DNA of 64,000 bases from contig CM055100.1 in assembly GCA_029204225.1 (NCBI GenBank), positions 6,499,165 to 6,563,164 on the forward strand, in the 5' to 3' direction. The notes beneath the pieces are model-generated. The model had not been told where the DNA came from. It saw only the letters and a list, made by a program, of their open reading frames with translations, and did no database searches. The stretch comes from Diphasiastrum complanatum (Eukaryota > Streptophyta > Lycopodiopsida > Lycopodiales > Lycopodiaceae). A program made the translations under genes and the position numbers. Positions within the stretch are counted from its first letter, which is position 1. Each line of letters opens with the position of its first letter. Of this stretch, positions 1 to 64,000 are shown one piece after another.

Positions 1-198
1 CATGTGTAGAGCCTTCTTGGCCCTCTTGTCATACCTCAATTGATCTTGTTGTGTTGCTGGTCTCTCCTTCAAGCCTACAACAATATCCAAAACATCATTC
101 ATCTCAAGAAGTGACTCTATCCTTACTTTCCATAATGAATAGTTACTTGAGGTAAGTCTATCATTGGCTTCCAACATGACTCCAATTGAGGTTGCCAT
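1..198 (-). pseudogene. Partial copia gag N-terminus (element D), cut by the window edge
   Basis: Reading the minus strand from an ATG at 198-196 gives an open frame of 66 codons to the window edge. The residues match the gag start of the intact copia elements here: a short leader, then a SNYSLWKVRIESLL block (DUF4219/UBN2-type copia gag), then a basic stretch. Gag packages element RNA in cytoplasmic particles. No stop is visible in the part present, so intactness cannot be judged. The gag pairs with the PBS at 787-798 and the LTR piece at 799-837, all on the minus strand. Confidence 0.85.
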
Positions 199-786
199 GT
201 AGCAATGACCTGATCTTCTCTTTCAACCTGCTTCAATGCACAAAGCACTCCTTTGAACAACAACAAATGCTTTCAAAAGAAATCACCAAGATTTGAAACT
301 ATCTCACAAATTCTCTTCTAGCACTTATCCAACCAAATCAACACATAGAATCATGGAATCTTGATCAACCTATAATCTATCCTCAATCTAATGACTTTTG
401 CCACTTCCTAAGATTGAAACACACTCAAATGAGGTCCAGCAACCTCACTATCTAGAGATCCAATCAAAATTAGGGTTTTGACAAAATCACAAAAAATTAA
501 CTATTCCAAATCTACATGCAAATGTTGAAAATTTGATATGCAATCTATAAGCCACCACTTAGGCTAAACCAATGATCCAAAAATCGGCCAAATCCAGTAT
601 GTGAATTCAAAAATAGGAATTGAACAAGTATATTGACCTATTTAGTGTTTTGATCTACAAAAGATCCAATCTACAAAAGCAAAAAATCCGATTTTGGTGT
701 AGAATCCTCTCTAGCATGCTAGAGACTTGATATCTTCACCAAATCATTGATAGATATGATTTTCTCCTTCATAACCTGAAACACAA
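199..786 (-). other. Untranslated leader of element D
   Basis: AT-rich stretch between the minus-strand PBS and the gag ATG, with no credible ORF. About 590 bases is normal for the copia leaders in this window (800-1160 bases in A1, B and C). I see no other feature in it. Confidence 0.6.
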
Positions 787-798
787 GCTCTGATACCA
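787..798 (-). other. Primer-binding site of element D
   Basis: The minus strand reads TGGTATCAGAGC, the sequence complementary to the 3' end of initiator tRNA-Met that primes minus-strand cDNA in plant copia elements. It directly follows an LTR end (...CTTTCACA). The same 12 bases follow the LTRs of A1, A2, B, C and the minus-strand element at 33.6 kb. Confidence 0.9.
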
Positions 799-837
799 TG
801 TGAAAGATTTTAGATCCTTAAGATCTAGCTTTTGGAC
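799..837 (-). repeat. 3' tip of the 5' LTR of element D, truncated
   Basis: Plus-strand TGTGAAAGAT.. is the reverse complement of an LTR end. About 35 bases resemble the end of LTR G at 16075-16107 (both have GATCTTAAGGATCT followed by TCTTTCACA on the element strand), so D and G belong to related families. The rest of the LTR is missing, and unrelated sequence begins near 838. Confidence 0.7.
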
Positions 838-1180
838 CAACGTTTGATAGGCCACCACTGGAATGGCAGTTCCCTCAGGGATAGCTGGTGGTGCGAAGTC
901 ATTGAAGTCCACAATTTACAACTGTTCCTTCATAGCGGAACGTGCTGCTTGTGAATCTACTATAGCCTCATCCTTCTTGGCTTTGAGGGTATTGATGGTT
1001 TGTTGCATGTTGGATACCTTCAGTTGGAGCTGGTTCTGGAGATGGATTAACATTTGCTGTTGTTGATTGTAATTCGTGAGGTTTTGGATCTGCAACTGTT
1101 GTTGTTTGATTTCCTCCTCCAACCTTGTTTTTTCTTTCTGAAGGCCCACCATAGCACCATCGTCAAATTGTCACATAGTG
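838..1180 (-). pseudogene. Coiled-coil ORF fragment, probably gypsy-element derived
   Basis: The minus strand has an open frame at 1152-916 (78 codons, stop at 918-916). It is rich in Gln, Leu, Lys and Glu with heptad-like spacing, so it is probably a coiled coil. After the stop the same frame stays readable to about 840, with a Pro-rich stretch (FAPPAIPEGTAIP). It resembles in style the coiled-coil parts of ORF-X in E and Q, but I cannot show homology by eye. It abuts the plus-strand ORF-X piece F near 1180-1195, so the two are head-to-head. Function is not recognised. Confidence 0.4.
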
Positions 1181-1194
1181 TGTTGTCCCCCTAG

Positions 1195-1650
1195 GGTGCC
1201 GAATATATTGTATTGGAGCTCATTCACCAACCATACCACGCCACAACGGAACAACACGCAAAATTACAACAATCATACATTGCTTCCGTCGAGGCCCTAA
1301 ACCAGCACATAGCCACCCTGGAAGAATGCTTAAAGGCTGCTGCCCAGTCGACACCGTCGGTTCTTGTAGAGCACGCCCAATTTCATGATTTGGGGCACCA
1401 CTTTGATGGACCTGATGGTGGAGATGGCGCAGGATTTCAACAGCCTCCTCCTGCAACTCAAGGCTTCGCATTTCAAAGCCAACCCTTGGGGCAAGGAGCT
1501 CAAACACCAACCAATCCATCGGGCTCTGGGGGTACTAGCTCCCAACATTTTCTTTTCTCTTCCACCGCTTCTAACCCCCTCGACACCACTAACTCCACCT
1601 TCATTCCATGACACTATTCACCTGAATCACAATGCACAACAAAAGCTAAC
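1195..1650 (+). pseudogene. ORF-X (element F), first part, split by element B
   Basis: The plus-strand frame opens just after a TAG at 1192-1194 and runs to TGA at 1609-1611. It then continues open in the same frame to 1650, where element B is inserted. The first part looks like a coiled coil (EALNQHIATLEECLKAAAQ). It is followed by a Gly/Pro/Gln/Ser linker (about 1420-1600). The frame continues at 14250 on the other side of B. No ATG fits the start, so this is the interior of a longer gene. Function is unknown; it is a downstream gypsy ORF by comparison with E. Confidence 0.5.
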
Positions 1651-2094
1651 TGTTAAAAATTCACAATTCTAGCTTGACTAGTTTTGGTCATATGACTTGT
1701 AAATAGTTAGATGGTCATGATGTGGCCTTTCACACGTGCCAAATAGAATAGGATTCCATTCATAAGGATGTTCTCAAGTAGACCTAAGTGTTAGAACCTT
1801 TGGAATGAGTCCAAATTATGCTTAGATACAAGGAAGAAAAAATAGGAGCTATTTTTGGTAATTTTTGCATTGTTGAGGGATCTCCAAGATTCCAACCCTA
1901 ACTTGGTAGGGATGAAAGATCCACCAAAATTAGCATTAGGGATAGGTTTAGGGCTACTCACACCTGTCCAAAACCGTGATGGATCATGTATATATAGGTG
2001 ATGATATCTCACCAAAATCAATCAAGCAATTTCATGTTTTTTCTCTCATAATGGTGCAATTGCTCTCTATGTTCACAATTGTTTGAGTACTTGT
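1651..2094 (+). repeat. 5' LTR of B, left part
   Basis: Matches 13563-14006 of the 3' LTR. A TATA-like GTATATATAGG lies at 1989-1998, followed by the likely transcript start region. A G-box core CACGTG is at 1733-1738. The LTR is interrupted at the TSD CTTGT (2090-2094) of A1 and resumes at 8531. Confidence 0.95.
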
Positions 2095-2749
2095 TGTGAA
2101 AATTGTCAACATTTCCTAGCTAGTTTGAGGCCTAAATTGGCTAAAATTGTAAATAGTTTTGGTTCTGGAGTTTCACACGTGTGAACCAGGCCACAATGTT
2201 TTTATTTACTGTATTTTTTCAGTATGATGAAGTGTCAAACTTCATACCCTTCAAAATGAGACCATTTTGATGTATTTTGGTCATATAAGCCATTTTTGGC
2301 TATTTTTCCTATATAGGGAATATCTAGGGTCAAGTACCTTCTAGAGAGAGGAGAGAGAGTCATCTTCCTCATCCATAAATAGTAGGGAAGTCGTGGAGAA
2401 CAGGTTGGAGAAACCTTTTGTATGCTTCATTGAGATCAATAGATCATTGTCATTGTTTCTTCCTCCATTGAGAGCATTGTTGTGTGTATTGTCTTCAAGC
2501 TATTGTGTATGATCTTAGGTGCTTTCCAAAAGTGATAGGCTGATGTATTATGGACTGTATAATGCTATTTTGGGCCGCACTTGATGTTTATGGAAGTTTC
2601 CATTTGTGATAAATGCTTTTTGATCAAGTTCTTTGCATTCTAGGTAGCATAGAATGTGTTGCCAATTCCTAGCTTATGTAGTTTGGAGTGCAAGCATTCA
2701 AGCCAATGATCTTGGAGTTTAGATCCACTTAGGATCTGTATTTTTCACA
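2095..2749 (+). repeat. 5' LTR of A1
   Basis: Starts TGTGAAAATTGTC and ends TTTTTCACA immediately before the PBS. It carries the perfect palindrome TTCACACGTGTGAA at 2172-2185 and a TATA-like CTATATAG near 2309-2316. Both the A1 3' LTR and A2 read TTTGCACGTGTGAA at the palindrome site. Confidence 0.95.
2172..2185. promoter_or_regulatory. G-box palindrome in A1 5' LTR
   Basis: TTCACACGTGTGAA is a perfect 14-base palindrome centred on CACGTG, the G-box bound by plant bHLH and bZIP factors. It lies about 130 bases upstream of the TATA-like element, a plausible enhancer position. A regulatory role is inferred from position and recurrence only. Confidence 0.5.
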
Positions 2750-2761
2750 TGGTATCAGAGC
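2750..2761 (+). other. Primer-binding site of A1
   Basis: TGGTATCAGAGC directly abuts the LTR end CA and is complementary to the initiator tRNA-Met 3' end. Confidence 0.95.
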
Positions 2762-3921
2762 TGGTTGGCTTCTATTTACAGTAAGTATTCCATTTTTGGT
2801 GATATTTGGATGTTTGATCAAGTTCTAGCATGATTTTGCATTGCTTTGTTGATCAAATCTTACTAACCTTTGTTTTGTGAGTTGAACTTGTGGATCAAAA
2901 GCATATTTCAGGTCTATTGAAGATCAGAGGCTGAAAAGAAACTATTTTGGATCAGATCATAACACCTAATCATTTGTGATTGTGAGGCTTGTGCATATTC
3001 AATACTAACAATGTTCTTTTCAATCCTATTGTTGACAATCTCCATTCTTGGATGAACACTCTCCTTAAGTGGATGAAACTTCTCCTTAAGTGGATGACAA
3101 ATGCTCTTTTGAGTGAGTTGTAATTCTCCTAAAGGCTGAGCAAAGCTCCCATTTGGATGAAAGATCCCCTTTTTTGGGTGAACATATTGTAAGCTCCATT
3201 GTGAAGAGCATATTGTAAAGATTGTCATCAATTTTGGCATAAATTTTGGTGTACTTTGTTGAGCATGTAAGTAACTCTCCTTATGTAATTTGATTGGAGC
3301 ATTTGCTGGAAGGTGTTAACCATTATGCAAGTGTGTTTTCAGGTTCTTAACAGGTTGAGGAACATTCTCATGTGAAGTGATCTTAGATCTACATCTAAAC
3401 ACCAAGATTTGACAAGACAGTGAAGCTAGTCTTGTGATTCACTAAGTGTGCTCATTCATTCACCTCTAAATCTTGTATTTATCACTTGCTGGAGTTTATA
3501 AACTTTTAGAAGTGTGGTTTACATGTGGTTTTACAGGTTGAATCAATATCTTAGTGTGTTGATCATATGTTGATCAAGTTTGTTCATTACTAGGTAATCT
3601 TGGCATCCTAGTTTTGGGTATTTTCTAAGAATGCAAGTAACTCTTCACACCATAACTTGATTTGGTCACTTGCTGGAAAGTTTGAGAGCTTAAGCAAGAG
3701 TGTGTTCAGGTTGGTTTGATTTTGTAATCCATTCTTAGTGTGTGCAAAGTGTTGCATGTGTTTCAATCTTCCTTTCTATGCTTGGAAACCATCTAGGTTC
3801 AAGATAGAAGTGTTTTAGGGTCCTAAATCTTCATAGATCTCTTTATCTATCATTTGTTGAGAGAAAAGTGAGTGCTAAGTGCTTTAGGACAGAACCTAAA
3901 AGTTGAAGAAACATTAGAATC
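2762..3921 (+). other. Long untranslated leader of A1 with about 183-base repeats
   Basis: 1160 bases with no credible plus-strand ORF. TTGCTGGA recurs at 3303, 3486 and 3670, spaced 183 and 184 bases, each followed about 30-45 bases later by CAGGTT. Units begin with GTAAGTAACTC or GCAAGTAACTC. A donor-like GTAAGTATT follows the PBS near 2780. This looks like a diverged three-unit tandem repeat and could include splice signals. Confidence 0.55.
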
Positions 3922-6900
3922 ATGGCTTCCAATGGTGGGATCATGCTAGAGTCTAGTGAAAGGTTGAGTTCATCAAACTACTCTACTTGGAAAGTGAGGA
4001 TGGAGTCCTTACTTGAGTTGAATGAACTCATGGACATAGTTGCAGAAATTGAAGAGAGACCTCTCACACTTCAAGAGCAACAAAGGTTTGATAAGAAGGC
4101 CAAAAGGGCTCTTCATATCATTAAAATGAATGTTACAAATGAACTTCTCAAGGAAGTTGGAAAGTGTCAAAGTGCAAGTGAGGCATGGAATGCCTTAAAG
4201 AAGCTCTTTGAATCAAAGTCCACATCTAGGGTATTGACCCTAAGGAGACAAATATTTTCTAGTAGGCAAAGAGAGGGTGAAAGTGCTCATGCATTTATCT
4301 TGAGAGTTAAGTCCCTAAGTGATGATTTAGCATGCATTGATGAGAACATAAAAGATGGTGAAATAGTCCAAGTTATGTTGAATGGTTTGCTAAATGAACA
4401 TGCTAACCTTGTGCAAAGTTTTGCCATTCAAAGAGTCTTGCCAAGTGTGGTTGACTTGCAAGAAATCTTATTGGCTGAAGAACATAGGTTGCAATCAAAG
4501 CTTGATGGTGCATCCTTGCAAGGTGGAGGTGAAGAGGCTTTCTTCACAAAAGGCAAATTCAAGGGCAAAGGTAAAGGCAAAGGGAAATGGTCCAAAGGTG
4601 GTAACTTTGATCATGATGATCACTCTTCCTCTTCCTCTTCTACTAAGAACAATAAGTCAAAGTTCAAGTGCTTTTATTGTGGGATAAAAGGTCATTTTGC
4701 AAATGAATGTTATAAGAAGAAAAGAGAGCAAGGAGAGAGGCAAGGAAATCTTACAATAGATGAGGAAGAACATAACACATGTGAATCACTTGTTATGACT
4801 TCAAGTTTGTTAGCCAACATAGATGATAATGATCCTTGGTGGATTGATAGTGGAGCCTCATCTCACATGACAAGACATAAGGAATACTTTACATCCTTAT
4901 TGTCTTATGAGGGAGAAGGTAACATCATCTACACTGCAAATGATGGTCAATGTGACATCAAAGGCATAGGTACTATTCCTATTTCCCTTTCAACAAATAG
5001 GAAAGCAAATCTTGAAAATGTTTTGTACATTCCTTCAATCACTAAGAATTTGCTTAGTGTAAGTCAAATGATTGACAAAGGACTTGATGTGGAGTTCATT
5101 GGAGATGCATGTTTGATAAGTAAATGTGGATCCTTGATTGCTCAAGGTAGGAGGCATGGTAAACTTTTCAAGCTTGATGCATGTGTGATCTCTAATCATG
5201 AAGGATGTATGGCTAGGGAGCAATTGACAAACCAAGAAGTTTGGCACAAGAGGTTGGGCCATCCCAACTTCAAATCTTTGGAGGTAATGGCAAAGAAAGA
5301 GCTTGTTCTTGGTCTCCCTAAAAGTCTTGTTGCAAACAATAGTGTTTGTGAACATTGTGCCTTGTCCAAATCTCATAGACTTGCTTATTCTAGATCTACT
5401 TCTAGATCTAAAGAAGCTTTTCAACTTGTGCATTCTGATATTCATTCTTCTAGTACAACTAGCAATGGTGGGGCAAAGATGTATGCAACTTTCATTGATG
5501 ACTTTAGTAGGTATACTTGGATCTATCTTCTTAAAAGTAAGGATGAAGTGTTTGCTGCATTTGTCAAGTTCAAGAATGAAATGGAAAACCAATTCAATAC
5601 AAAGATCAAATGCTTAAGATCTGATAATGGAGGGGAATACACCTCAAATAGGTTCAAAGACTTTTGTATAGCACATGGGATTAAGAGGGAGATGTCTAGT
5701 CCTAGGACTCCACAACAGAATGGAATGGCCGAGAGGAAGAATAGAACCCTTTGTGAATGTGCCAAGGCAATGAGACTACATGCTAATCTTGCTAAGTCTT
5801 TTTGGGGGGAAGCTTTAGCATGTGCTAACTATCTATGTAATAGATGGACAAGTGCTTCCTTGGATGGTAAAACTCCTCATGAGGTTCTTTATGGTAGAAG
5901 GCCGAGTGTCAAGCATTGTAGGATCTTTGGATGTACATGTTTTGTCAATATCACACTTGATGATAGAACTAAAGAAGATCCTTCATCAAAGAAGGGTGTG
6001 TTTGTTGGCTATAGTGAAGTAAGCAAGGCTTACAAAGTGTACATTCCTTCTACAAAGAAAGTTGTCATAAGTAGGGATGTCATCTTTCATGAAGAGAATG
6101 TTTCCAATGTTGTTGATGTTGATGTTGATGTGCCTACTAATCATCATGATGTGCAAGATGTCTTGGATGAAGATGGAGATGCCACTCCAAAGCAAACTTC
6201 AAGGAAGACTCAAAGGCAAAGGGCTAAGCCATCAAGGCTAACCTATGATGAAAAAGGAAAGCAAGTGGTGGACAACTCTAACTTTGCTTTTCTTACCTCT
6301 TTTGATGAACCAACTTGTGTAGGTGAAGCAATTCAAAAGAAGGAATGGATCCAAGCCATGGATCATGAGCATCAAGCGCTCATCAAAAGCAACACATGGA
6401 GGTTGGTAAAGCTTCCAAAGGACAAGAAGGCAATTGGTTGTAAGTGGATCTTCAAGATCAAGACAAATCAAGATGGATCAATCAACAAGTACAAGGCAAG
6501 GTTGGTGGCAAAGGGGTATGCTCAAGAATATGGTATTGACTATGATGAGACCTTTGCAACCGTGGCAAAGATGGTAACTATTCGAATCCTAATCTCTCTT
6601 GCAACTCTTTATGATTGGGATATGTGGCAAATGGATGTTACTAATGCCTTCTTGAATGGTGATCTTGAAGAAGATATTTACATGGAGCAACCCGAGGGCT
6701 ATGTTTCACATGATGAGCCTAATCATGTGTGCTATCTCCAAAAGAGTTTGTATGGGCTAAAGCAAGCACCAAGGAGTTGGTATGCTAAGCTCAATTCCTT
6801 CTTACTTTCTCAAAACTTTGTTATGAGTGAGTATGATCATTCTCTCTACTTTAGATTGAATGAAAATGATATCACTTTACTTTTGATCTATGTTGATGAC

Positions 6901-7875
6901 ATTATCTTAAGTGGTGGTAACAATCTAGATATAGATGAAATCAAGATGGCACTCAAAAGAGAGTTTGAAATTCAAGATCTTGGTAAACTTCATTATATCT
7001 TAGGAATAGAGATTATTAGAACTTCTAAATCTACATTCATATGTCAAGAAAAGTATGTTAACTCTATTCTAAAAAGGTTTCATATGGAAGATTGTAAAGT
7101 TGTTTCTACTCCTATGGAATCAAATGTAAAGCTAACTACAAGAAGTAATGAAAGATCCTTCAAGGACATTACTCTCTATAGAAAGCTAATAGGATCTCTT
7201 ATATGGTTAACCATCACAAGACCTGATCTAAGCTTTGTGGTTGGTAAACTAAGTCAATTTATGCAAGATCCTAGTGAGGCTCATTGGAAGCTAGGAAAGA
7301 GAGTACTTAGATACATCTCGGGATCTAGAGATTTTGGCATCTTGTATGGAGGTACTACACCTAACCTTTGTGGATTTTCAGATTCAGATTTTGCAGGTGA
7401 TCAAATGGATAGGAAGTCAACAAGTGCCTTTTCAATCTATCTTGGAGATGGAGTGGTCTCATGGCTATCAAAGAAGCAACCAACTATCTCTCTATCTTCC
7501 ACCGAAGCCGAGTACAAGGCATTAACAACATGCACCAAGGAGATTCTTTGGATCAAGAGGATGTTATTGGATCTTCACTTGCTGGAACCAGAGAAGACTC
7601 CAATCATACTTTGTGATAACCTTTCAGCCCAAAGCTTGGCAAGCAATCCTGTTTTTCATGCAAGGAGCAAGCACATTGAGATTGCTCACCATTTTGTGAG
7701 AGATCAAGTCATTGCCAAAGAGGTGGAGCTTCAACATGTCTCTTCAAAGGAGTGTGTGGCTGATATCTTCACCAAACCATTGGGAAAGGACCTATATTTA
7801 ATGCATAGATCTAATCTTGGAATGTGCTCAAAGACTATGTTGAAACTAGCATCCAATGTTGAAGAGGGAGTGTGA
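3922..7875 (+). CDS. Copia gag-pol polyprotein of A1 (1317 aa)
   Basis: One open frame encodes the whole retrotransposition machinery in copia order: gag, protease, integrase, RT, RNase H. Gag starts with a SNYSTWKVRMESLL block and has a zinc knuckle CFYCGIKGHFANEC at residues 250-263. The protease motif DSG is at 309-311. Integrase has the zinc residues H442, H447, C476, C479 and catalytic D506, D568, E604 (DX35E). RT has YVDD at 990-993. RNase H has SDSD near 1154 and an EAE at 1195-1197. Length is typical of plant copia, so it may be functional. The ETFAPVAK block has Thr at 880 where Pro is usual. The stop TGA lies inside the 3' LTR. The ATG is the first that leads into the conserved gag start. 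Confidence 0.95.
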   Translation: MASNGGIMLESSERLSSSNYSTWKVRMESLLELNELMDIVAEIEERPLTLQEQQRFDKKAKRALHIIKMNVTNELLKEVGKCQSASEAWNALKKLFESKSTSRVLTLRRQIFSSRQREGESAHAFILRVKSLSDDLACIDENIKDGEIVQVMLNGLLNEHANLVQSFAIQRVLPSVVDLQEILLAEEHRLQSKLDGASLQGGGEEAFFTKGKFKGKGKGKGKWSKGGNFDHDDHSSSSSSTKNNKSKFKCFYCGIKGHFANECYKKKREQGERQGNLTIDEEEHNTCESLVMTSSLLANIDDNDPWWIDSGASSHMTRHKEYFTSLLSYEGEGNIIYTANDGQCDIKGIGTIPISLSTNRKANLENVLYIPSITKNLLSVSQMIDKGLDVEFIGDACLISKCGSLIAQGRRHGKLFKLDACVISNHEGCMAREQLTNQEVWHKRLGHPNFKSLEVMAKKELVLGLPKSLVANNSVCEHCALSKSHRLAYSRSTSRSKEAFQLVHSDIHSSSTTSNGGAKMYATFIDDFSRYTWIYLLKSKDEVFAAFVKFKNEMENQFNTKIKCLRSDNGGEYTSNRFKDFCIAHGIKREMSSPRTPQQNGMAERKNRTLCECAKAMRLHANLAKSFWGEALACANYLCNRWTSASLDGKTPHEVLYGRRPSVKHCRIFGCTCFVNITLDDRTKEDPSSKKGVFVGYSEVSKAYKVYIPSTKKVVISRDVIFHEENVSNVVDVDVDVPTNHHDVQDVLDEDGDATPKQTSRKTQRQRAKPSRLTYDEKGKQVVDNSNFAFLTSFDEPTCVGEAIQKKEWIQAMDHEHQALIKSNTWRLVKLPKDKKAIGCKWIFKIKTNQDGSINKYKARLVAKGYAQEYGIDYDETFATVAKMVTIRILISLATLYDWDMWQMDVTNAFLNGDLEEDIYMEQPEGYVSHDEPNHVCYLQKSLYGLKQAPRSWYAKLNSFLLSQNFVMSEYDHSLYFRLNENDITLLLIYVDDIILSGGNNLDIDEIKMALKREFEIQDLGKLHYILGIEIIRTSKSTFICQEKYVNSILKRFHMEDCKVVSTPMESNVKLTTRSNERSFKDITLYRKLIGSLIWLTITRPDLSFVVGKLSQFMQDPSEAHWKLGKRVLRYISGSRDFGILYGGTTPNLCGFSDSDFAGDQMDRKSTSAFSIYLGDGVVSWLSKKQPTISLSSTEAEYKALTTCTKEILWIKRMLLDLHLLEPEKTPIILCDNLSAQSLASNPVFHARSKHIEIAHHFVRDQVIAKEVELQHVSSKECVADIFTKPLGKDLYLMHRSNLGMCSKTMLKLASNVEEGV
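7859..7870 (+). other. Polypurine tract of A1, inside the coding frame
   Basis: TTGAAGAGGGAG directly precedes the 3' LTR and is translated as the last codons of the polyprotein (EEGV with the first LTR bases). PPTs prime plus-strand cDNA. Confidence 0.8.
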
Positions 7876-8525
7876 AAATTGTCAACATTTCCTAGCTAGT
7901 TTGAGACCTAAATTGGCTAAAATTGTAAATAGTTTTGGTTCTGGAGTTTTGCACGTGTGAACCAGGCCACAATGTTTTTATTTACTGTATTTTTTCAGTA
8001 TGATGAAGTGTCAAACTTCATACCCTTCAAAATGAGACCATTTTGATGTATTTTGGTCATATAAGCCATTTTTAGCTATTTTTTCTATATAGGGAATATC
8101 TAGGGTCAAGTACCTTCTAGAGAGAGGAGAGAGAGTCATCTTCCTCATCCATAAATAGTAGGGAAGTCGTGGAGAACAGGTTGGAGAAACCTTTTGTATG
8201 CTTCATTGAGATCAATAGATCATTGTCATTGTTTCTTCCTCCATTGAGAGCATTGTTGTGTGTATTGTCTTCAAGCTATTGTGTATGATCTTAGGTGCTT
8301 TCCAAAAGTGATAGGCTGATGTATTATGGACTGTATAATGCTATTTTGGGCCGCACTTGATGTTTATGGAAGTTTCCATTTGTGATAAATGCTTTTTGAT
8401 CAAGTTCTTTGCATTCTAGGTAGCATAGAATGTGTTGCCAATTCCTAGCTTATGTAGTTTGGAGTGCAAGCATTCAAGCCAATGATCTTGGAGTTTAGAT
8501 CCACTTAGGATCTGTATTTTTCACA
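7871..8525 (+). repeat. 3' LTR of A1
   Basis: 655 bases, same ends as the 5' LTR. Differences seen by eye: GAGACC for GAGGCC, TG for CA at the palindrome edge, TTAGC for TTGGC, and one T for C before the TATA-like site. G-box core at 7952-7957. Confidence 0.95.
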
Positions 8526-8768
8526 CTTGTGATTACTAATGATTATAGGATTGAATGTAGGCCTGGTGTACAGTACTCAGACTGTGGGAGGCCGTACTTT
8601 CACACGTGTGAAGCCTTCTTCAAGGATTTGGGCCATTTAGTGAGGTTCAAGCATAGATTTTTGATGGATTTTGATGGTTCAACTTGTGCTAATCTTATGA
8701 AATCATAATCTATTGTTTCCCTCATCATTTCAAGTGTTTTAGGATCCTTATTTGCTGTAATTTTTACA
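8526..8768 (+). repeat. 5' LTR of B, right part
   Basis: The first five bases are the A1 target duplication CTTGT. The remainder matches 14007-14244 of the B 3' LTR with one mismatch seen. It ends TTTTTACA at 8768, directly before the PBS. Confidence 0.95.
8599..8612. promoter_or_regulatory. G-box palindrome in B 5' LTR
   Basis: TTCACACGTGTGAA, identical to the A1 site. The 3' LTR of B carries it at 14075-14088. In B it lies downstream of the TATA-like element, so it would be in transcribed LTR sequence. Confidence 0.45.
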
Positions 8769-8780
8769 TGGTATCAGAGC
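8769..8780 (+). other. Primer-binding site of B
   Basis: TGGTATCAGAGC, flush with the LTR end. Confidence 0.95.
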
Positions 8781-9579
8781 CTAAAGGCTGAAATGAGCTA
8801 AATCCTTGGTTTTCATTCAATTTGATCACAATTTTTGATCTAAATCTTGTGTAGATTGGATCTTAGCATCTAGTATTGATTCTAGAACTCAAAGTGAGTC
8901 AAATACATTGGAGATTGGTGTTGTGTGACCTCATTTTCAGGTGTTTAGGTGTCTAAAACCAGAGGCAAAGTTGAATTCAATTCACATTACCAAGATAGCA
9001 AGTTTTGCTTGCTCCAAGCATTGATTTCTAATTGAGTTTTGGAGGTGATTTCATAGAGGAGGCTTTCTAGCATTCAAGGAGAGTGAAGATCAGAGTTTTG
9101 GGGACTCTTCAAGGCTGTTCTAAGGTGTAGTAGGCACCTCCTAAAGTGATTTAGGTTCAGTCCAACCATTGCTTGACTTATGCACCAAATTAGATCAATT
9201 TTTCATCAATTTTGATCATTTTTTGCTTGCGATTGAATAATAGATTGTGTTGCATCCTCATTAAGTTCCATTTAGATATTTTACAAGTGATTTTGGAAGT
9301 ATATTAGGTTGCTGAAATTCACTCTTGATCAGATCATTTGGAAGCTTTAATGTTCTTCATAGAAAGAGGGGCAATTCTACTAGTATTGTCTACTTTAATC
9401 AAGCAAGTGCATTGTTTCTAGTATTCTATGATTTGATTTTGTTAGAGATCATTCTTAGATCTTTATAGGAAGTCTATTACTGATCTTTTCAGGTCCCTAA
9501 GAAGTGGGATAAGGTAGACCTTCAATCAAATCAATAGAAGTAACCTTCATTTGTGTCAAGTCCTTGATTAGGAGACTAG
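8781..9579 (+). other. Untranslated leader of B
   Basis: About 800 bases between PBS and gag ATG, AT-rich, no credible ORF or repeat seen. Confidence 0.7.
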
Positions 9580-12500
9580 ATGGCATCTATAAATGCATAT
9601 CTTTTGGATACTAATGAAAGGCTCAACAAAACTAACTATTCCATATGGAAAGTTAGAATGGAATCCATCATGATCATGCAAGATCTGATGGAAATTGTAA
9701 ATGGTAAGGAGGGTGAACCTATTCATCCTCAAGAAAAAGCCAAATACATCAAGAGGTGCAATGTTGCACTACATTGCATAAAAATGAATGTTGCAAATGA
9801 ACTCTTAAGAGAGGTAGGAGATTGCACTTCAGCTCAAGATGCTTGGGAGACTTTGAAAAAGGTCTATGAATCCAAGAACCAAACTAGAATGTTAGCTTTA
9901 AAGAATCAAATCTATAGAAGCTATAAAAAAAAAGGAGAGAGTGCACATACTTTTGTCCTAAGAGTAAAGGAATTGAACAAAGAGCTAGCCTTTATAGGTG
10001 ATCCTATGAAGGATGAAAAGCTTGTTCAACTCATATTGAATGGACTAAGCTTTGAATTTGACAATTTGGTTCAGGGATATGCAATTATGGGTAAGCTACC
10101 CATACTTGAAGAACTCCAAGGCACACTCATGGCCGAGGAATCAAGAAGGAGCCAAATGCAAGAGAGGATGGATAGGCTTTCCATCCAAGGTGGAGATGAC
10201 CAAGCTCTCTTCACCAAAGGCAAAGGCAAGTCCAAAGGCAAAGTATCAACATTCAAGAAGTCTACAAAGCTTGAGGATCAAGAAGGACCCTCAAAGGCAT
10301 CTCCATCAACCACCAAAGTCAAGAAGGACAAATCAAAGGTGAAGTGCTACTATTGTAGCAAGATGGGGCATTATGCCTCGGAATGCTTCAAGAGGAAGCA
10401 AGATCAAAGACAAGCCAACATGAGCAAAGAGGAGGAGGAGGAGAGTTCACATGAGGACTCTCTCATGATGTCCATATTTTCTTCAATAAGCTTCAAAGGA
10501 GAAGATCCTTGGTGGATTGACTCGGGTGCTAGTTCACAGATGACTAGTAAAAGGCAGTTTTTCTCTTCTCTCTTATCTTATGATGGACCTATAGAGTCTA
10601 TCTATACAGAAAATGATGAAGCTTGTAAGATTGAAGGAGTTGGTATCATTCCCCTTTGCTTAGGATCTTCCAAAAAGATCAACATAGAAGGTGTTTTGTA
10701 CATACCTACAATAACAAAGAATCTACTAAGTGTTGGCCAAATGGTAGACAATGGTTTCAATGTTGACTTTGCTTCAAATGAATGTTTCATCAAGAAGAAG
10801 GGTAAGATAGTGGCTAAGGGCACTAGACTTGGCAAACTTTATAAGTTGGATGCATTTGTGGATACTAATGTTGTCATGTTGGCCGAGAAGAGCAAGATAT
10901 CTACCTTTACCTTATGGCACAAAAGACTTGGACATGTCAACTCGGGTTCCATGGAGGCTATGATCAAGGAGGAGTATGCTTTAGGCCTACCAAGGTCTAT
11001 TGGGAAGGAAGACAAGGTTTGTGAAGCTTGTGACTTATCCAAGGCACATAAGAAGGTGTTTCCTAACTCCATCACAAAGTCATCTCATCCTCTTGAACTC
11101 ATACACTCGGATGTGCACATTGCTAGCACCAAATCTAATGGAGGTTCATCCATGTTTTTAACCTTCATTGATGACTACTCAAGATATTGTTGGGTGTTCT
11201 TACTTTCCTTCAAGTCTCAAGTATTTGATACTTTTGTAAAGTTCAAGTTGTTTGTGGAAAAGCATCATAATCATAGCATCAAGATTCTTAGAAGTGACAA
11301 TGGTGGAGAATTCATCTCCAATGAGTTCAAGGCCTTTTGTGAGGAGGAAGGGATCAAGAAAGAGACTTCTTGTCCTTACACTCCTCAACAAAATGGAGTT
11401 GCTGAAAGAAGGAATAGAACATTATGTGAATGTTCTAAGGCTTTAAGATTAGATGATTGTTTGCCCAAATCCTTTTGGGGTGAGTCTCTTGTATGTGCAA
11501 ACTACTTGATGAATAGGGTGTCTTGCAAAGCAATTGAAGGCAAAACTCCTTATGAGATGTTGTATGGAAAGAAACCCAATCTTAATCACTTGAAAGTTTT
11601 TGGGTGTATATGTTATCTGCATGTGTCATTGGAAACAAGAACCAAGGAGGATCCATCTTCCACAAGAGGGATCATGCTTGGATATGCAAGCTCAAGCAAG
11701 GGCTACAAAGTCTATCTCCCATCCTTGAACAAATTTGTTGTTTCAAGGGATGTCATCTTTGATGAACATCATATGCATATGCTTGAAGAAGGCTCAAGTG
11801 CTCCAGCAATCAAGAAGAAGATGGCCAAGGAGCAAGATCTTGGTTTTGAGGAGGAGCTCATGGAGGAGCAAGCACCAAACCCACCTATCACACCAAGGAG
11901 ATCTTCAAGGGCAAAAGTAGAGCCATCAAGGCTCACATATCAAGGCAAAGGATAGCAAGTTGAGGGTATCTCATCCACTTCTCATGCTTTATCTAGTTTT
12001 GAAGAACCATTTAATGTTGAAGATGCATTGAACTCCAAATAATGGTATAAAGCTATGTTGGATGAGTATGATGCCTTGATTGAGAATGAAACCTGGTTGC
12101 TTGTTGAGAGACCTCAAAGGAATGTAATAGGATGCAAGTGGGTCTTCAAGCTTAAGTTGAATGCAAATGGGAGTGTTAACAAACATAAAGCAAGATTAGT
12201 TGCAAAAGGTTATGCTCAAGAGAGAGGGATAGACTATGAGGAAACTTTTGCACCCGTGGCCAAGATGGTCACAATAAGGCTAATCATTGCACTTGCATCA
12301 CATTTTGGATGGATTCTATGTCAAATGGATGTCTCTAATGCTTTCTTGAATGGTTTTTTGGAAGAGGATATCTATATGGAGCAGCCACAAGGGTTCATCA
12401 AGCATGGAATGGAGAACAAAGTATGCCATCTCCAAAGAAGCATCTATGGCTTGAAGCAAGCCTCGAGATCTTGGAATTCAAGACTACATTGCTATCTTAT

Positions 12501-13548
12501 TTCACTTTCTTTTGTTCAAAGTGAATATGATCCCACTCTTTACATTAAGTTTGATGATGTTGGTATTGTATTTTTACTCATTTATGTAGATGACATCATC
12601 ATTAGTGGAAATAGTGTTGATGGTATTGAAAAAATAAAGATAGATCTATCCTTAGAGTTCAAGATGGTAGATCTAGGGTGTCTTCACTTCATCTTAGGCA
12701 TGGAAGTACTTAGAGGGTCTGATTTTATTTTTATAAGTCAAGTAAACTATGCTCAAAGTCTTTTGAAGAAGTTTAAGATGGAAGTATGCAAAAGTGTTGG
12801 CACGCCAATGGAGCAAGATGTAAAAGTGCCAAATGAAGATGATGAAAGATCCTTCATGGACATCACTTTGTTTAGGCAACTTATAGGTTCCTTAATGTGG
12901 ATCACTATAACTAGACCAGATCTTAGCTTTAGTATATGTAGGTTGAGCCAATCCATGCAAAAGCCATTGAATATTCATTGGAAAAAGGCTAAGAGGATTC
13001 TAAGATACATCTCGGGTACATTGGATTTTGGGATTCTATATAGAGGAGATGTGGTTAACCTTCATGCATTTAGTGATTCAGATTTTGCAGGGGACAAGAG
13101 GGATAGGAAATCAACAAGTGCCTATTCAACTTTCATAGGAGAAGGTGTGGTTTCATGGCTTTCAAAAAAGCAAGAAACTATATCTCTATCTTCAATCGAG
13201 GCCGAGTACAAAGCTTTGACAACCACTACAAAGGAGGTACTTTGGATCAAGAGATTATTGGTGGAACTAAAGATCATGGATTAAGAGGAGGCACCAATCA
13301 TCTACAATGACAATATATCAGCCCAACACCTTGCATCTAACCCAATCTTCCATGCAAGATCTAAGCACATTGAGATATGCCATCACTTTGTGAGAGAAAT
13401 GGTGCAAGCCAAGGAGATTGCTTTGGAGCATGTTCCAAGCAATGAATGTGTAGCTGATCTACTTACTAAACCACTTCAAAAGACACCTTTTATGAAGTTC
13501 AGATCATCACTTGGAGTGATTAGTAAAGCAATGATTGAACCAAGCTAG
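9580..13548 (+). pseudogene. Copia gag-pol of B with three in-frame stops
   Basis: A single frame keeps all copia domains: gag with zinc knuckle CYYCSKMGHYASEC, protease DSGASS, integrase HHCC zinc and DDE core (HSDVH, RSDNGG, NGVAER), RT with YVDD at about 12583-12594, and RNase H. It is closed by TAG at 11953-11955 (between integrase and RT), TAA at 12040-12042 and TAA at 13282-13284 (in RNase H), then reads on to TAG at 13546-13548. The stops fall on positions that are Lys or Glu codons in A1 and C. Each is one base away from those codons, so they look like point decay. No frameshift was noticed. Not functional as a full polyprotein; gag-protease-integrase (791 aa) remains open. Confidence 0.93.
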
Positions 13549-13562
13549 ATAGTGAGGAGGAG

Positions 13563-14244
13563 TGTTAAAAATTCACAATTCTAGCTTGACCAGTTTTGGT
13601 CATATGACTTGTAAATAGTTAGATGGTCATGATGTGGCTTGTCACACGTGCCAAATAGCATAGAATTCCATTCATAAGGATGTTATCAAATAGACCTAAG
13701 TGTTAGAACCTTTGGAATGAGTCCAAATTATGCTTAGATACAAGGGACAAAAAATAGGAGCTATTTTTGGTAATTTTTGCATTGTTGAGGGATCTCCAAG
13801 ATTCCAACCCTAACTTGGTAGGGATGAAAGATCCACCAAAATTAGCATTAGGGATAGGTTTAGGGCTACTCATACCTGCCCAAAACCGTGATGGATCATA
13901 TATATATAGGTGATGATATCTCACCAAAATCAATCAAGCAATTTCATGTTTTTTCTCTCATAATGGTGCAATTGCTCTATATGTTCACAATTGTTTGAGT
14001 ACTTGTGATTACTAATGATTATAGGATTGAATGTAGGCCTGGTGTACAGTACTCAGACTGTGGGAGGCCGTACTTTCACACGTGTGAAGCCTTCTTCAAG
14101 GATTTGGGCCATTTAGTGAGGTTCAAGCATAGATTTTTGATGGATTTTGATGGTTCAACTTGTGCTAATCTTATGAAATCATAATCTATTGTTTCCCTCA
14201 TCATTTCAAGTGTTTTAGGATCCTTATTTGCTGTAGTTTTTACA
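13563..14244 (+). repeat. 3' LTR of B
   Basis: 682 bases, TGTTAAAAA...TTTTTACA, preceded by the purine-rich GTGAGGAGGAG (PPT). TATA-like run CATATATATATAGG sits in the middle; G-box palindrome at 14075-14088. Followed by target duplication CTAAC. Confidence 0.95.
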
Positions 14245-14249
14245 CTAAC

Positions 14250-15120
14250 CCCTCGCCTCCTCTATCTCTTGATCCTGATCCACAAACCGCACACGAGATT
14301 GCCTCTGAAGCCCCCACCATCTGGCACAGAATCACGCCCACAGAACCAAGCAAGGAGTTGCGGGTCTCTCAGGAGTTTGCAAAGAAGTACCCAACAACAA
14401 AAGAGCGAGGTGGCTACATACTGCCAGATTTGGACCAGTGTCAAACACATAAAGCAGCAGTCAAACTCCTAGATCCACAACCTCTCTGGCGCCATCAGCT
14501 CTTCCTGCAAAGTAAGACCTTGATGGCATGGTATCTCAAAGCTCCCTCCTACATGCGTACCAATCCTTATTACTATCCAGTGGCGAGGCGGGAACCATTT
14601 CCTGCCACCAAGGTCAAGAATAGAATCTTTTGGCCTAAGCTCACAAGAGTCAATACCGGCAACTTGGCCGAAGACATGGTCACCAACTGCCGAGTCTTCT
14701 ACCAGAAGCACCATGGCAATCCTGATCGCGATGTCAAATATTTTGCAGACAATTGCAACCTGGTGGCATTTCTAGCCTCAGAGGTTTTTGGGATCAAGGG
14801 TTACCTCCAATTGCCCTTGACATCAATAAACCCTTGTGCACGCAAGACGACCATATCAACATTGCAAGGCTCTATTATCACGCTGCACTTACTTCTGCCT
14901 TGCACGTTGATATGGTGGAGCTACGGAAAATCCATAATTTTCTCCAGGGTATGCTCCAGTATTACAAACTCATGTCCTTCCTGAACAAATTATAGTGGCA
15001 AATGATGGAGGGCATCATGACGACCATCTACTACTCCCGACAACAATAGTCTTTCCTCCAAGAAGCACAAAAAATCCAGGACGAAAAGGCGTCAATTGGT
15101 GTGGGACCACCAATCCAATA
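14250..15120 (+). pseudogene. ORF-X (element F), C-terminal part
   Basis: This continues the frame interrupted at 1650. It is open from the B insertion through 14984 in one frame, but the conserved sequence moves to another frame near 14810 (open to 14995), so a one-base indel broke the gene. The region SQEFAKKYPTTKERGG, a PQPLWR block, a WPKLTRV block and ARLYYHAAL align by eye with the minus-strand ORF-X of E at 20900-20300 in the same order. Downstream come QEAQKIQDEKASIG and then the PPT. I recognise no catalytic motif or named domain. Some ORF-like runs at 14995-15228 are probably frame shadows. Confidence 0.6.
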
Positions 15121-15305
15121 AGGAGGGGGATAATATTAGCAACTGTGCTAACACAGGGAAAATTAAAAATAATAATAAAACTCCGTGGCATGTGTTTTGT
15201 AAGACCACGTATGAGTATCTCTCAATAAACTTCAAGCCACGGCATGTGTTTTATAAGTCCATGAGTAGAAGCTTAAATAATTATAAAATAACTTAAACTT
15301 AGATT
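15119..15305 (+). repeat. PPT and start of the 3' LTR of gypsy element F
   Basis: AAGGAGGGGGATAATATTAGC matches, on the opposite strand, the E boundary TTAGGGG then TGGATAATGTTAGCC at 19999-19980. The LTR therefore starts near 15127 and is cut at about 15305 by copia remnant G. Inside it a short segment is doubled (GGCATGTGTTTT at about 15187 and 15241). Confidence 0.5.
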
Positions 15306-15464
15306 TTCATTGCAAAGGAGGTGGAGCTTCAACATGTGTCTTCAAGGAAATGTGTAGCTGATATCTTCACCAAAGCATTGGGAAAAGACTTGTTCATGAA
15401 GCATAGGACTTCACTTGGAGTATTATCAAAGTCTATGCTAAAACTAGTTGAAGAGGGAGTGTGA
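15306..15464 (+). pseudogene. Copia pol C-terminus of remnant G
   Basis: The last 50 or so codons of a copia RNase H region (KEVELQHVSS, ADIFTKALGKDL), open to TGA at 15462-15464, whose last bases lie in the LTR exactly as in A1 and C. Everything upstream is missing. Closest in-window relatives by eye are C and A1. Confidence 0.85.
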
Positions 15465-16107
15465 AAGATTCAACTAGTTTCATCACATTTTGCAATATTT
15501 TCATATTTGGCATATTGAGGCCAAAACTTGTTTTAGACTTAGACGTTGATTTTCAAAGTTCATTAGTCTAAATTTCATTTGAATAAACACTTTTTAAAAG
15601 TGTGAAAAAGATAGAATGCGAGTTTGAGCAGATTCAATTTGAATAAGTTGGGTACATTGAATCTAGACCCAAAATTGGTAGGGTTAGCATTTTGGTGGGA
15701 AAGCCAAGTGGCCAAATAGGGTTTGGACCTGCTATAAAAGGATGTAACTCGTGGAGAGAGTCATCTTCTCTCTTCTCTATCTCATTTAATGCTTATACAT
15801 GGTTCTCTTGGGTTCTACTATCCATTGGTGCACTATCTTGTGATTGCTTGCAATTCTATGTGTAGAATGATCTATATTGGTTATTTTTGGATCCACATGT
15901 GTGAAATACAGTAGCTTGCTGGTTTTTTATGGACAACAACAGTACATAATCATTTCATTCAAGTTTGATCAAGTTCTATTAGTGTTTGTATTTCAAGTTG
16001 TGTGTAGATGCTGATTTTTCTACATTGGTGAAATTGGTAGTGTATTTCTCTTTCTAACCAAAGATCATTCAAGTAGATTGGATCTTAAGGATCTGAGATC
16101 TTTCACA
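15460..16107 (+). repeat. LTR of copia remnant G
   Basis: 648 bases from TGTGAAAGATTC to ATCTTTCACA, preceded by the PPT GAAGAGGGAG. A TATA box CTATAAAAGG is at 15732-15741. A G-box-like ACATGTGTGAAA is near 15897. No target duplication can be tested because the 5' half of the element is gone. Confidence 0.88.
15732..15741 (+). promoter_or_regulatory. TATA box of LTR G
   Basis: CTATAAAAGG in the middle of the LTR, the best TATA match in the window and the expected place for an LTR promoter. Confidence 0.6.
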
Positions 16108-16860
16108 TTACCCTATCACTAATAAGCTCTAGAGGACATCCGAACCGAACTATAACCTATTCATAGAGAAATTTGACGGTGGAATGAGCGTCAGCATTGC
16201 GAACAGCTCTTGCTTCAGCCCATTTGGTGCAGTAGTCCATAGCTACTATGATGTAACGAGATTGTGTGTGTCGAGCAGCAGGACTAATAGGTCTAACATA
16301 ATCAATTCTCCATTTCTGGAAAGCTTGATCAGTGGGTACAAGATGTAAAGGCATGTAGTCTGTTTTTTTAAAGTGTTTTGTGTGTTGGCAGACATCACAA
16401 GCCTTAGTGTAATTGTGCATATCCTTGAAGAGTGTTGGCCACCAGAAACTGGCCAAGAGGATTTTCTTAGCAGTTGTTTCGAAAGAGAAATGGCCGGCAC
16501 CAATACCTTCATGAGTGAGGGAAATTATAGAGGGGATTTCTCCTTCAGTAAGACATTGTCGGATAATTCCATCTAACCCTTGCTTGTAGAGTTGTCCTGC
16601 AATTAACGTATAAGGTTTAGTTTTGAGGACCAACGCTTGTTGTTCGGGTTTAGAGAAGGAAGGATCCATCTACCCTGAAGTTAAATATTCGGTAATTTCC
16701 TTAGGCCATAAAGGTGTAGAGTCAACTTGAAAAAGTATTGCATCTGGTAAATCATTGTTGACACCTTGATCAGGGGTAGGAAGGTTAGGGATTCGGGATA
16801 GATGATCTGCTAAACAATGTTGAACTCCCTACCACTTCAATGAGCAATGAAGAATCACAT
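16108..16860 (-). pseudogene. Gypsy integrase and RNase H tail fragment
   Basis: Read on the minus strand from about 16860: a gypsy linker ending RNase H (ADHLSRIPN), then the integrase zinc region (HEGIGAGH, then CDVCQ; an HHCC finger), then the catalytic-core start with D in WRIDYVRPI and a second motif ELISDR near 16110, where LTR G interrupts it. It has at least two stops, one just upstream of 16669 and one near 16155. The family matches the E pol at 25.8-26.2 kb. Both ends are cut by other elements. Confidence 0.85.
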
Positions 16861-16886
16861 AGAATGTAAATGTTATGATTTCTACA

Positions 16887-17707
16887 TGTGCAAAAAGTAT
16901 AAAAAGGACCAAGAGTGGATCCTAATCTGATCCTCAAGAGAGATTGGTTGTCAGATCACTTGATCTATCAATCTACTTGAGATTAAGATCAATCTAGATC
17001 AATTCTAGACACAAAATCCTAACAAGAACAATCATTAATTGAAGGTAGGTGTACTTTATGGTTTCACACGTGTGAAATACTGACTGAGTATGGACTCCAA
17101 CCTAAAAATCAAGTACACATTGATAAAACCTCAAAACAATCAAAACAAATGTAGACAAATGGAGAGAATCACTCAAAATTGCTTCCAAAACCAAGATTGG
17201 TGTCTCACAAGGATTATGGCCAAATAAGCCTCTATGTATACACTTTTGGAGCTCGAAGTACTGATCATGCATCAGATCTCACACGTGTGAGGAAGCCTTG
17301 TCACCATCATGCAATTTGACACTTGGATTAAAACTTTTCATTTTGGGCATTTTTGGTCTATTTTCCTACTATATGGAGATCTTCATGGAAATCTTCTAGA
17401 AGCAAAAACTCGCCTACTTCAGCTATTTCTACATGTGTGAGCTATCCTCTGCACATGGAATATGACACCTAACCAAAGGATGTGGCTCATGCAATCAATA
17501 GATTGATGCCATGTGTTATATGTCTAGAAAACTAGTTTTTGGCCATTTTAGCCACTAGAACTGGAATTAAATCATATGTACAACATATATGATTATGTTA
17601 CATGACAAGTACACTAGTTTCACACATGAGAACAAGATCCACACACGTGTGTTTATCTATATACAAGATTTTTTATCTCTACCAAGCTTACTTCTGCATT
17701 TTTCACA
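16887..17707 (-). repeat. 3' LTR of minus-strand element I
   Basis: On the minus strand the LTR starts TGTGAAAAATGC at 17707, just after the purine run TTTGAGGAG. The far end is placed at TGTGCAAAAAG (plus 16887), the imperfect inverted match of the start, giving about 821 bases. It contains three G-box palindromes: TTCACACGTGTGAA at 17063-17076, CTCACACGTGTGAG at 17278-17291 and CACACGTGTG at 17642-17651. The right boundary is firm; the left one is tentative. Confidence 0.65.
17063..17076. promoter_or_regulatory. G-box palindrome in LTR I
   Basis: TTCACACGTGTGAA. Two further CACACGTGTG copies occur 215 and about 580 bases away in the same LTR. Confidence 0.45.
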
Positions 17708-18640
17708 CTCCTCAAAAATCTAGTCTGGTAAATCTAGCTTGATGGAAAACATGATGATCTTGAACTTGACTCCATGGGCTGAATTGGCCTTTGTTGGTTC
17801 AAAAGGTGTGAAGATCAGCCAATGAGCTTGATGTTGATCTGAAATCACCATATCCATGATAGTGCTTCTTTGATGTTGACATCTTTGAGAGCTTTGCACC
17901 ATCCTAGCACCTCTAAAATTGATTCCTTCCAATTTTCACGTAGATGCTTGACCTTGAGGCTTGCTCCTTCTTCATGTGCATGCTCCTTCATGAGAAAATA
18001 AATATTTCTTCTTGATTTATTAGGATCACAAAGATCTAACATCATATTACCACGATCTAGAGAATTAGACTTATCCAAATTGGCAAGACTATGCATGCTA
18101 TAATAACAAAGTGTTTGCATCATATATTCATGCTTGTTTACCATGCTAATCTCAGATCCAATGAGGCTAAATACTTCATTATGGAGATAAGTGTCTTTAG
18201 AAGATAATTCTCTTACTCTCATAAAGAGTTTACAATTTGCCTCAATACAAATTTTCAAACTATGAGTGAACAAATCACTTTTGCTCTTACATGACTTAAG
18301 AGCATACATTTGATGAAATAACTATTTGCTTTCTAATTGATTTAAAATCAATTTCAACCTTTTAAAAACAAATCTTGCAAGTCCTTGTGAGACTCCAAGC
18401 CTCATTCAACTTTCCACAAAGGAAACACCTTTCCTTGGACTTGTCCTTCTTGTATTTGCATTTCAAACTTGAATCTCCATCCTTCTCCTTGGCCCCCTTG
18501 CTTTGCTTCTTCTTGGATGGATTGGTCTTCTTTTTGTAGCATCTTGAGGAAAAATATCCTTCCTTGCCTCAAAGGTTGCACTTAGGATCCTTTCTTTCCT
18601 TCAATAGGATGCCACTTGTTGATGCTATGTGAGTAAACAC
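17708..18640 (-). pseudogene. Internal region of element I: unknown ORF, no pol
   Basis: On the minus strand a 154-codon frame runs 18309-17845, and overlapping readable sequence runs to the PPT at 17716-17708. Upstream (about 18620-18370) the translation has Cys/His clusters set in a Lys-rich stretch (GKEGYFSSRCYKKK and CFLCGKLNEAW), which look like two degenerate zinc knuckles of a gag. Past them the protein is not recognised. There is no protease, integrase or RT. The element looks non-autonomous or deleted. No PBS or 5' LTR was found upstream. Confidence 0.4.
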
Positions 18641-18879
18641 CTATGATATGATTCTACAAATGTAATTTGTGACTCTCAAGAGACTAGATTTGAACATCTT
18701 CAACAATCTAGAAGGATCTACAAAAGATCTAGCTCACAAACCTAAGAATCAATCTTCACTGTAATGACTAGTCACTTGGAAACTTTGCTTTGATCATTAA
18801 GACAAAAGCACACAATCTTTGAATAAAATCACGAAAAAAATCAGATCCACTCTCCTATTGGACTCATCAAATACCAATG
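18641..18879. other. Unassigned AT-rich stretch
   Basis: Lies between the unknown ORF of element I and the presumed 3' LTR of E. I see no gene, PBS or clear boundary. Confidence 0.4.
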
Positions 18880-19991
18880 ACTCTGTTCACAGATTCACTA
18901 AATCAGTGAACACATTTTTTTTCTTTTGTCTTTTATCTCTTTTCTTTTCTTGGATGACTTACTTCTGTTATTATGGTTCTTTGTTGTTCCTCTTCTTATT
19001 AGAACTGTTACAGAGCAGAAGCGTTACTCAGATTTCATTACATATTCCCAACCTGTTAGTGGGTAACTTAAATCCGATACTCAGCTACATGCAAGAAACC
19101 AGCCATGTAACCATCTACAACTCAAGAAGATCAACATTCAGCGTAGAGAGCGATCCTACTACTAACTACTAAATCAGAAAACAATCAAGAACTAGATTAG
19201 CTATTGAAAACAAGATTCAAGAAACAAGAAACAAGATTCCTAGCAGCATTTTAACAATCTAAGAATCAAGAAACACTCATCACTTGATGCTTAGATTACT
19301 CAAGAACAATCAAGAACTAACTGTAAGAGAGTATGCAAGATCTATGCCACAAACCAACCTATCTAGTTTACTTGAATGCTGATTACTACAAGATTCCATA
19401 AGCAAGAACTGAATGCTAATCCACAACTAAACAAGAAACAAGAAACAAGAACCTAGTTTATCCACAATGCAAAGGAATCAAGCATGCTCATAGAAATATC
19501 ACTCAAGATCATTGCCATGAACAAGGAGCTAAGATATCATCAAGAACTCATGGAGGATCCTCTTTATTTGCTCAAGAGAACTTGACAATACAATCAAAGC
19601 TCCCTCACAAGAGAGGGGGGCCCTTAAATAAGCAAGAAGGCTGCCCATGTGGAGCCCATGTGGCAATTCCACTAAATTAGAATTACATGTGGAATTCGCC
19701 CTTCCACTACCATCAAAAGGTGGCTCACTCTAATTAATTTAAGGGGGTTCTACCTTTATTTACAATGCCTAGGAAACATTACTAGCTCCTACATGGTCAT
19801 TCCTTCTTTGGGATACACCATGTAGGCTCACATAATTACTCACTGTCTTCCTAGCTAGTATTTCCTCGGCTCTCATGCTTGGCTCTCAACTTCTTCTGCT
19901 CTCTTCCTTCTGAGACCTCCTCGGTCATGGGTGAGAGATAACTTGTGTCTTCAGCTTGGCTCGGCACTAGAGAATTGGCTAACATTATCCA
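18880..19991 (-). repeat. 3' LTR of gypsy element E (far end uncertain)
   Basis: On the minus strand the LTR starts TGGATAATGTTAGCC at 19991, directly after the purine tract ATTAGGGG (19999-19992). The same boundary occurs in element F at 15119. A TATA-like CTTATTTAAG is at 19632-19623. The region is rich in short AAGAAACAAGA-type repeats (19200-19450). The far end is set by eye and could be off by 100 bases or more. ORFs on the plus strand here are chance. Confidence 0.55.
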
Positions 19992-19999
19992 CCCCTAAT

Positions 20000-22900
20000 C
20001 TATTGTAGGACGCACTGCAACATCGATGATGTCTTCCACTTGGCACTTGAAAAAGCGTGGATTTTCATTTGCTTCCGTAAAACCAGGTGCTTATTATCCA
20101 CAAAATTTACTTCCCAAAATTGGAAGTCTCTCAATTGGCCGCTACATACCAGTCCTCTTGAGCACTTCTTGTGAATCATGTTCGTCTCGTCGTCGCGCTG
20201 TCTGCTTTCGCTCGCTCATCTTTCGGTCCAGGGCTTCAAAAACTTGGAAGCGGAGCTTACTTCCAAAATTAAAGGCCCCCAGATATTCTCTTATCTTTTC
20301 TATGAACCCCATTTTCTGCTAGTCTTCCACCATGGTCACATAGCGTGACGACATGAAGGCCACTCTGTAGTATAGCCTGGCCATCATCTCATGGTCTTCT
20401 TATGACTAGAGGGCCGTATTTGGATTGATCCTAATTGGATATAAGCCTCGATCCCAGAAACACTCTTGATGCATCAGAAAATCCATGGATCTGCAATATT
20501 CAACATTTTTTGCACGCAGAGATCAGCACTTGACTTGTATTTGTGCCCGAAGTCTAGTAACTGTAGCCTCAGATCATCTGGGGTGGTTCTTTCTGTAATT
20601 CCCGGAATGACTGGCCAGTTTACTAACTCCACTCAAGGCTTTTCCACCGGCCATGAGTTTCTGCATTTGAGTGGCATGTAGAAGGGATCCACTCGCTTTC
20701 ATGTCAGTGCCTTCAAATACTCCTGAAGTCACCTGTTATCCTTCAGGACTTTACTTCGCCATTCTGGCTACGGTTGTAGCGCGACAATGATCTCGGCCCT
20801 GGTAGAATATTGGCTTTGATCTATATCTTCTTTGCCTCCCCTCATGTTGGGAGGGTATTTCTTCTCAAACTTCTCTGACTCTCTCGTGTCATCCAGTTTG
20901 CCTCTGGGCCTGGTAGGAGAAGTTGTCCTACGTGGTTGGGATGACCTTTCTAGATAATCGTCTAGGGCCTTGTGCCCGTATCTTTCTCTTTTTTTCGCTC
21001 GCTTGTCGGCGACTCATCTGCACCTGTGTCTGGTCTGGGCGAGAACCTTCTCATTTCTGATTAGTCTGCCAAGAAGTCATCATCACCCCCCCCATGTCCA
21101 TGTTAGTTTCTGGAAGGTTGGGAATGGAATGATCTGGGGAGAGGGGTGCGGGGGTGAACGGTTTAGGAGGAGGTGTAATCAACAAGTTATACGCAACAGT
21201 GAGGGAGTTGAGTTGTTGGAGGAACTCATCCCGTCGGGCTTTGTAAGTGTCAGCTGGACCTTTTGATGGGCCCATTATTTGGCTAGGAGGTGATGAAGAA
21301 AGAAGAGATGGAAGAATTGGGTAAGTTGGAATGAATGTTTCTGAAAAATCAAATGCGGAGTAGGAGAAAGGATTAAAGGTGGGAGGGGGTCTGAGAAAGC
21401 TCATGGAAGCAGCACCGGTTCTCTGGCACCCGATCTTGAGCTACTGTCTGATGGGTGGGTTTGCCCGTCTTGATTTCCTGTACCATCATTCTCATCATCA
21501 TCCTGTGGCTTTATTGGTTGAGCACCTGCTTGAGCCTTGCATGTCGTGTCCCATAGTTGGTTCACCTTGTCCAAGACTTGTTGCAAGGCCTTCGTAGTAT
21601 CTTCTAGCTACTTTTGGGACTCCAGGATGATCTTCTCTTGTTTGGCCACAATGTTTTCGAAGTTTCACTTTTTGGCTTCTCTTTCCTGGATTAACCTTAC
21701 ATATTTTTCCATCCGGATGGCTGAGGCCTGTGGGGCCTAGGATTGAATATCCTCGGGCTTGACTAGAAAAGCATCGACTATCATTGCACTCGATGATCCA
21801 TCTCGTATTTGGTCGATTTGGACCATCTGGTGCTTCAGTTGTTGCTAAACCTCTTCCAAAGTGGATTTCTGTCCGGCCATCACGGATCTGTTTTCTACTG
21901 TCTCTTTTTCTTTTTCTTTGGCCAGCCTTTGATAATGCACTTGGTGCTAGCTCACCAACCAATGCATGTGGTAGCTTGTTTCGGATAGGCCTATCATCGA
22001 ACGTTTGGCTGCTTCAGTGAGCTTTTCAGGGTTAGTGAGAGTTGGATATTGATCTGGAGTGTAGAATGGTGAGGCTAAACTGAAAAATAAACGTGGTGTT
22101 AGAGCTGAAGATGGAGGTGGAGGTGGAGGGAGTGGAGGGATTTGACTTCTTCTTGGTTGCTTCTGTTTTTTTGGCTTGTCGTCGCTGATTTCCATCAGAT
22201 TCACAACATCAAAGTATTGCGAGGTGTCAAGTGTGTGGACTTGCTGGGCTTGTGGTTGCTGAGCCGCTTCTGTGTCCTGGGGACTGGATATCCCCACTCC
22301 TCCCCCTCTCAAAACTTGTGCCAGTGGTGATGTTGGTGGCGTTGGCGTAGTAATCAATGTGGGTGGGGTGGTGGCTTCATCTGGATGACTTGTGACTTGA
22401 GGTACTGTCGCGCGTCAGGTGCCAGTGTTGAGGTAGTTTCTCCATCACCCCCGTCGATGGCATGTGAGGGTGACGAGTGTTGTTGTGATGTTGTTGATGA
22501 GCTTCCACCATCTGCCATGGAACCATGTAAAACTGATCCCACCGGTGACGTGCTCCCAGCTTGAAGCTTCTCTTGCCTCCATTGTTGCCGTGTGCCCGGC
22601 AACTGAGCCCTTGAGGTATCTGCCTATTGAGCTCTGGAAGTTGCAATTGTTTGTGGATCCTGTGGTGGGCTTCTTGGCTTCTGCACCAGAGGGAAGATAC
22701 TGGTGTTGACTCGTTTAGCCTGGGACCCCGATGGTGAAGTGGTCCTTGCACGCTTGGATTCTTACGTTCAATGGGAACTTCCCATGCTTTGTCCGCAAGC
22801 GACAGTTGTTGTTGAAGCTTTGGCCCATTTTGTACTTGATGCAGAGTGATATCTATCATCAGTATATTGTGATGGGATGCTTGTTCTTAATGTAATCATG

Positions 22901-23485
22901 AAGACAATTTGAAGCAAATTGTGCCCAATCATAGAGGTTCTGGGCATGCAGTCGTGAATCTGCCATCATGTGAAATAGGGACATGGGTACTCTCAGCACT
23001 TTCATTCGAGGCTTTTGTGTGCATCTGGTGAGATATGCACATGCTGCTTGAAGTTGCTTGTCGTTGATTGCTTCCAGTCTGTACCCATACTTATTCTTTC
23101 ACTTGGTCATAGAGGGATCAATATACTTGAAATATGTCGTTTGCTCGATATTTTGGAGTGTCCTTGTGACTGTGTTTGGTCCTCGTGGGAACCCATAAGA
23201 TTGCAAGTCAACTGCCGCAAAAGATATGTTATGGACATAATTCCTGATAGGGGGAACTATAATTTGATATGATCTTGCCGTGGTATGATAATTGGCATAT
23301 GCCATGTGTACCAGATACGGACTTTGATAACCTATCAAGACAGGGATCTGAAATTTGATTTCCTTGAAGAAGGACTCCGCCTGCTGGTACCAGGTTTGCA
23401 TCTCTGTAAGGTCTAACTTGCATAGTAGGATGTCGAGCTTGCTTGCTTCGGGATCATCTGAACTTGAACTGGGATTGGACGACAT
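20000..23485 (-). pseudogene. ORF-X of gypsy element E, degenerate
   Basis: The gene is read on the minus strand from an ATG at 23485. Part 1, to about 22866, is a globular region with one in-frame TGA at 23101-23099. Part 2 (about 22860-21950) is a Pro/Gln/Ser/His-rich linker in shifting frames, including a run of prolines near 22120. Part 3 (about 21940-21520) is a coiled coil rich in Lys, Glu and Gln with several stops. After another Pro/Ser linker, part 4 (about 20950-20000) aligns with the C-terminal region of F: FEKKYPP, PEWR, WPVIPGI and ARLYYRVAF in the same order. It ends next to the PPT and 3' LTR. The position between pol and LTR, on the same strand, is clear. I recognise no domain, and it is broken by stops and frameshifts. 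Confidence 0.55.
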
Positions 23486-23574
23486 GGTGGGAAAATGGAA
23501 GAAGGAAGATTCTGGAAAAACTTGTTCGGTTGAGATGTGAGACAGTGGAAAGGGCATCGATTGAGATGTGAAGG

Positions 23575-24300
23575 GTTGGGCTCCGATTGATATGTGAAGT
23601 GGAGGACTTCGGTTGAGTTTGTAAAGGGTTGGGTTCGGTTGAGATGTGAAGTGGAGGACTTTGGTTGAGATGTGAAGGGTTCGGCTCCGGTTGAGATGTG
23701 AAGTGGAGGACTGCGGTTGAGTTTGGAAGGAGGTGGCTCCGGTTGAGATGTGAAGTGGAGGACCTCGGTTGAGTTTGGAAGGAGAGGGCCCCGGTTGAGA
23801 TGTGAGACAGTGGAAAGGGCGTCAGTTGAGATGTGAAGGGTTGGGCTCTAGTTGAGATGTGAAGTGGAGGAATTTGGTTGAGTTTGTGAAGGGTTGGGTC
23901 CGGTTGCGATGTGAAGTGGATGACTTTGGTTGAGATGTGAAGGGTTGGGCTCCAGTTGAGATGTGAAGTGGAGGACTTCGGTTGAGTTTGGAAGGAGGGG
24001 GCTCCAGTTGAGATGTGAGACAATGGAAAGGGCATCGGTTGAGATGTGAAGGGTTGGGCTCCGGTTGAGATGTGAAGTGGAGGACTTCGATTGAGTTTGG
24101 AAGGAGGGGGCTCCGGTTGAGATGTGAGACAGTGGAAAGGGCGTTGGTTGAGATGTGAAGGGTTGGGCTCCAGTTGAGATGTGGTGGAGGACTTCGGTTG
24201 AGTTTGGAAGGAGGGGGCTCCGGTTGAGATGGGAAGTGGAGGACTTTGGTTGAGATGTGAAGGGTTGGGCTCCGGTTGAGATGTGAAGTGGCGGTGTGGA
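23575..24300 (-). repeat. Tandem array, 26-base monomers (array 1)
   Basis: About 25 copies of a monomer starting GGTTGAGATGTGA or GGTTGAGTTTGGA. Most units are 26 bases and some are 31; variants alternate in a loose higher-order pattern. It lies between E pol and ORF-X. The 339-codon minus-strand ORF over it (24473-23454) is Pro/Ser/His repeats and looks like a by-product of the array. Confidence 0.85.
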
Positions 24301-24914
24301 ATGGTTCGGAAAGTGTGTGGGGAGTGATGTATGAAAGGGTTTGGAAAGTGAGATATGTGGAAGATGGCTATGTTAGATAGAGTGGCGTGGGTGGTAAATG
24401 AAAGAGGATGATGTAAAGGAGGGTGAACAGAGTGAGGTCGAGTTAAGAAATATAGGGAGTGGAATAGGAGCAAGTGGAGGTGTTTGACAATGGTTGTAAT
24501 GTTATAGATGTGGATTTGTGAGGAATGAATCGTGTTGAAGGTATATGGTTTGTGATAGTGATTTTAGGATGTTCAATAGTGTGACAAGAGCATGATGAGT
24601 ACTCGCGTGACACTACCCCTCAGCATGCGAAACTTGAAATATGAGGTATTCTGTCGGCGACGGTGGTATGGAAAGTTTCAGTGATGATGCTCACAAGGGA
24701 GAGGTAACGATGTAGAGATGGTGTGAAGATAATGACTGAAGGATTGAATAGTCGAGCGCCAGGATTGGTCATGATAGCAGGAAGATCGTCGCAGATCGTC
24801 GCCAGAAAATAATTGAGCTTCGCACTTCGTTGAGGTGCGAATGGCTTCGGGGTGAGGGCATTTATTGCTGCCGTTGTTTGGTTGCAAGGGAGATGAGATG
24901 TACCAGTTCGTGAA
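24301..24914. other. Spacer between the two arrays
   Basis: About 600 bases without a recognisable gene, part of the E region between pol and ORF-X. The 301-codon minus-strand frame at 25583-24678 passes through it but has no recognised domain. Confidence 0.4.
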
Positions 24915-25245
24915 ATTGGAATGTAGGTCCTCCGGTCGAGATTTGACAGAACTGCTTCGGTCGAGATCTGAAGGACTGCTCTGGTCGAGATCTGAAGGAC
25001 TGCTCCGGTTGAGATCTGAAGGAAGGCTCTGGTCGAGATCTGACAGAACTACTTCGGTCGAGATCTGAAGGAAGGCTCTGGTCGAGATCTGATAGAACTG
25101 CTTCGATCGAGATTTGATAGAACTGTTCCGGTCGAGATCTGAAGGAAGGCTCCAGTCGAGATTTGAAGGAAGGCTCTGGTCGAGATCTGACAGAATCACT
25201 TTGGTCGAGATTTGATAGGAGCACTTCGGTAGAGATTTTGAGAAA
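24915..25245 (-). repeat. Tandem array, 24-25-base monomers (array 2)
   Basis: About 13 copies of a unit starting GGTCGAGATCTGA followed by AGGACTGCTCT or CAGAACTGCTTC. It shares the core GGTYGAGATNTGA with array 1 about 700 bases away, so the two are diverged relatives. Arrays in this place are known for plant Tat/Ogre-type gypsy elements. Confidence 0.85.
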
Positions 25246-25637
25246 ATCTCATGATGCATATAGGGATCTGTTTGATGCAAGTAAAGAACTCCAAAGAAAA
25301 TAGGATTGTAGCTCAGAGTAGAAGTTCTTATGAAAGAGACGTATCTCCAGGAATGTTGGTTACCCTGAGATACCAGTGAGACAGAGGTGAGGTGACCGAA
25401 GTGTGAGAATGATTTCCTAAGGTGTAGCCTATCAGTTGTTGATCTAGAACATCCATGACCCATGAGTATGAACAGAAGGAGAAAAAAAAAAAAAAGGAAA
25501 ATGCATAGAATGTACATAAGTAATGATATGAAGTATAAACAAGAAATGAGGTGAACAATAGGCATGAAAGACGAGATGTACAAGGAAAGGAATAAAATAA
25601 CATGAAAATAACATTTTTTTTTTCAAGGGAAAAGATC

Positions 25638-27604
25638 CTAAATTGGGTCAACAAAGAAAAACTCTTCGTAGTACCGCCGTAGACAACCACCGTTTACGAC
25701 AGTGTCTAGGAGTGTTCCGTCGAGTGTTTGTAACTGGACTACACCATTAGGAAATATTTTGTTAATAACGTATGGCCCCTCACTTCTGACGAAGGATAAT
25801 CTTCGTTGTGGCTTCAACAGAAAAGTGGCCACCTCCAATGCCCTCATGAGCCTGAGATATTATTGGTCGTATCTCAGATTCATAAGCACATCGTCGAACA
25901 ATGCCGTCAATGCCCCTTTTGTAAAGTTGTCCTGCAATTAACTGAAAGGACACTGCTTTTATTAAAAAAAAAAAAATTTCCGTTGTAGTCAGGCCTTCTT
26001 TTAGTTGGTCCGTTGTGAGGAACTGAGTGATCTCCTCAACCCATAAGGGTGTAGCATCGATCTGAAAAAGACACGCATCAGGAAGATCATCATTGACTGG
26101 TGCAGTTGGTTTTTCAGCACTTGGTAGTCTGGAAAGGTGGTCCGCCATGAAATGTTGGGTCCCTTTCCGAATGACTACAAGAAAATTAAATTTCTCCAAA
26201 ATCAGTAGCCATCGATCTATTTGCCCGTCTTACAGGACTTATTAACGATATATAGGAGTTCTTGATGGTGTGTGTACAAAGCAAAGGTTTGGCCTAATAA
26301 ATAATGTTGTAGTTGTTGTACCGCATAGACCATTGCCAATGCTTCTCTCTCGGTAGTTCTATAGTTTACTTCAGCACGCACCAGTTGCCTGCTTAAGAAA
26401 CATATAGGAAAATCTTTGCCATACTCATCCAGTTGTGCAAGGAGACCTCCAATGGCATATTTACTTGCATCAGTATGCACATGGAATTCTTTCGTGTAAT
26501 CTGGCGAGCGGAGTATGGGAGCCATCGTGAGGGCTGTTTTCAACTCCTCAAAGTCCTTAATTCATTCTTCGGTCCATAGCGGATCTACCACAGCTAAATA
26601 AACGAGGCGTGCCTTGCTGGCATCGTCGATTATAAAGATGCGATAATAGTTGGTATGACCGAGGAAGACATATACTTCCTTCACTGTTGCAGGTAGGGGC
26701 ATGTCCACGATAACCTTGATTTTTGATGTGTCGGTAGAAATATCGTCCTTTGATATTATATGCCTGAGTACAACCCCGTGGGTGGCCCATATTTGGCATT
26801 TATCAAGGTTTAGTGAGATGCCAAATCTACAACAACGAATGAAGATTTACCCAAGGTGTCTAGGTGTGTAGCAGCGGAAGAATGTACACCTAGATCATCG
26901 AGATAAATCTCCACGACCCGATATAACAGATCTTGAAAGGCCAATTGCATGACCCGTTGGAAAGTTGAGGAGGTGTTACATAAGCCAAAAGGCATAACGT
27001 TATAAGTGTAAATGCCGCTCTCTATGGCAAAAGCCATTCTATGTTTATCTTCAGGGGCTATTTGAACAAGAAAATAACCGCTGAATCCTCCCAAGAAGCT
27101 GAAAGCTTCAGCTCCTGGCATTTCCTCTAATATTTGGGTCGTTAAGGGCAAGGGAAAATGGTCTTTCTTCATAACCGCATTTAGGTTCTTGAGGTCAACA
27201 CAGAAATGAAGCTTGCCATTTTTCTTGGGTACAACCACAATGGGTGATACCCAATCAGTATGTTGGACTTCATAAATGAAGCCAGCATCCAGCAATTTCT
27301 TGATATCCTCATCGATCCTCTCATGATAGACTGGGTTACTGCGGTAAGGTTTAGCCCTAACAGGCTTAGCATTGTCTTCTAGAGGAATTTGATGTACTAC
27401 TATTTCAAGGAGGATTCCTTTCATTTCGGTATAATTCCATGCTAATACATCCCTGTATTTGCGTAATAAAGTTTCTAGATCAGACAGTTGGGTTGACAAC
27501 AGATGTGCACCAACATGAACTATGTGATCTATGTCCTCATCTTGGCAAAGTGAGCTCTGCCACAACCACCATCCTTCCTTGAAAATGTGTTGATCTTCAG
27601 CAAC
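25638..27604 (-). pseudogene. Gypsy pol of element E, degenerate
   Basis: Minus-strand order: RT (27400-26810; WVSPIVVVPKK, FGLCNTSSTFQRVM, and YLDD near 26910), a gap in other frames, RNase H (26543-26217; HTDASKYAIGG, REALAMVYAVQQLQHYLLG), a linker (ADHLSRLPS), the integrase zinc region (HEGIGGGHFS near 25830), then directly a chromodomain-free C-terminal module (SEGPYVINKIFPNGVVQL) ending at about 25640. The integrase catalytic core between the finger and the C-terminal module is missing. Several stops and frameshifts are present. The lineage is Tat/Athila-like by motif style; this is my inference. Confidence 0.85.
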
Positions 27605-27868
27605 TTGTTCTTTTGCCTGCATTCTTCAGCAATAAGAACATCATGCAGAGCCTCCAAAGATAATAGCTCCTCCTTGATAGCATAAGATTACACAAAATTT
27701 GCATACTCTTTCCTAAGTTCATTAAGGACTACTTGAATAAGTTCACTGTTCTCTAGAGTATCTCCTATGCATGCTATCTCTCTATGAAGATCTTTAACTC
27801 TCATTACAAAACTTGAAGCACTTTCATCAACTCTTTGGAAACTAGAAAAGATCTGATTTTTAAGAGTA
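27605..27868 (-). pseudogene. Copia gag fragment (minus strand)
   Basis: Minus-strand translation gives a mid-gag segment: TLKNQIFSSFQRVDES, then VMRVKDL, then a VLNELRKEYANFV block, matching the gag of A1 at residues 105-165. One stop follows. It abuts gypsy E near 27604 and an oppositely oriented copia pol end at 27868. Confidence 0.8.
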
Positions 27869-28164
27869 AAAGTCTTGATGAGGATAATCTTCCCTTGATC
27901 AAATGTGACAACATATCGGCACAAGCTCTTGCAAACAATCCTATTTTTCATGCAAGAAGCAAGCATATAGAAGTGGCACATCATTTTGTAAGGAAAAAGC
28001 TCATTGGAGGTGAAATCAACTTGGAACACATCAACACATCTTCATGTATTGCTGATCTTCTCACAAAGCCACTTTGCAAAAGTGCCTTCTCAAAGCATAG
28101 GTCTAATCTTGGTCTTATCTCAAGATCGATGCTTGATCCACATTATATACATTTTTTGGAGGAG
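27869..28164 (+). pseudogene. Copia pol C-terminus with PPT
   Basis: Plus-strand tail of RNase H: CDNISAQALANNPIFHARSKHIE, then ADLLTKPL. It is open through the PPT TTTTTTGGAGGAG and on into the LTR (stop at 28198-28200). Upstream domains are missing. Confidence 0.85.
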
Positions 28165-28453
28165 TGTCAAAATATTGGAAAAATCTATCTAATGTTGTGA
28201 GTAGGGGTCCTAAAAATTCCAAAGATGAATTAAGCTCTTTTGGCTTAGTAAAGACCCATCTTAGAATAAAATATTCAAGGTAGGTAGAAGTAGAAACTTG
28301 AGCTACCATAGGAATTGCCATTTGTACTTTACATGCCACATTTAATGTCTGAAAAGGCTAGGTGGCACAATTAGACATAGTGAGGTGGCTTGGATAAGTC
28401 TAGATAGCTTGAAAGGTGGACTCACAACTCCAATTCAACTCAAAGTAGGAGGA
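28165..28453 (+). repeat. Truncated LTR, K type
   Basis: TGTCAAAATATTGG starts just after the PPT. The 289 bases match, in reverse, the LTR at 39779-39191 until CAAAGTAGGAGGA, then stop. The rest of the LTR is deleted. Confidence 0.85.
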
Positions 28454-28483
28454 TTATAGAATCTATTTTCCCTCAACCTCAAC

Positions 28484-30190
28484 TATAATTGAGAGTAGAG
28501 ATGTTATCCATAAAGATCAAAAATACGTTCTTGAGGAGGCCGAGTTCAAAGATTCTCACAAAGATACTCCAATCATTACTCTTGAAGACTATCATGGAGA
28601 GATGGGGCCGAGAATTGAGGAGGAGTCACCTCGAATCTTTTCACCTAGGAGATCTCAAAGAGAAAGATTTGAGCCTAGAAGGCTTACCTATGAAGATAGA
28701 GGCAAGCAAGTGGTTGTGCTTATTTTAGTTCTCATGAGGAGCCGAAAGATGTATACGATGCTCTTAACTCGAAGGAATGGTTGTAAGTGGGTTTTTTGAA
28801 TCAAGTATAATCAAGATGGTACAATCAACAAGTACAAGGCTAGGCTTTGTGCCAAAGGTTTTGCTCAAGTTTATAGACTTGATTATGAGGAGACCTTTGC
28901 TCCAGTTGCAAAGATAGTATCAACTAGAATCATAATTTCTCTTGCTTGTTTTTTCAATTGGCAAGTTCTTCAACTAGATGTCTCTAATGCATTTCTAAAT
29001 GGGTATCTATAAGAAGAGATTTATATGGATCAGCCTATTGGGTTCATCCATGACAAAGAAAAAGTTTGCTTGCTCTTCAAAAGTTTATATGGATTAAAGC
29101 AAGCTCAAAGGTCATGGTATTCTCTACTTAACATCTTTCTTGAGTCACTAGGATTTAATCTTAGTAACTATGATCCTTCCTTATATGTCAAGTTTCTTGA
29201 TAAAGATATTGTCATCCTTCTTATTTATGTTGATGATATCATTCTGACAAGAAGTTGCATCAAGTTAGTTGAGAAAACCAAGATTGCACTTGGAAAAGAG
29301 ATCAAGATGCAAGATCTTGGAAAAATTCACTATATTCTAGGATTGGAGATTGACTTTCTTATAGATAAAGCTTTCGTATGTCAATCTAAGTATGCTCTTT
29401 CAATGTTAAAAAAGTTCAATATGTTGAATTGTAAGATTATATAAACACCTATGGAGCAAAATGTAAAGGACTCTAACAAAGGTGATGAAAGATCCTTCAT
29501 GGATATCACACTTTTTAGAAGTCTTATAGGCTCCTTAATTTGGATCACAATAACTAGACCTGACATAAGCTTTAGTGTTCATAATTTGAGCCAGGCTATG
29601 CAAAATCCTTATGTTTATCATTGGAAAATGGCCAAGAGAGTGCTTAGATATATATCTTCAACTTTTGATTTTGGTTTATTGTATAAAAGTGAAGATCATC
29701 TGTTATTGGGTATTCTGACTCGGATTTTGCAAGTGATAGAGCAGATCGAAAATCTACAAGTGCTTATGTCATATATCTTGGAGGAAACTTGATATCTTGG
29801 CTTTCCAAAAAGCAAGATATTGTATCACTCTCATCATGTGAAGCTGAGTACAAGGCACTCACTACAACAACAAAGGAAGTGCTTTGGATCAAGAGGTTAC
29901 TAGTGGAGCTAAGGATAATCATGGAAGAGGATCTACCTATGATCATGTGTGACAACATTTCAGCCCAAGCCCTTGCCAACAACCCAATATTCCATGCAAG
30001 GAGCAAGCATATTGAAGTTGCACATCACTTTGTGAGAGAGAAGCTCATTGAAGGTGAGATCAAATTGGAGCACATCGACACATTATCTTGTATTGCTGAT
30101 ATGCTTACGAAACCTTTGAGCAAAAGTTCTTTCATCAAGCATAGAGCCAATCTTGGAGTTATACCAAGATCCATGTTCAAATCAATATAG
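28484..30190 (+). pseudogene. Copia pol, 5'-truncated (element M): integrase tail, RT, RNase H
   Basis: Starts inside the integrase C-terminus (SRDV block), then the linker RLTYEDRGKQ. A frameshift follows near 28710, then RT (GCKWVF, stop, NKYKARL, ETFAPVAK, YVDD near 29229-29240) and RNase H (CEAEYKAL). In-frame stops interrupt it near 28798, 29011 and 29442, and the frame shifts near 29695. The reading frame ends at TAG 30188-30190 just before a PPT (TTTTTAGGAGGAG). Not functional. Confidence 0.88.
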
Positions 30191-30207
30191 ATTATTTTTA
30201 GGAGGAG

Positions 30208-30551
30208 TGTTAAAATTGAAAAACAATCCATATTGATTTCTTGGCTTGCTACAAATGTTGTACCATGCAAGTATGTAGCTCATTAATGCAAAATGCCAAG
30301 TTTGGCCTGCATAGAACTCGAGCTACATGGTTATGTAATATCTAGATTGAAGAATACAACTTGCATATAGTTTGTAGACATAGAATTAGCAAAGTCATGC
30401 TTGTAGAAACTCGTGGCAATTCACATGCATTAATTGTAAGTGATCCATAGTGACATGCAAGGCATGCACAAAGTGTAATGGACACATGCATGATTATTTG
30501 TACTTTGTTAGTTAGAACTAGTACACTTGTAAAAAGTTGGTAGAATATCAG
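30208..30551 (+). repeat. Truncated LTR, H type (plus strand)
   Basis: TGTTAAAATTG follows the PPT. The first about 345 bases match the reverse of 34431-34085. At GTTGGTAGAAT the match stops, and sequence resembling the family leader (post-PBS) follows, so the LTR 3' part and PBS are deleted. Confidence 0.85.
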
Positions 30552-31081
30552 GATGTACAAAATTTTGACTTTTCACACATGTGAAAACCAGAATACATCA
30601 TTTGACTCTATCTCCTCTATGTTAGATCCAAAGGTACTAATATTATAGCTTGTTGGAAAGCTATAAGAGTCCTCTTTCCATTGCAATTTGTCTCAATTCA
30701 TTCTGATGACCCTAATAGGAGTTATAAGCTCTTAAAGAGGGTAGGGAGAGACCCAAAACCTGAGTGGACACTTTTTAATTTGAATATATTGCATGCATGA
30801 TTCATCATTCACAATTTTGGTACTCAATCTGAGATAAAATTGGATAAGACAAGTTTCTATTGTCATAGTCACATCATTTCACACAAAGGATTGTGTTCTG
30901 AGTTGAATGTGTGTTTCTAGAGTGTGTTTCATTCATTTGAAACTTGTGGGAAAATTTGACATCAGAATTTGTTGCATGATTTCAATAGGTTGGATCAACT
31001 TTGCATGTTAGATTCTAGATTGAAAGAAAAGCAACAACTCAATTCCATTTTGTTGTCCAATTTACAAGAGTCTTCACATTC
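30552..31081 (+). other. Copia leader sequence, H family
   Basis: Resembles the reverse of the leader at 33480-32880 (shared phrases around GATCCAAAG, TTATAGCTTG, GGAAAGCT). Includes a G-box-like TTCACACATGTGAA at 30572-30585. No ORF. Confidence 0.6.
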
Positions 31082-31384
31082 ATGGCATCTATAGGAGATT
31101 TTCTCTTTGAAAGTAGTGAGAGACTAGATACCTTCAACTATTCAGTTTGGAAGGATAGGATAGAATTCTTGTTGGTTCTATATGGAGTAGTGGACATTGT
31201 ATCAAGAATTAAAGTTGAACCTGAAGCTTATGATGAGCCTCAGAGATTCAAGAAGAGAGCAAGAATTGCTCTACATATCATCAAATTGAACATCTCTGAT
31301 GAGATGTTGAGAGAAATAGGTTCATGCATCTCAGCCAAGGAGACTTGGGAAACTCTTAAGTCCATTCATGAAGAGCTCCATGAT
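31082..31384 (+). pseudogene. Copia gag N-terminus, truncated
   Basis: ATG at 31082 leads into the standard copia gag start (SIGDFLFESSERL, NYSVWKDRIEFLL) and the first half of the UBN2-type domain. It breaks after KSIHE at about 31375, where antisense RNase H sequence begins, so the last residues are not gag. This is one arm of an inverted junction. Confidence 0.85.
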
Positions 31385-32879
31385 TAACCTCTTGATCCAA
31401 AGCACCTCTTTAGTTGTTGTAGTGAGTGCTTTGTACTCGGCCTCACAAGATGATAGAGATAGGTATCTTGCTTCTTTGAAAGCCAAGACACAAGATTGCC
31501 TCCAAGAAAGATAGTATATGCATTAATGGACTTTCGATCCATTTTATCACTTGCAAAATCGGAATCTGAATAGCCAACAATGGTTAGATCTTCATTCTTG
31601 TACAATAAGCCATAATCTTGAGTAGAAGATACATATCTTAGAACTCGCTTTGCCATCTTTCAATGTTGGATCTTGGGATCTTGCATAAATTAACTCAATT
31701 TGTGCACACAATAGCTCAAATCGGGTCTAGTGATAGTAAGCCAAATTAAAGAGCCTATAAGACTCCTATAAAGTGTGATGTCCTCGAAGGATCTTTCATC
31801 ACCTTTAATAGGATCTTTTACATGTTGCTCCATGGGAGTATCTATGCCTTTACAATTTTGCATATTAAATTTTCTCAACATAGAAAAGACATATCTAGAT
31901 TGACAAATAAAAGCATACTCTCATGAAAAATCAATCTCAAGGCCTAAAATGTAATGGATCTCTCCTAGATCTTGCATTTTAAATTCTCTTCCTAATGCAT
32001 CTTTAGTTTCTTGAACTAGCATCACACAACTTCCACTAAGAATAATGTCATCTACATATATTAGAAGAATGACAATATGACTATCATCAAATTTTAAGTA
32101 CATAGAAGGATCATAGTCACTAGGCACAAATCCTAATGAAAGTAGAAAGTTGTTGAGTCTTGAATACCATGATCTAGGTGCTTGCTTCAAGCCATAAAGA
32201 CTTCTAAATAGCAAACACACCTTAGATTTATCCTTGATAAATCCTTGAGGCTGTTCCATGTATATCTCCTCCTCAAGATAGCCATTCAAAAAAGCATTGG
32301 AGACATCAAGCTGAAACAGTTTCCATTTAAAAAATAAGGCAAGAGAGATTATGATTCTTATTGTCACCATCTTTGCTACAGGAGCAAAGGTTTCTTCATA
32401 GTCAACACCCACTTGCATCCAATGATATGCATGTTAGGTGGTGGATCCACTAGCTCCCATGTGTGGTTGGTGATCAAGGCATCATATTCAATCTTCATGG
32501 CCTCATACCACTCCTTGGTATTGAGGGCTTCTTGGACACTTTGAAAAATTTGATTCCTAAGAGTGAGTATTCTAGAAGTATTCTTTGCTTCATAGATGGA
32601 CTTTAGTTCATCCCAAGCTTCTTTGGCTGTAGTGCAAGATCCTATTTCTCTCATAATTTCATTAGATACATTCATCTTAATGAAATGTAGAGCCATTCTA
32701 GCTCTCTTCCTATACTTAGAAATTTTAGCATGTGTTTGAGGCTCCTCCTCAACACCAAGCACAATATCCATAACATCCTGGAGTATCAAAATAGACTCTA
32801 TTTTGAACTTCCAAACTGAGTAATTAGAAGTGTTTAGTCTTTCACTGGCTTCTAGAAGATATCCTCCCTGAGATGTCAT
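31376..32879 (-). pseudogene. Copia element H coding remnant: gag fused to RT
   Basis: From ATG at 32879 on the minus strand: gag residues 1 to about 115, then, without a break in frame, the RT entry region (EWYEAMKIEYDALI, TWELVDPPP). The zinc knuckle, protease and integrase are absent. A second deletion at about 32410 (after GCKWV) shifts the frame to VDYEETFAPVAKM. RT continues with YVDD near 32050, then a stop at 31921. Further fragments carry TRPDLSY and RNase H GYSDSDFASD. It ends at about 31376 against the plus-strand gag. Not functional as a polyprotein. Confidence 0.88.
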
Positions 32880-33636
32880 TTTAATGAAGACTTCTTATTT
32901 ATTGGACTGAGATATGTTTGAGCTTGTTCCAATCAGACTTAAAGTTGTTGCTCTCTTTCACTATAGGTATTTTCAAGGATGTACTACCTTCCTATGTGAA
33001 ACACTTGCAACTGTATTTGAGATGAATCTCAAATATTCCACAAGACAAGTTATCTAGATCAGACACACAAAGTGGATTGAGACACTTTGGCTAGTTTGAA
33101 TCCTACTTTTGGCACATGTGAAATGCTTCAAAAGAAAACACAATTGACTCTTAGAAGGCTCAAAAGGTGTTCATTACTTCAAACTCAATCATGATCTTCA
33201 ATTTCTTGTGTAGGATGCTCAAAACAATGGATTCAAAACAAAGCAAGATTGAATCAAGTCAAAGTGTTGTCACTCGGATTTTGGACCTATCCCTATCCTC
33301 TTTAAGATTTTATAACTCTTTCTAGACACATCGGATTGATTTGATTTTAGTTTTTATAGAAAGTACATATCATAAGCTTTCCATCAAGCTATAACACTGC
33401 TATCTTTGGATCTATAAGCAAGGAGAACAAAGGGACTGAAAATCTCTGATTTTCACACATGCGGAATTTCAAAATTGTGTACTACCACATTTCAGGTCTA
33501 AAAATTTAGTTCCAATCCGATTTGATCCAATTACACTTCAGCGAAAGGTGAGAAAAAGTGCAAAACTACTTTTTTGCTTGATTTAGCTCTCAATTTCTTG
33601 TACAATCAAAGATGTTAGCATGAAAAGCTTAATTTG
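32880..33636 (-). other. Leader of element H
   Basis: AT-rich, about 760 bases between PBS and gag ATG on the minus strand, no credible ORF. Confidence 0.65.
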
Positions 33637-33648
33637 GCTCTGATACCA
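33637..33648 (-). other. Primer-binding site of element H
   Basis: Minus-strand TGGTATCAGAGC, flush with the LTR edge at 33649. Confidence 0.92.
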
Positions 33649-34431
33649 TGACAAAATTTTCAAATTTCACACGTGTGGGGAATGTCCACAAGTATGATGG
33701 ATCTAACTAAGCTTTGTGATTGGCACAGTAACCTGATTCTAGATTGATTAGCAAGATCTAGTTCAGAAGAAATGGCTTAACCACAATCTAGCATGCTAAG
33801 CAACTGAATATGATAGCAATGAATCAATAATGAGCAAAAGTACAAGATATCAGTGTATAAGCATTAGCTTCAACACGAGTTAGAGAGAGAAAAGTAGAGA
33901 GATAACAAGCAAACTAGTTTAGATCCAAAATGGCATGAGATAGCTACAAAGCTTTGGTTTTTCATCATTGATTGTGAGGAGAGCTACACATATTTATGGA
34001 GTTTGAGGTAGCTCAAGGTAGAACCACATCCATCCATTACAAAATGACATCTAGAGTTAATGTGACATTTGTCACTTGCCATGCATGAAATTCTACCAAC
34101 TTTTTACAAGTGTACTAGTTTTAACTAACAAAGTACAAATCATCATGCATGTGTCCATTACACTTTGTGCATGCCTTGCATGTCACTATGGATCACTTAC
34201 AATTAATGCATGTGAATTGCCATGAGTTTCTACAAGCATGACTTTGCTAATTCTATGTCTACAAACTATATGCAAGTTGTCTTCTTCAATCTAGATATTA
34301 CATTACATAACTATGTAGCTCGAGTTCTATGTAGGCAAAACTTGGCATTTTGCATTAATGAGCTACATACTTGCATGGTACAACATTTGTAGCAAGTTAA
34401 GAAATCAATATGGATCATTTTTCAATTTTAA
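33649..34431 (-). repeat. 5' LTR of element H
   Basis: About 783 bases; on the element strand it runs from TTAAAATTG (the expected TGT start is missing) to TTTTGTCA. A G-box-like TTCACACGTGTGGG is at 33666-33679. The first 345 bases match 30208-30551 in reverse. Confidence 0.85.
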
Positions 34432-34613
34432 TAGATTCAATGTACCCAACTATTCAAATTTGAATCTACTCAAACTCGCATTCTAACTTTACCACACTTT
34501 CAAATAGTGTTAACTTTGAAAAGTCAACCTCTAAGTCTAAAACAAGTTTTGGCCTCAATATGCCAAATATGGAAATATAGCAAAATGTGATGAAACTAGT
34601 TGAATCTTTCACG
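34432..34613 (-). repeat. Antisense fragment of a G-type LTR
   Basis: Reverse complement matches the first about 185 bases of LTR G (from TGAAAGATTCAACTAG to GGTACATTGAATCTA) with scattered differences. It joins LTR H directly at the point where LTR H lacks its terminal bases. Confidence 0.8.
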
Positions 34614-34619
34614 CAAGCT

Positions 34620-35728
34620 TCACCAAAAAGGGATGATGACCAACATGAATCAACAAATTAGGATCAAGATCTAGAACATGATCGAAAGGCATGTGTTGTT
34701 GCTTGTAATGTAATACTGCTTCAATGAGGGCAATGTTCATATTGTTTCGAGAACCATCACATTGCCAATTGTCCAACTAGGAAGCAGAAAAGCATCAAAA
34801 GTTCCAAGATCCACCCTTGACAACAAGCAAGCAAGTTGCACCCAAGCAGTTCATCTTCAAGAGATGGGCCCACTTTGAAGATAATAGGTAAAAGATTGGT
34901 AGCAATTGTGCATTCGCCATGTGCATCGCCAAGATCTACGAGAGCCGAAACCCATGACAGTTCTCCATTATATTATGTGGAAGGATCTAGTGAAGAGCAT
35001 ATAGCAGTTTATGCAATTCAGCTCTGAGGCGTTTTCCAATGATACGATGCTATGGTTGTGGTGGAAGACATCACAAATCAGGATGTCCACACCAAGGTAA
35101 CCCAACAGCCATCATGGCGTTATGTTCAAATTGTGGCATTGGACATCTCTACCTAGATTGTTCGTTGTGGTTACAATCGACTATGGCGGAATCCATCTTT
35201 TCAATGCATGTGGGTCGCCAAAAGGCAAATCCAGTCACCCAGTATTACAAACGCAAGATCATAATTCGAACAGGCTTTGAAATGGTTGATGAATCGAGGG
35301 ATATTATAAAGGTTGCCAAATGTGCCGAAACATCCATCAAAAGAATTGCAGTACCTTCAGACATGGCAGAACTGGTGGAGACAATCAAGCAACAAGCGAC
35401 AGCTGATCTTATAAAGAAATTATCAAAAATTATTCAACAAGCAATACAACAATCCTTGGATGTTGTAATACCAACTGAACTCACAACTTGTAAGCCTTAT
35501 GATTCACAAGTCAAATGTGCTTTAACGAAGGCTCCTACGGAGAATAATGATAGAGGCAAGGCCAAGGCAGTTAATTACAACCCATTGCAGAGATCAACAA
35601 CGAGTAGTCAACCCCTGAAGTCAACATCTTCCAGCAGCAAGCCGACCACCACAACGCCAAATCTGGTTACATCAACGATCAAAGGGCCAAATCTAGGGAA
35701 TCTAGGCCTGACATGGCCACCCATCTAG
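34620..35728 (+). pseudogene. Gypsy gag fragment with three zinc knuckles
   Basis: Plus strand. CSYCFENHHIANC at about 34732-34770, CYGCGGRHHKSGC at 35048-35086 and CSNCGIGHLYLDC at about 35129-35167 are nucleocapsid-type Cys/His boxes. A 229-codon frame (35039-35728) holds the last two, then a Ser/Thr/Lys/Pro-rich tail. Frames are broken before 35039. CSYCFENHHIANC resembles CTFCFGDHPSTRC in the gag at 57169. No protease or RT follows. Confidence 0.65.
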
Positions 35729-36030
35729 CAAGCACCAACACTTCAAATATCAAGACCTTGTCCTCAAGTGGTACTCTTGACTGCCGAAGAAAGTCTTCAA
35801 GTTTAGGCATATCATGAACACATGGATCGATTAAGCAGTCAATCACCCCTATCCTAATTGTCATACCAATTGACCGAACCTTCAATAATACCATCGATAA
35901 CAGTTGTACCATTCTATGAAGATCCATGCCAACAAGTGTTATTTTGGGACCCGGTTATCCATTTGTCAAGGAACAAGGTTATCAAGAATGGCCACTAGAC
36001 TTTTGTTGAAAATCGAGCAAGTCTGGGTTT
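35729..36030. other. Unassigned sequence
   Basis: No gene recognised. A short stretch at 36040-36066 resembles LTR G (GTTAGCATTTTGGTGG), but it is too short to rely on. Confidence 0.35.
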
Positions 36031-36066
36031 TGTAATAGTACGGTTAGCATTTTGGTGGAAAAGCCA

Positions 36067-36629
36067 TGCTAGAAATTGCCAATATCACATCAACTTCTCA
36101 TTAATTTGGTTGATCCCTTTATAGATCAAGTACATCCACAAGTTGAGTACTATCCAGCAAGCCTTAACATGTGTGAAGAGTGCCTAGTCATCTAGATCCA
36201 CCAATGGGAGCCATATATGCTCATTTTTCAAAGTTGACTATTCTCATTAGCTAGAAACAAAAAGGCTAGTCTTCTACATTTATATGAATATTATCTATAA
36301 AATAGAATATAATGGAATCTCTTTATCTTATCATCTATGATCTTATCCACACATGTGAATAGAATTTTGACATGTGGGAGCATTTACTCATTCACATGGA
36401 AGTGCATTCTATTTACAAAAAGTTTGACCAAAATGATTTTTTTCTAAATTCTACTCAAAGGTCAGTTCCACACTTGTGTAGATCCATCTAAAATCAGTCT
36501 AACTTTGTAAAAGTAAGTTATGTATATCCTTTCACATGTGGGAATAGGATCCACATGTGTGAGATCCTACCATGATAAAATATCTCAAGATTAATCAAGT
36601 ACATCAAGTTGGAAATGACATTTTTAACA
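36067..36629 (-). repeat. 3' LTR, L type (far end uncertain)
   Basis: Minus-strand TGTTAAAAATGTC begins at 36629 right after the PPT GTGAGGAGGAG (36640-36630). Several CACATGTG sites lie inside (about 36352, 36536, 36551). It differs from the LTR at 39191-39779 on the other side of the coding remnant. Confidence 0.65.
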
Positions 36630-36640
36630 CTCCTCCTCAC

Positions 36641-38040
36641 TTCTAACTTGGTAAGTCTAATGTACATGTATCTACTATTACAAGAGCACATCTTAACTTA
36701 AAAAATGGATCTTTAGAAAATGGCTTGGTTAAGATATCAGCTATGCACTCGGATGATGGCACATGATGAAAATGTACCTCCTTGGATTGCACATTCTCCA
36801 TCACAAAGTGATGAGCTATCTCAATATACTTTGTTCTAACATGGAAGATCAGATTGGTAGCAATTTGTTGAGAAGCTTGATTGTCACAGATACAAGGGAT
36901 CTCATCGGCCTTTAGCACTTGTAGTTCCACCAAAAGTCTTCCTAGCCATAGGAGTTCTTTGGTTGTTGAAGTCAATGCCTTGTACTCAGCTTCACAAGAG
37001 GAAAGAGAGATTGTATCTTGCTTTTTGAAAAGCCAAGATATCACTCCTCCACAAAGAAAAGTGAAAAATGCACTTACGGATCTCCTATCCGTCTTGTCTC
37101 CGACAAAATTAGAATCCAAATATGCCCTTAAGTACAAGTTAGATCCTTGATAGAGAATTCCAAAATAGCAACCAATCTAGATTTGTACTTACTTATAGAT
37201 CCATCTTGATTGTACTTTAATCTATAGATCCACTTACATGCAAGTGGCTTCTTCCCATATGGAAGATGTACAAGATTCCAAGTTTGACTATCTATCAAAG
37301 CATCAAACTCTACTTGCATTGCATCTCTCCAAACTTGTGATCTACTTGCATCTTCATAACATGATGGCTCTTCAAGCATTGTGGTTAGAAAAGAGTAAGA
37401 GGTAGAAGGAGTTGTATCTTCCCTTTGCTTTCCTTTCTCAAAGTATGTGAGCCTTGAAGGCTCGGCCTTGCTCCTTGTGGATCTTCTCGGCCCCTTTGGC
37501 TCTTGATCTTGATCTTCCAAAAAATCATTTTCAAGAAGCTCCTCCTCGAGTTTTGCAAGATCTTCAACACATAAAGGATTAGACGCATTTGGAGACATCT
37601 TGTAGCTTTAAGATTCATCGAATAAGACATCCTTGCTAGCTTTTACTTTGCTTGAAATGGGATCAAATATCCTATATCCTTTGTTATTTTCACTATAGCC
37701 TACAAATATTCCTTTGAAGGAAGTTGCATCTTCTTTTCTTCTAGTTTTCAAAGGAATGTGGACATAACATATACATCCAAAAACTTTAAAGTCTTTTACA
37801 TTGGGCTTATTGCCAAAAAAAAGCTTGAAATGATGAGATCCCACCAATAGCACTATTAGGATGCGTATTACATAAGAAATTTCCACAAGTTATGGCCTTC
37901 CCCCAAAAAGAGATGGGTAGAGATGCATTAGAAGCATCAATTTGCTAGAAAACATCCTTGGATCTGTCCTCCAAGTGAAACCTTTGAGAGTTTCTAGTGC
38001 ATATAGAGCATCTATGGAAATTTTTTTGTAGAATTTGACA
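36641..38040 (-). pseudogene. Copia pol remnant: integrase tail, RT entry, RNase H
   Basis: Minus strand: integrase C-terminal region (37886-37608; VFGCICYVH, KGIFVGYSENNKGYR), linker (STRSKAEPSRLTYFEKGKQ), RT entry (ACKWIYRLKYNQDGSI, KYKSRL). The RT core is deleted at about 37150. Then RNase H (CEAEYKAL, SSECIADILTKPF) runs to the PPT. Upstream of 37886 the integrase core survives only as short broken pieces. Not functional. Confidence 0.85.
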
Positions 38041-38329
38041 TAGATTGGCTTAAATTGAGAGTTCTAGAAAAGAGATTGAGATCCAAGTCACATTGTTCAA
38101 CCCTACTCAATTTGTTTGAGTGATTGTAAGGTTTGAAAAGATTCATTAAGGTGTCTATGGCAAATGTGTAGAGAGAGATCCAATTTTCTAAGAGTTCATT
38201 CCTTTGTAGAGGGCAAGATCTAGAAGCTCGTTTTGTGTTGTTATTGGTGGAGAATTTGTCTCTTCCTAAGTGATCAAATCTTTCTAAGTGGCATTAGCTC
38301 TTTGAAGCACAATATCTTAGTGAGAAAAA

Positions 38330-38452
38330 TCACAACTTTTGATTTTGAACTTGTAGTGTTAAGACAGATTCCATTCTAACCTTCCAGATTGAGTTATTGG
38401 AGGTTGACAATCTTTCACTTGCTTCTAATAGAAAGACACCTATTGAAGTCAT
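38330..38452 (-). pseudogene. Copia gag N-terminal stub
   Basis: ATG at 38452 on the minus strand, then SIGVFLLEASERL and SIWKVRMESVL, then a stop at about 38330. It is joined to unrelated or integrase-derived pieces, so most of gag, protease and integrase are missing. Confidence 0.8.
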
Positions 38453-39178
38453 AAAGAATGATGGAAATAAAAAAAGATGGATGAAAAAATTGCTTATCTT
38501 CTCACTATACGAACCAATCAAGGGCAAAAAAGCAAATCCTATAACTGTGAGATAGATCTCACTATCTTGACAATCTCTCTAAGACAAGATTTGAATCATC
38601 AAAAAAGATGAAGTGTGGCAAAAGTTATGGTTCTCTGAATCTCACACGTGTGAAATAATCCAAAAATGTCAAATTGACTCAAATACAATCTATTTGTATG
38701 AAACAATTTGCCTAGAACCTATAAATTTTGTCTAAATCACATATAGATGAGATTGGTCAACTTCTGGATAATTTTTGTGATCATTCAGGCAATAAATGAC
38801 ATTTACACATGATTTCCCACAAGTCTAGGCCCTACCTATGACTCTTCAAAAGCTTATAACTTCTGATTGGCTTTTCCAACTGTCATGATTCAAATTGCAT
38901 CAGATGCTACACATTTCTAGCTTTCTAGTGTGCTAATGTGCATGAAATTTAAATCTAAGGTGAGAGAGAACCACCAAACTGAAAATGGATAGATTTCACA
39001 AGTGCCAGCACCTGAAATTCCATACAGTACCTAATCTGGACCATTCAAAGTGGTTTGAAGCTCTAAATCACCAGAAAACTGCAAACCAGCTAGAAAGTAG
39101 AATCTAGACAATTCCTAGCTTGAAATCTGATCAAATTTGCAAACTTTTTAATTAGATTTGCTTGTGAATCTTAGGTAG
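38453..39178 (-). other. Leader of the minus-strand K element
   Basis: AT-rich, no ORF; contains CTCACACGTGTGAA at 38641-38654, a G-box palindrome placed in a leader rather than an LTR. Confidence 0.6.
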
Positions 39179-39190
39179 GCTCTAATACCA
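39179..39190 (-). other. Mutated primer-binding site
   Basis: Minus-strand TGGTATTAGAGC differs by one base from the consensus TGGTATCAGAGC and is flush with the LTR edge at 39191. Confidence 0.8.
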
Positions 39191-39779
39191 TGCTGAATTC
39201 ACACGTGTGAGACGCCCTACACATGTACTTTTGATCTCCTAAGCCGAATAATACCATAAAGATCAGACTAGCATTGGTTGTCAATAGGAAAGCTGATCAT
39301 ACAAGAAATATTATCGTGTTACAAGCAAGATCTATCAACAAAACATGAAACTAAACATAATAAATGCCCCAACTCGGCTAGAGAGAGAAAATAGAAAGTT
39401 CAAAACTCGTTTAGAGAGAGAGGGCACAAAGAGCTTGTCTCCAAATTGGCATTACTCACAAATTTCATCGTTTTCACAATGAGAGTACATCACATATATA
39501 TAGATCCATGGACTCTCCTCCTACTTTGAGTGGAATTGGAGTTCTAAATCCACCTCTCAAGCTATCTAGACTTATTCAAGCCACCTCACTATGTCTAATT
39601 GTGCCACCTAGTCTTTGTGCCATGTAAAGTACAAATGGCAATTCGAGTTTCTACTTCTACCTACCTTGAATATTTCATTCTAAGATGGGTCTTTACTAAG
39701 CCAAAAGAGCTTAATTCATCTTTGGCCTTTTTAGGACCCCTATTCACAACATTAGATAGATTTTTTCAATTATTTTGAC
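39191..39779 (-). repeat. 5' LTR, K type
   Basis: 589 bases on the minus strand from TGTCAAAATAATTG to GAATTCAGCA. TATA-like run TATATATATG is near 39490-39500. G-box TTCACACGTGTGAG is at 39198-39211. Matches 28165-28453 in reverse over its first 290 bases. Confidence 0.88.
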
Positions 39780-39789
39780 ATCGACGACC

Positions 39790-41159
39790 CACTTCGAGAT
39801 AGTGAATCAGACGAAGATGTTGCTGCTACCTAGCAACATATCCCAGGAGCGGTTCATTAGTCGAATTCTCCCAGAAGATCAAGCCGAGTGCACACACAAC
39901 CCACAAGGTATACTCCTGAGTCTGCTTGACTTTTGATGCAGAAACCGATGAGAGTCGAAAAGGCACTTATCCAACTAGACTATAATCTCTGGAGAGAAGC
40001 TATGGAAAGAGAGTATTCCTCTCTGATCAAGAATCAGACATGGTCATTAGTCGAAGCTCCTATTGGCTGCAATATTATTGATTGCAAATGGATCTTTAAG
40101 ATCAAATATAACGCCAACGGAGCGATCGATCGAAGGAAGGCTAGACTGGTAGCACGAGGATTCACCCAGATCCCGAATGTCGACTAAAGTGAGACTTTTA
40201 GTCTAGTCGTCAAACATTCGTCGATCCGAATGCTCATGTCTTATACTGTAGTTGCCGACCTCGAAGTACATCAACTCGATGTACAAACAACCTATCTGAA
40301 TGGAGTTGATCCAACCCGAAGGATACATTCTGGAAGGCATGAAGAATCATGTCTATAAACTCCATAAAGCACTGTACTGCTTGAAATAGTCTTAGCCTTC
40401 TCACCAATGGATCCAGGCCTGCATTTGTCAAAGGACCAATGTCCCCAAACACAGCAGGAAGAGGAGCAGATGAGAGAATACCCGTATCAATTGATACTCG
40501 GATCTCTCATGTATGCAATGGTCTATACAAGGCTAGATATCTCTTTTGTTGTCAGCTCACTCAGCCAATACATGGCTAATCCTGGAATTATCCATTGGAA
40601 GGCTCTTATTCGAGTCATGATATATATTTGAGCTACCATGGACCAGTGCATCTGCTATGGAGATGTCAGCAATGGCAATATTCATCATCTCAGTGGATAT
40701 TCTGATGCAAGCTGGGGAGGAGATGCAAACCATCGTAAGTCCACATCTGGATTTACATTCTTGTTCAATGGCGGTCCTATTTCGTGAAATAGTCGTAAGC
40801 AAACCTCTATCGCACTTTCTTCTACTGCTGCTTCTCAATCTATTAAGGAAGCATTTTGGTTGAGAAATTTTGTGTTAGAAATCAATCTGTATCTGTACAG
40901 CCCTACAATTTTGTTTTGTGATAACCCAAGTGCTATTGTCTTATCGGCGAACCCTAGATTTCATTCTAGGAGTAAGCACATTGAGATAAGATATCACTAC
41001 ATCAGAGACAAGGTTCTCGACAGAGAGGTGAGCTTGACATACTGTAGAACGCTAGACATGGTTGTAGACATTTTTACGAAAGCATTCAGTGTTAATGCAC
41101 ACATTAGATTTTGTGCATTGCTAAGTCTGAAGATCAAGGCATTCACGGATCCAGATTAA
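39790..41159 (+). pseudogene. Copia pol, second lineage (element N)
   Basis: Plus strand: RT entry (NQTWSLVEAP, CKWIFKIKYNANG, RKARLVARGF), a stop in the VDETFS-type block at about 40185, HQLDVQTTYLNG with a small frame break, then a deletion to the post-YVDD region (MDPGLHLSKDQCPQTQ, GSLMYAMVYTR). RNase H follows (SGYSDASWGGD; FCDNPSAI; HSRSKHIEIRYHYI; DIFTKAF), with TAA at 41157-41159. Protein style is distinct from A, B and C. O at 41966-42973 is its inverted relative. Confidence 0.85.
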
Positions 41160-41170
41160 GGGGGGGGGGG
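41160..41170 (+). other. Polypurine tract of N
   Basis: Eleven G in a row right after the pol stop and before the LTR. In O the same site reads AAAGGGGGG. Confidence 0.8.
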
Positions 41171-41435
41171 TATTGGATTTACTCCTCCTACTCTCCTAAA
41201 TCCCAATTTTAATATGCTTCCATTCATGCTGCATATTTTTTCTAACGTTGTTACGCAGTCTGCATTTTTACACGCAAATTTGCACAGACGAAGAAAAGAC
41301 GAATGAATCGCGACATTGTGTTCTTACATAGGTCATGGTGACAGGCGAAAAGGGGACACTACCTTACTAAATGCCAAAGGTGTCCTAACAAATAAGTCAC
41401 CCTGTAAATCTTATCCTAAGGCCATTCGTAAGAGT
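41171..41435 (+). repeat. LTR of N, left arm of an inverted pair
   Basis: TATTGGATTTACTCC (start base changed from TG) through AAGAGTGAC. It matches the reverse of 41956-41692 almost throughout. Confidence 0.85.
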
Positions 41436-41691
41436 GACGCACTTTTGCGTCATCACCAATGTTCACTTCAGTACTGGCTGACGTCGCACCCTTTTTACCT
41501 TCACCCCATGCAGTTGCGCTAACAGATTGGACAACGATTGCAGCCACCCACAATCTCATATAGACAACACATCCACTCTGTACTTTTGCATCTACAAACT
41601 TGTAATATTATGTATATATATTGGATACCATCTGCGTATTTGATGATGATGATGATTAGATGATCAAGTGAGTGAAGAAGAGACTAAGAGA
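41436..41691. other. Spacer of the inverted LTR pair
   Basis: Contains a plus-strand TATA-like TATATATATTGG near 41613 and a short GATGAT run (41642-41656). Probably LTR interior from one or both elements. No gene. Confidence 0.5.
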
Positions 41692-41956
41692 GTCACTCTT
41701 ATGAATGGCCTTAGGATAAGATCTACGGGATGCCTTAGCTTTTAGGGCACTTTGCCATTTTGTGAGGTAGTGTCCTCCTTTTGCCTGTCACCATGAACTA
41801 TGTAAGAACACAGTGTCGCGATTCATTCGCCTTTTATTTGTCTATGCGAATTTGCGTGTAAAAATGCAGACTGCGTGACAACGTTAGAAAATATACAACA
41901 TGAATGGAGGGAGATTAAAATTGGAATTTAGAAGAGTGGAAGGAGTAAATCCAACA
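41692..41956 (-). repeat. LTR of O, right arm of an inverted pair
   Basis: Minus-strand TGTTGGATTTACTCC starts at 41956 after the PPT at 41965-41957. It mirrors 41171-41435. Confidence 0.85.
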
Positions 41957-41965
41957 CCCCCCTTT

Positions 41966-42973
41966 GGTCTGGATCTGTGAATGCCTTGATCTTCAGACTG
42001 AGCAATGCACAAAATTTTCTGTGTGCATTAACACTGACTGCTTTCGTAAAAATATCTGCAACCATGTCCTGTGTTTTGAAGTACGTTAAGCTCACCTCTC
42101 GGTCGAGAACTTTGCTCATGATGTAGTGATATCTTATCTCAATGTGCTTACTCCTAGAATGAAATCTAGGGTTGGCCGATAAGTCAGTAGCACTTTGGTT
42201 ATCACAAAACAAAATTGTAGGGCTGTACTGATATAGATTGATGTCTTACAGCAAATTTTTCAACCAAAACGGTTCCTTAATAGATTGAGAAGCAGCAATG
42301 TATTCTGCTTCAGTAGAAGAAAGTGCGATAGAGGTTTGCTTACGACTGTTCCATGAAATAGGACCGCCATTGAAGAAGAATGTAAATCTAGATATGGATT
42401 TACATGGTCTACATCTCCTCCCTAGCTTGCATCAAAATATCCACTGAGTTGATGAAGATTGTCATAGCTGACATCTCCATAGCAGATGCACTGGTCCCTG
42501 GTAGCTCGAATGTATCTCCTGACTCAAATAAGAGCCTTCCAATGGGTAATTCCAAGATTAGCCATGTATTGGCTGAGTGAGCTGACAACCAAAGAGATGT
42601 CTGGTCTTGTACAGACCAGTGCGTACATGAGAGATCCCAGTATCGATCGATACAGGTATTCTCTCATCTGCTCCTCTTCCCGCTTGGTCTGGGGACATTG
42701 GTCCTTTGAAAAATACAGGCCTGGATCCATTGGTGAGTGAGCTGATTCACAATTCATCAAATTGTATTCGTTAAGAATATTATGAAGATACCTTTGTTGA
42801 GTGATGTAAATCAGTCGATTTGCTCTGTCTTTGTGGATTTGAATTCCAAGACAAAAGTGAGCTTCACCCAGATCAGTCATGTTGAATTATGAGAACAACA
42901 TTTGTTTTGAATCCTTGACCATATTGGTATTGTTACTAAAGAGCAACGTATCATCAACATACAAGGTGATGAT
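41966..42973 (-). pseudogene. Copia pol of O (minus), cut by A2
   Basis: From 42973 on the minus strand: YVDD (about 42955-42944), a stop, then MTDLGEAHFCLGIQI, TRPDISLVVSSLSQYMAN, a degenerate RNase H and HSRSKHIEIRYHYI, DIFTKAV. The terminal stop seen in N is lost in O (CAA for TAA). The A2 insertion lies just N-terminal of YVDD with TSD ATGAT at 42969-42973. Confidence 0.87.
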
Positions 42974-43628
42974 TGTGAAAATTGTCAACATTTCCTAGCT
43001 AGTTTGAGACCTAAATTGGCTAAAATTGTAAATAGTTTTGGTTCTGGAGTTTTGCACGTGTGAACCAGGCCACAATGTTTTTATTTACTGTATTTTTTCA
43101 GTATGATGAAGTGTCAAACTTCATACCCTTCAAAATGAGACCATTTTGATGTATTTTGGTCATATAAGCCATTTTTAGCTATTTTTCCTATATAGGGAAT
43201 ATCTAGGGTCAAGTACCTTCTAGAGAGAGGAGAGAGAGTCATCTTCCTCATCCATAAATAGTAGGGAAGTCGTGGAGAACAGGTTGGAGAAACCTTTTGT
43301 ATGCTTCATTGAGATCAATAGATCATTGTCATTGTTTCTTCCTCCATTGAGAGCATTGTTGTGTGTATTGTCTTCAAGCTATTGTGTATGATCTTAGGTG
43401 CTTTCCAAAAGTGGTAGGCTGATGTATTATGGACTGTATAATGCTATTTTGGGCCGCACTTGATGTTTATGGAAGTTTCCATTTGTGATAAATGCTTTTT
43501 GATCAAGTTCTTTGCATTCTAGGTAGCATAGAATGTGTTGCCAATTCCTAGCTTATGTAGTTTGGAGTGCAAGCATTCAAGCCAATGATCTTGGAGTATA
43601 GATCCACTTAGGATCTGTATTTTTCACA
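42974..43628 (+). repeat. 5' LTR of A2
   Basis: 655 bases, ends TTTTTCACA. It shares GAGACC, TTTGCACGTG and TTAGC with the 3' LTR of A1, and has private changes (AAGTGGTAGG; GAGTATAG). Confidence 0.95.
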
Positions 43629-43640
43629 TGGTATCAGAGC
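43629..43640 (+). other. Primer-binding site of A2
   Basis: TGGTATCAGAGC flush with the LTR. Confidence 0.95.
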
Positions 43641-44800
43641 TGGTTGGCTTCTATTTACAGTAAGTATTCCATTTTTGGTGATATTTGGATGTTTGATCAA
43701 GTTCTAGCATGATTTTGCATTGCTTTGTTGATCAAATCTTACTAACCTTTGTTTTGTGAGTTGAACTTGTGGATCAAAAGCATATTTCAGGTCTATTGAA
43801 GATCAGAGGCTGAAAAGAAACTATTTTGGATCAGATCATAACACCTAATCATTTGTGATTGTGAGGCTTGTGCATATTCAATACTAACAATGTTCTTTTC
43901 AATCCTATTGTTGACAATCTCCATTCTTGGATGAACACTCTCCTTAAGTGGATGAAACTTCTCCTTAAGTGGATGACAAATGCTCTTTTGAGTGAGTTGT
44001 AATTCTCCTAAAGGCTGAGCAAAGCTCCCATTTGGATGAAACATCCCCTTTTTTGGGTGAACATATTGTAAGCTCCATTGTGAAGAGCATATTGTAAAGA
44101 TTGTCATCAATTTTGGCATAAATTTTGGTGTACTTTGTTGAGCATGTAAGTAACTCTCCTTATGTAATTTGATTGGAGCATTTGCTGGAAGGTGTTAACC
44201 ATTATGCAAGTGTGTTTTCAGGTTCTTAACAGGTTGAGGAACATTCTCATGTGAAGTGATCTTAGATCTACATCTAAACACCAAGATTTGACAAGACAGT
44301 GAAGCTAGTCTTGTGATTCACTAAGTGTGCTCATTCATTCACCTCTAAATCTTGTATTTATCACTTGCTGGAGTTTATAAACTTTTAGAAGTGTGGTTTA
44401 CATGTGGTTTTACAGGTTGAATCAATATCTTAGTGTGTTGATCATATGTTGATCAAGTTTGTTCATTACTAGGTAATCTTGGCATCCTAGTTTTGGGTAT
44501 TTTCTAAGAATGCAAGTAACTCTTCACACCATAACTTGATTTGGTCACTTGCTGGAAAGTTTGAGAGCTTAAGCAAGAGTGTGTTCAGGTTGGTTTGATT
44601 TTGTAATCCATTCTTAGTGTGTGCAAAGTGTTGCATGTGTTTCAATCTTCCTTTCTATGCTTGGAAACCATCTAGGTTCAAGATAGAAGTGTTTTAGGGT
44701 CCTAAATCTTCATAGATCTCTTTATCTATCATTTGTTGAGAGAAAAGTGAGTGCTAAGTGCTTTAGGACAGAACCTAAAAGTTGAAGAAACATTAGAATC
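43641..44800 (+). other. Leader of A2
   Basis: Near-identical to the A1 leader, with the same three TTGCTGGA units about 183 bases apart. Confidence 0.8.
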
Positions 44801-47800
44801 ATGGCTTCCAATGGTGGGATCATGCTAGAGTCTAGTGAAAGGTTGAGTTCATCAAACTACTCTACTTGGAAAGTGAGGATGGAGTCCTTACTTGAGTTGA
44901 ATGAACTCATGGACATAGTTGCAGAAATTGAAGAGAGACCTCTCACACTTCAAGAGCAACAAAGGTTTGATAAGAAGGCCAAAAGGGCTCTTCATATCAT
45001 TAAAATGAATGTTACAAATGAACTTCTCAAGGAAGTTGGAAAGTGTCAAAGTGCAAGTGAGGCATGGAATGCCTTAAAGAAGCTCTTTGAATCAAAGTCC
45101 ACATCTAGGGTATTGACCCTAAGGAGACAAATATTTTCTAGTAGGCAAAGAGAGGGTGAAAGTGCTCATGCATTTATCTTGAGAGTTAAGTCCCTAAGTG
45201 ATGATTTAGCATGCATTGATGAGAACATAAAAGATGGTGAAATAGTCCAAGTTATGTTGAATGGTTTGCTAAATGAACATGCTAACCTTGTGCAAAGTTT
45301 TGCCATTCAAAGAGTCTTGCCAAGTGTGGTTGACTTGCAAGAAATCTTATTGGCTGAAGAACATAGGTTGCAATCAAAGCTTGATGGTGCATCCTTGCAA
45401 GGTGGAGGTGAAGAGGCTTTCTTCACAAAAGGCAAATTCAAGGGCAAAGGTAAAGGCAAAGGGAAATGGTCCAAAGGTGGTAACTTTGATCATGATGATC
45501 ACTCTTCCTCTTCCTCTTCTACTAAGAACAATAAGTCAAAGTTCAAGTGCTTTTATTGTGGGATAAAAGGTCATTTTGCAAATGAATGTTATAAGAAGAA
45601 AAGAGAGCAAGGAGAGAGGCAAGGAAATCTTACAATAGATGAGGAAGAACATAACACATGTGAATCACTTGTTATGACTTCAAGTTTGTTAGCCAACATA
45701 GATGATAATGATCCTTGGTGGATTGATAGTGGAGCCTCATCTCACATGACAAGACATAAGGAATACTTTACATCCTTATTGTCTTATGAGGGAGAAGGTA
45801 ACATCATCTACACTGCAAATGATGGTCAATGTGACATCAAAGGCATAGGCACTATTCCTATTTCCCTTTCAACAAATAGGAAAGCAAATCTTGAAAATGT
45901 TTTGTACATTCCTTCAATCACTAAGAATTTGCTTAGTGTAAGTCAAATGATTGACAAAGGACTTGATGTGGAGTTCATTGGAGATGCATGTTTGATAAGT
46001 AAATGTGGATCCTTGATTGCTCAAGGTAGGAGGCATGGTAAACTTTTCAAGCTTGATGCATGTGTGATCTCTAATCATGAAGGATGTATGGCTAGGGAGC
46101 AATTGACAAACCAAGAAGTTTGGCACAAGAGGTTGGGCCATCCCAACTTCAAATCTTTGGAGGTAATGGCAAAGAAAGAGCTTGTTCTTGGTCTCCCTAA
46201 AAGTCTTGTTGCAAACAATAGTGTTTGTGAACATTGTGCCTTGTCCAAATCTCATAGACTTGCTTATTCTAGATCTACTTCTAGATCTAAAGAAGCTTTT
46301 CAACTTGTGCATTCTGATATTCATTCTTCTAGTACAACTAGCAATGGTGGGGCAAAGATGTATGCAACTTTCATTGATGACTTTAGTAGGTATACTTGGA
46401 TCTATCTTCTTAAAAGTAAGGATGAAGTGTTTGCTGCATTTGTCAAGTTCAAGAATGAAATGGAAAACCAATTCAATACAAAGATCAAATGCTTAAGATC
46501 TGATAATGGAGGGGAATACACCTCAAATAGGTTCAAAGACTTTTGTATAGCACATGGGATTAAGAGGGAGATGTCTAGTCCTAGGACTCCACAACAGAAT
46601 GGAGTGGCCGAGAGGAAGAATAGAACCCTTTGTGAATGTGCCAAGGCAATGAGACTACATGCTAATCTTGCTAAGTCTTTTTGGGGGGAAGCTTTAGCAT
46701 GTGCTAACTATCTATGTAATAGATGGACAAGTGTTTCCTTGGATGGTAAAACTCCTCATGAGGTTCTTTATGGTAGAAGGCCGAGTGTCAAGCATTGTAG
46801 GATCTTTGGATGTACATGTTTTGTCAATATCACACTTGATGATAGAACTAAAGAAGATCCTTCATCAAAGAAGGGTGTGTTTGTTGGCTATAGTGAAGTA
46901 AGCAAGGCTTACAAAGTGTACATTCCTTCTACAAAGAAAGTTGTCATAAGTAGGGATGTCATCTTTCATGAAGAGAATGTTTCCAATGTTGTTGATGTTG
47001 ATGTTGATGTGCCTACTAATCATCATGATGTGCAAGATGTCTTGGATGAAGATGGAGATGCCACTCCAAAGCAAACTTCAAGGAAGACTCAAAGGCAAAG
47101 GGCTAAGCCATCAAGGCTAACCTATGATGAAAAAGGAAAGCAAGTGGTGGACAATTCTAACTTTGCTTTTCTTACCTCTTTTGATGAACCAACTTGTGTA
47201 GGTGAAGCAATTCAAAAGAAGGAATGGATCCAAGCCATGGATCATGAGCATCAAGCACTCATCAAAAGCAACACATGGAGGTTGGTAAAGCTTCCAAAGG
47301 ACAAGAAGGCAATTGGTTGTAAGTGGATCTTCAAGATCAAGACAAATCAAGATGGATCAATCAACAAGTACAAGGCAAGGTTGGTGGCAAAGGGGTATGC
47401 TCAAGAATATGGTATTGACTATGATGAGACCTTTGCACTCGTGGCAAAGATGGTAACTATTCGAATCCTAATCTCTCTTGCAACTCTTTATGATTGGGAT
47501 ATGTGGCAAATGGATGTTACTAATGCCTTCTTGAATGGTGATCTTGAAGAAGATATTTACATGGAGCAACCCGAGGGCTATGTTTCACATGATGAGCCTA
47601 ATCATGTGTGCTATCTCCAAAAGAGTTTGTATGGGCTAAAGCAAGCACCAAGGAGTTGGTATGCTAAGCTCAATTCCTTCTTACTTTCTCAAAACTTTGT
47701 TATGAGTGAGTATGATCATTCTCTCTACTTTAGATTGAATGAAAATGATATCACTTTACTTTTGATCTATGTTGATGACATTATCTTAAGTGGTGGTAAC

Positions 47801-48754
47801 AATCTAGATATAGATGAAATCAAGATGGCACTCAAAAGAGAGTTTGAAATTCAAGATCTTGGTAAACTTCATTATATCTTAGGAATAGAGATTATTAGAA
47901 CTTCTAAATCTACATTCATATGTCAAGAAAAGTATGTTAACTCTATTCTAAAAAGGTTTCATATGGAAGATTGTAAAGTTGTTTCTACTCCTATGGAATC
48001 AAATGTAAAGCTAACTACAAGAAGTAATGAAAGATCCTTCAAGGACATTACTCTCTATAGAAAGCTAATAGGATCTCTTATATGGTTAACCATCACAAGA
48101 CCTGATCTAAGCTTTGTGGTTGGTAAACTAAGTCAATTTATGCAAGATCCTAGTGAGGCTCATTGGAAGCTAGGAAAGAGAGTACTTAGATACATCTCGG
48201 GATCTAGAGATTTTGGCATCTTGTATGGAGGTACTACACCTAACCTTTGTGGATTTTCAGATTCAGATTTTGCAGGTGATCAAATGGATAGGAAGTCAAC
48301 AAGTGCCTTTGCAATCTATCTTGGAGATGGAGTGGTCTCATGGCTATCAAAGAAGCAACCAACTATCTCTCTATCTTCCACCGAAGCCGAGTACAAGGCA
48401 TTAACAACATGCACCAAGGAGATTCTTTGGATCAAGAGGATGTTATTGGATCTTCACTTGCTGGAACCAGAGAAGACTCCAATCATACTTTGTGATAACC
48501 TTTCAGCCCAAAGCTTGGCAAGCAATCCTGTTTTTCATGCAAGGAGCAAGCACATTGAGATTGCTCACCATTTTGTGAGAGATCAAGTCATTGCCAAAGA
48601 GGTGGAGCTTCAACATGTCTCTTCAAAGGAGTGTGTGGCTGATATCTTCACCAAACCATTGGGAAAGGACCTATATTTAATGCATAGATCTAATCTTGGA
48701 ATGTGCTCAAAGACTATGTTGAAACTAGCATCCAATGTTGAAGAGGGAGTGTGA
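44801..48754 (+). CDS. Copia gag-pol polyprotein of A2 (1317 aa)
   Basis: Same length, domain order and residue numbering as the A1 polyprotein: zinc knuckle 250-263, protease DSG 309-311, integrase HHCC at 442, 447, 476, 479, DDE 506/568/604, RT YVDD 990-993. I noticed four amino-acid differences from A1: Val for Met at 602 (A2 has the usual NGVAER), Val for Ala in WTSVSLDG, Leu for Thr at 880, and Ala for Ser in AFAIYL. Position 880 is normally Pro (ETFAPVAK). The frame is open, so the protein may be active, but the element lacks a full 3' LTR. The stop TGA is in the 3' LTR. Confidence 0.95.
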   Translation: MASNGGIMLESSERLSSSNYSTWKVRMESLLELNELMDIVAEIEERPLTLQEQQRFDKKAKRALHIIKMNVTNELLKEVGKCQSASEAWNALKKLFESKSTSRVLTLRRQIFSSRQREGESAHAFILRVKSLSDDLACIDENIKDGEIVQVMLNGLLNEHANLVQSFAIQRVLPSVVDLQEILLAEEHRLQSKLDGASLQGGGEEAFFTKGKFKGKGKGKGKWSKGGNFDHDDHSSSSSSTKNNKSKFKCFYCGIKGHFANECYKKKREQGERQGNLTIDEEEHNTCESLVMTSSLLANIDDNDPWWIDSGASSHMTRHKEYFTSLLSYEGEGNIIYTANDGQCDIKGIGTIPISLSTNRKANLENVLYIPSITKNLLSVSQMIDKGLDVEFIGDACLISKCGSLIAQGRRHGKLFKLDACVISNHEGCMAREQLTNQEVWHKRLGHPNFKSLEVMAKKELVLGLPKSLVANNSVCEHCALSKSHRLAYSRSTSRSKEAFQLVHSDIHSSSTTSNGGAKMYATFIDDFSRYTWIYLLKSKDEVFAAFVKFKNEMENQFNTKIKCLRSDNGGEYTSNRFKDFCIAHGIKREMSSPRTPQQNGVAERKNRTLCECAKAMRLHANLAKSFWGEALACANYLCNRWTSVSLDGKTPHEVLYGRRPSVKHCRIFGCTCFVNITLDDRTKEDPSSKKGVFVGYSEVSKAYKVYIPSTKKVVISRDVIFHEENVSNVVDVDVDVPTNHHDVQDVLDEDGDATPKQTSRKTQRQRAKPSRLTYDEKGKQVVDNSNFAFLTSFDEPTCVGEAIQKKEWIQAMDHEHQALIKSNTWRLVKLPKDKKAIGCKWIFKIKTNQDGSINKYKARLVAKGYAQEYGIDYDETFALVAKMVTIRILISLATLYDWDMWQMDVTNAFLNGDLEEDIYMEQPEGYVSHDEPNHVCYLQKSLYGLKQAPRSWYAKLNSFLLSQNFVMSEYDHSLYFRLNENDITLLLIYVDDIILSGGNNLDIDEIKMALKREFEIQDLGKLHYILGIEIIRTSKSTFICQEKYVNSILKRFHMEDCKVVSTPMESNVKLTTRSNERSFKDITLYRKLIGSLIWLTITRPDLSFVVGKLSQFMQDPSEAHWKLGKRVLRYISGSRDFGILYGGTTPNLCGFSDSDFAGDQMDRKSTSAFAIYLGDGVVSWLSKKQPTISLSSTEAEYKALTTCTKEILWIKRMLLDLHLLEPEKTPIILCDNLSAQSLASNPVFHARSKHIEIAHHFVRDQVIAKEVELQHVSSKECVADIFTKPLGKDLYLMHRSNLGMCSKTMLKLASNVEEGV

Positions 48755-48925
48755 AAATTGTCAACATTTCCTAGCTAGTTTGAGACCTAAATTGGCTAAA
48801 ATTGTAAATAGTTTTGGTTCTGGAGTTTTGCACGTGTGAACCAGGCCACAATGTTTTTATTTACTGTATTTTTTCAGTATGATGAAGTGTCAAACTTCAT
48901 ACCCTTCAAAATGAGACCATTTTGA
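48750..48925 (+). repeat. 3' LTR of A2, first 176 bases only
   Basis: Begins TGTGAAAATTG and carries the TTTGCACGTGTGAA form of the palindrome (core 48831-48836). After 48925 unrelated antisense copia leader sequence begins. Confidence 0.93.
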
Positions 48926-49095
48926 AACTCTCTGCATCGGTGTTTCTCCTTCCAACTTCAACATGCCGTAAGCCCCGAACTCTCAGAAGACAGTTCTCTT
49001 CAACGACGATGTTGTACTGTGTACACTCCCTGTACGGCTCTGATACCAACTTAGAATTTGCTTTGAATAGAAACACAGATCATGCTACACAGTAA
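48926..49095 (-). pseudogene. 5' end of an antisense copia element (PBS and LTR edge), probably O
   Basis: The minus strand reads a PBS TGGTATCAGAGC at 49048-49037 followed by about 110 bases of leader up to the A2 break. LTR-like sequence lies on the other side (49049-49095), cut by element C. LTR identity with O is unproven. The LTR does not end in CA at the PBS, so the exact edge is uncertain. Confidence 0.55.
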
Positions 49096-49378
49096 TGTGA
49101 AAAATTGTCAACTAGTAGTATTTTCCTAACTTGAGATTTTGTAGGCCTATGGCCAAATAAAAGTTAGAGATAGGTTCATACATGTATGTAGAGGCCCAAA
49201 GTATGTGTACACTACTTTTGAGGTCACATTAATTAGAGGAGGTCGAGTGTGGAGCTCTTCTATTGGCTCATAATTTGGTGCATTCCTATTTGACCAAATT
49301 TCTAGGTAGATGGGTGAATCCTATTGGACCCCAATTTTAGCCTATCATAAGACAAGTGGCCAAGAGGCACTATGGCTG

Positions 49379-49388
49379 CTATAAATAG
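49379..49388 (+). promoter_or_regulatory. TATA box of C 5' LTR
   Basis: CTATAAATAG, a near-consensus plant TATA box, repeated at 54587-54596 in the 3' LTR. Confidence 0.65.
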
Positions 49389-49533
49389 CCATCTCCACGA
49401 GTATGTACACATCTCATTTTCATTCTATTGAATGAATGTTATGCTCTTTGAAGATCCATCTTCTTCTCTCTCACTTTTTTGTTCATATCTTGCATTCTAG
49501 CCACTAGAATTGTGATTTCTTTGTTGCTATGGC

Positions 49534-49547
49534 TTCACACGTGTGAA
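49534..49547. promoter_or_regulatory. G-box palindrome in C 5' LTR
   Basis: TTCACACGTGTGAA, duplicated in the 3' LTR at 54742-54755. It lies about 150 bases downstream of the TATA box. Confidence 0.45.
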
Positions 49548-49748
49548 ATGCAGGTTGTAGGCTCTGAAGTACGGACAGGGACAGCAAGTTTCTGTTTGTG
49601 GAAGCTTATGATCAGATCTTGATGTTTAGTTGATGTTTAGTATGCTTAACATCACAATTTCTATCATTTTTTCAATCTAGATGTGCATAACTTCCATGGC
49701 CAAGATCTTTATGAAACTTTAGCATCTTTTGGATCTGAGTTTTTCACA

Positions 49749-49760
49749 TGGTATCAGAGC
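49749..49760 (+). other. Primer-binding site of C
   Basis: TGGTATCAGAGC flush with the LTR end. Confidence 0.96.
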
Positions 49761-50357
49761 ATTAGGCGGCCAAATGTGCAGGTTTTGCCAGATTTAGAAG
49801 AGATTTGTGGGCGAGTTTGCTTTTGTAGCATTCCAATCAAGTTTCTAGCTAAAAATCTTGTTGATTTATGTGTAGAAATTGGATCTTTGTGATCAAAACA
49901 TCATTTGTATGCATTTCAATTGAAGTAGGGCGAATTACCTCTGTACTTATCAGAATAAGGAGACAAAATTTGTTTTGGAAAGAGGGAGATGCAAGATCCA
50001 ACAAGATCCTATTAGTTTTCCATTCTAGCATATAGTTTTTTGATTCAATTTCTTGCTTCTTCATGTCAAAAACTTCAAAATTGATGTAACCCTCTGATTT
50101 TCAGTTTGCTGAATGATTCAAGAGTGTATTTCAATCTTAGGAGTGAGGGAAAAGCAAGTATATTGAGGTTTGGTCTTGGTTTGATCAAGAAATCATAAAA
50201 CTAGTGGCTAAAATTGAGGAAAAAGTGAGGAAAAGAGAGAAAAAGTAAGGTTTTAGGTTCCAAATCTTTGTGATTTCTTCTTGTGTTTCATTTGTTGATT
50301 CAAGAGAGTGCTTAGTGCATTGGAACAGGTCAAAGATCAGAGATCAATCATTGCAAC
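49761..50357 (+). other. Leader of C
   Basis: About 600 bases, AT-rich, no credible plus-strand ORF. Shorter than the A1 leader and without the 183-base units. Confidence 0.7.
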
Positions 50358-53300
50358 ATGGCTACAAATGGAGGCTACATGTTGGAAAGCAATGATAGGC
50401 TTACCTCCCTCAACTATTCTACTTGGAAAGTAAGGATGGAGTCTTTGCTTGAGATGAATGAGTTGATGGATATTGTTGTAGGTGTGGAGGAGAGACCTTT
50501 GGCACCTCAAGAACAATTGAGGTATGACAAGAGGGCAAAGAAAGCCCTTCACATGATCAAGATGAATGTGACAAATGAGCTTATCAAAGAGGTTGGTAAG
50601 TGCACATCATCTAGTGAAGCTTGGGAAGCCTTGAAGAAGGTTTATGAATCCAAGTCTACTTCTAGAGTGTTGACTTTAAGAAGGCAAATCTTTTCTTGTA
50701 TGCAAAAGAAGAGTGAGAGTGGACATGCTTTTGTTTTGAGAGTTAAAGCATTGAATGATGAGTTAGCATGCATTAATGATGGCATAAATAATGAGGAGCT
50801 TGTTCAAGTGATTCTCAATGGCTTGTTGGATGATCATGCTAATCTTGTTCAAAGTTATGCTATCCAAAAATGTTTACCAAGTGTTGGAGACTTGCAAGAG
50901 GTCTTGTTGGCTGAAGAATTCAGGTTGCAAGCAAGAGTGGGAGCATCTTCTACATCTCAAGGAGGAGAAGAGGAGGCAATGTTCTCTAAAGGCAAGTTCA
51001 AGGGCAAAGGTAAAAGCAATTGGTCTAAAGGGCAAGACCAAGGTGAGCACTCTACTTTTGGCAAAAAGAAGGATAGATCTAAGCTAAAATGTTTCTATTG
51101 TGGAGTCAAAGGGCATTTTGCTAGTGATTGTTTCAAGAAAAAGAGGGATCAAGGGGAAAAGCAAACCAATCTAACTATTGATGAGGGTGGGGATGAGCTT
51201 CTTTCAAATGATGCTTTTGTTATGTCATCTTGCTTGTTGGCTAATCATGGAGACATTGATCCTTGGTGGATTGATAGTGGAGCCACTTCTCATATGACAT
51301 ATCATAAAGAGTATTTTTCATCTTTAATGGCATTTGATGGTGATAGGAAGGTAATCTATACCGCAAATGATGGTGAGTGTACAATCAAGGGGATTGGCAC
51401 AATTCCTATTTCACTTTCTACAAATAGGAATATAGAATTGAAAGATGTTTTGCTCATTCCATCCATTACCAAGAACTTACTTAGTGTAAGCCAAATGCTT
51501 GACAAAGGATTCAAAGTTGAGTTTGATGGTGATGCTTGCTTGATCAAAAAGGGGTGTAGTATCATTGCAAAAGGGAAAAGGCAAGGGAAATTGTTCAAGC
51601 TTGATGCATGTGTTGTTGCTAACCAAGTTGGATGCATGGCAAATGAACAAATGTCAATTCAAGAGGTATGGCATAAAAGGATGGGACATCTCAACTACAA
51701 GGCCTTGGAGGTAATAGCCAAAAAGGAGGTAGTAAGGGGACTTCCCAAGTCTCTTACTTGCTTGAATCATGTTTGTGAAGAATGTGCTTTGTCTAAATCA
51801 CATAGATTGCCATATACTAGATCTATATCTAGATCTAAGATGCCTTTTTCTCTCTTGCATTCGGATATTCATGGTGTTACTACAATTAGCAATGGAGGTG
51901 CTAAGATGTATGTAACTTTCATTGATGATTTTAGTAGATTTTGTTGGGTTTATCTACTAAAGAGCAAGGATGAGGTGTTTGATGTGTTTGTCAAGTTCAA
52001 AGTTGCTATTGAGACTCAATTTACAACCAAAATCAAATGCTTGAGGAGCGACAATGGTGGTGAATACATTTCTAACAAATTCAAAGCCTTTTGCGATGAG
52101 CATGGGATCAAGAGGGAGTACACATGTCCAAGAACACCACAACAAAATGGAGTGGCCGAGAGGAAGAATAGAACCTTGTGTGAGAGTGCAAAGGCAATGA
52201 GATTGAATGCTAATCTTCCTAAACCTTTTTGGAGTGATGCTTTGTTGTGTGCAAATTTCCTTTGCAATAGATGGCCAAGTGTTGTATTGGAAGGAAAAAC
52301 CCCTTTTGAAGCTTTGTTTGGTATGAAGCCTAATGTCAAGTTTCTAAGAACTTTTGGATGCATTTGCTACTTCAACATTACTCTTGATGATAGAACTAAG
52401 GAGGATCCATCTTCAAGAAAGGGCATTTTTGTTGGTTATAGTGAAGTAAGCAAAGCATATAGGATTTATGTTCCTTCAATCAAGAAAGTGTTCACAAGTA
52501 GGGATGTCATTTTTGATGAAAGTAACATTCCAAAAGTTGTTTCAAGTGATGATGGTGTTGTTGCAACTAATGTGCTTGATGACAATGGAGTTGATGACAC
52601 ATTGGATGTGGATGTTGAAGAAGCCTCTTCAAGTCAAATTCCAAGGAGAACTCCAAGGCATAAAGTGAAACCCTCAAGGCTCACTTATGATGGCAAAGGT
52701 AAGCAAGTGGTGGATGGATCCAACTATGCTTTCCTAACTTCTTTTGATGTACCTTCATGTGTAGATGAAGCAAGGCAAAAAGAGGAATGGATCCAAGCAA
52801 TGGATCTTGAGTTTGAAGCACTTATGAAGAACAACACATGGAGATTGGTGGAGCTTCCAAAGGGCAAAAGTGCAATTGGATGCAAATGGATCTTCAAGGT
52901 AAAGACAAATCAAGATGGATCTATCAACAAGTTCAAGGCAAGGTTGGTGGCTAAAGGTTATGCTCAAGAGCATGGCATTGACTATGAGGAAACCTTTGCA
53001 CCCGTGGCAAAGATGGTGAGCATAAGAGTAATCATTTCCCTTGCAACTCTTTATGGATGGGATCTTTGGCAATTAGACATTTCTAATGCTTTCTTGAATG
53101 GTGATCTTGAAGAGGAAGTCTACATGGAGCAACCCGAGAGCTATGTTTCTCATAGCAAGCCTAATCATGTGTGTTTTCTACAAAAAAGTTTGTATGGTCT
53201 TAAGCAAGCACCAAGGAGTTGGTATGCTAGGCTTAACTCTTTTCTACTTTCTCAAAACTTCACTATGAGTGAGTATGATCATTCACTTTACTTTAGAATT

Positions 53301-54308
53301 AGTGCTAATGATGTTACAATCCTTCTAATTTATGTGGATGACATTATTTTAAGTGGAGGGAACAAGGAAGATATAGAAGATATCAAGAAAGCACTAAAAA
53401 AGGAATTTGAAGTGCATGATCTTGGTCTTTTGAGCTATATCTTAGGAATAGAAGTAATTAGAACTTCTCAAATCACTTTTATTTCACAAGAGAAGTATGC
53501 TATTTCTATTCTCAATAGATTTCATATGGTAGATGCAAATCCTATTGATACACCTATGGAATCACATGTAAAGCTAACTATAAGAGGTAATGAAAGATCC
53601 TTCGAGGACATTACTCTCTATAGGAAGCTAATAGGTTCTCTTATATATCTAACCATCACAAGACCTGATTTATCTTATTGTGTTGGTAGATTAAGCCAAT
53701 TCATGCAAGATCCTAGCATAGAACATTGGAAACTAGGAAAGAGGATCTTGAGATACATCTCGGGAACAAAAGATTTTGGCATTGTTTATAGAGGCTCATC
53801 ACCTAACTTATTTGGTTTTTCAGATTCAGATTTTGCAGGAGACCTTATGGATAGAAAATCCATAAATGCACATGCTATTTTCATAGGTGATGGAGCTATC
53901 TCATGGATGTCGAAGAAACAAGCAACTATATCACTTTCTTCTAGTGAGGCCGAGTACAAAGCTTTGACATCATGCACAAAGGAGATGGTGTGGATCAAGA
54001 GGATGATTATGGAGCTTCATTTGCTGGATTTTTCAGAGAGTCCAATCATCTTTTGTGACAACCTTTCAGCCCAAAGTCTAGCAAGCAATCCGGTTTTCCA
54101 TGCAAGGAGCAAACATATCGAGGTGGCTTACCATTTTGTGAGAGAACAAGTGTTGGCAAAAGAGATCAAGCTTGAACATGTCCCATCAAAGGAATGTGTG
54201 GCTGATATCTTTACCAAAGCATTGGGAAAGGACTTATTTTTCAAGCATAGAACAAGTCTTGGTGTACTTTCTAAATCTATGCTAAAACTAGTTGAAGAGG
54301 GAGTGTGA
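50358..54308 (+). CDS. Copia gag-pol polyprotein of C (1316 aa)
   Basis: One open frame with all copia domains. Gag start YSTWKVRMESLLEM; zinc knuckle CFYCGVKGHFASDC at 245-258; protease DSG at 306-308; integrase H439 and H444 with the following CEEC; catalytic D503, D565, E601 (DX35E). RT has the intact ETFAPVAKM block and YVDD at 992-995; RNase H has SDSDFAGD and SSSEAEYKAL. It is a clear relative of A1 and A2 but separate (different gag linker, different LTR). No stop or frameshift; probably competent. Stop TGA at 54306-54308 falls inside the 3' LTR. Confidence 0.97.
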   Translation: MATNGGYMLESNDRLTSLNYSTWKVRMESLLEMNELMDIVVGVEERPLAPQEQLRYDKRAKKALHMIKMNVTNELIKEVGKCTSSSEAWEALKKVYESKSTSRVLTLRRQIFSCMQKKSESGHAFVLRVKALNDELACINDGINNEELVQVILNGLLDDHANLVQSYAIQKCLPSVGDLQEVLLAEEFRLQARVGASSTSQGGEEEAMFSKGKFKGKGKSNWSKGQDQGEHSTFGKKKDRSKLKCFYCGVKGHFASDCFKKKRDQGEKQTNLTIDEGGDELLSNDAFVMSSCLLANHGDIDPWWIDSGATSHMTYHKEYFSSLMAFDGDRKVIYTANDGECTIKGIGTIPISLSTNRNIELKDVLLIPSITKNLLSVSQMLDKGFKVEFDGDACLIKKGCSIIAKGKRQGKLFKLDACVVANQVGCMANEQMSIQEVWHKRMGHLNYKALEVIAKKEVVRGLPKSLTCLNHVCEECALSKSHRLPYTRSISRSKMPFSLLHSDIHGVTTISNGGAKMYVTFIDDFSRFCWVYLLKSKDEVFDVFVKFKVAIETQFTTKIKCLRSDNGGEYISNKFKAFCDEHGIKREYTCPRTPQQNGVAERKNRTLCESAKAMRLNANLPKPFWSDALLCANFLCNRWPSVVLEGKTPFEALFGMKPNVKFLRTFGCICYFNITLDDRTKEDPSSRKGIFVGYSEVSKAYRIYVPSIKKVFTSRDVIFDESNIPKVVSSDDGVVATNVLDDNGVDDTLDVDVEEASSSQIPRRTPRHKVKPSRLTYDGKGKQVVDGSNYAFLTSFDVPSCVDEARQKEEWIQAMDLEFEALMKNNTWRLVELPKGKSAIGCKWIFKVKTNQDGSINKFKARLVAKGYAQEHGIDYEETFAPVAKMVSIRVIISLATLYGWDLWQLDISNAFLNGDLEEEVYMEQPESYVSHSKPNHVCFLQKSLYGLKQAPRSWYARLNSFLLSQNFTMSEYDHSLYFRISANDVTILLIYVDDIILSGGNKEDIEDIKKALKKEFEVHDLGLLSYILGIEVIRTSQITFISQEKYAISILNRFHMVDANPIDTPMESHVKLTIRGNERSFEDITLYRKLIGSLIYLTITRPDLSYCVGRLSQFMQDPSIEHWKLGKRILRYISGTKDFGIVYRGSSPNLFGFSDSDFAGDLMDRKSINAHAIFIGDGAISWMSKKQATISLSSSEAEYKALTSCTKEMVWIKRMIMELHLLDFSESPIIFCDNLSAQSLASNPVFHARSKHIEVAYHFVREQVLAKEIKLEHVPSKECVADIFTKALGKDLFFKHRTSLGVLSKSMLKLVEEGV
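54292..54303 (+). other. Polypurine tract of C
   Basis: TTGAAGAGGGAG, translated as the polyprotein C-terminus and flush with the 3' LTR, as in A1. Confidence 0.8.
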
Positions 54309-54956
54309 AAAATTGTCAACTAGTAGTATTTTCCTAACTTGAGATTTTGTAGGCCTATGGCCAAATAAAAGTTAGAGATAGGTCCATACATGTATGTAGA
54401 GGCCCAAAGTATGTGTACACTACTTTTGAGGTCACATTAATTAGAGGAGGTCGAGTGTGGAGCTCTTCTATTGGCTCATAATTTGGTGCATTCCTATTTG
54501 ACCAAATTTCTAGGTAGATGGGTGAATCCTATTGGACCCCAATTTTAGCCTATCATAAGACAAGTGGCCAAGAGGCACTATGGCTGCTATAAATAGCCAT
54601 CTCCACGAGTATGTACACATCTCATTTTCATTCTATTGAATGAATGTTATGCTCTTTGAAGATCCATCTTCTTCTCTCTCACTTTTTTGTTCATATCTTG
54701 CATTCTAGCCACTAGAATTGTGATTTCTTTGTTGCTATGGCTTCACACGTGTGAAATGCAGGTTGTAGGCTCTGAAGTACGGACAGGGACAGCAAGTTTC
54801 TGTTTGTGGAAGCTTATGATCAGATCTTGATGTTTAGTTGATGTTTAGTATGCTTAACATCACAATTTCTATCATTTTTTCAATCTAGATGTGCATAACT
54901 TCCATGGCCAAGATCTTTATGAAACTTTAGCATCTTTTGGATCTGAGTTTTTCACA
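54304..54956 (+). repeat. 3' LTR of C
   Basis: 653 bases, ends TTTTTCACA, followed by target duplication AGTAA. Confidence 0.96.
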
Positions 54957-54961
54957 AGTAA

Positions 54962-55150
54962 CACAAACAGAAAACACTCTCCACAACAAGCTCACATGGC
55001 AACTATATTTCAAAAAATGTGTACATATAGTTGTTCACTCGAGCAACCCATGCATGACCCAGGTTGCCGTTGGCGGGACGCGTGTCCCGTCGACTTGCCT
55101 CGTGGCGAGACCAACTGATCCTTATCAATTGATAGGACCCACAGTACAGT
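54962..55150. other. Continuation of the antisense LTR-like sequence, then unassigned
   Basis: Resumes the sequence split by C. From about 55060 it is GC-rich and includes GGGACGCGTGTCCC, a near-palindrome with an MluI-type ACGCGT core. No gene recognised. Confidence 0.4.
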
Positions 55151-55159
55151 AGCACAATG

Positions 55160-55410
55160 ATTCTACTTTAATTCTAACTGACGGATCGTCCACCACCAAT
55201 CACACAATTGATCGCCCAAGGCAAACCAAGGGAGGTCATTATGACTCTAAAAAGGATATCGTGAGATGGGTGGATGCATTGGCGACAATTGACTATATGG
55301 CTGGGCATGCTTGTCAACCAGGTTCAGATCCAAAACCCAGCACATCTTCACCCAAGTGCTATACCTTGGACACACCAATTACTTTCGAGATGAATATGAT
55401 CAATGTAGCA
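55160..55410 (+). pseudogene. ORF-X fragment, related to Q
   Basis: The plus-strand frame reads DGSSTTNHTID, GGHYDSKKDIVRWVDALATID and KPSTSSPKCYTLD. The minus strand of Q at 59850-59658 reads the same with a few changes (GGHYDSETDVVRWTDALATID, KPSTSSPKCYTMD). It ends at a stop near 55410. It is an isolated piece in the opposite orientation to Q. No function recognised. Confidence 0.65.
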
Positions 55411-56040
<630 letters not shown>

Positions 56041-56132
56041 AGAATAGCTTTGGGTAGGCACTCGAGCCCCCAAAGCCTTTCTCAACCTAGGCCTTCTCTC
56101 TCTCCATCTCTCCACTCTCTTTCTCCTCTTTT

Positions 56133-56585
56133 AAAACTTTGCAAAAAAACCCAAAAAAAATGCACTTTTTTCAAGAGTTTTGGAGTTTCCTTGGGAAGTA
56201 ACTCACACAGTTTGGTGAGCAGGTGAATCTGACTTAGATGAAACTGCATACCACTCTACAAGGGTTTGTTCTTAGAAAATCTTAAAATTTTGCAAAAAAA
56301 ACCCTAGAAAATACATTTTTTTCAAGATTTTTTGAGTTTCCTTGGGAAGTAACTCTTGCAACTTTGTGAACTAGAGAATCTAACTCCGATACAAGCACAT
56401 ATTAGTCTGTAAGGGTTAGTTCCCATAAAATCTTAAAATTTTGCAAAAAAACACCAAAAAGAATGCACTTTTTTCATTCTTTTTTTAGATCCGCTGGGAA
56501 GTAACCTTTGCAAAGAGTTTTATAGGTATATATAACCTAGATCTGGCTATTGTGAAATTTTGTGAAGATCCAATGGCTAGATTTA
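56133..56585 (+). repeat. 151-base tandem repeat in leader of P, three copies
   Basis: AAAACTTTGCAAAAAAA at 56133, AAAATTTTGCAAAAAAA at 56284 and 56435, exactly 151 bases apart. Each is followed by TTTTTTCA and CTTGGGAAGTAAC (CTGGGAAGTAAC in the third). A fourth decayed copy may begin near 56586. Confidence 0.85.
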
Positions 56586-57168
56586 GAAATATCTAAGAAA
56601 AAGTGCCAAAAAACTAAGTTTTTTCAATATCCTGACAAATTTGTCCATCAAGAATTCTTGCAGAACTCACATTATCTAGAAATGGTCCAGATACACTACT
56701 ATAGGAAGGTTGAAGATTAGATTCACTCAGATCTAAAGAAATCTCAAAAAAAAAAAAACCCACAAAAAACCAAGAAAAAGAGCTAAAATTACACTGTTAG
56801 CCAACTGAAACTGATCAGATCTTGCCAAATCTAGGTTGTAGTCACAACATCTATTGATATCCAACACCCTAGACTTAATCAAGTGAATGAACCTCAGATC
56901 AAGCCGATCAGTTCCCTCCACATCAGCCACCATCCATCCATCATTCTTCTATCCCATCTCTATTTCATCTTCTATCTCTATCTCTGTTAGATAGATCCTC
57001 TTTCCATTCTTATCCTTATTGATCTATCTGTATTTACTCTTTTCTCTTCTTCTTCTTCTTCTTCTCCATCTTCTAAAAAAAAAAAAAAAGTTTGGAACAC
57101 CAGCGTCATTGAGGAAACCTTGAAGCAATTCACCAACCAGCTACTTTGCGACATTCTAGTGGTGAACT
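56586..57168 (+). other. Rest of the leader of P
   Basis: AT-rich with A-runs near 56750 and 57075 and a CTT-rich run near 57045. No ORF. Readable gag-like sequence starts at about 57105. Confidence 0.5.
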
Positions 57169-57780
57169 ATGGAGACTGCCCTTGTAGGATTATCGAAATT
57201 AAAAAAGTTCCCTGATGAAACAATTCGAGACTACACCTGTCGGATCTATTATCTAGTGAAGGATTATGATCCTCCGATTTTCCAACAGATCATCATGACA
57301 AAATACTATGCCGGACTACCCAAAAGGATCACATCTAGTATGGAAGAATTAGCATCCTATGCGTCACTTGCACAACTTTGTAAGGATGCTGCCTTGATGG
57401 AAATCTCACTTGGGAAGAAGGATTTTTCCTATCTAGATGGGGAATCAAAGGAACAAAGGTTGACAACAAGCGATGATCCAACAAGAATGGAACTCCATGC
57501 AAGGCAACAAAGTGTAGCAAGGTCAAGCAGATCAAGTAAAGTGGAAGAGCAAGAACCTTGCACTTCAAGCTGTCAACAAGCTTATGCTCGCTCTATTAAG
57601 TTTCTTGAAAAGGAAGAATGTACCTTTTGCTTTGGAGATCATCCAAGTACCAGGTGTCCAAACAAGAATTCATGCTTATCAAAAGGACAAAATACAGAGC
57701 AACAAGTTCGTCGGCAACAAGATCCAGCGGTTCAACGGTCATTTAGGCAATATTGCACATTTTATATAAATGGAAATTGA
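57169..57780 (+). pseudogene. Gypsy gag of element P, truncated
   Basis: A 203-codon plus-strand frame. ALVGLSKLKKFPDETIRDYTCRIYYLVKDY is in the style of a Ty3/gypsy capsid domain. A zinc box CTFCFGDHPSTRC follows near residues 153-165. The first Met is probably internal, since gag-like sequence is readable upstream. It stops at TGA 57778-57780 where minus-strand Q begins; protease and pol are absent. Confidence 0.65.
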
Positions 57781-57845
57781 AAATTCTTACGATATATGAC
57801 AAAATTTGGATAATGTGAGATCATAAGACTCCACATATCCCCTTC
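57781..57845 (-). repeat. PPT and LTR start of gypsy Q, truncated
   Basis: On the minus strand GAGGAAGGGGATATGTGG follows the ORF-X tail, in the same place as the E and F boundaries (GGGG then ATAATGTT). About 60 bases of LTR remain before the P gag. Confidence 0.4.
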
Positions 57846-60800
57846 CTCAACTGTGCAGTGGCTTGCAAACAATCTGATTTATGTCCTTCTTTGTCGCTTT
57901 TGGCTAGCTGGCTTGCTGTGGAAAATAGTCTTGGCTCGGGCTTCATTCTCTTCATTTTCTTGTTCCAATGTCAGTCCTTTTGTTGCCAGAAAATAGTTGT
58001 TCTTCTAGTTGTAGTCTTCTTGGAATGACAAATTTGGATAACCACCCATTCCTTGATTGCCGATTGGTGCAAGGGGTTTATCAATTAATGTATTATTAAC
58101 AAGATGTGTATATCAACTATCCTCGGTCAGAATTTCAGACATCTCGGCAGAAGGGACAGTTAGTGAAAGGGCAACATATGTATATTAGAGAAATTTCTCT
58201 TAAATATACAGTTGTTGAACAGACAGGAGGGCATATGAAATGAGAGAAGCAATATTTACATGGTTGTAAGTATACTATGGTCTAGTTATTGGGTTAGTGG
58301 AGCGAAGTATATTATTTGCTTTTACTTCCTCCAAATAATGAGAATAGTTAGTTTCCCAATCTGTGTAGATTTTCCACAGATCAGGGAATAAGAACTGATG
58401 AGTAACTTGGGAAGAAACTGATTTAGAGTTAGAAACAACTTCTTTCACATCAAAAATGTTAATTGATTCTAACTTATTCAAATACTCATCCAATGCTGGA
58501 AAAATATTATTTTCAAATGTTCTTAGGTATTCTAAGATGTATATATACAAGGATCCTGTGACCACATGAATATAATTAGTTTGCACATTAAACTTGTTCT
58601 GAACAATGGCAAGGACGAGGATTCTTTTTTGATGTATAGTTAATCTAGACCATAAAGTATTTATGTTAGAAAAAGTCCAAGGGTTCTCCCATTGTTCTTT
58701 TGTGTAACCAAAAAATTTAGGTAAGAAAAGGTAATCCATTCTCCATTGGAGTTCTAGACTACAAAAAGGTGGAATAAAAAATGTTAGTTCCTGATGAAAT
58801 GTCTGAAATTCTAACCTTAGTAGTGAGTAGACAATCTTGTTTTTCTTTACAGCTGCTCCACTTGGTGACGTCTGGGCTTGGTATGGAATGATGCTTAACG
58901 CCTCAGGTTGGTCTTCAGTAGCTTGTACCTCTGCAGCATCCTTGGCTTCAGTCTGTGTTTCTTGATCTCTCAGGATCTACCTGCCGATGATATCCATTTA
59001 AATGGCCTTTTTTGACATTACTGGTGCTGGCTCATCTGTCTACGTCTCCTGATCTTGTCCTTGCGCTGGTTCTTCTGCATCATAAATCTACATTTGGCTT
59101 GATTGGAATTTGGCCTCTTCTAATTCTTCCTTCAGCTTCTCATAAGCAATCATCTGCGACTATAGATATTGCATCTGGAAGGTCTGGATCATCCTCTCCT
59201 GGATTCCCTTCCATGCTACCGGATCAATTCGGTACTTGCCATGAGATACACAGGCACCGAGTGTGACTTCGGCGCTGATTCGCCATAGTATTGCCTCTTC
59301 GGCCTGTTTCTTGTATATCTGATTGTCTTTCTTTAACATTTCTATTGAATTTTGCAGTTGGGCAATTGATTCCTGAGCACTGCTGAGTTCATTGCTCAGC
59401 TCCGCATTGCTACTCTGAAGAGTAGTTTGCACTCGTCTCTCCTCCTGCAAAGTAGCCTACAGGGTCTGTGCAAGGATTAAAGCTAGCAAGAATTGCCATG
59501 AAGCTGGCAGATCAATCCTGTGTAAAACCAAAAGGTGTAGTTGCTGATATCCTTCTAAAGATAGCAGGCATGCAGTTTGTGATTACTGATGGGACGATTG
59601 CCTCTCTCCTTTGGCATTCGATCCAAATAAGTTGATGGCCTTAGAGCAAATCAAAGATCAGTCCATAGTGTAACACTTGGGTGAAGATGTACTAGGTTTA
59701 GGATATGATTCATATTGACATTTCCGACAGTCAATAGTTGCTAATGCATCCGTCCATCTCACGACATCCGTCTCTGAATCATAGTGACCTCCCTTGGCTG
59801 GCCTTGGGCAATCAATCGTGTGATCTGTCATGGATGATCCGTCATCAGCTTTGGGTGCAATAAGTTTCACCGCCCATGTGGTTGGATCAACCTTCACAAC
59901 CTACTCTTTATTCTTGAAGGTGAGTTTCCTCGTATCTCAGCTGTGTACTACCAACACTTCAAGCGTGGCATCCTGCCTTCCTTTCGCTTTTTCAAGCTCT
60001 GTATCTTTTCTGCTCTGCTCTGCATTGGCTACTTCAAACTCCTCATTTCTATAGGCCAACTCAGCCTTTGTTTCGCTCAACTCTGTATCTTTTTGGTGAG
60101 GTCTGCTCGGACTCTTTCATACTTGGACCCCAACTTCCTAGATACCTTCTCCAAGCTAGCAAGATGCTGAATAGCTGCCCGAGTATGGCAGTAGTGTTCC
60201 AAAAACCTTTTGATATAACTCGGCATCGAGAATTGGTTCCTCGACGTCGCTTTCGCTGCCCTGTTGGTCATCAGAAAGCTGTTCTGCTCCTTGTGGTTCT
60301 GGCTCTTGTGGTATTTCAGCCTGATTATGCTCCTGATCAGCAGTGTCCTCCGCCTCCTCCTATTTCCTTCTTTGTTGGACACTGGTGTGTACTGGAATGA
60401 TGGCGAAGTCATCCTCATCGTGCTCCCTTGACTTGATGATGTTGATGTGGCTGCTACGGTGGTTGCCTTTGATGTATGTATCTGGGATTCCACCTCAATT
60501 GATGGTGCTAGCTCTGGTAGTATTGGTGCAAGCCTGATATCCTCCTGCACTGGCAGCACACCAGCATGCATACATAAAATGCCCATTTGCTGACCCATCC
60601 TGGAGAACTGATTAGCTTTTATTAATTTACAGAATTGCTTGAAAGCAATCTGTTCTCCATTAAAAGCTCTCAGCAGGTATCCCATATTGGTATTTGAAAT
60701 TGTGTACTCTTGCTCCGGTAAGAATATAGAAGCAAGAGCAAATAGAACGAAGCTCTTGAGATTGGGGTCTCTTATGTAAGAGAGTTTGTATCTCCGTTTC

Positions 60801-61213
60801 TCAAGATAAGCCTCTTCTTGAAAAGCTTCGCTCTCCGCAATGAAATCTGGTTTAGTAACTGGCATACTGTCATCCATAGACAATCCTAAGGCACGATAGT
60901 AAAACCCCTCTGTGATAACAATCTCTTGATTGCGGACAGTTGTGGAAATATGTCCTTCTTTTGTTTCGCCCAAATTGCGAATCAGCTCATAACATAAATC
61001 AGTAAAAATTACTGATGGATTGAATTGAAGAAGACCTTCAATTCGTGCTCGGACAGCTAGTAGTTGTAATACTGGTATCACTGGCTTTCGGTGCGTTTTG
61101 AATACAATCACCATAGTGCTTGCAGATGTAAACGAGCGATGGCAGACAAGAGCTTGATCGCAACAATTCGCAATTCGAAGAGCAAGGGTGATGGAAAGTG
61201 GTAGCGACAACAA
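57846..61213 (-). pseudogene. ORF-X of gypsy element Q
   Basis: The minus strand has a 378-codon frame (61213-60077): a globular region (FYYRALGL, FVLFALASIFLPEQ, MGYLLRAFNGEQIAFKQFCKL) then a Ser/Thr/Pro linker. Next come coiled-coil pieces (60050-59900 and 59450-59160) around a Cys-containing block (59897-59658). A 154-codon frame (58739-58275; FFGYTKEQWENPW) and a short tail (QENEENEARAKTIF near 57950) follow, ending at the PPT. Parts lie in different frames with stops, so the gene is broken. The layout matches E. No domain recognised; a Met within the first frame (residue 34) could be the true start. Confidence 0.5.
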
Positions 61214-61666
61214 CTGAAGTGTTTGAGGTTTTAGGCATATTGATGGTATTTCGGCGGATTAGACTAATATTAAATGGAAGTGTGTCCTTTGTTTTGAAGG
61301 TACATACTCAATAATAAAGTGGCTAGTCCTAAAAATAAAAATAAATCAACAAAATACACAAATGCTTCGCTTGGTAAATCAAAACAAAAATTATTATGCA
61401 AAAAATGTGAAGGTGTTGGAAGGTAAAAATCTCGAAAAATGCGAAAGTAAGTGTCGCAATTTCCGTATTTCTAAAATGGTAAATTCCAATGTAGTGTCAG
61501 GTTTTTCGCAAAGTATAAAATGTAGCGAAAGTCTCGGGTTTTTCACAATACAAACAATGCAGCATGTTTTGGCATTTTTGCTAAAATGTAAATTAGTTTC
61601 GGCATTTTCGCTAATACTTCGGTTAAAAAAATAATAATAATAATAATTGGACAAAAAATGACGGCT
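61214..61666 (-). repeat. Spacer between Q integrase and ORF-X, with short imperfect repeats
   Basis: Repeated TTTTCGC, TCGCAAA and TACATTTTAGC-type motifs (61410-61620), and an AAT run at 61625-61646. It occupies the same place as the arrays of E. No gene; the two ORFs on either strand here have no recognisable content. Confidence 0.5.
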
Positions 61667-62910
61667 TCAAGAACTGATGTATCGGACATTAGCATAGTAG
61701 CGCTTCACCCTTGAACCATTTACTCGAATGTCAAGTAAATGTCCTTGGAGATCAGCTAACTGAAGTGATCCATTATTAAAAACTTCTATAACTTTATACG
61801 GTCCCATCCATCTGGTATGTAATTTTCCAGGAAACAGCATGTGTCTGTTATCATATAGAAGCACAGAGTCCCCTTGTTTAGTTTTTATTTTCTTGATGGA
61901 TTGATCAAAAATTAGTTTTCTTTTATTCTAAACTCGTTCAGTCTCGCTTAATGAAAGACGACGATCCTCTTCCAGTCAAAGAAATCATCCGCTCCCATAG
62001 ACTATCGGGTTCATCCATTTGTTCTTTATTTCTAATGTGAAACGTCGGAACTTGGAATTCTATTGGTAGTATGGGATGCATTCCATACACAAGATGGCAT
62101 GGAATCTGCCTAGTTGTAATCTTTTTGGCAGTTCTTTATGCCCATAAGACAGATGGTAACTTCTGATCCCAATCAGAAGAATGTATTTCCGTTACTTTAT
62201 TCAAAAATCTACATAGAATTTCATTTGCCCGTTCCGTAAGCCCATTTGCTTTTGGATTATATGGAGTGGTTTGATGATGTGTAATAGAAAAATATGACAA
62301 CATGGCTTCTATGGTCTGATCAAGGAAATGGGTTCCCCTATCGCTAACGAGTTCTAAGGGACAACCATATCGCGTGATAATGTTTTGGAATAAAAACTTT
62401 GCTACAATCTTAGCATCGTCCTTAATTGTGGCTTCGGCCTCTACCATCTTGGTAGCATAGTCCGTTGCAACGAGTATGCGACGACACGTTTTACGCGTGA
62501 TCGGTTTAATAGGCCCTACAAAATCTATTCCCCATTTCTCAAAGGGTGCTAAGGGAATAATTGGAGTAATTGGAGTTGCGAAGCTGGGTTTTCCCATCCT
62601 CTAGCATGCATCACATTTTTTAATGAATAATTTAACATCTCTATAGACGGTAGGCCACCAATATTTAGCATTGAAAATTTTTTTTGCAGTGTTTTTAAGA
62701 GCATAGTGACCCCCCAAATCTTCCTCATGTAATGCACTTATTACAATGGTTGTCTCGGTTGGTTCTAAATATCAACGGAGACTATCGTCAGCTCCTAATT
62801 TATACAATATACTATTCACAATCGTGTAAGGTCCTACCTTAGAAAGAAAAACAGTTTTTTGTTGTTTATTAAAATGTTCAGGATCTACCTTGTCTTTAAC
62901 AAGGGCATGT
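61667..62910 (-). pseudogene. Gypsy integrase of element Q
   Basis: Minus strand: zinc region (HEEDLGGHYAL then CDAC, with a stop right after, near 62598), core with D in GIDFVGPI, D in LVSDRGTHF and E in NGLTERAN (35 residues between the last two), then LPSVLWA and a stop at about 62136. The following region is in other frames. The C-terminal module MGPYKVIEVFNNGSLQL ends at TAG near 61667. Catalytic residues persist, but stops and a frameshift break the gene. RT and RNase H are not found upstream. Confidence 0.88.
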
Positions 62911-64000
62911 TAAAATTTTTTACTCTACAAACCAATGGCAAATTGCCATCCTGAAGGTGAAATATCATTGTTATTGAATGAAATTTTTGTTCAACAAGTG
63001 CCATACAGTTCACATATTTCCATGTTATTCTTTTTTTATGAGATTGATTTTTGCATGAGAAATAGCTACTGCACAAGCGTCATAATTGTAAAGTATCTCC
63101 AGACCAAATTTTCTATTCATCCTCTATCTCCAAATCACCTTGTGGAGAGATTAAGATTTTTGTCCATCTTCCAAATCTCTATACTCCAAATCACTTCAGA
63201 GTTGATTCCTACATCTCATTGCATATTCATCGTTAAGTCAACTACAGGAAGATCGAAACAAATTTAGTTAAAATTTGTTCAATCTTCAATCTCGTCACGT
63301 GTTCATCGTGTTTCCACTCACTGCGAGTTCCAAATGACGATCAAACCTTTAGCATGCATATTACCAGTAACAACATCCCCACCAACAGATTTTTTTTTTT
63401 TTTTTTTGGGGGGGGGGGATAACAGAGAGAGTGGATTTACAAGCATCCACTGAAGCAGCAACATTGCTGACAACATGAAAAAATTGACAGCCAAAGTCAC
63501 GAAACCAAAGACAAAAAAGACAAGGCTAAGAAGACAAATGGGAAATCCAAAAGGACTCAATAAAAAAAAGTACCCCAGTCACGACAAAGATCCTTCAACA
63601 AATAAGTACAAATATGGGAAAATCAGTTTTCTTTTTCATCCACTCCCATGCCTATTCTATCATCCACACCATCTACTGATGTCACCACCACCACCACCAC
63701 CCTTCCTTCCTTCCTTCCTTTGTTTTTCCATCATCTCGTTATCCATCTGAGAAATCCCCAGTTTCTCAAAGCCTGATAGTTTTACCGAAGTGGCTAAGAG
63801 ATCATTGCAAGTGTTTTGAGGAGACCAAGCACATTGGTTGATTCAACTAGAAAAGATTTAAGAAACAGGCGAAGCCACATCACGAAATAAAGAGAAAGAT
63901 CCAAGAAGCTGAAGAGGAAAGGACAAAACTTTATGTAGTAATCCTAACATTGTGAATCTCGTCACTTGCAATTTTCAACAAGATTTGTAAGTTTGGGAGA
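62911..64000. other. Unassigned right end
   Basis: No gene or element boundary recognised. Simple runs only: poly-T then poly-G at 63390-63419 and CCA/CTT-type runs at 63683-63722. ORFs here are short and low complexity. Confidence 0.5.
63390..63419. repeat. Homopolymer pair T(n)G(n)
   Basis: About 18-20 T followed by about 10 G. A run like this often marks low-confidence assembly as well as real sequence. Confidence 0.85.

Follow-up and report, generated by a model that had tools for sequence, protein, structure and literature searches.

A selected gene between pol and the 3' LTR of Ogre/Tat/Athila-like gypsy retrotransposons

The window, meaning the whole 64-kb stretch of DNA that was analysed, contains parts of three gypsy retrotransposons, here called E, F and Q. 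In element E an additional reading frame, ORF-X, lies on the same strand as pol, between pol and the 3' LTR. The recognisable parts of E, given with the evidence for each and with loci elsewhere in the genome numbered L, are the following:

25641..27625, minus strand: E pol remnant comprising RT, RNase H and an integrase with a deletion (Pfam, reading frames, comparison with copy L011)
24930..25220, minus strand: tandem array 1 of E, with a unit of 24-25 bp, in the leader that separates pol from ORF-X (TRF; common core motif)
23527..24291, minus strand: tandem array 2 of E, with a unit of 26 bp, adjoining the ORF-X start on its upstream side (TRF; common core motif)
22865..23485, minus strand: E ORF-X N domain, ATG at 23485, one internal stop here (tblastn; family shared-variant omega 0.28)
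21716..22862, minus strand: E ORF-X Pro/Ser/Gln linker and first coiled-coil stretch, broken here (tblastn with the open frames of L010 and L019; heptad score)
21344..21712, minus strand: E ORF-X second coiled-coil stretch, broken here (tblastn; family omega 0.40, 228-nt part)
20142..20890, minus strand: E ORF-X C domain with the stop at 20144-20142, broken here (tblastn; family omega 0.28; stop codon)
19985..20000, minus strand: E purine-rich tract GATTAGGGGTGGATAA ahead of the 3' LTR (sequence)
18884..19984, minus strand: E 3' LTR, TG...CA, 1,101 bp (ends common to copies; sequence)

The minus-strand order of pol, tandem arrays, ORF-X, purine tract and LTR given in a preliminary description of this DNA is borne out by the reading frames, TRF, tblastn and the sequence itself. 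The span of 20000..23485 assigned there to ORF-X is correct at its start, the ATG at 23485, and incorrect at its end, position 20000 belonging to the purine tract and the stop codon lying at 20144-20142. Several stops and shifts of frame disrupt this copy of ORF-X. A second LTR of E was not found in the 64-kb window. Upstream of ORF-X, reading frames and Pfam matches on the minus strand place the RT at 27625-26813 (RVT_1) and the RNase H at 26561-26220 (RT_RNaseH), followed by a partial integrase at 26229-25783 (Integrase_H2C2 match below the Pfam cut-off); about 0.9 kb of integrase region present in copy L011 is missing from E. The frames upstream of about 27690 resemble a copia gag when read by eye.

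The four acidic positions of the native RNase H, also read by eye, are mostly kept in the readable E copies (5 of 6, 4 of 5, 3 of 5 and 6 of 6), and no further RNase H is seen between the RT and integrase of E, in a view that starts at the RT. Since elements with an additional RNase H always have a degraded native one, according to the available part of PMC10508981, E most likely has no additional RNase H, with the part upstream of the RT lying outside the view. For the same reason the lineage of E is left at Ogre/Tat/Athila-like, and the elements that carry ORF-X are non-chromovirus gypsy retrotransposons of this kind.

Elements F and Q contribute five further features:

826..1239, minus strand: F ORF-X piece, inverted relative to the rest of F (tblastn with the L037 and L039 frames)
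1207..1650, plus strand: F ORF-X coiled coil and second linker (tblastn)
14247..15118, plus strand: F ORF-X linker end and C domain (tblastn; family omega 0.37)
60080..61213, minus strand: Q ORF, N part, linker and coil, a 378-aa open frame (open frame; omega 0.36, first 240 codons)
62139..62600, minus strand: Q integrase core frame, same strand as the Q ORF and upstream of it (reading frames; Pfam rve 2.6e-13, 62136-62597)

F is indeed in two plus-strand pieces (1207-1650 and 14247-15118), as had been described, and only its second half was visible at first because nested insertions split the element and the upstream piece is inverted. The position claimed for the Q frame is likewise confirmed, 61213-60080 following the integrase at 62600-62139 on the minus strand. 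The likeness noticed between the C-terminal parts of E and F proves to be homology, with 33% identity over about 230 aa, and it extends to the N parts, with 26% identity over about 200 aa (tblastn, cut-off 1e-8). The integrases are 62% identical between E and F, 56% between E and Q and 49% between F and Q. A comparison of the E/F N profile with the Q N profile gave a probability of 0.2%; both profiles are very shallow (Neff 1.8 and 1.2), and the result is therefore read as homology undetected and not as a refutation. Thus the earlier claim that one ORF is present in all three elements stands for E and F by tblastn homology and is not supported for Q by the profile comparison; Q carries a selected ORF at the matching place, with homology to E/F undetected.

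Several other elements share the window. The segment at 1651-14246 (+) is inserted in the F ORF-X, with CTAAC at both borders and nested copia copies inside. Two copia elements at 3922-7875 and 44801-48754 (+) both have full 1,317-aa gag-pol frames and both carry a 185-aa antisense ORF; the repeat copies shared by the two are 97-100% identical over most pieces, so that these two elements look recent. A large nested inverted repeat at 40400-42737, with arms of 334, 341 and 146 nt that are 89-90% complementary, is foldback-like. An integrase fragment at 16157-16669 (-), sharing 84% identity with the F integrase of L035, marks a further F-like element downstream of E.

ORF-X recurs above chance in the genome to which the window belongs (1.74 Gb, 5,176 contigs, those up to C23 being of chromosome size, 42 to 101 Mb among those shown, and C24 at least 7.9 Mb). 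The N part of E gave 2,990 first-look candidates, the F C part 10,300 and the F N part 7,452, each with at least 150 scored matches, and the Q ORF gave 4,189 candidates with at least 110 scored matches. The contrary outcome foreseen in the preliminary description, a captured sequence unique to this locus, is at odds with these many copies and with the homologues in two families. The same genome has 11 matches to dynein heavy chain (best 1.7e-41), a protein that flowering plants are not known to have, and the host is therefore probably a plant with swimming sperm. Around matches to the E N part, 16 loci of up to 9.9 kb each were fetched; in this set, which was selected through ORF-X, by-eye counts find a clear same-strand pol upstream of ORF-X in 7 of 16 and the LTR end reached in 12 of 16.

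The majority of the ORF-X copies examined are broken, and the 5' and linker parts are highly variable. The extent of the protein is nevertheless visible in the better copies. In L010 (556 codons), L011 and L012 the N domain lies within open frames of 521-577 codons, two of these frames beginning in the leader; in L019 three consecutive stretches from the linker to the C domain lie in one frame with single stops between them; and in family F a frame of 797 codons in L037 extends from the N domain as far as the first part of the C domain. The L010 and L037 frames exceed the minimum of 250 codons for extra ORFs given in the accessible text of PMC6317226. In F the N and C domains lie a median of 2,303.5 nt apart (range 1,778-2,694) in 14 places, picked by eye, where hits to both occur together. 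Together with the open frames of L019 and L037, this spacing establishes ORF-X as a single protein of roughly 1,000-1,100 residues, consisting of an N domain, a Pro/Ser linker, coiled coils and a C domain. An identical F N domain occurs twice on contig C8 of this genome (G000), at 54.12 and 54.33 Mb in opposite orientation, and this pair is either a segmental duplication or an assembly duplicate.

Selection on ORF-X was assessed by comparing variants found in at least two copies (shared, mostly older than the insertions) with variants found in one copy (private, mostly decay after insertion). Expected counts for E were derived from the mutation spectrum of its LTR, and fixed mutation weights modelled on E were used for F and Q. 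The E set comprised 23 copies and keeps the pairs L002/L004 and L016/L023, which are apparently close kin; the F set comprised 12 copies after removal of the near-duplicates L030, L034 and L036; and the Q set comprised 9 copies, L045, L046 and L048 being left out.

In the E N domain the shared variants include 79 nonsynonymous and 107 synonymous changes (omega 0.28, 0.20-0.37) and the private variants 126 and 42 (omega 1.13; Fisher p 5.7e-10 for shared against private). The E C domain behaves in the same way, with 71 and 93 shared changes (omega 0.28, 0.21-0.37) against 117 and 44 private changes (omega 0.99; p 1e-7), as does a 228-nt part of the coil (27 and 29 shared, omega 0.40; 40 and 13 private, 1.32; p 0.0056). 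In family F the C domain has a shared omega of 0.37 and a private omega of 0.92 (p 0.0031), the wrong frames giving 1.21 and 1.30; before removal of near-duplicates the values were 0.50 and 0.86 (p 0.072). The Q N part has 0.36 and 0.87 (p 0.0075, 9 copies). The difference was not significant for the F coil and linker (0.44 and 0.78, p 0.056, 12 copies), and no selection signal was found in the Q linker and coil (0.86 and 0.88, 9 copies). Private variants are thus near neutral, at 0.87-1.13 across the E N and C domains, the F C domain and the Q N part. Omega near 1, named beforehand as evidence against a gene, is absent from the shared variants of the E N and C domains and the F C domain.

The controls set the scale of these values. 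The RNase H-integrase piece of E has a shared omega of 0.33 in its true frame and of 1.49 and 1.08 in the other frames; the three frames of the E LTR give 0.69 (p 0.039), 1.22 and 0.80, the first of which indicates that moderate departures from 1 arise without coding; and the E leader gives 0.94, 0.94 and 0.95. Purifying selection on ORF-X is therefore comparable in strength to that on the RNase H-integrase piece, and ORF-X is a real, selected gene. Stops occur among the shared E variants (5 in the N domain, 16 in the C domain), from which it follows that defective E lineages multiplied too.

The leader of E lacks a coding signal and separates ORF-X from pol, so that translation from a separate RNA is likely. 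Both E arrays are built on one common core motif, and in the window its 34 sites all fall at 23539-25214 on the E strand. Across 17 E copies there are 349 sense and 2 antisense sites (3-44 per copy), whereas 28 F and Q loci contain one occurrence; the conservation of the motif is partly circular, the sites having been chosen by the motif, and is weaker when re-anchored on a shorter word. In family F, L037 and L040 were found to contain no such arrays, and the arrays are therefore not general to ORF-X. Among the E copies no common TATA-like box was found upstream of ORF-X, the leader shows no clear signal of ATG depletion, and the TTTTT(C/T)(C/T)AG that is common ahead of the E start does not clearly stand out in conservation from the sequence around it. 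In L037 and L040 a TATA-like CTATATATAG precedes the F start and is followed by ATGGCT, a candidate internal promoter for ORF-X; two F copies are too few for a claim of this kind.

Protein searches matched ORF-X to no described family. There was no Pfam match at the curated cut-off, the best weak matches being SPX (0.0066, Q copy L042) and, in E copies, Sec7-like_HUS (0.011) and Condensin2nSMC (0.015); no match among PDB sequences up to E 1; only two weak matches in PHROGs (0.05-0.06); and none confirmed of 17 and 82 pattern matches in IMG/VR viral contigs. AlphaFold models from 10-sequence alignments were unusable (mean pLDDT of 46.6 in the C model and 36.3 in the N model). Coiled-coil stretches were recognised by heptad score, and basic clusters are few and weak. 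A 19-residue hydropathy scan found no transmembrane segment in the seven frames tested, the highest means being 0.78 in E, 1.14 in F and 1.32 in Q, and the usual limit for such segments being about 1.6. In the F locus L038 a gag-like frame at 1329-2525 (+) (Retrotrans_gag E 1.3e-4, below the cut-off) runs into the middle region of ORF-X; RT, integrase and N domain look as if deleted there, and the locus is possibly a non-autonomous derivative. The idea that ORF-X is a misplaced gag was rejected on account of this separate, adjoining frame.

Sense ORFs located downstream of pol and ahead of the 3' LTR form a described class, termed eORF-3'F (PMC6317226) and aORF-3S (PMC7264820), whose function is disputed; these surveys and the review, in their available parts, leave open whether such extra ORFs do anything. 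The gene was thus called unrecognised with only partial justification: the class of position had been described, while the protein itself matches no described family. No title or abstract opening in the literature searched describes the ORF-X protein, which may be listed in the supplementary eORF tables of PMC6317226. ORF-X of E in the window occupies the position that defines the class, on the same strand from pol to the 3' LTR, and resembles the published examples, as presented in the excerpted text, in having no known domain, an Ogre/Tat/Athila-like element as carrier and, in E, tandem repeats nearby. It differs from them, as far as these excerpts go, in the conserved ends in two families, in the measured selection, in the lack of a transmembrane segment and in its host, probably a plant with swimming sperm.

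Other extra ORFs offer partial parallels. The Transposase_28 (TRP28) ORFs of Retand likewise lie in a long region between pol and the 3' LTR, with arrays as in E and a suggested role in regulation, but they are antisense and reported only from flowering plants in the part of PMC11963269 available, whereas ORF-X is sense. The plant mobile domain (PMD) ORFs of Ogre are, in the accessible part of PMC6317226, also extra ORFs with a lineage-typical domain. ORF-X has no Pfam match to TRP28 or to PMD (PF10536), and the genome search found neither, its control being silent too. The target motifs of VANC, the anti-silencing system of VANDAL DNA transposons, are dense and uniformly oriented in tandem repeats, to judge from the consulted text of PMC5735166, and E likewise has a dense, near-uniformly oriented array of a short motif in a non-coding part of its own element. 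E is a retrotransposon, however, the likeness lies in the layout of the arrays, and within family F none were found in L037 and L040.

ORF-X is very probably a selected accessory protein gene of these elements; homology in two families and purifying selection uphold the conserved accessory protein that had been proposed. Having been kept intact by selection while the elements were active, it probably helps them to spread. The protein is probably translated from its own RNA, either spliced or from an internal promoter, would oligomerise through its coiled coils, and could be a trans-acting regulator of its element, probably in the nucleus, with a part in transcription, RNA handling or escape from silencing. 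Such a nuclear regulatory role is favoured, tentatively, because of the coiled coils and the analogy with Grande gene23, an antisense accessory protein that is reported to be nuclear and to have its own promoter (PMC7264820, available part). For family E it is conceivable, though improbable, that ORF-X assembles into oligomers on its own element's arrays and there lifts silencing or activates transcription, forming a self-recognition system; if true, ORF-X and the arrays in E would be a retrotransposon counterpart of the anti-silencing of DNA transposons by VANC.

The strongest competitor to nuclear regulation is a factor in assembly or nuclear entry, one that would serve the virus-like particle or the pre-integration complex as a structural partner. 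Coiled coils between two flanking domains suit a scaffold, and selection is as strong as on the enzymes, but Pfam searches found no particle or import motif, and this role is rather unlikely. A movement-protein-like or chaperone role, a published suggestion for such ORFs (PMC7264820, in its available part), is very unlikely for a protein that matched no described family in Pfam. An envelope-like protein, the proposal made for other sense ORFs of plants at this position, would likewise be encoded on the same strand after pol, as in Athila and Calypso (PMC1142308 and PMC7264820, in the parts available); it is disfavoured by the lack of a transmembrane segment, no 19-residue stretch of the seven frames exceeding a mean hydropathy of 1.32 and those of E and F reaching at most 1.14, and is highly improbable.

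That ORF-X is a captured or passenger sequence, functionless and open by chance, would fit the broken state of most examined copies and the variability of the 5' and linker parts, but is scarcely credible given the selection in E, F and Q, the homologues in two families and the many copies. The selection signal rules it out, barring an artefact of copy sampling.

Selection has thus been measured on an ORF in the region from pol to the 3' LTR, the dead copies with their neutral decay providing an internal control, and the comparison of shared and private variants is applicable to other extra ORFs. For ORF-X, this measured selection means that the issue is no longer so much whether the gene has a function as what role it plays in its elements.
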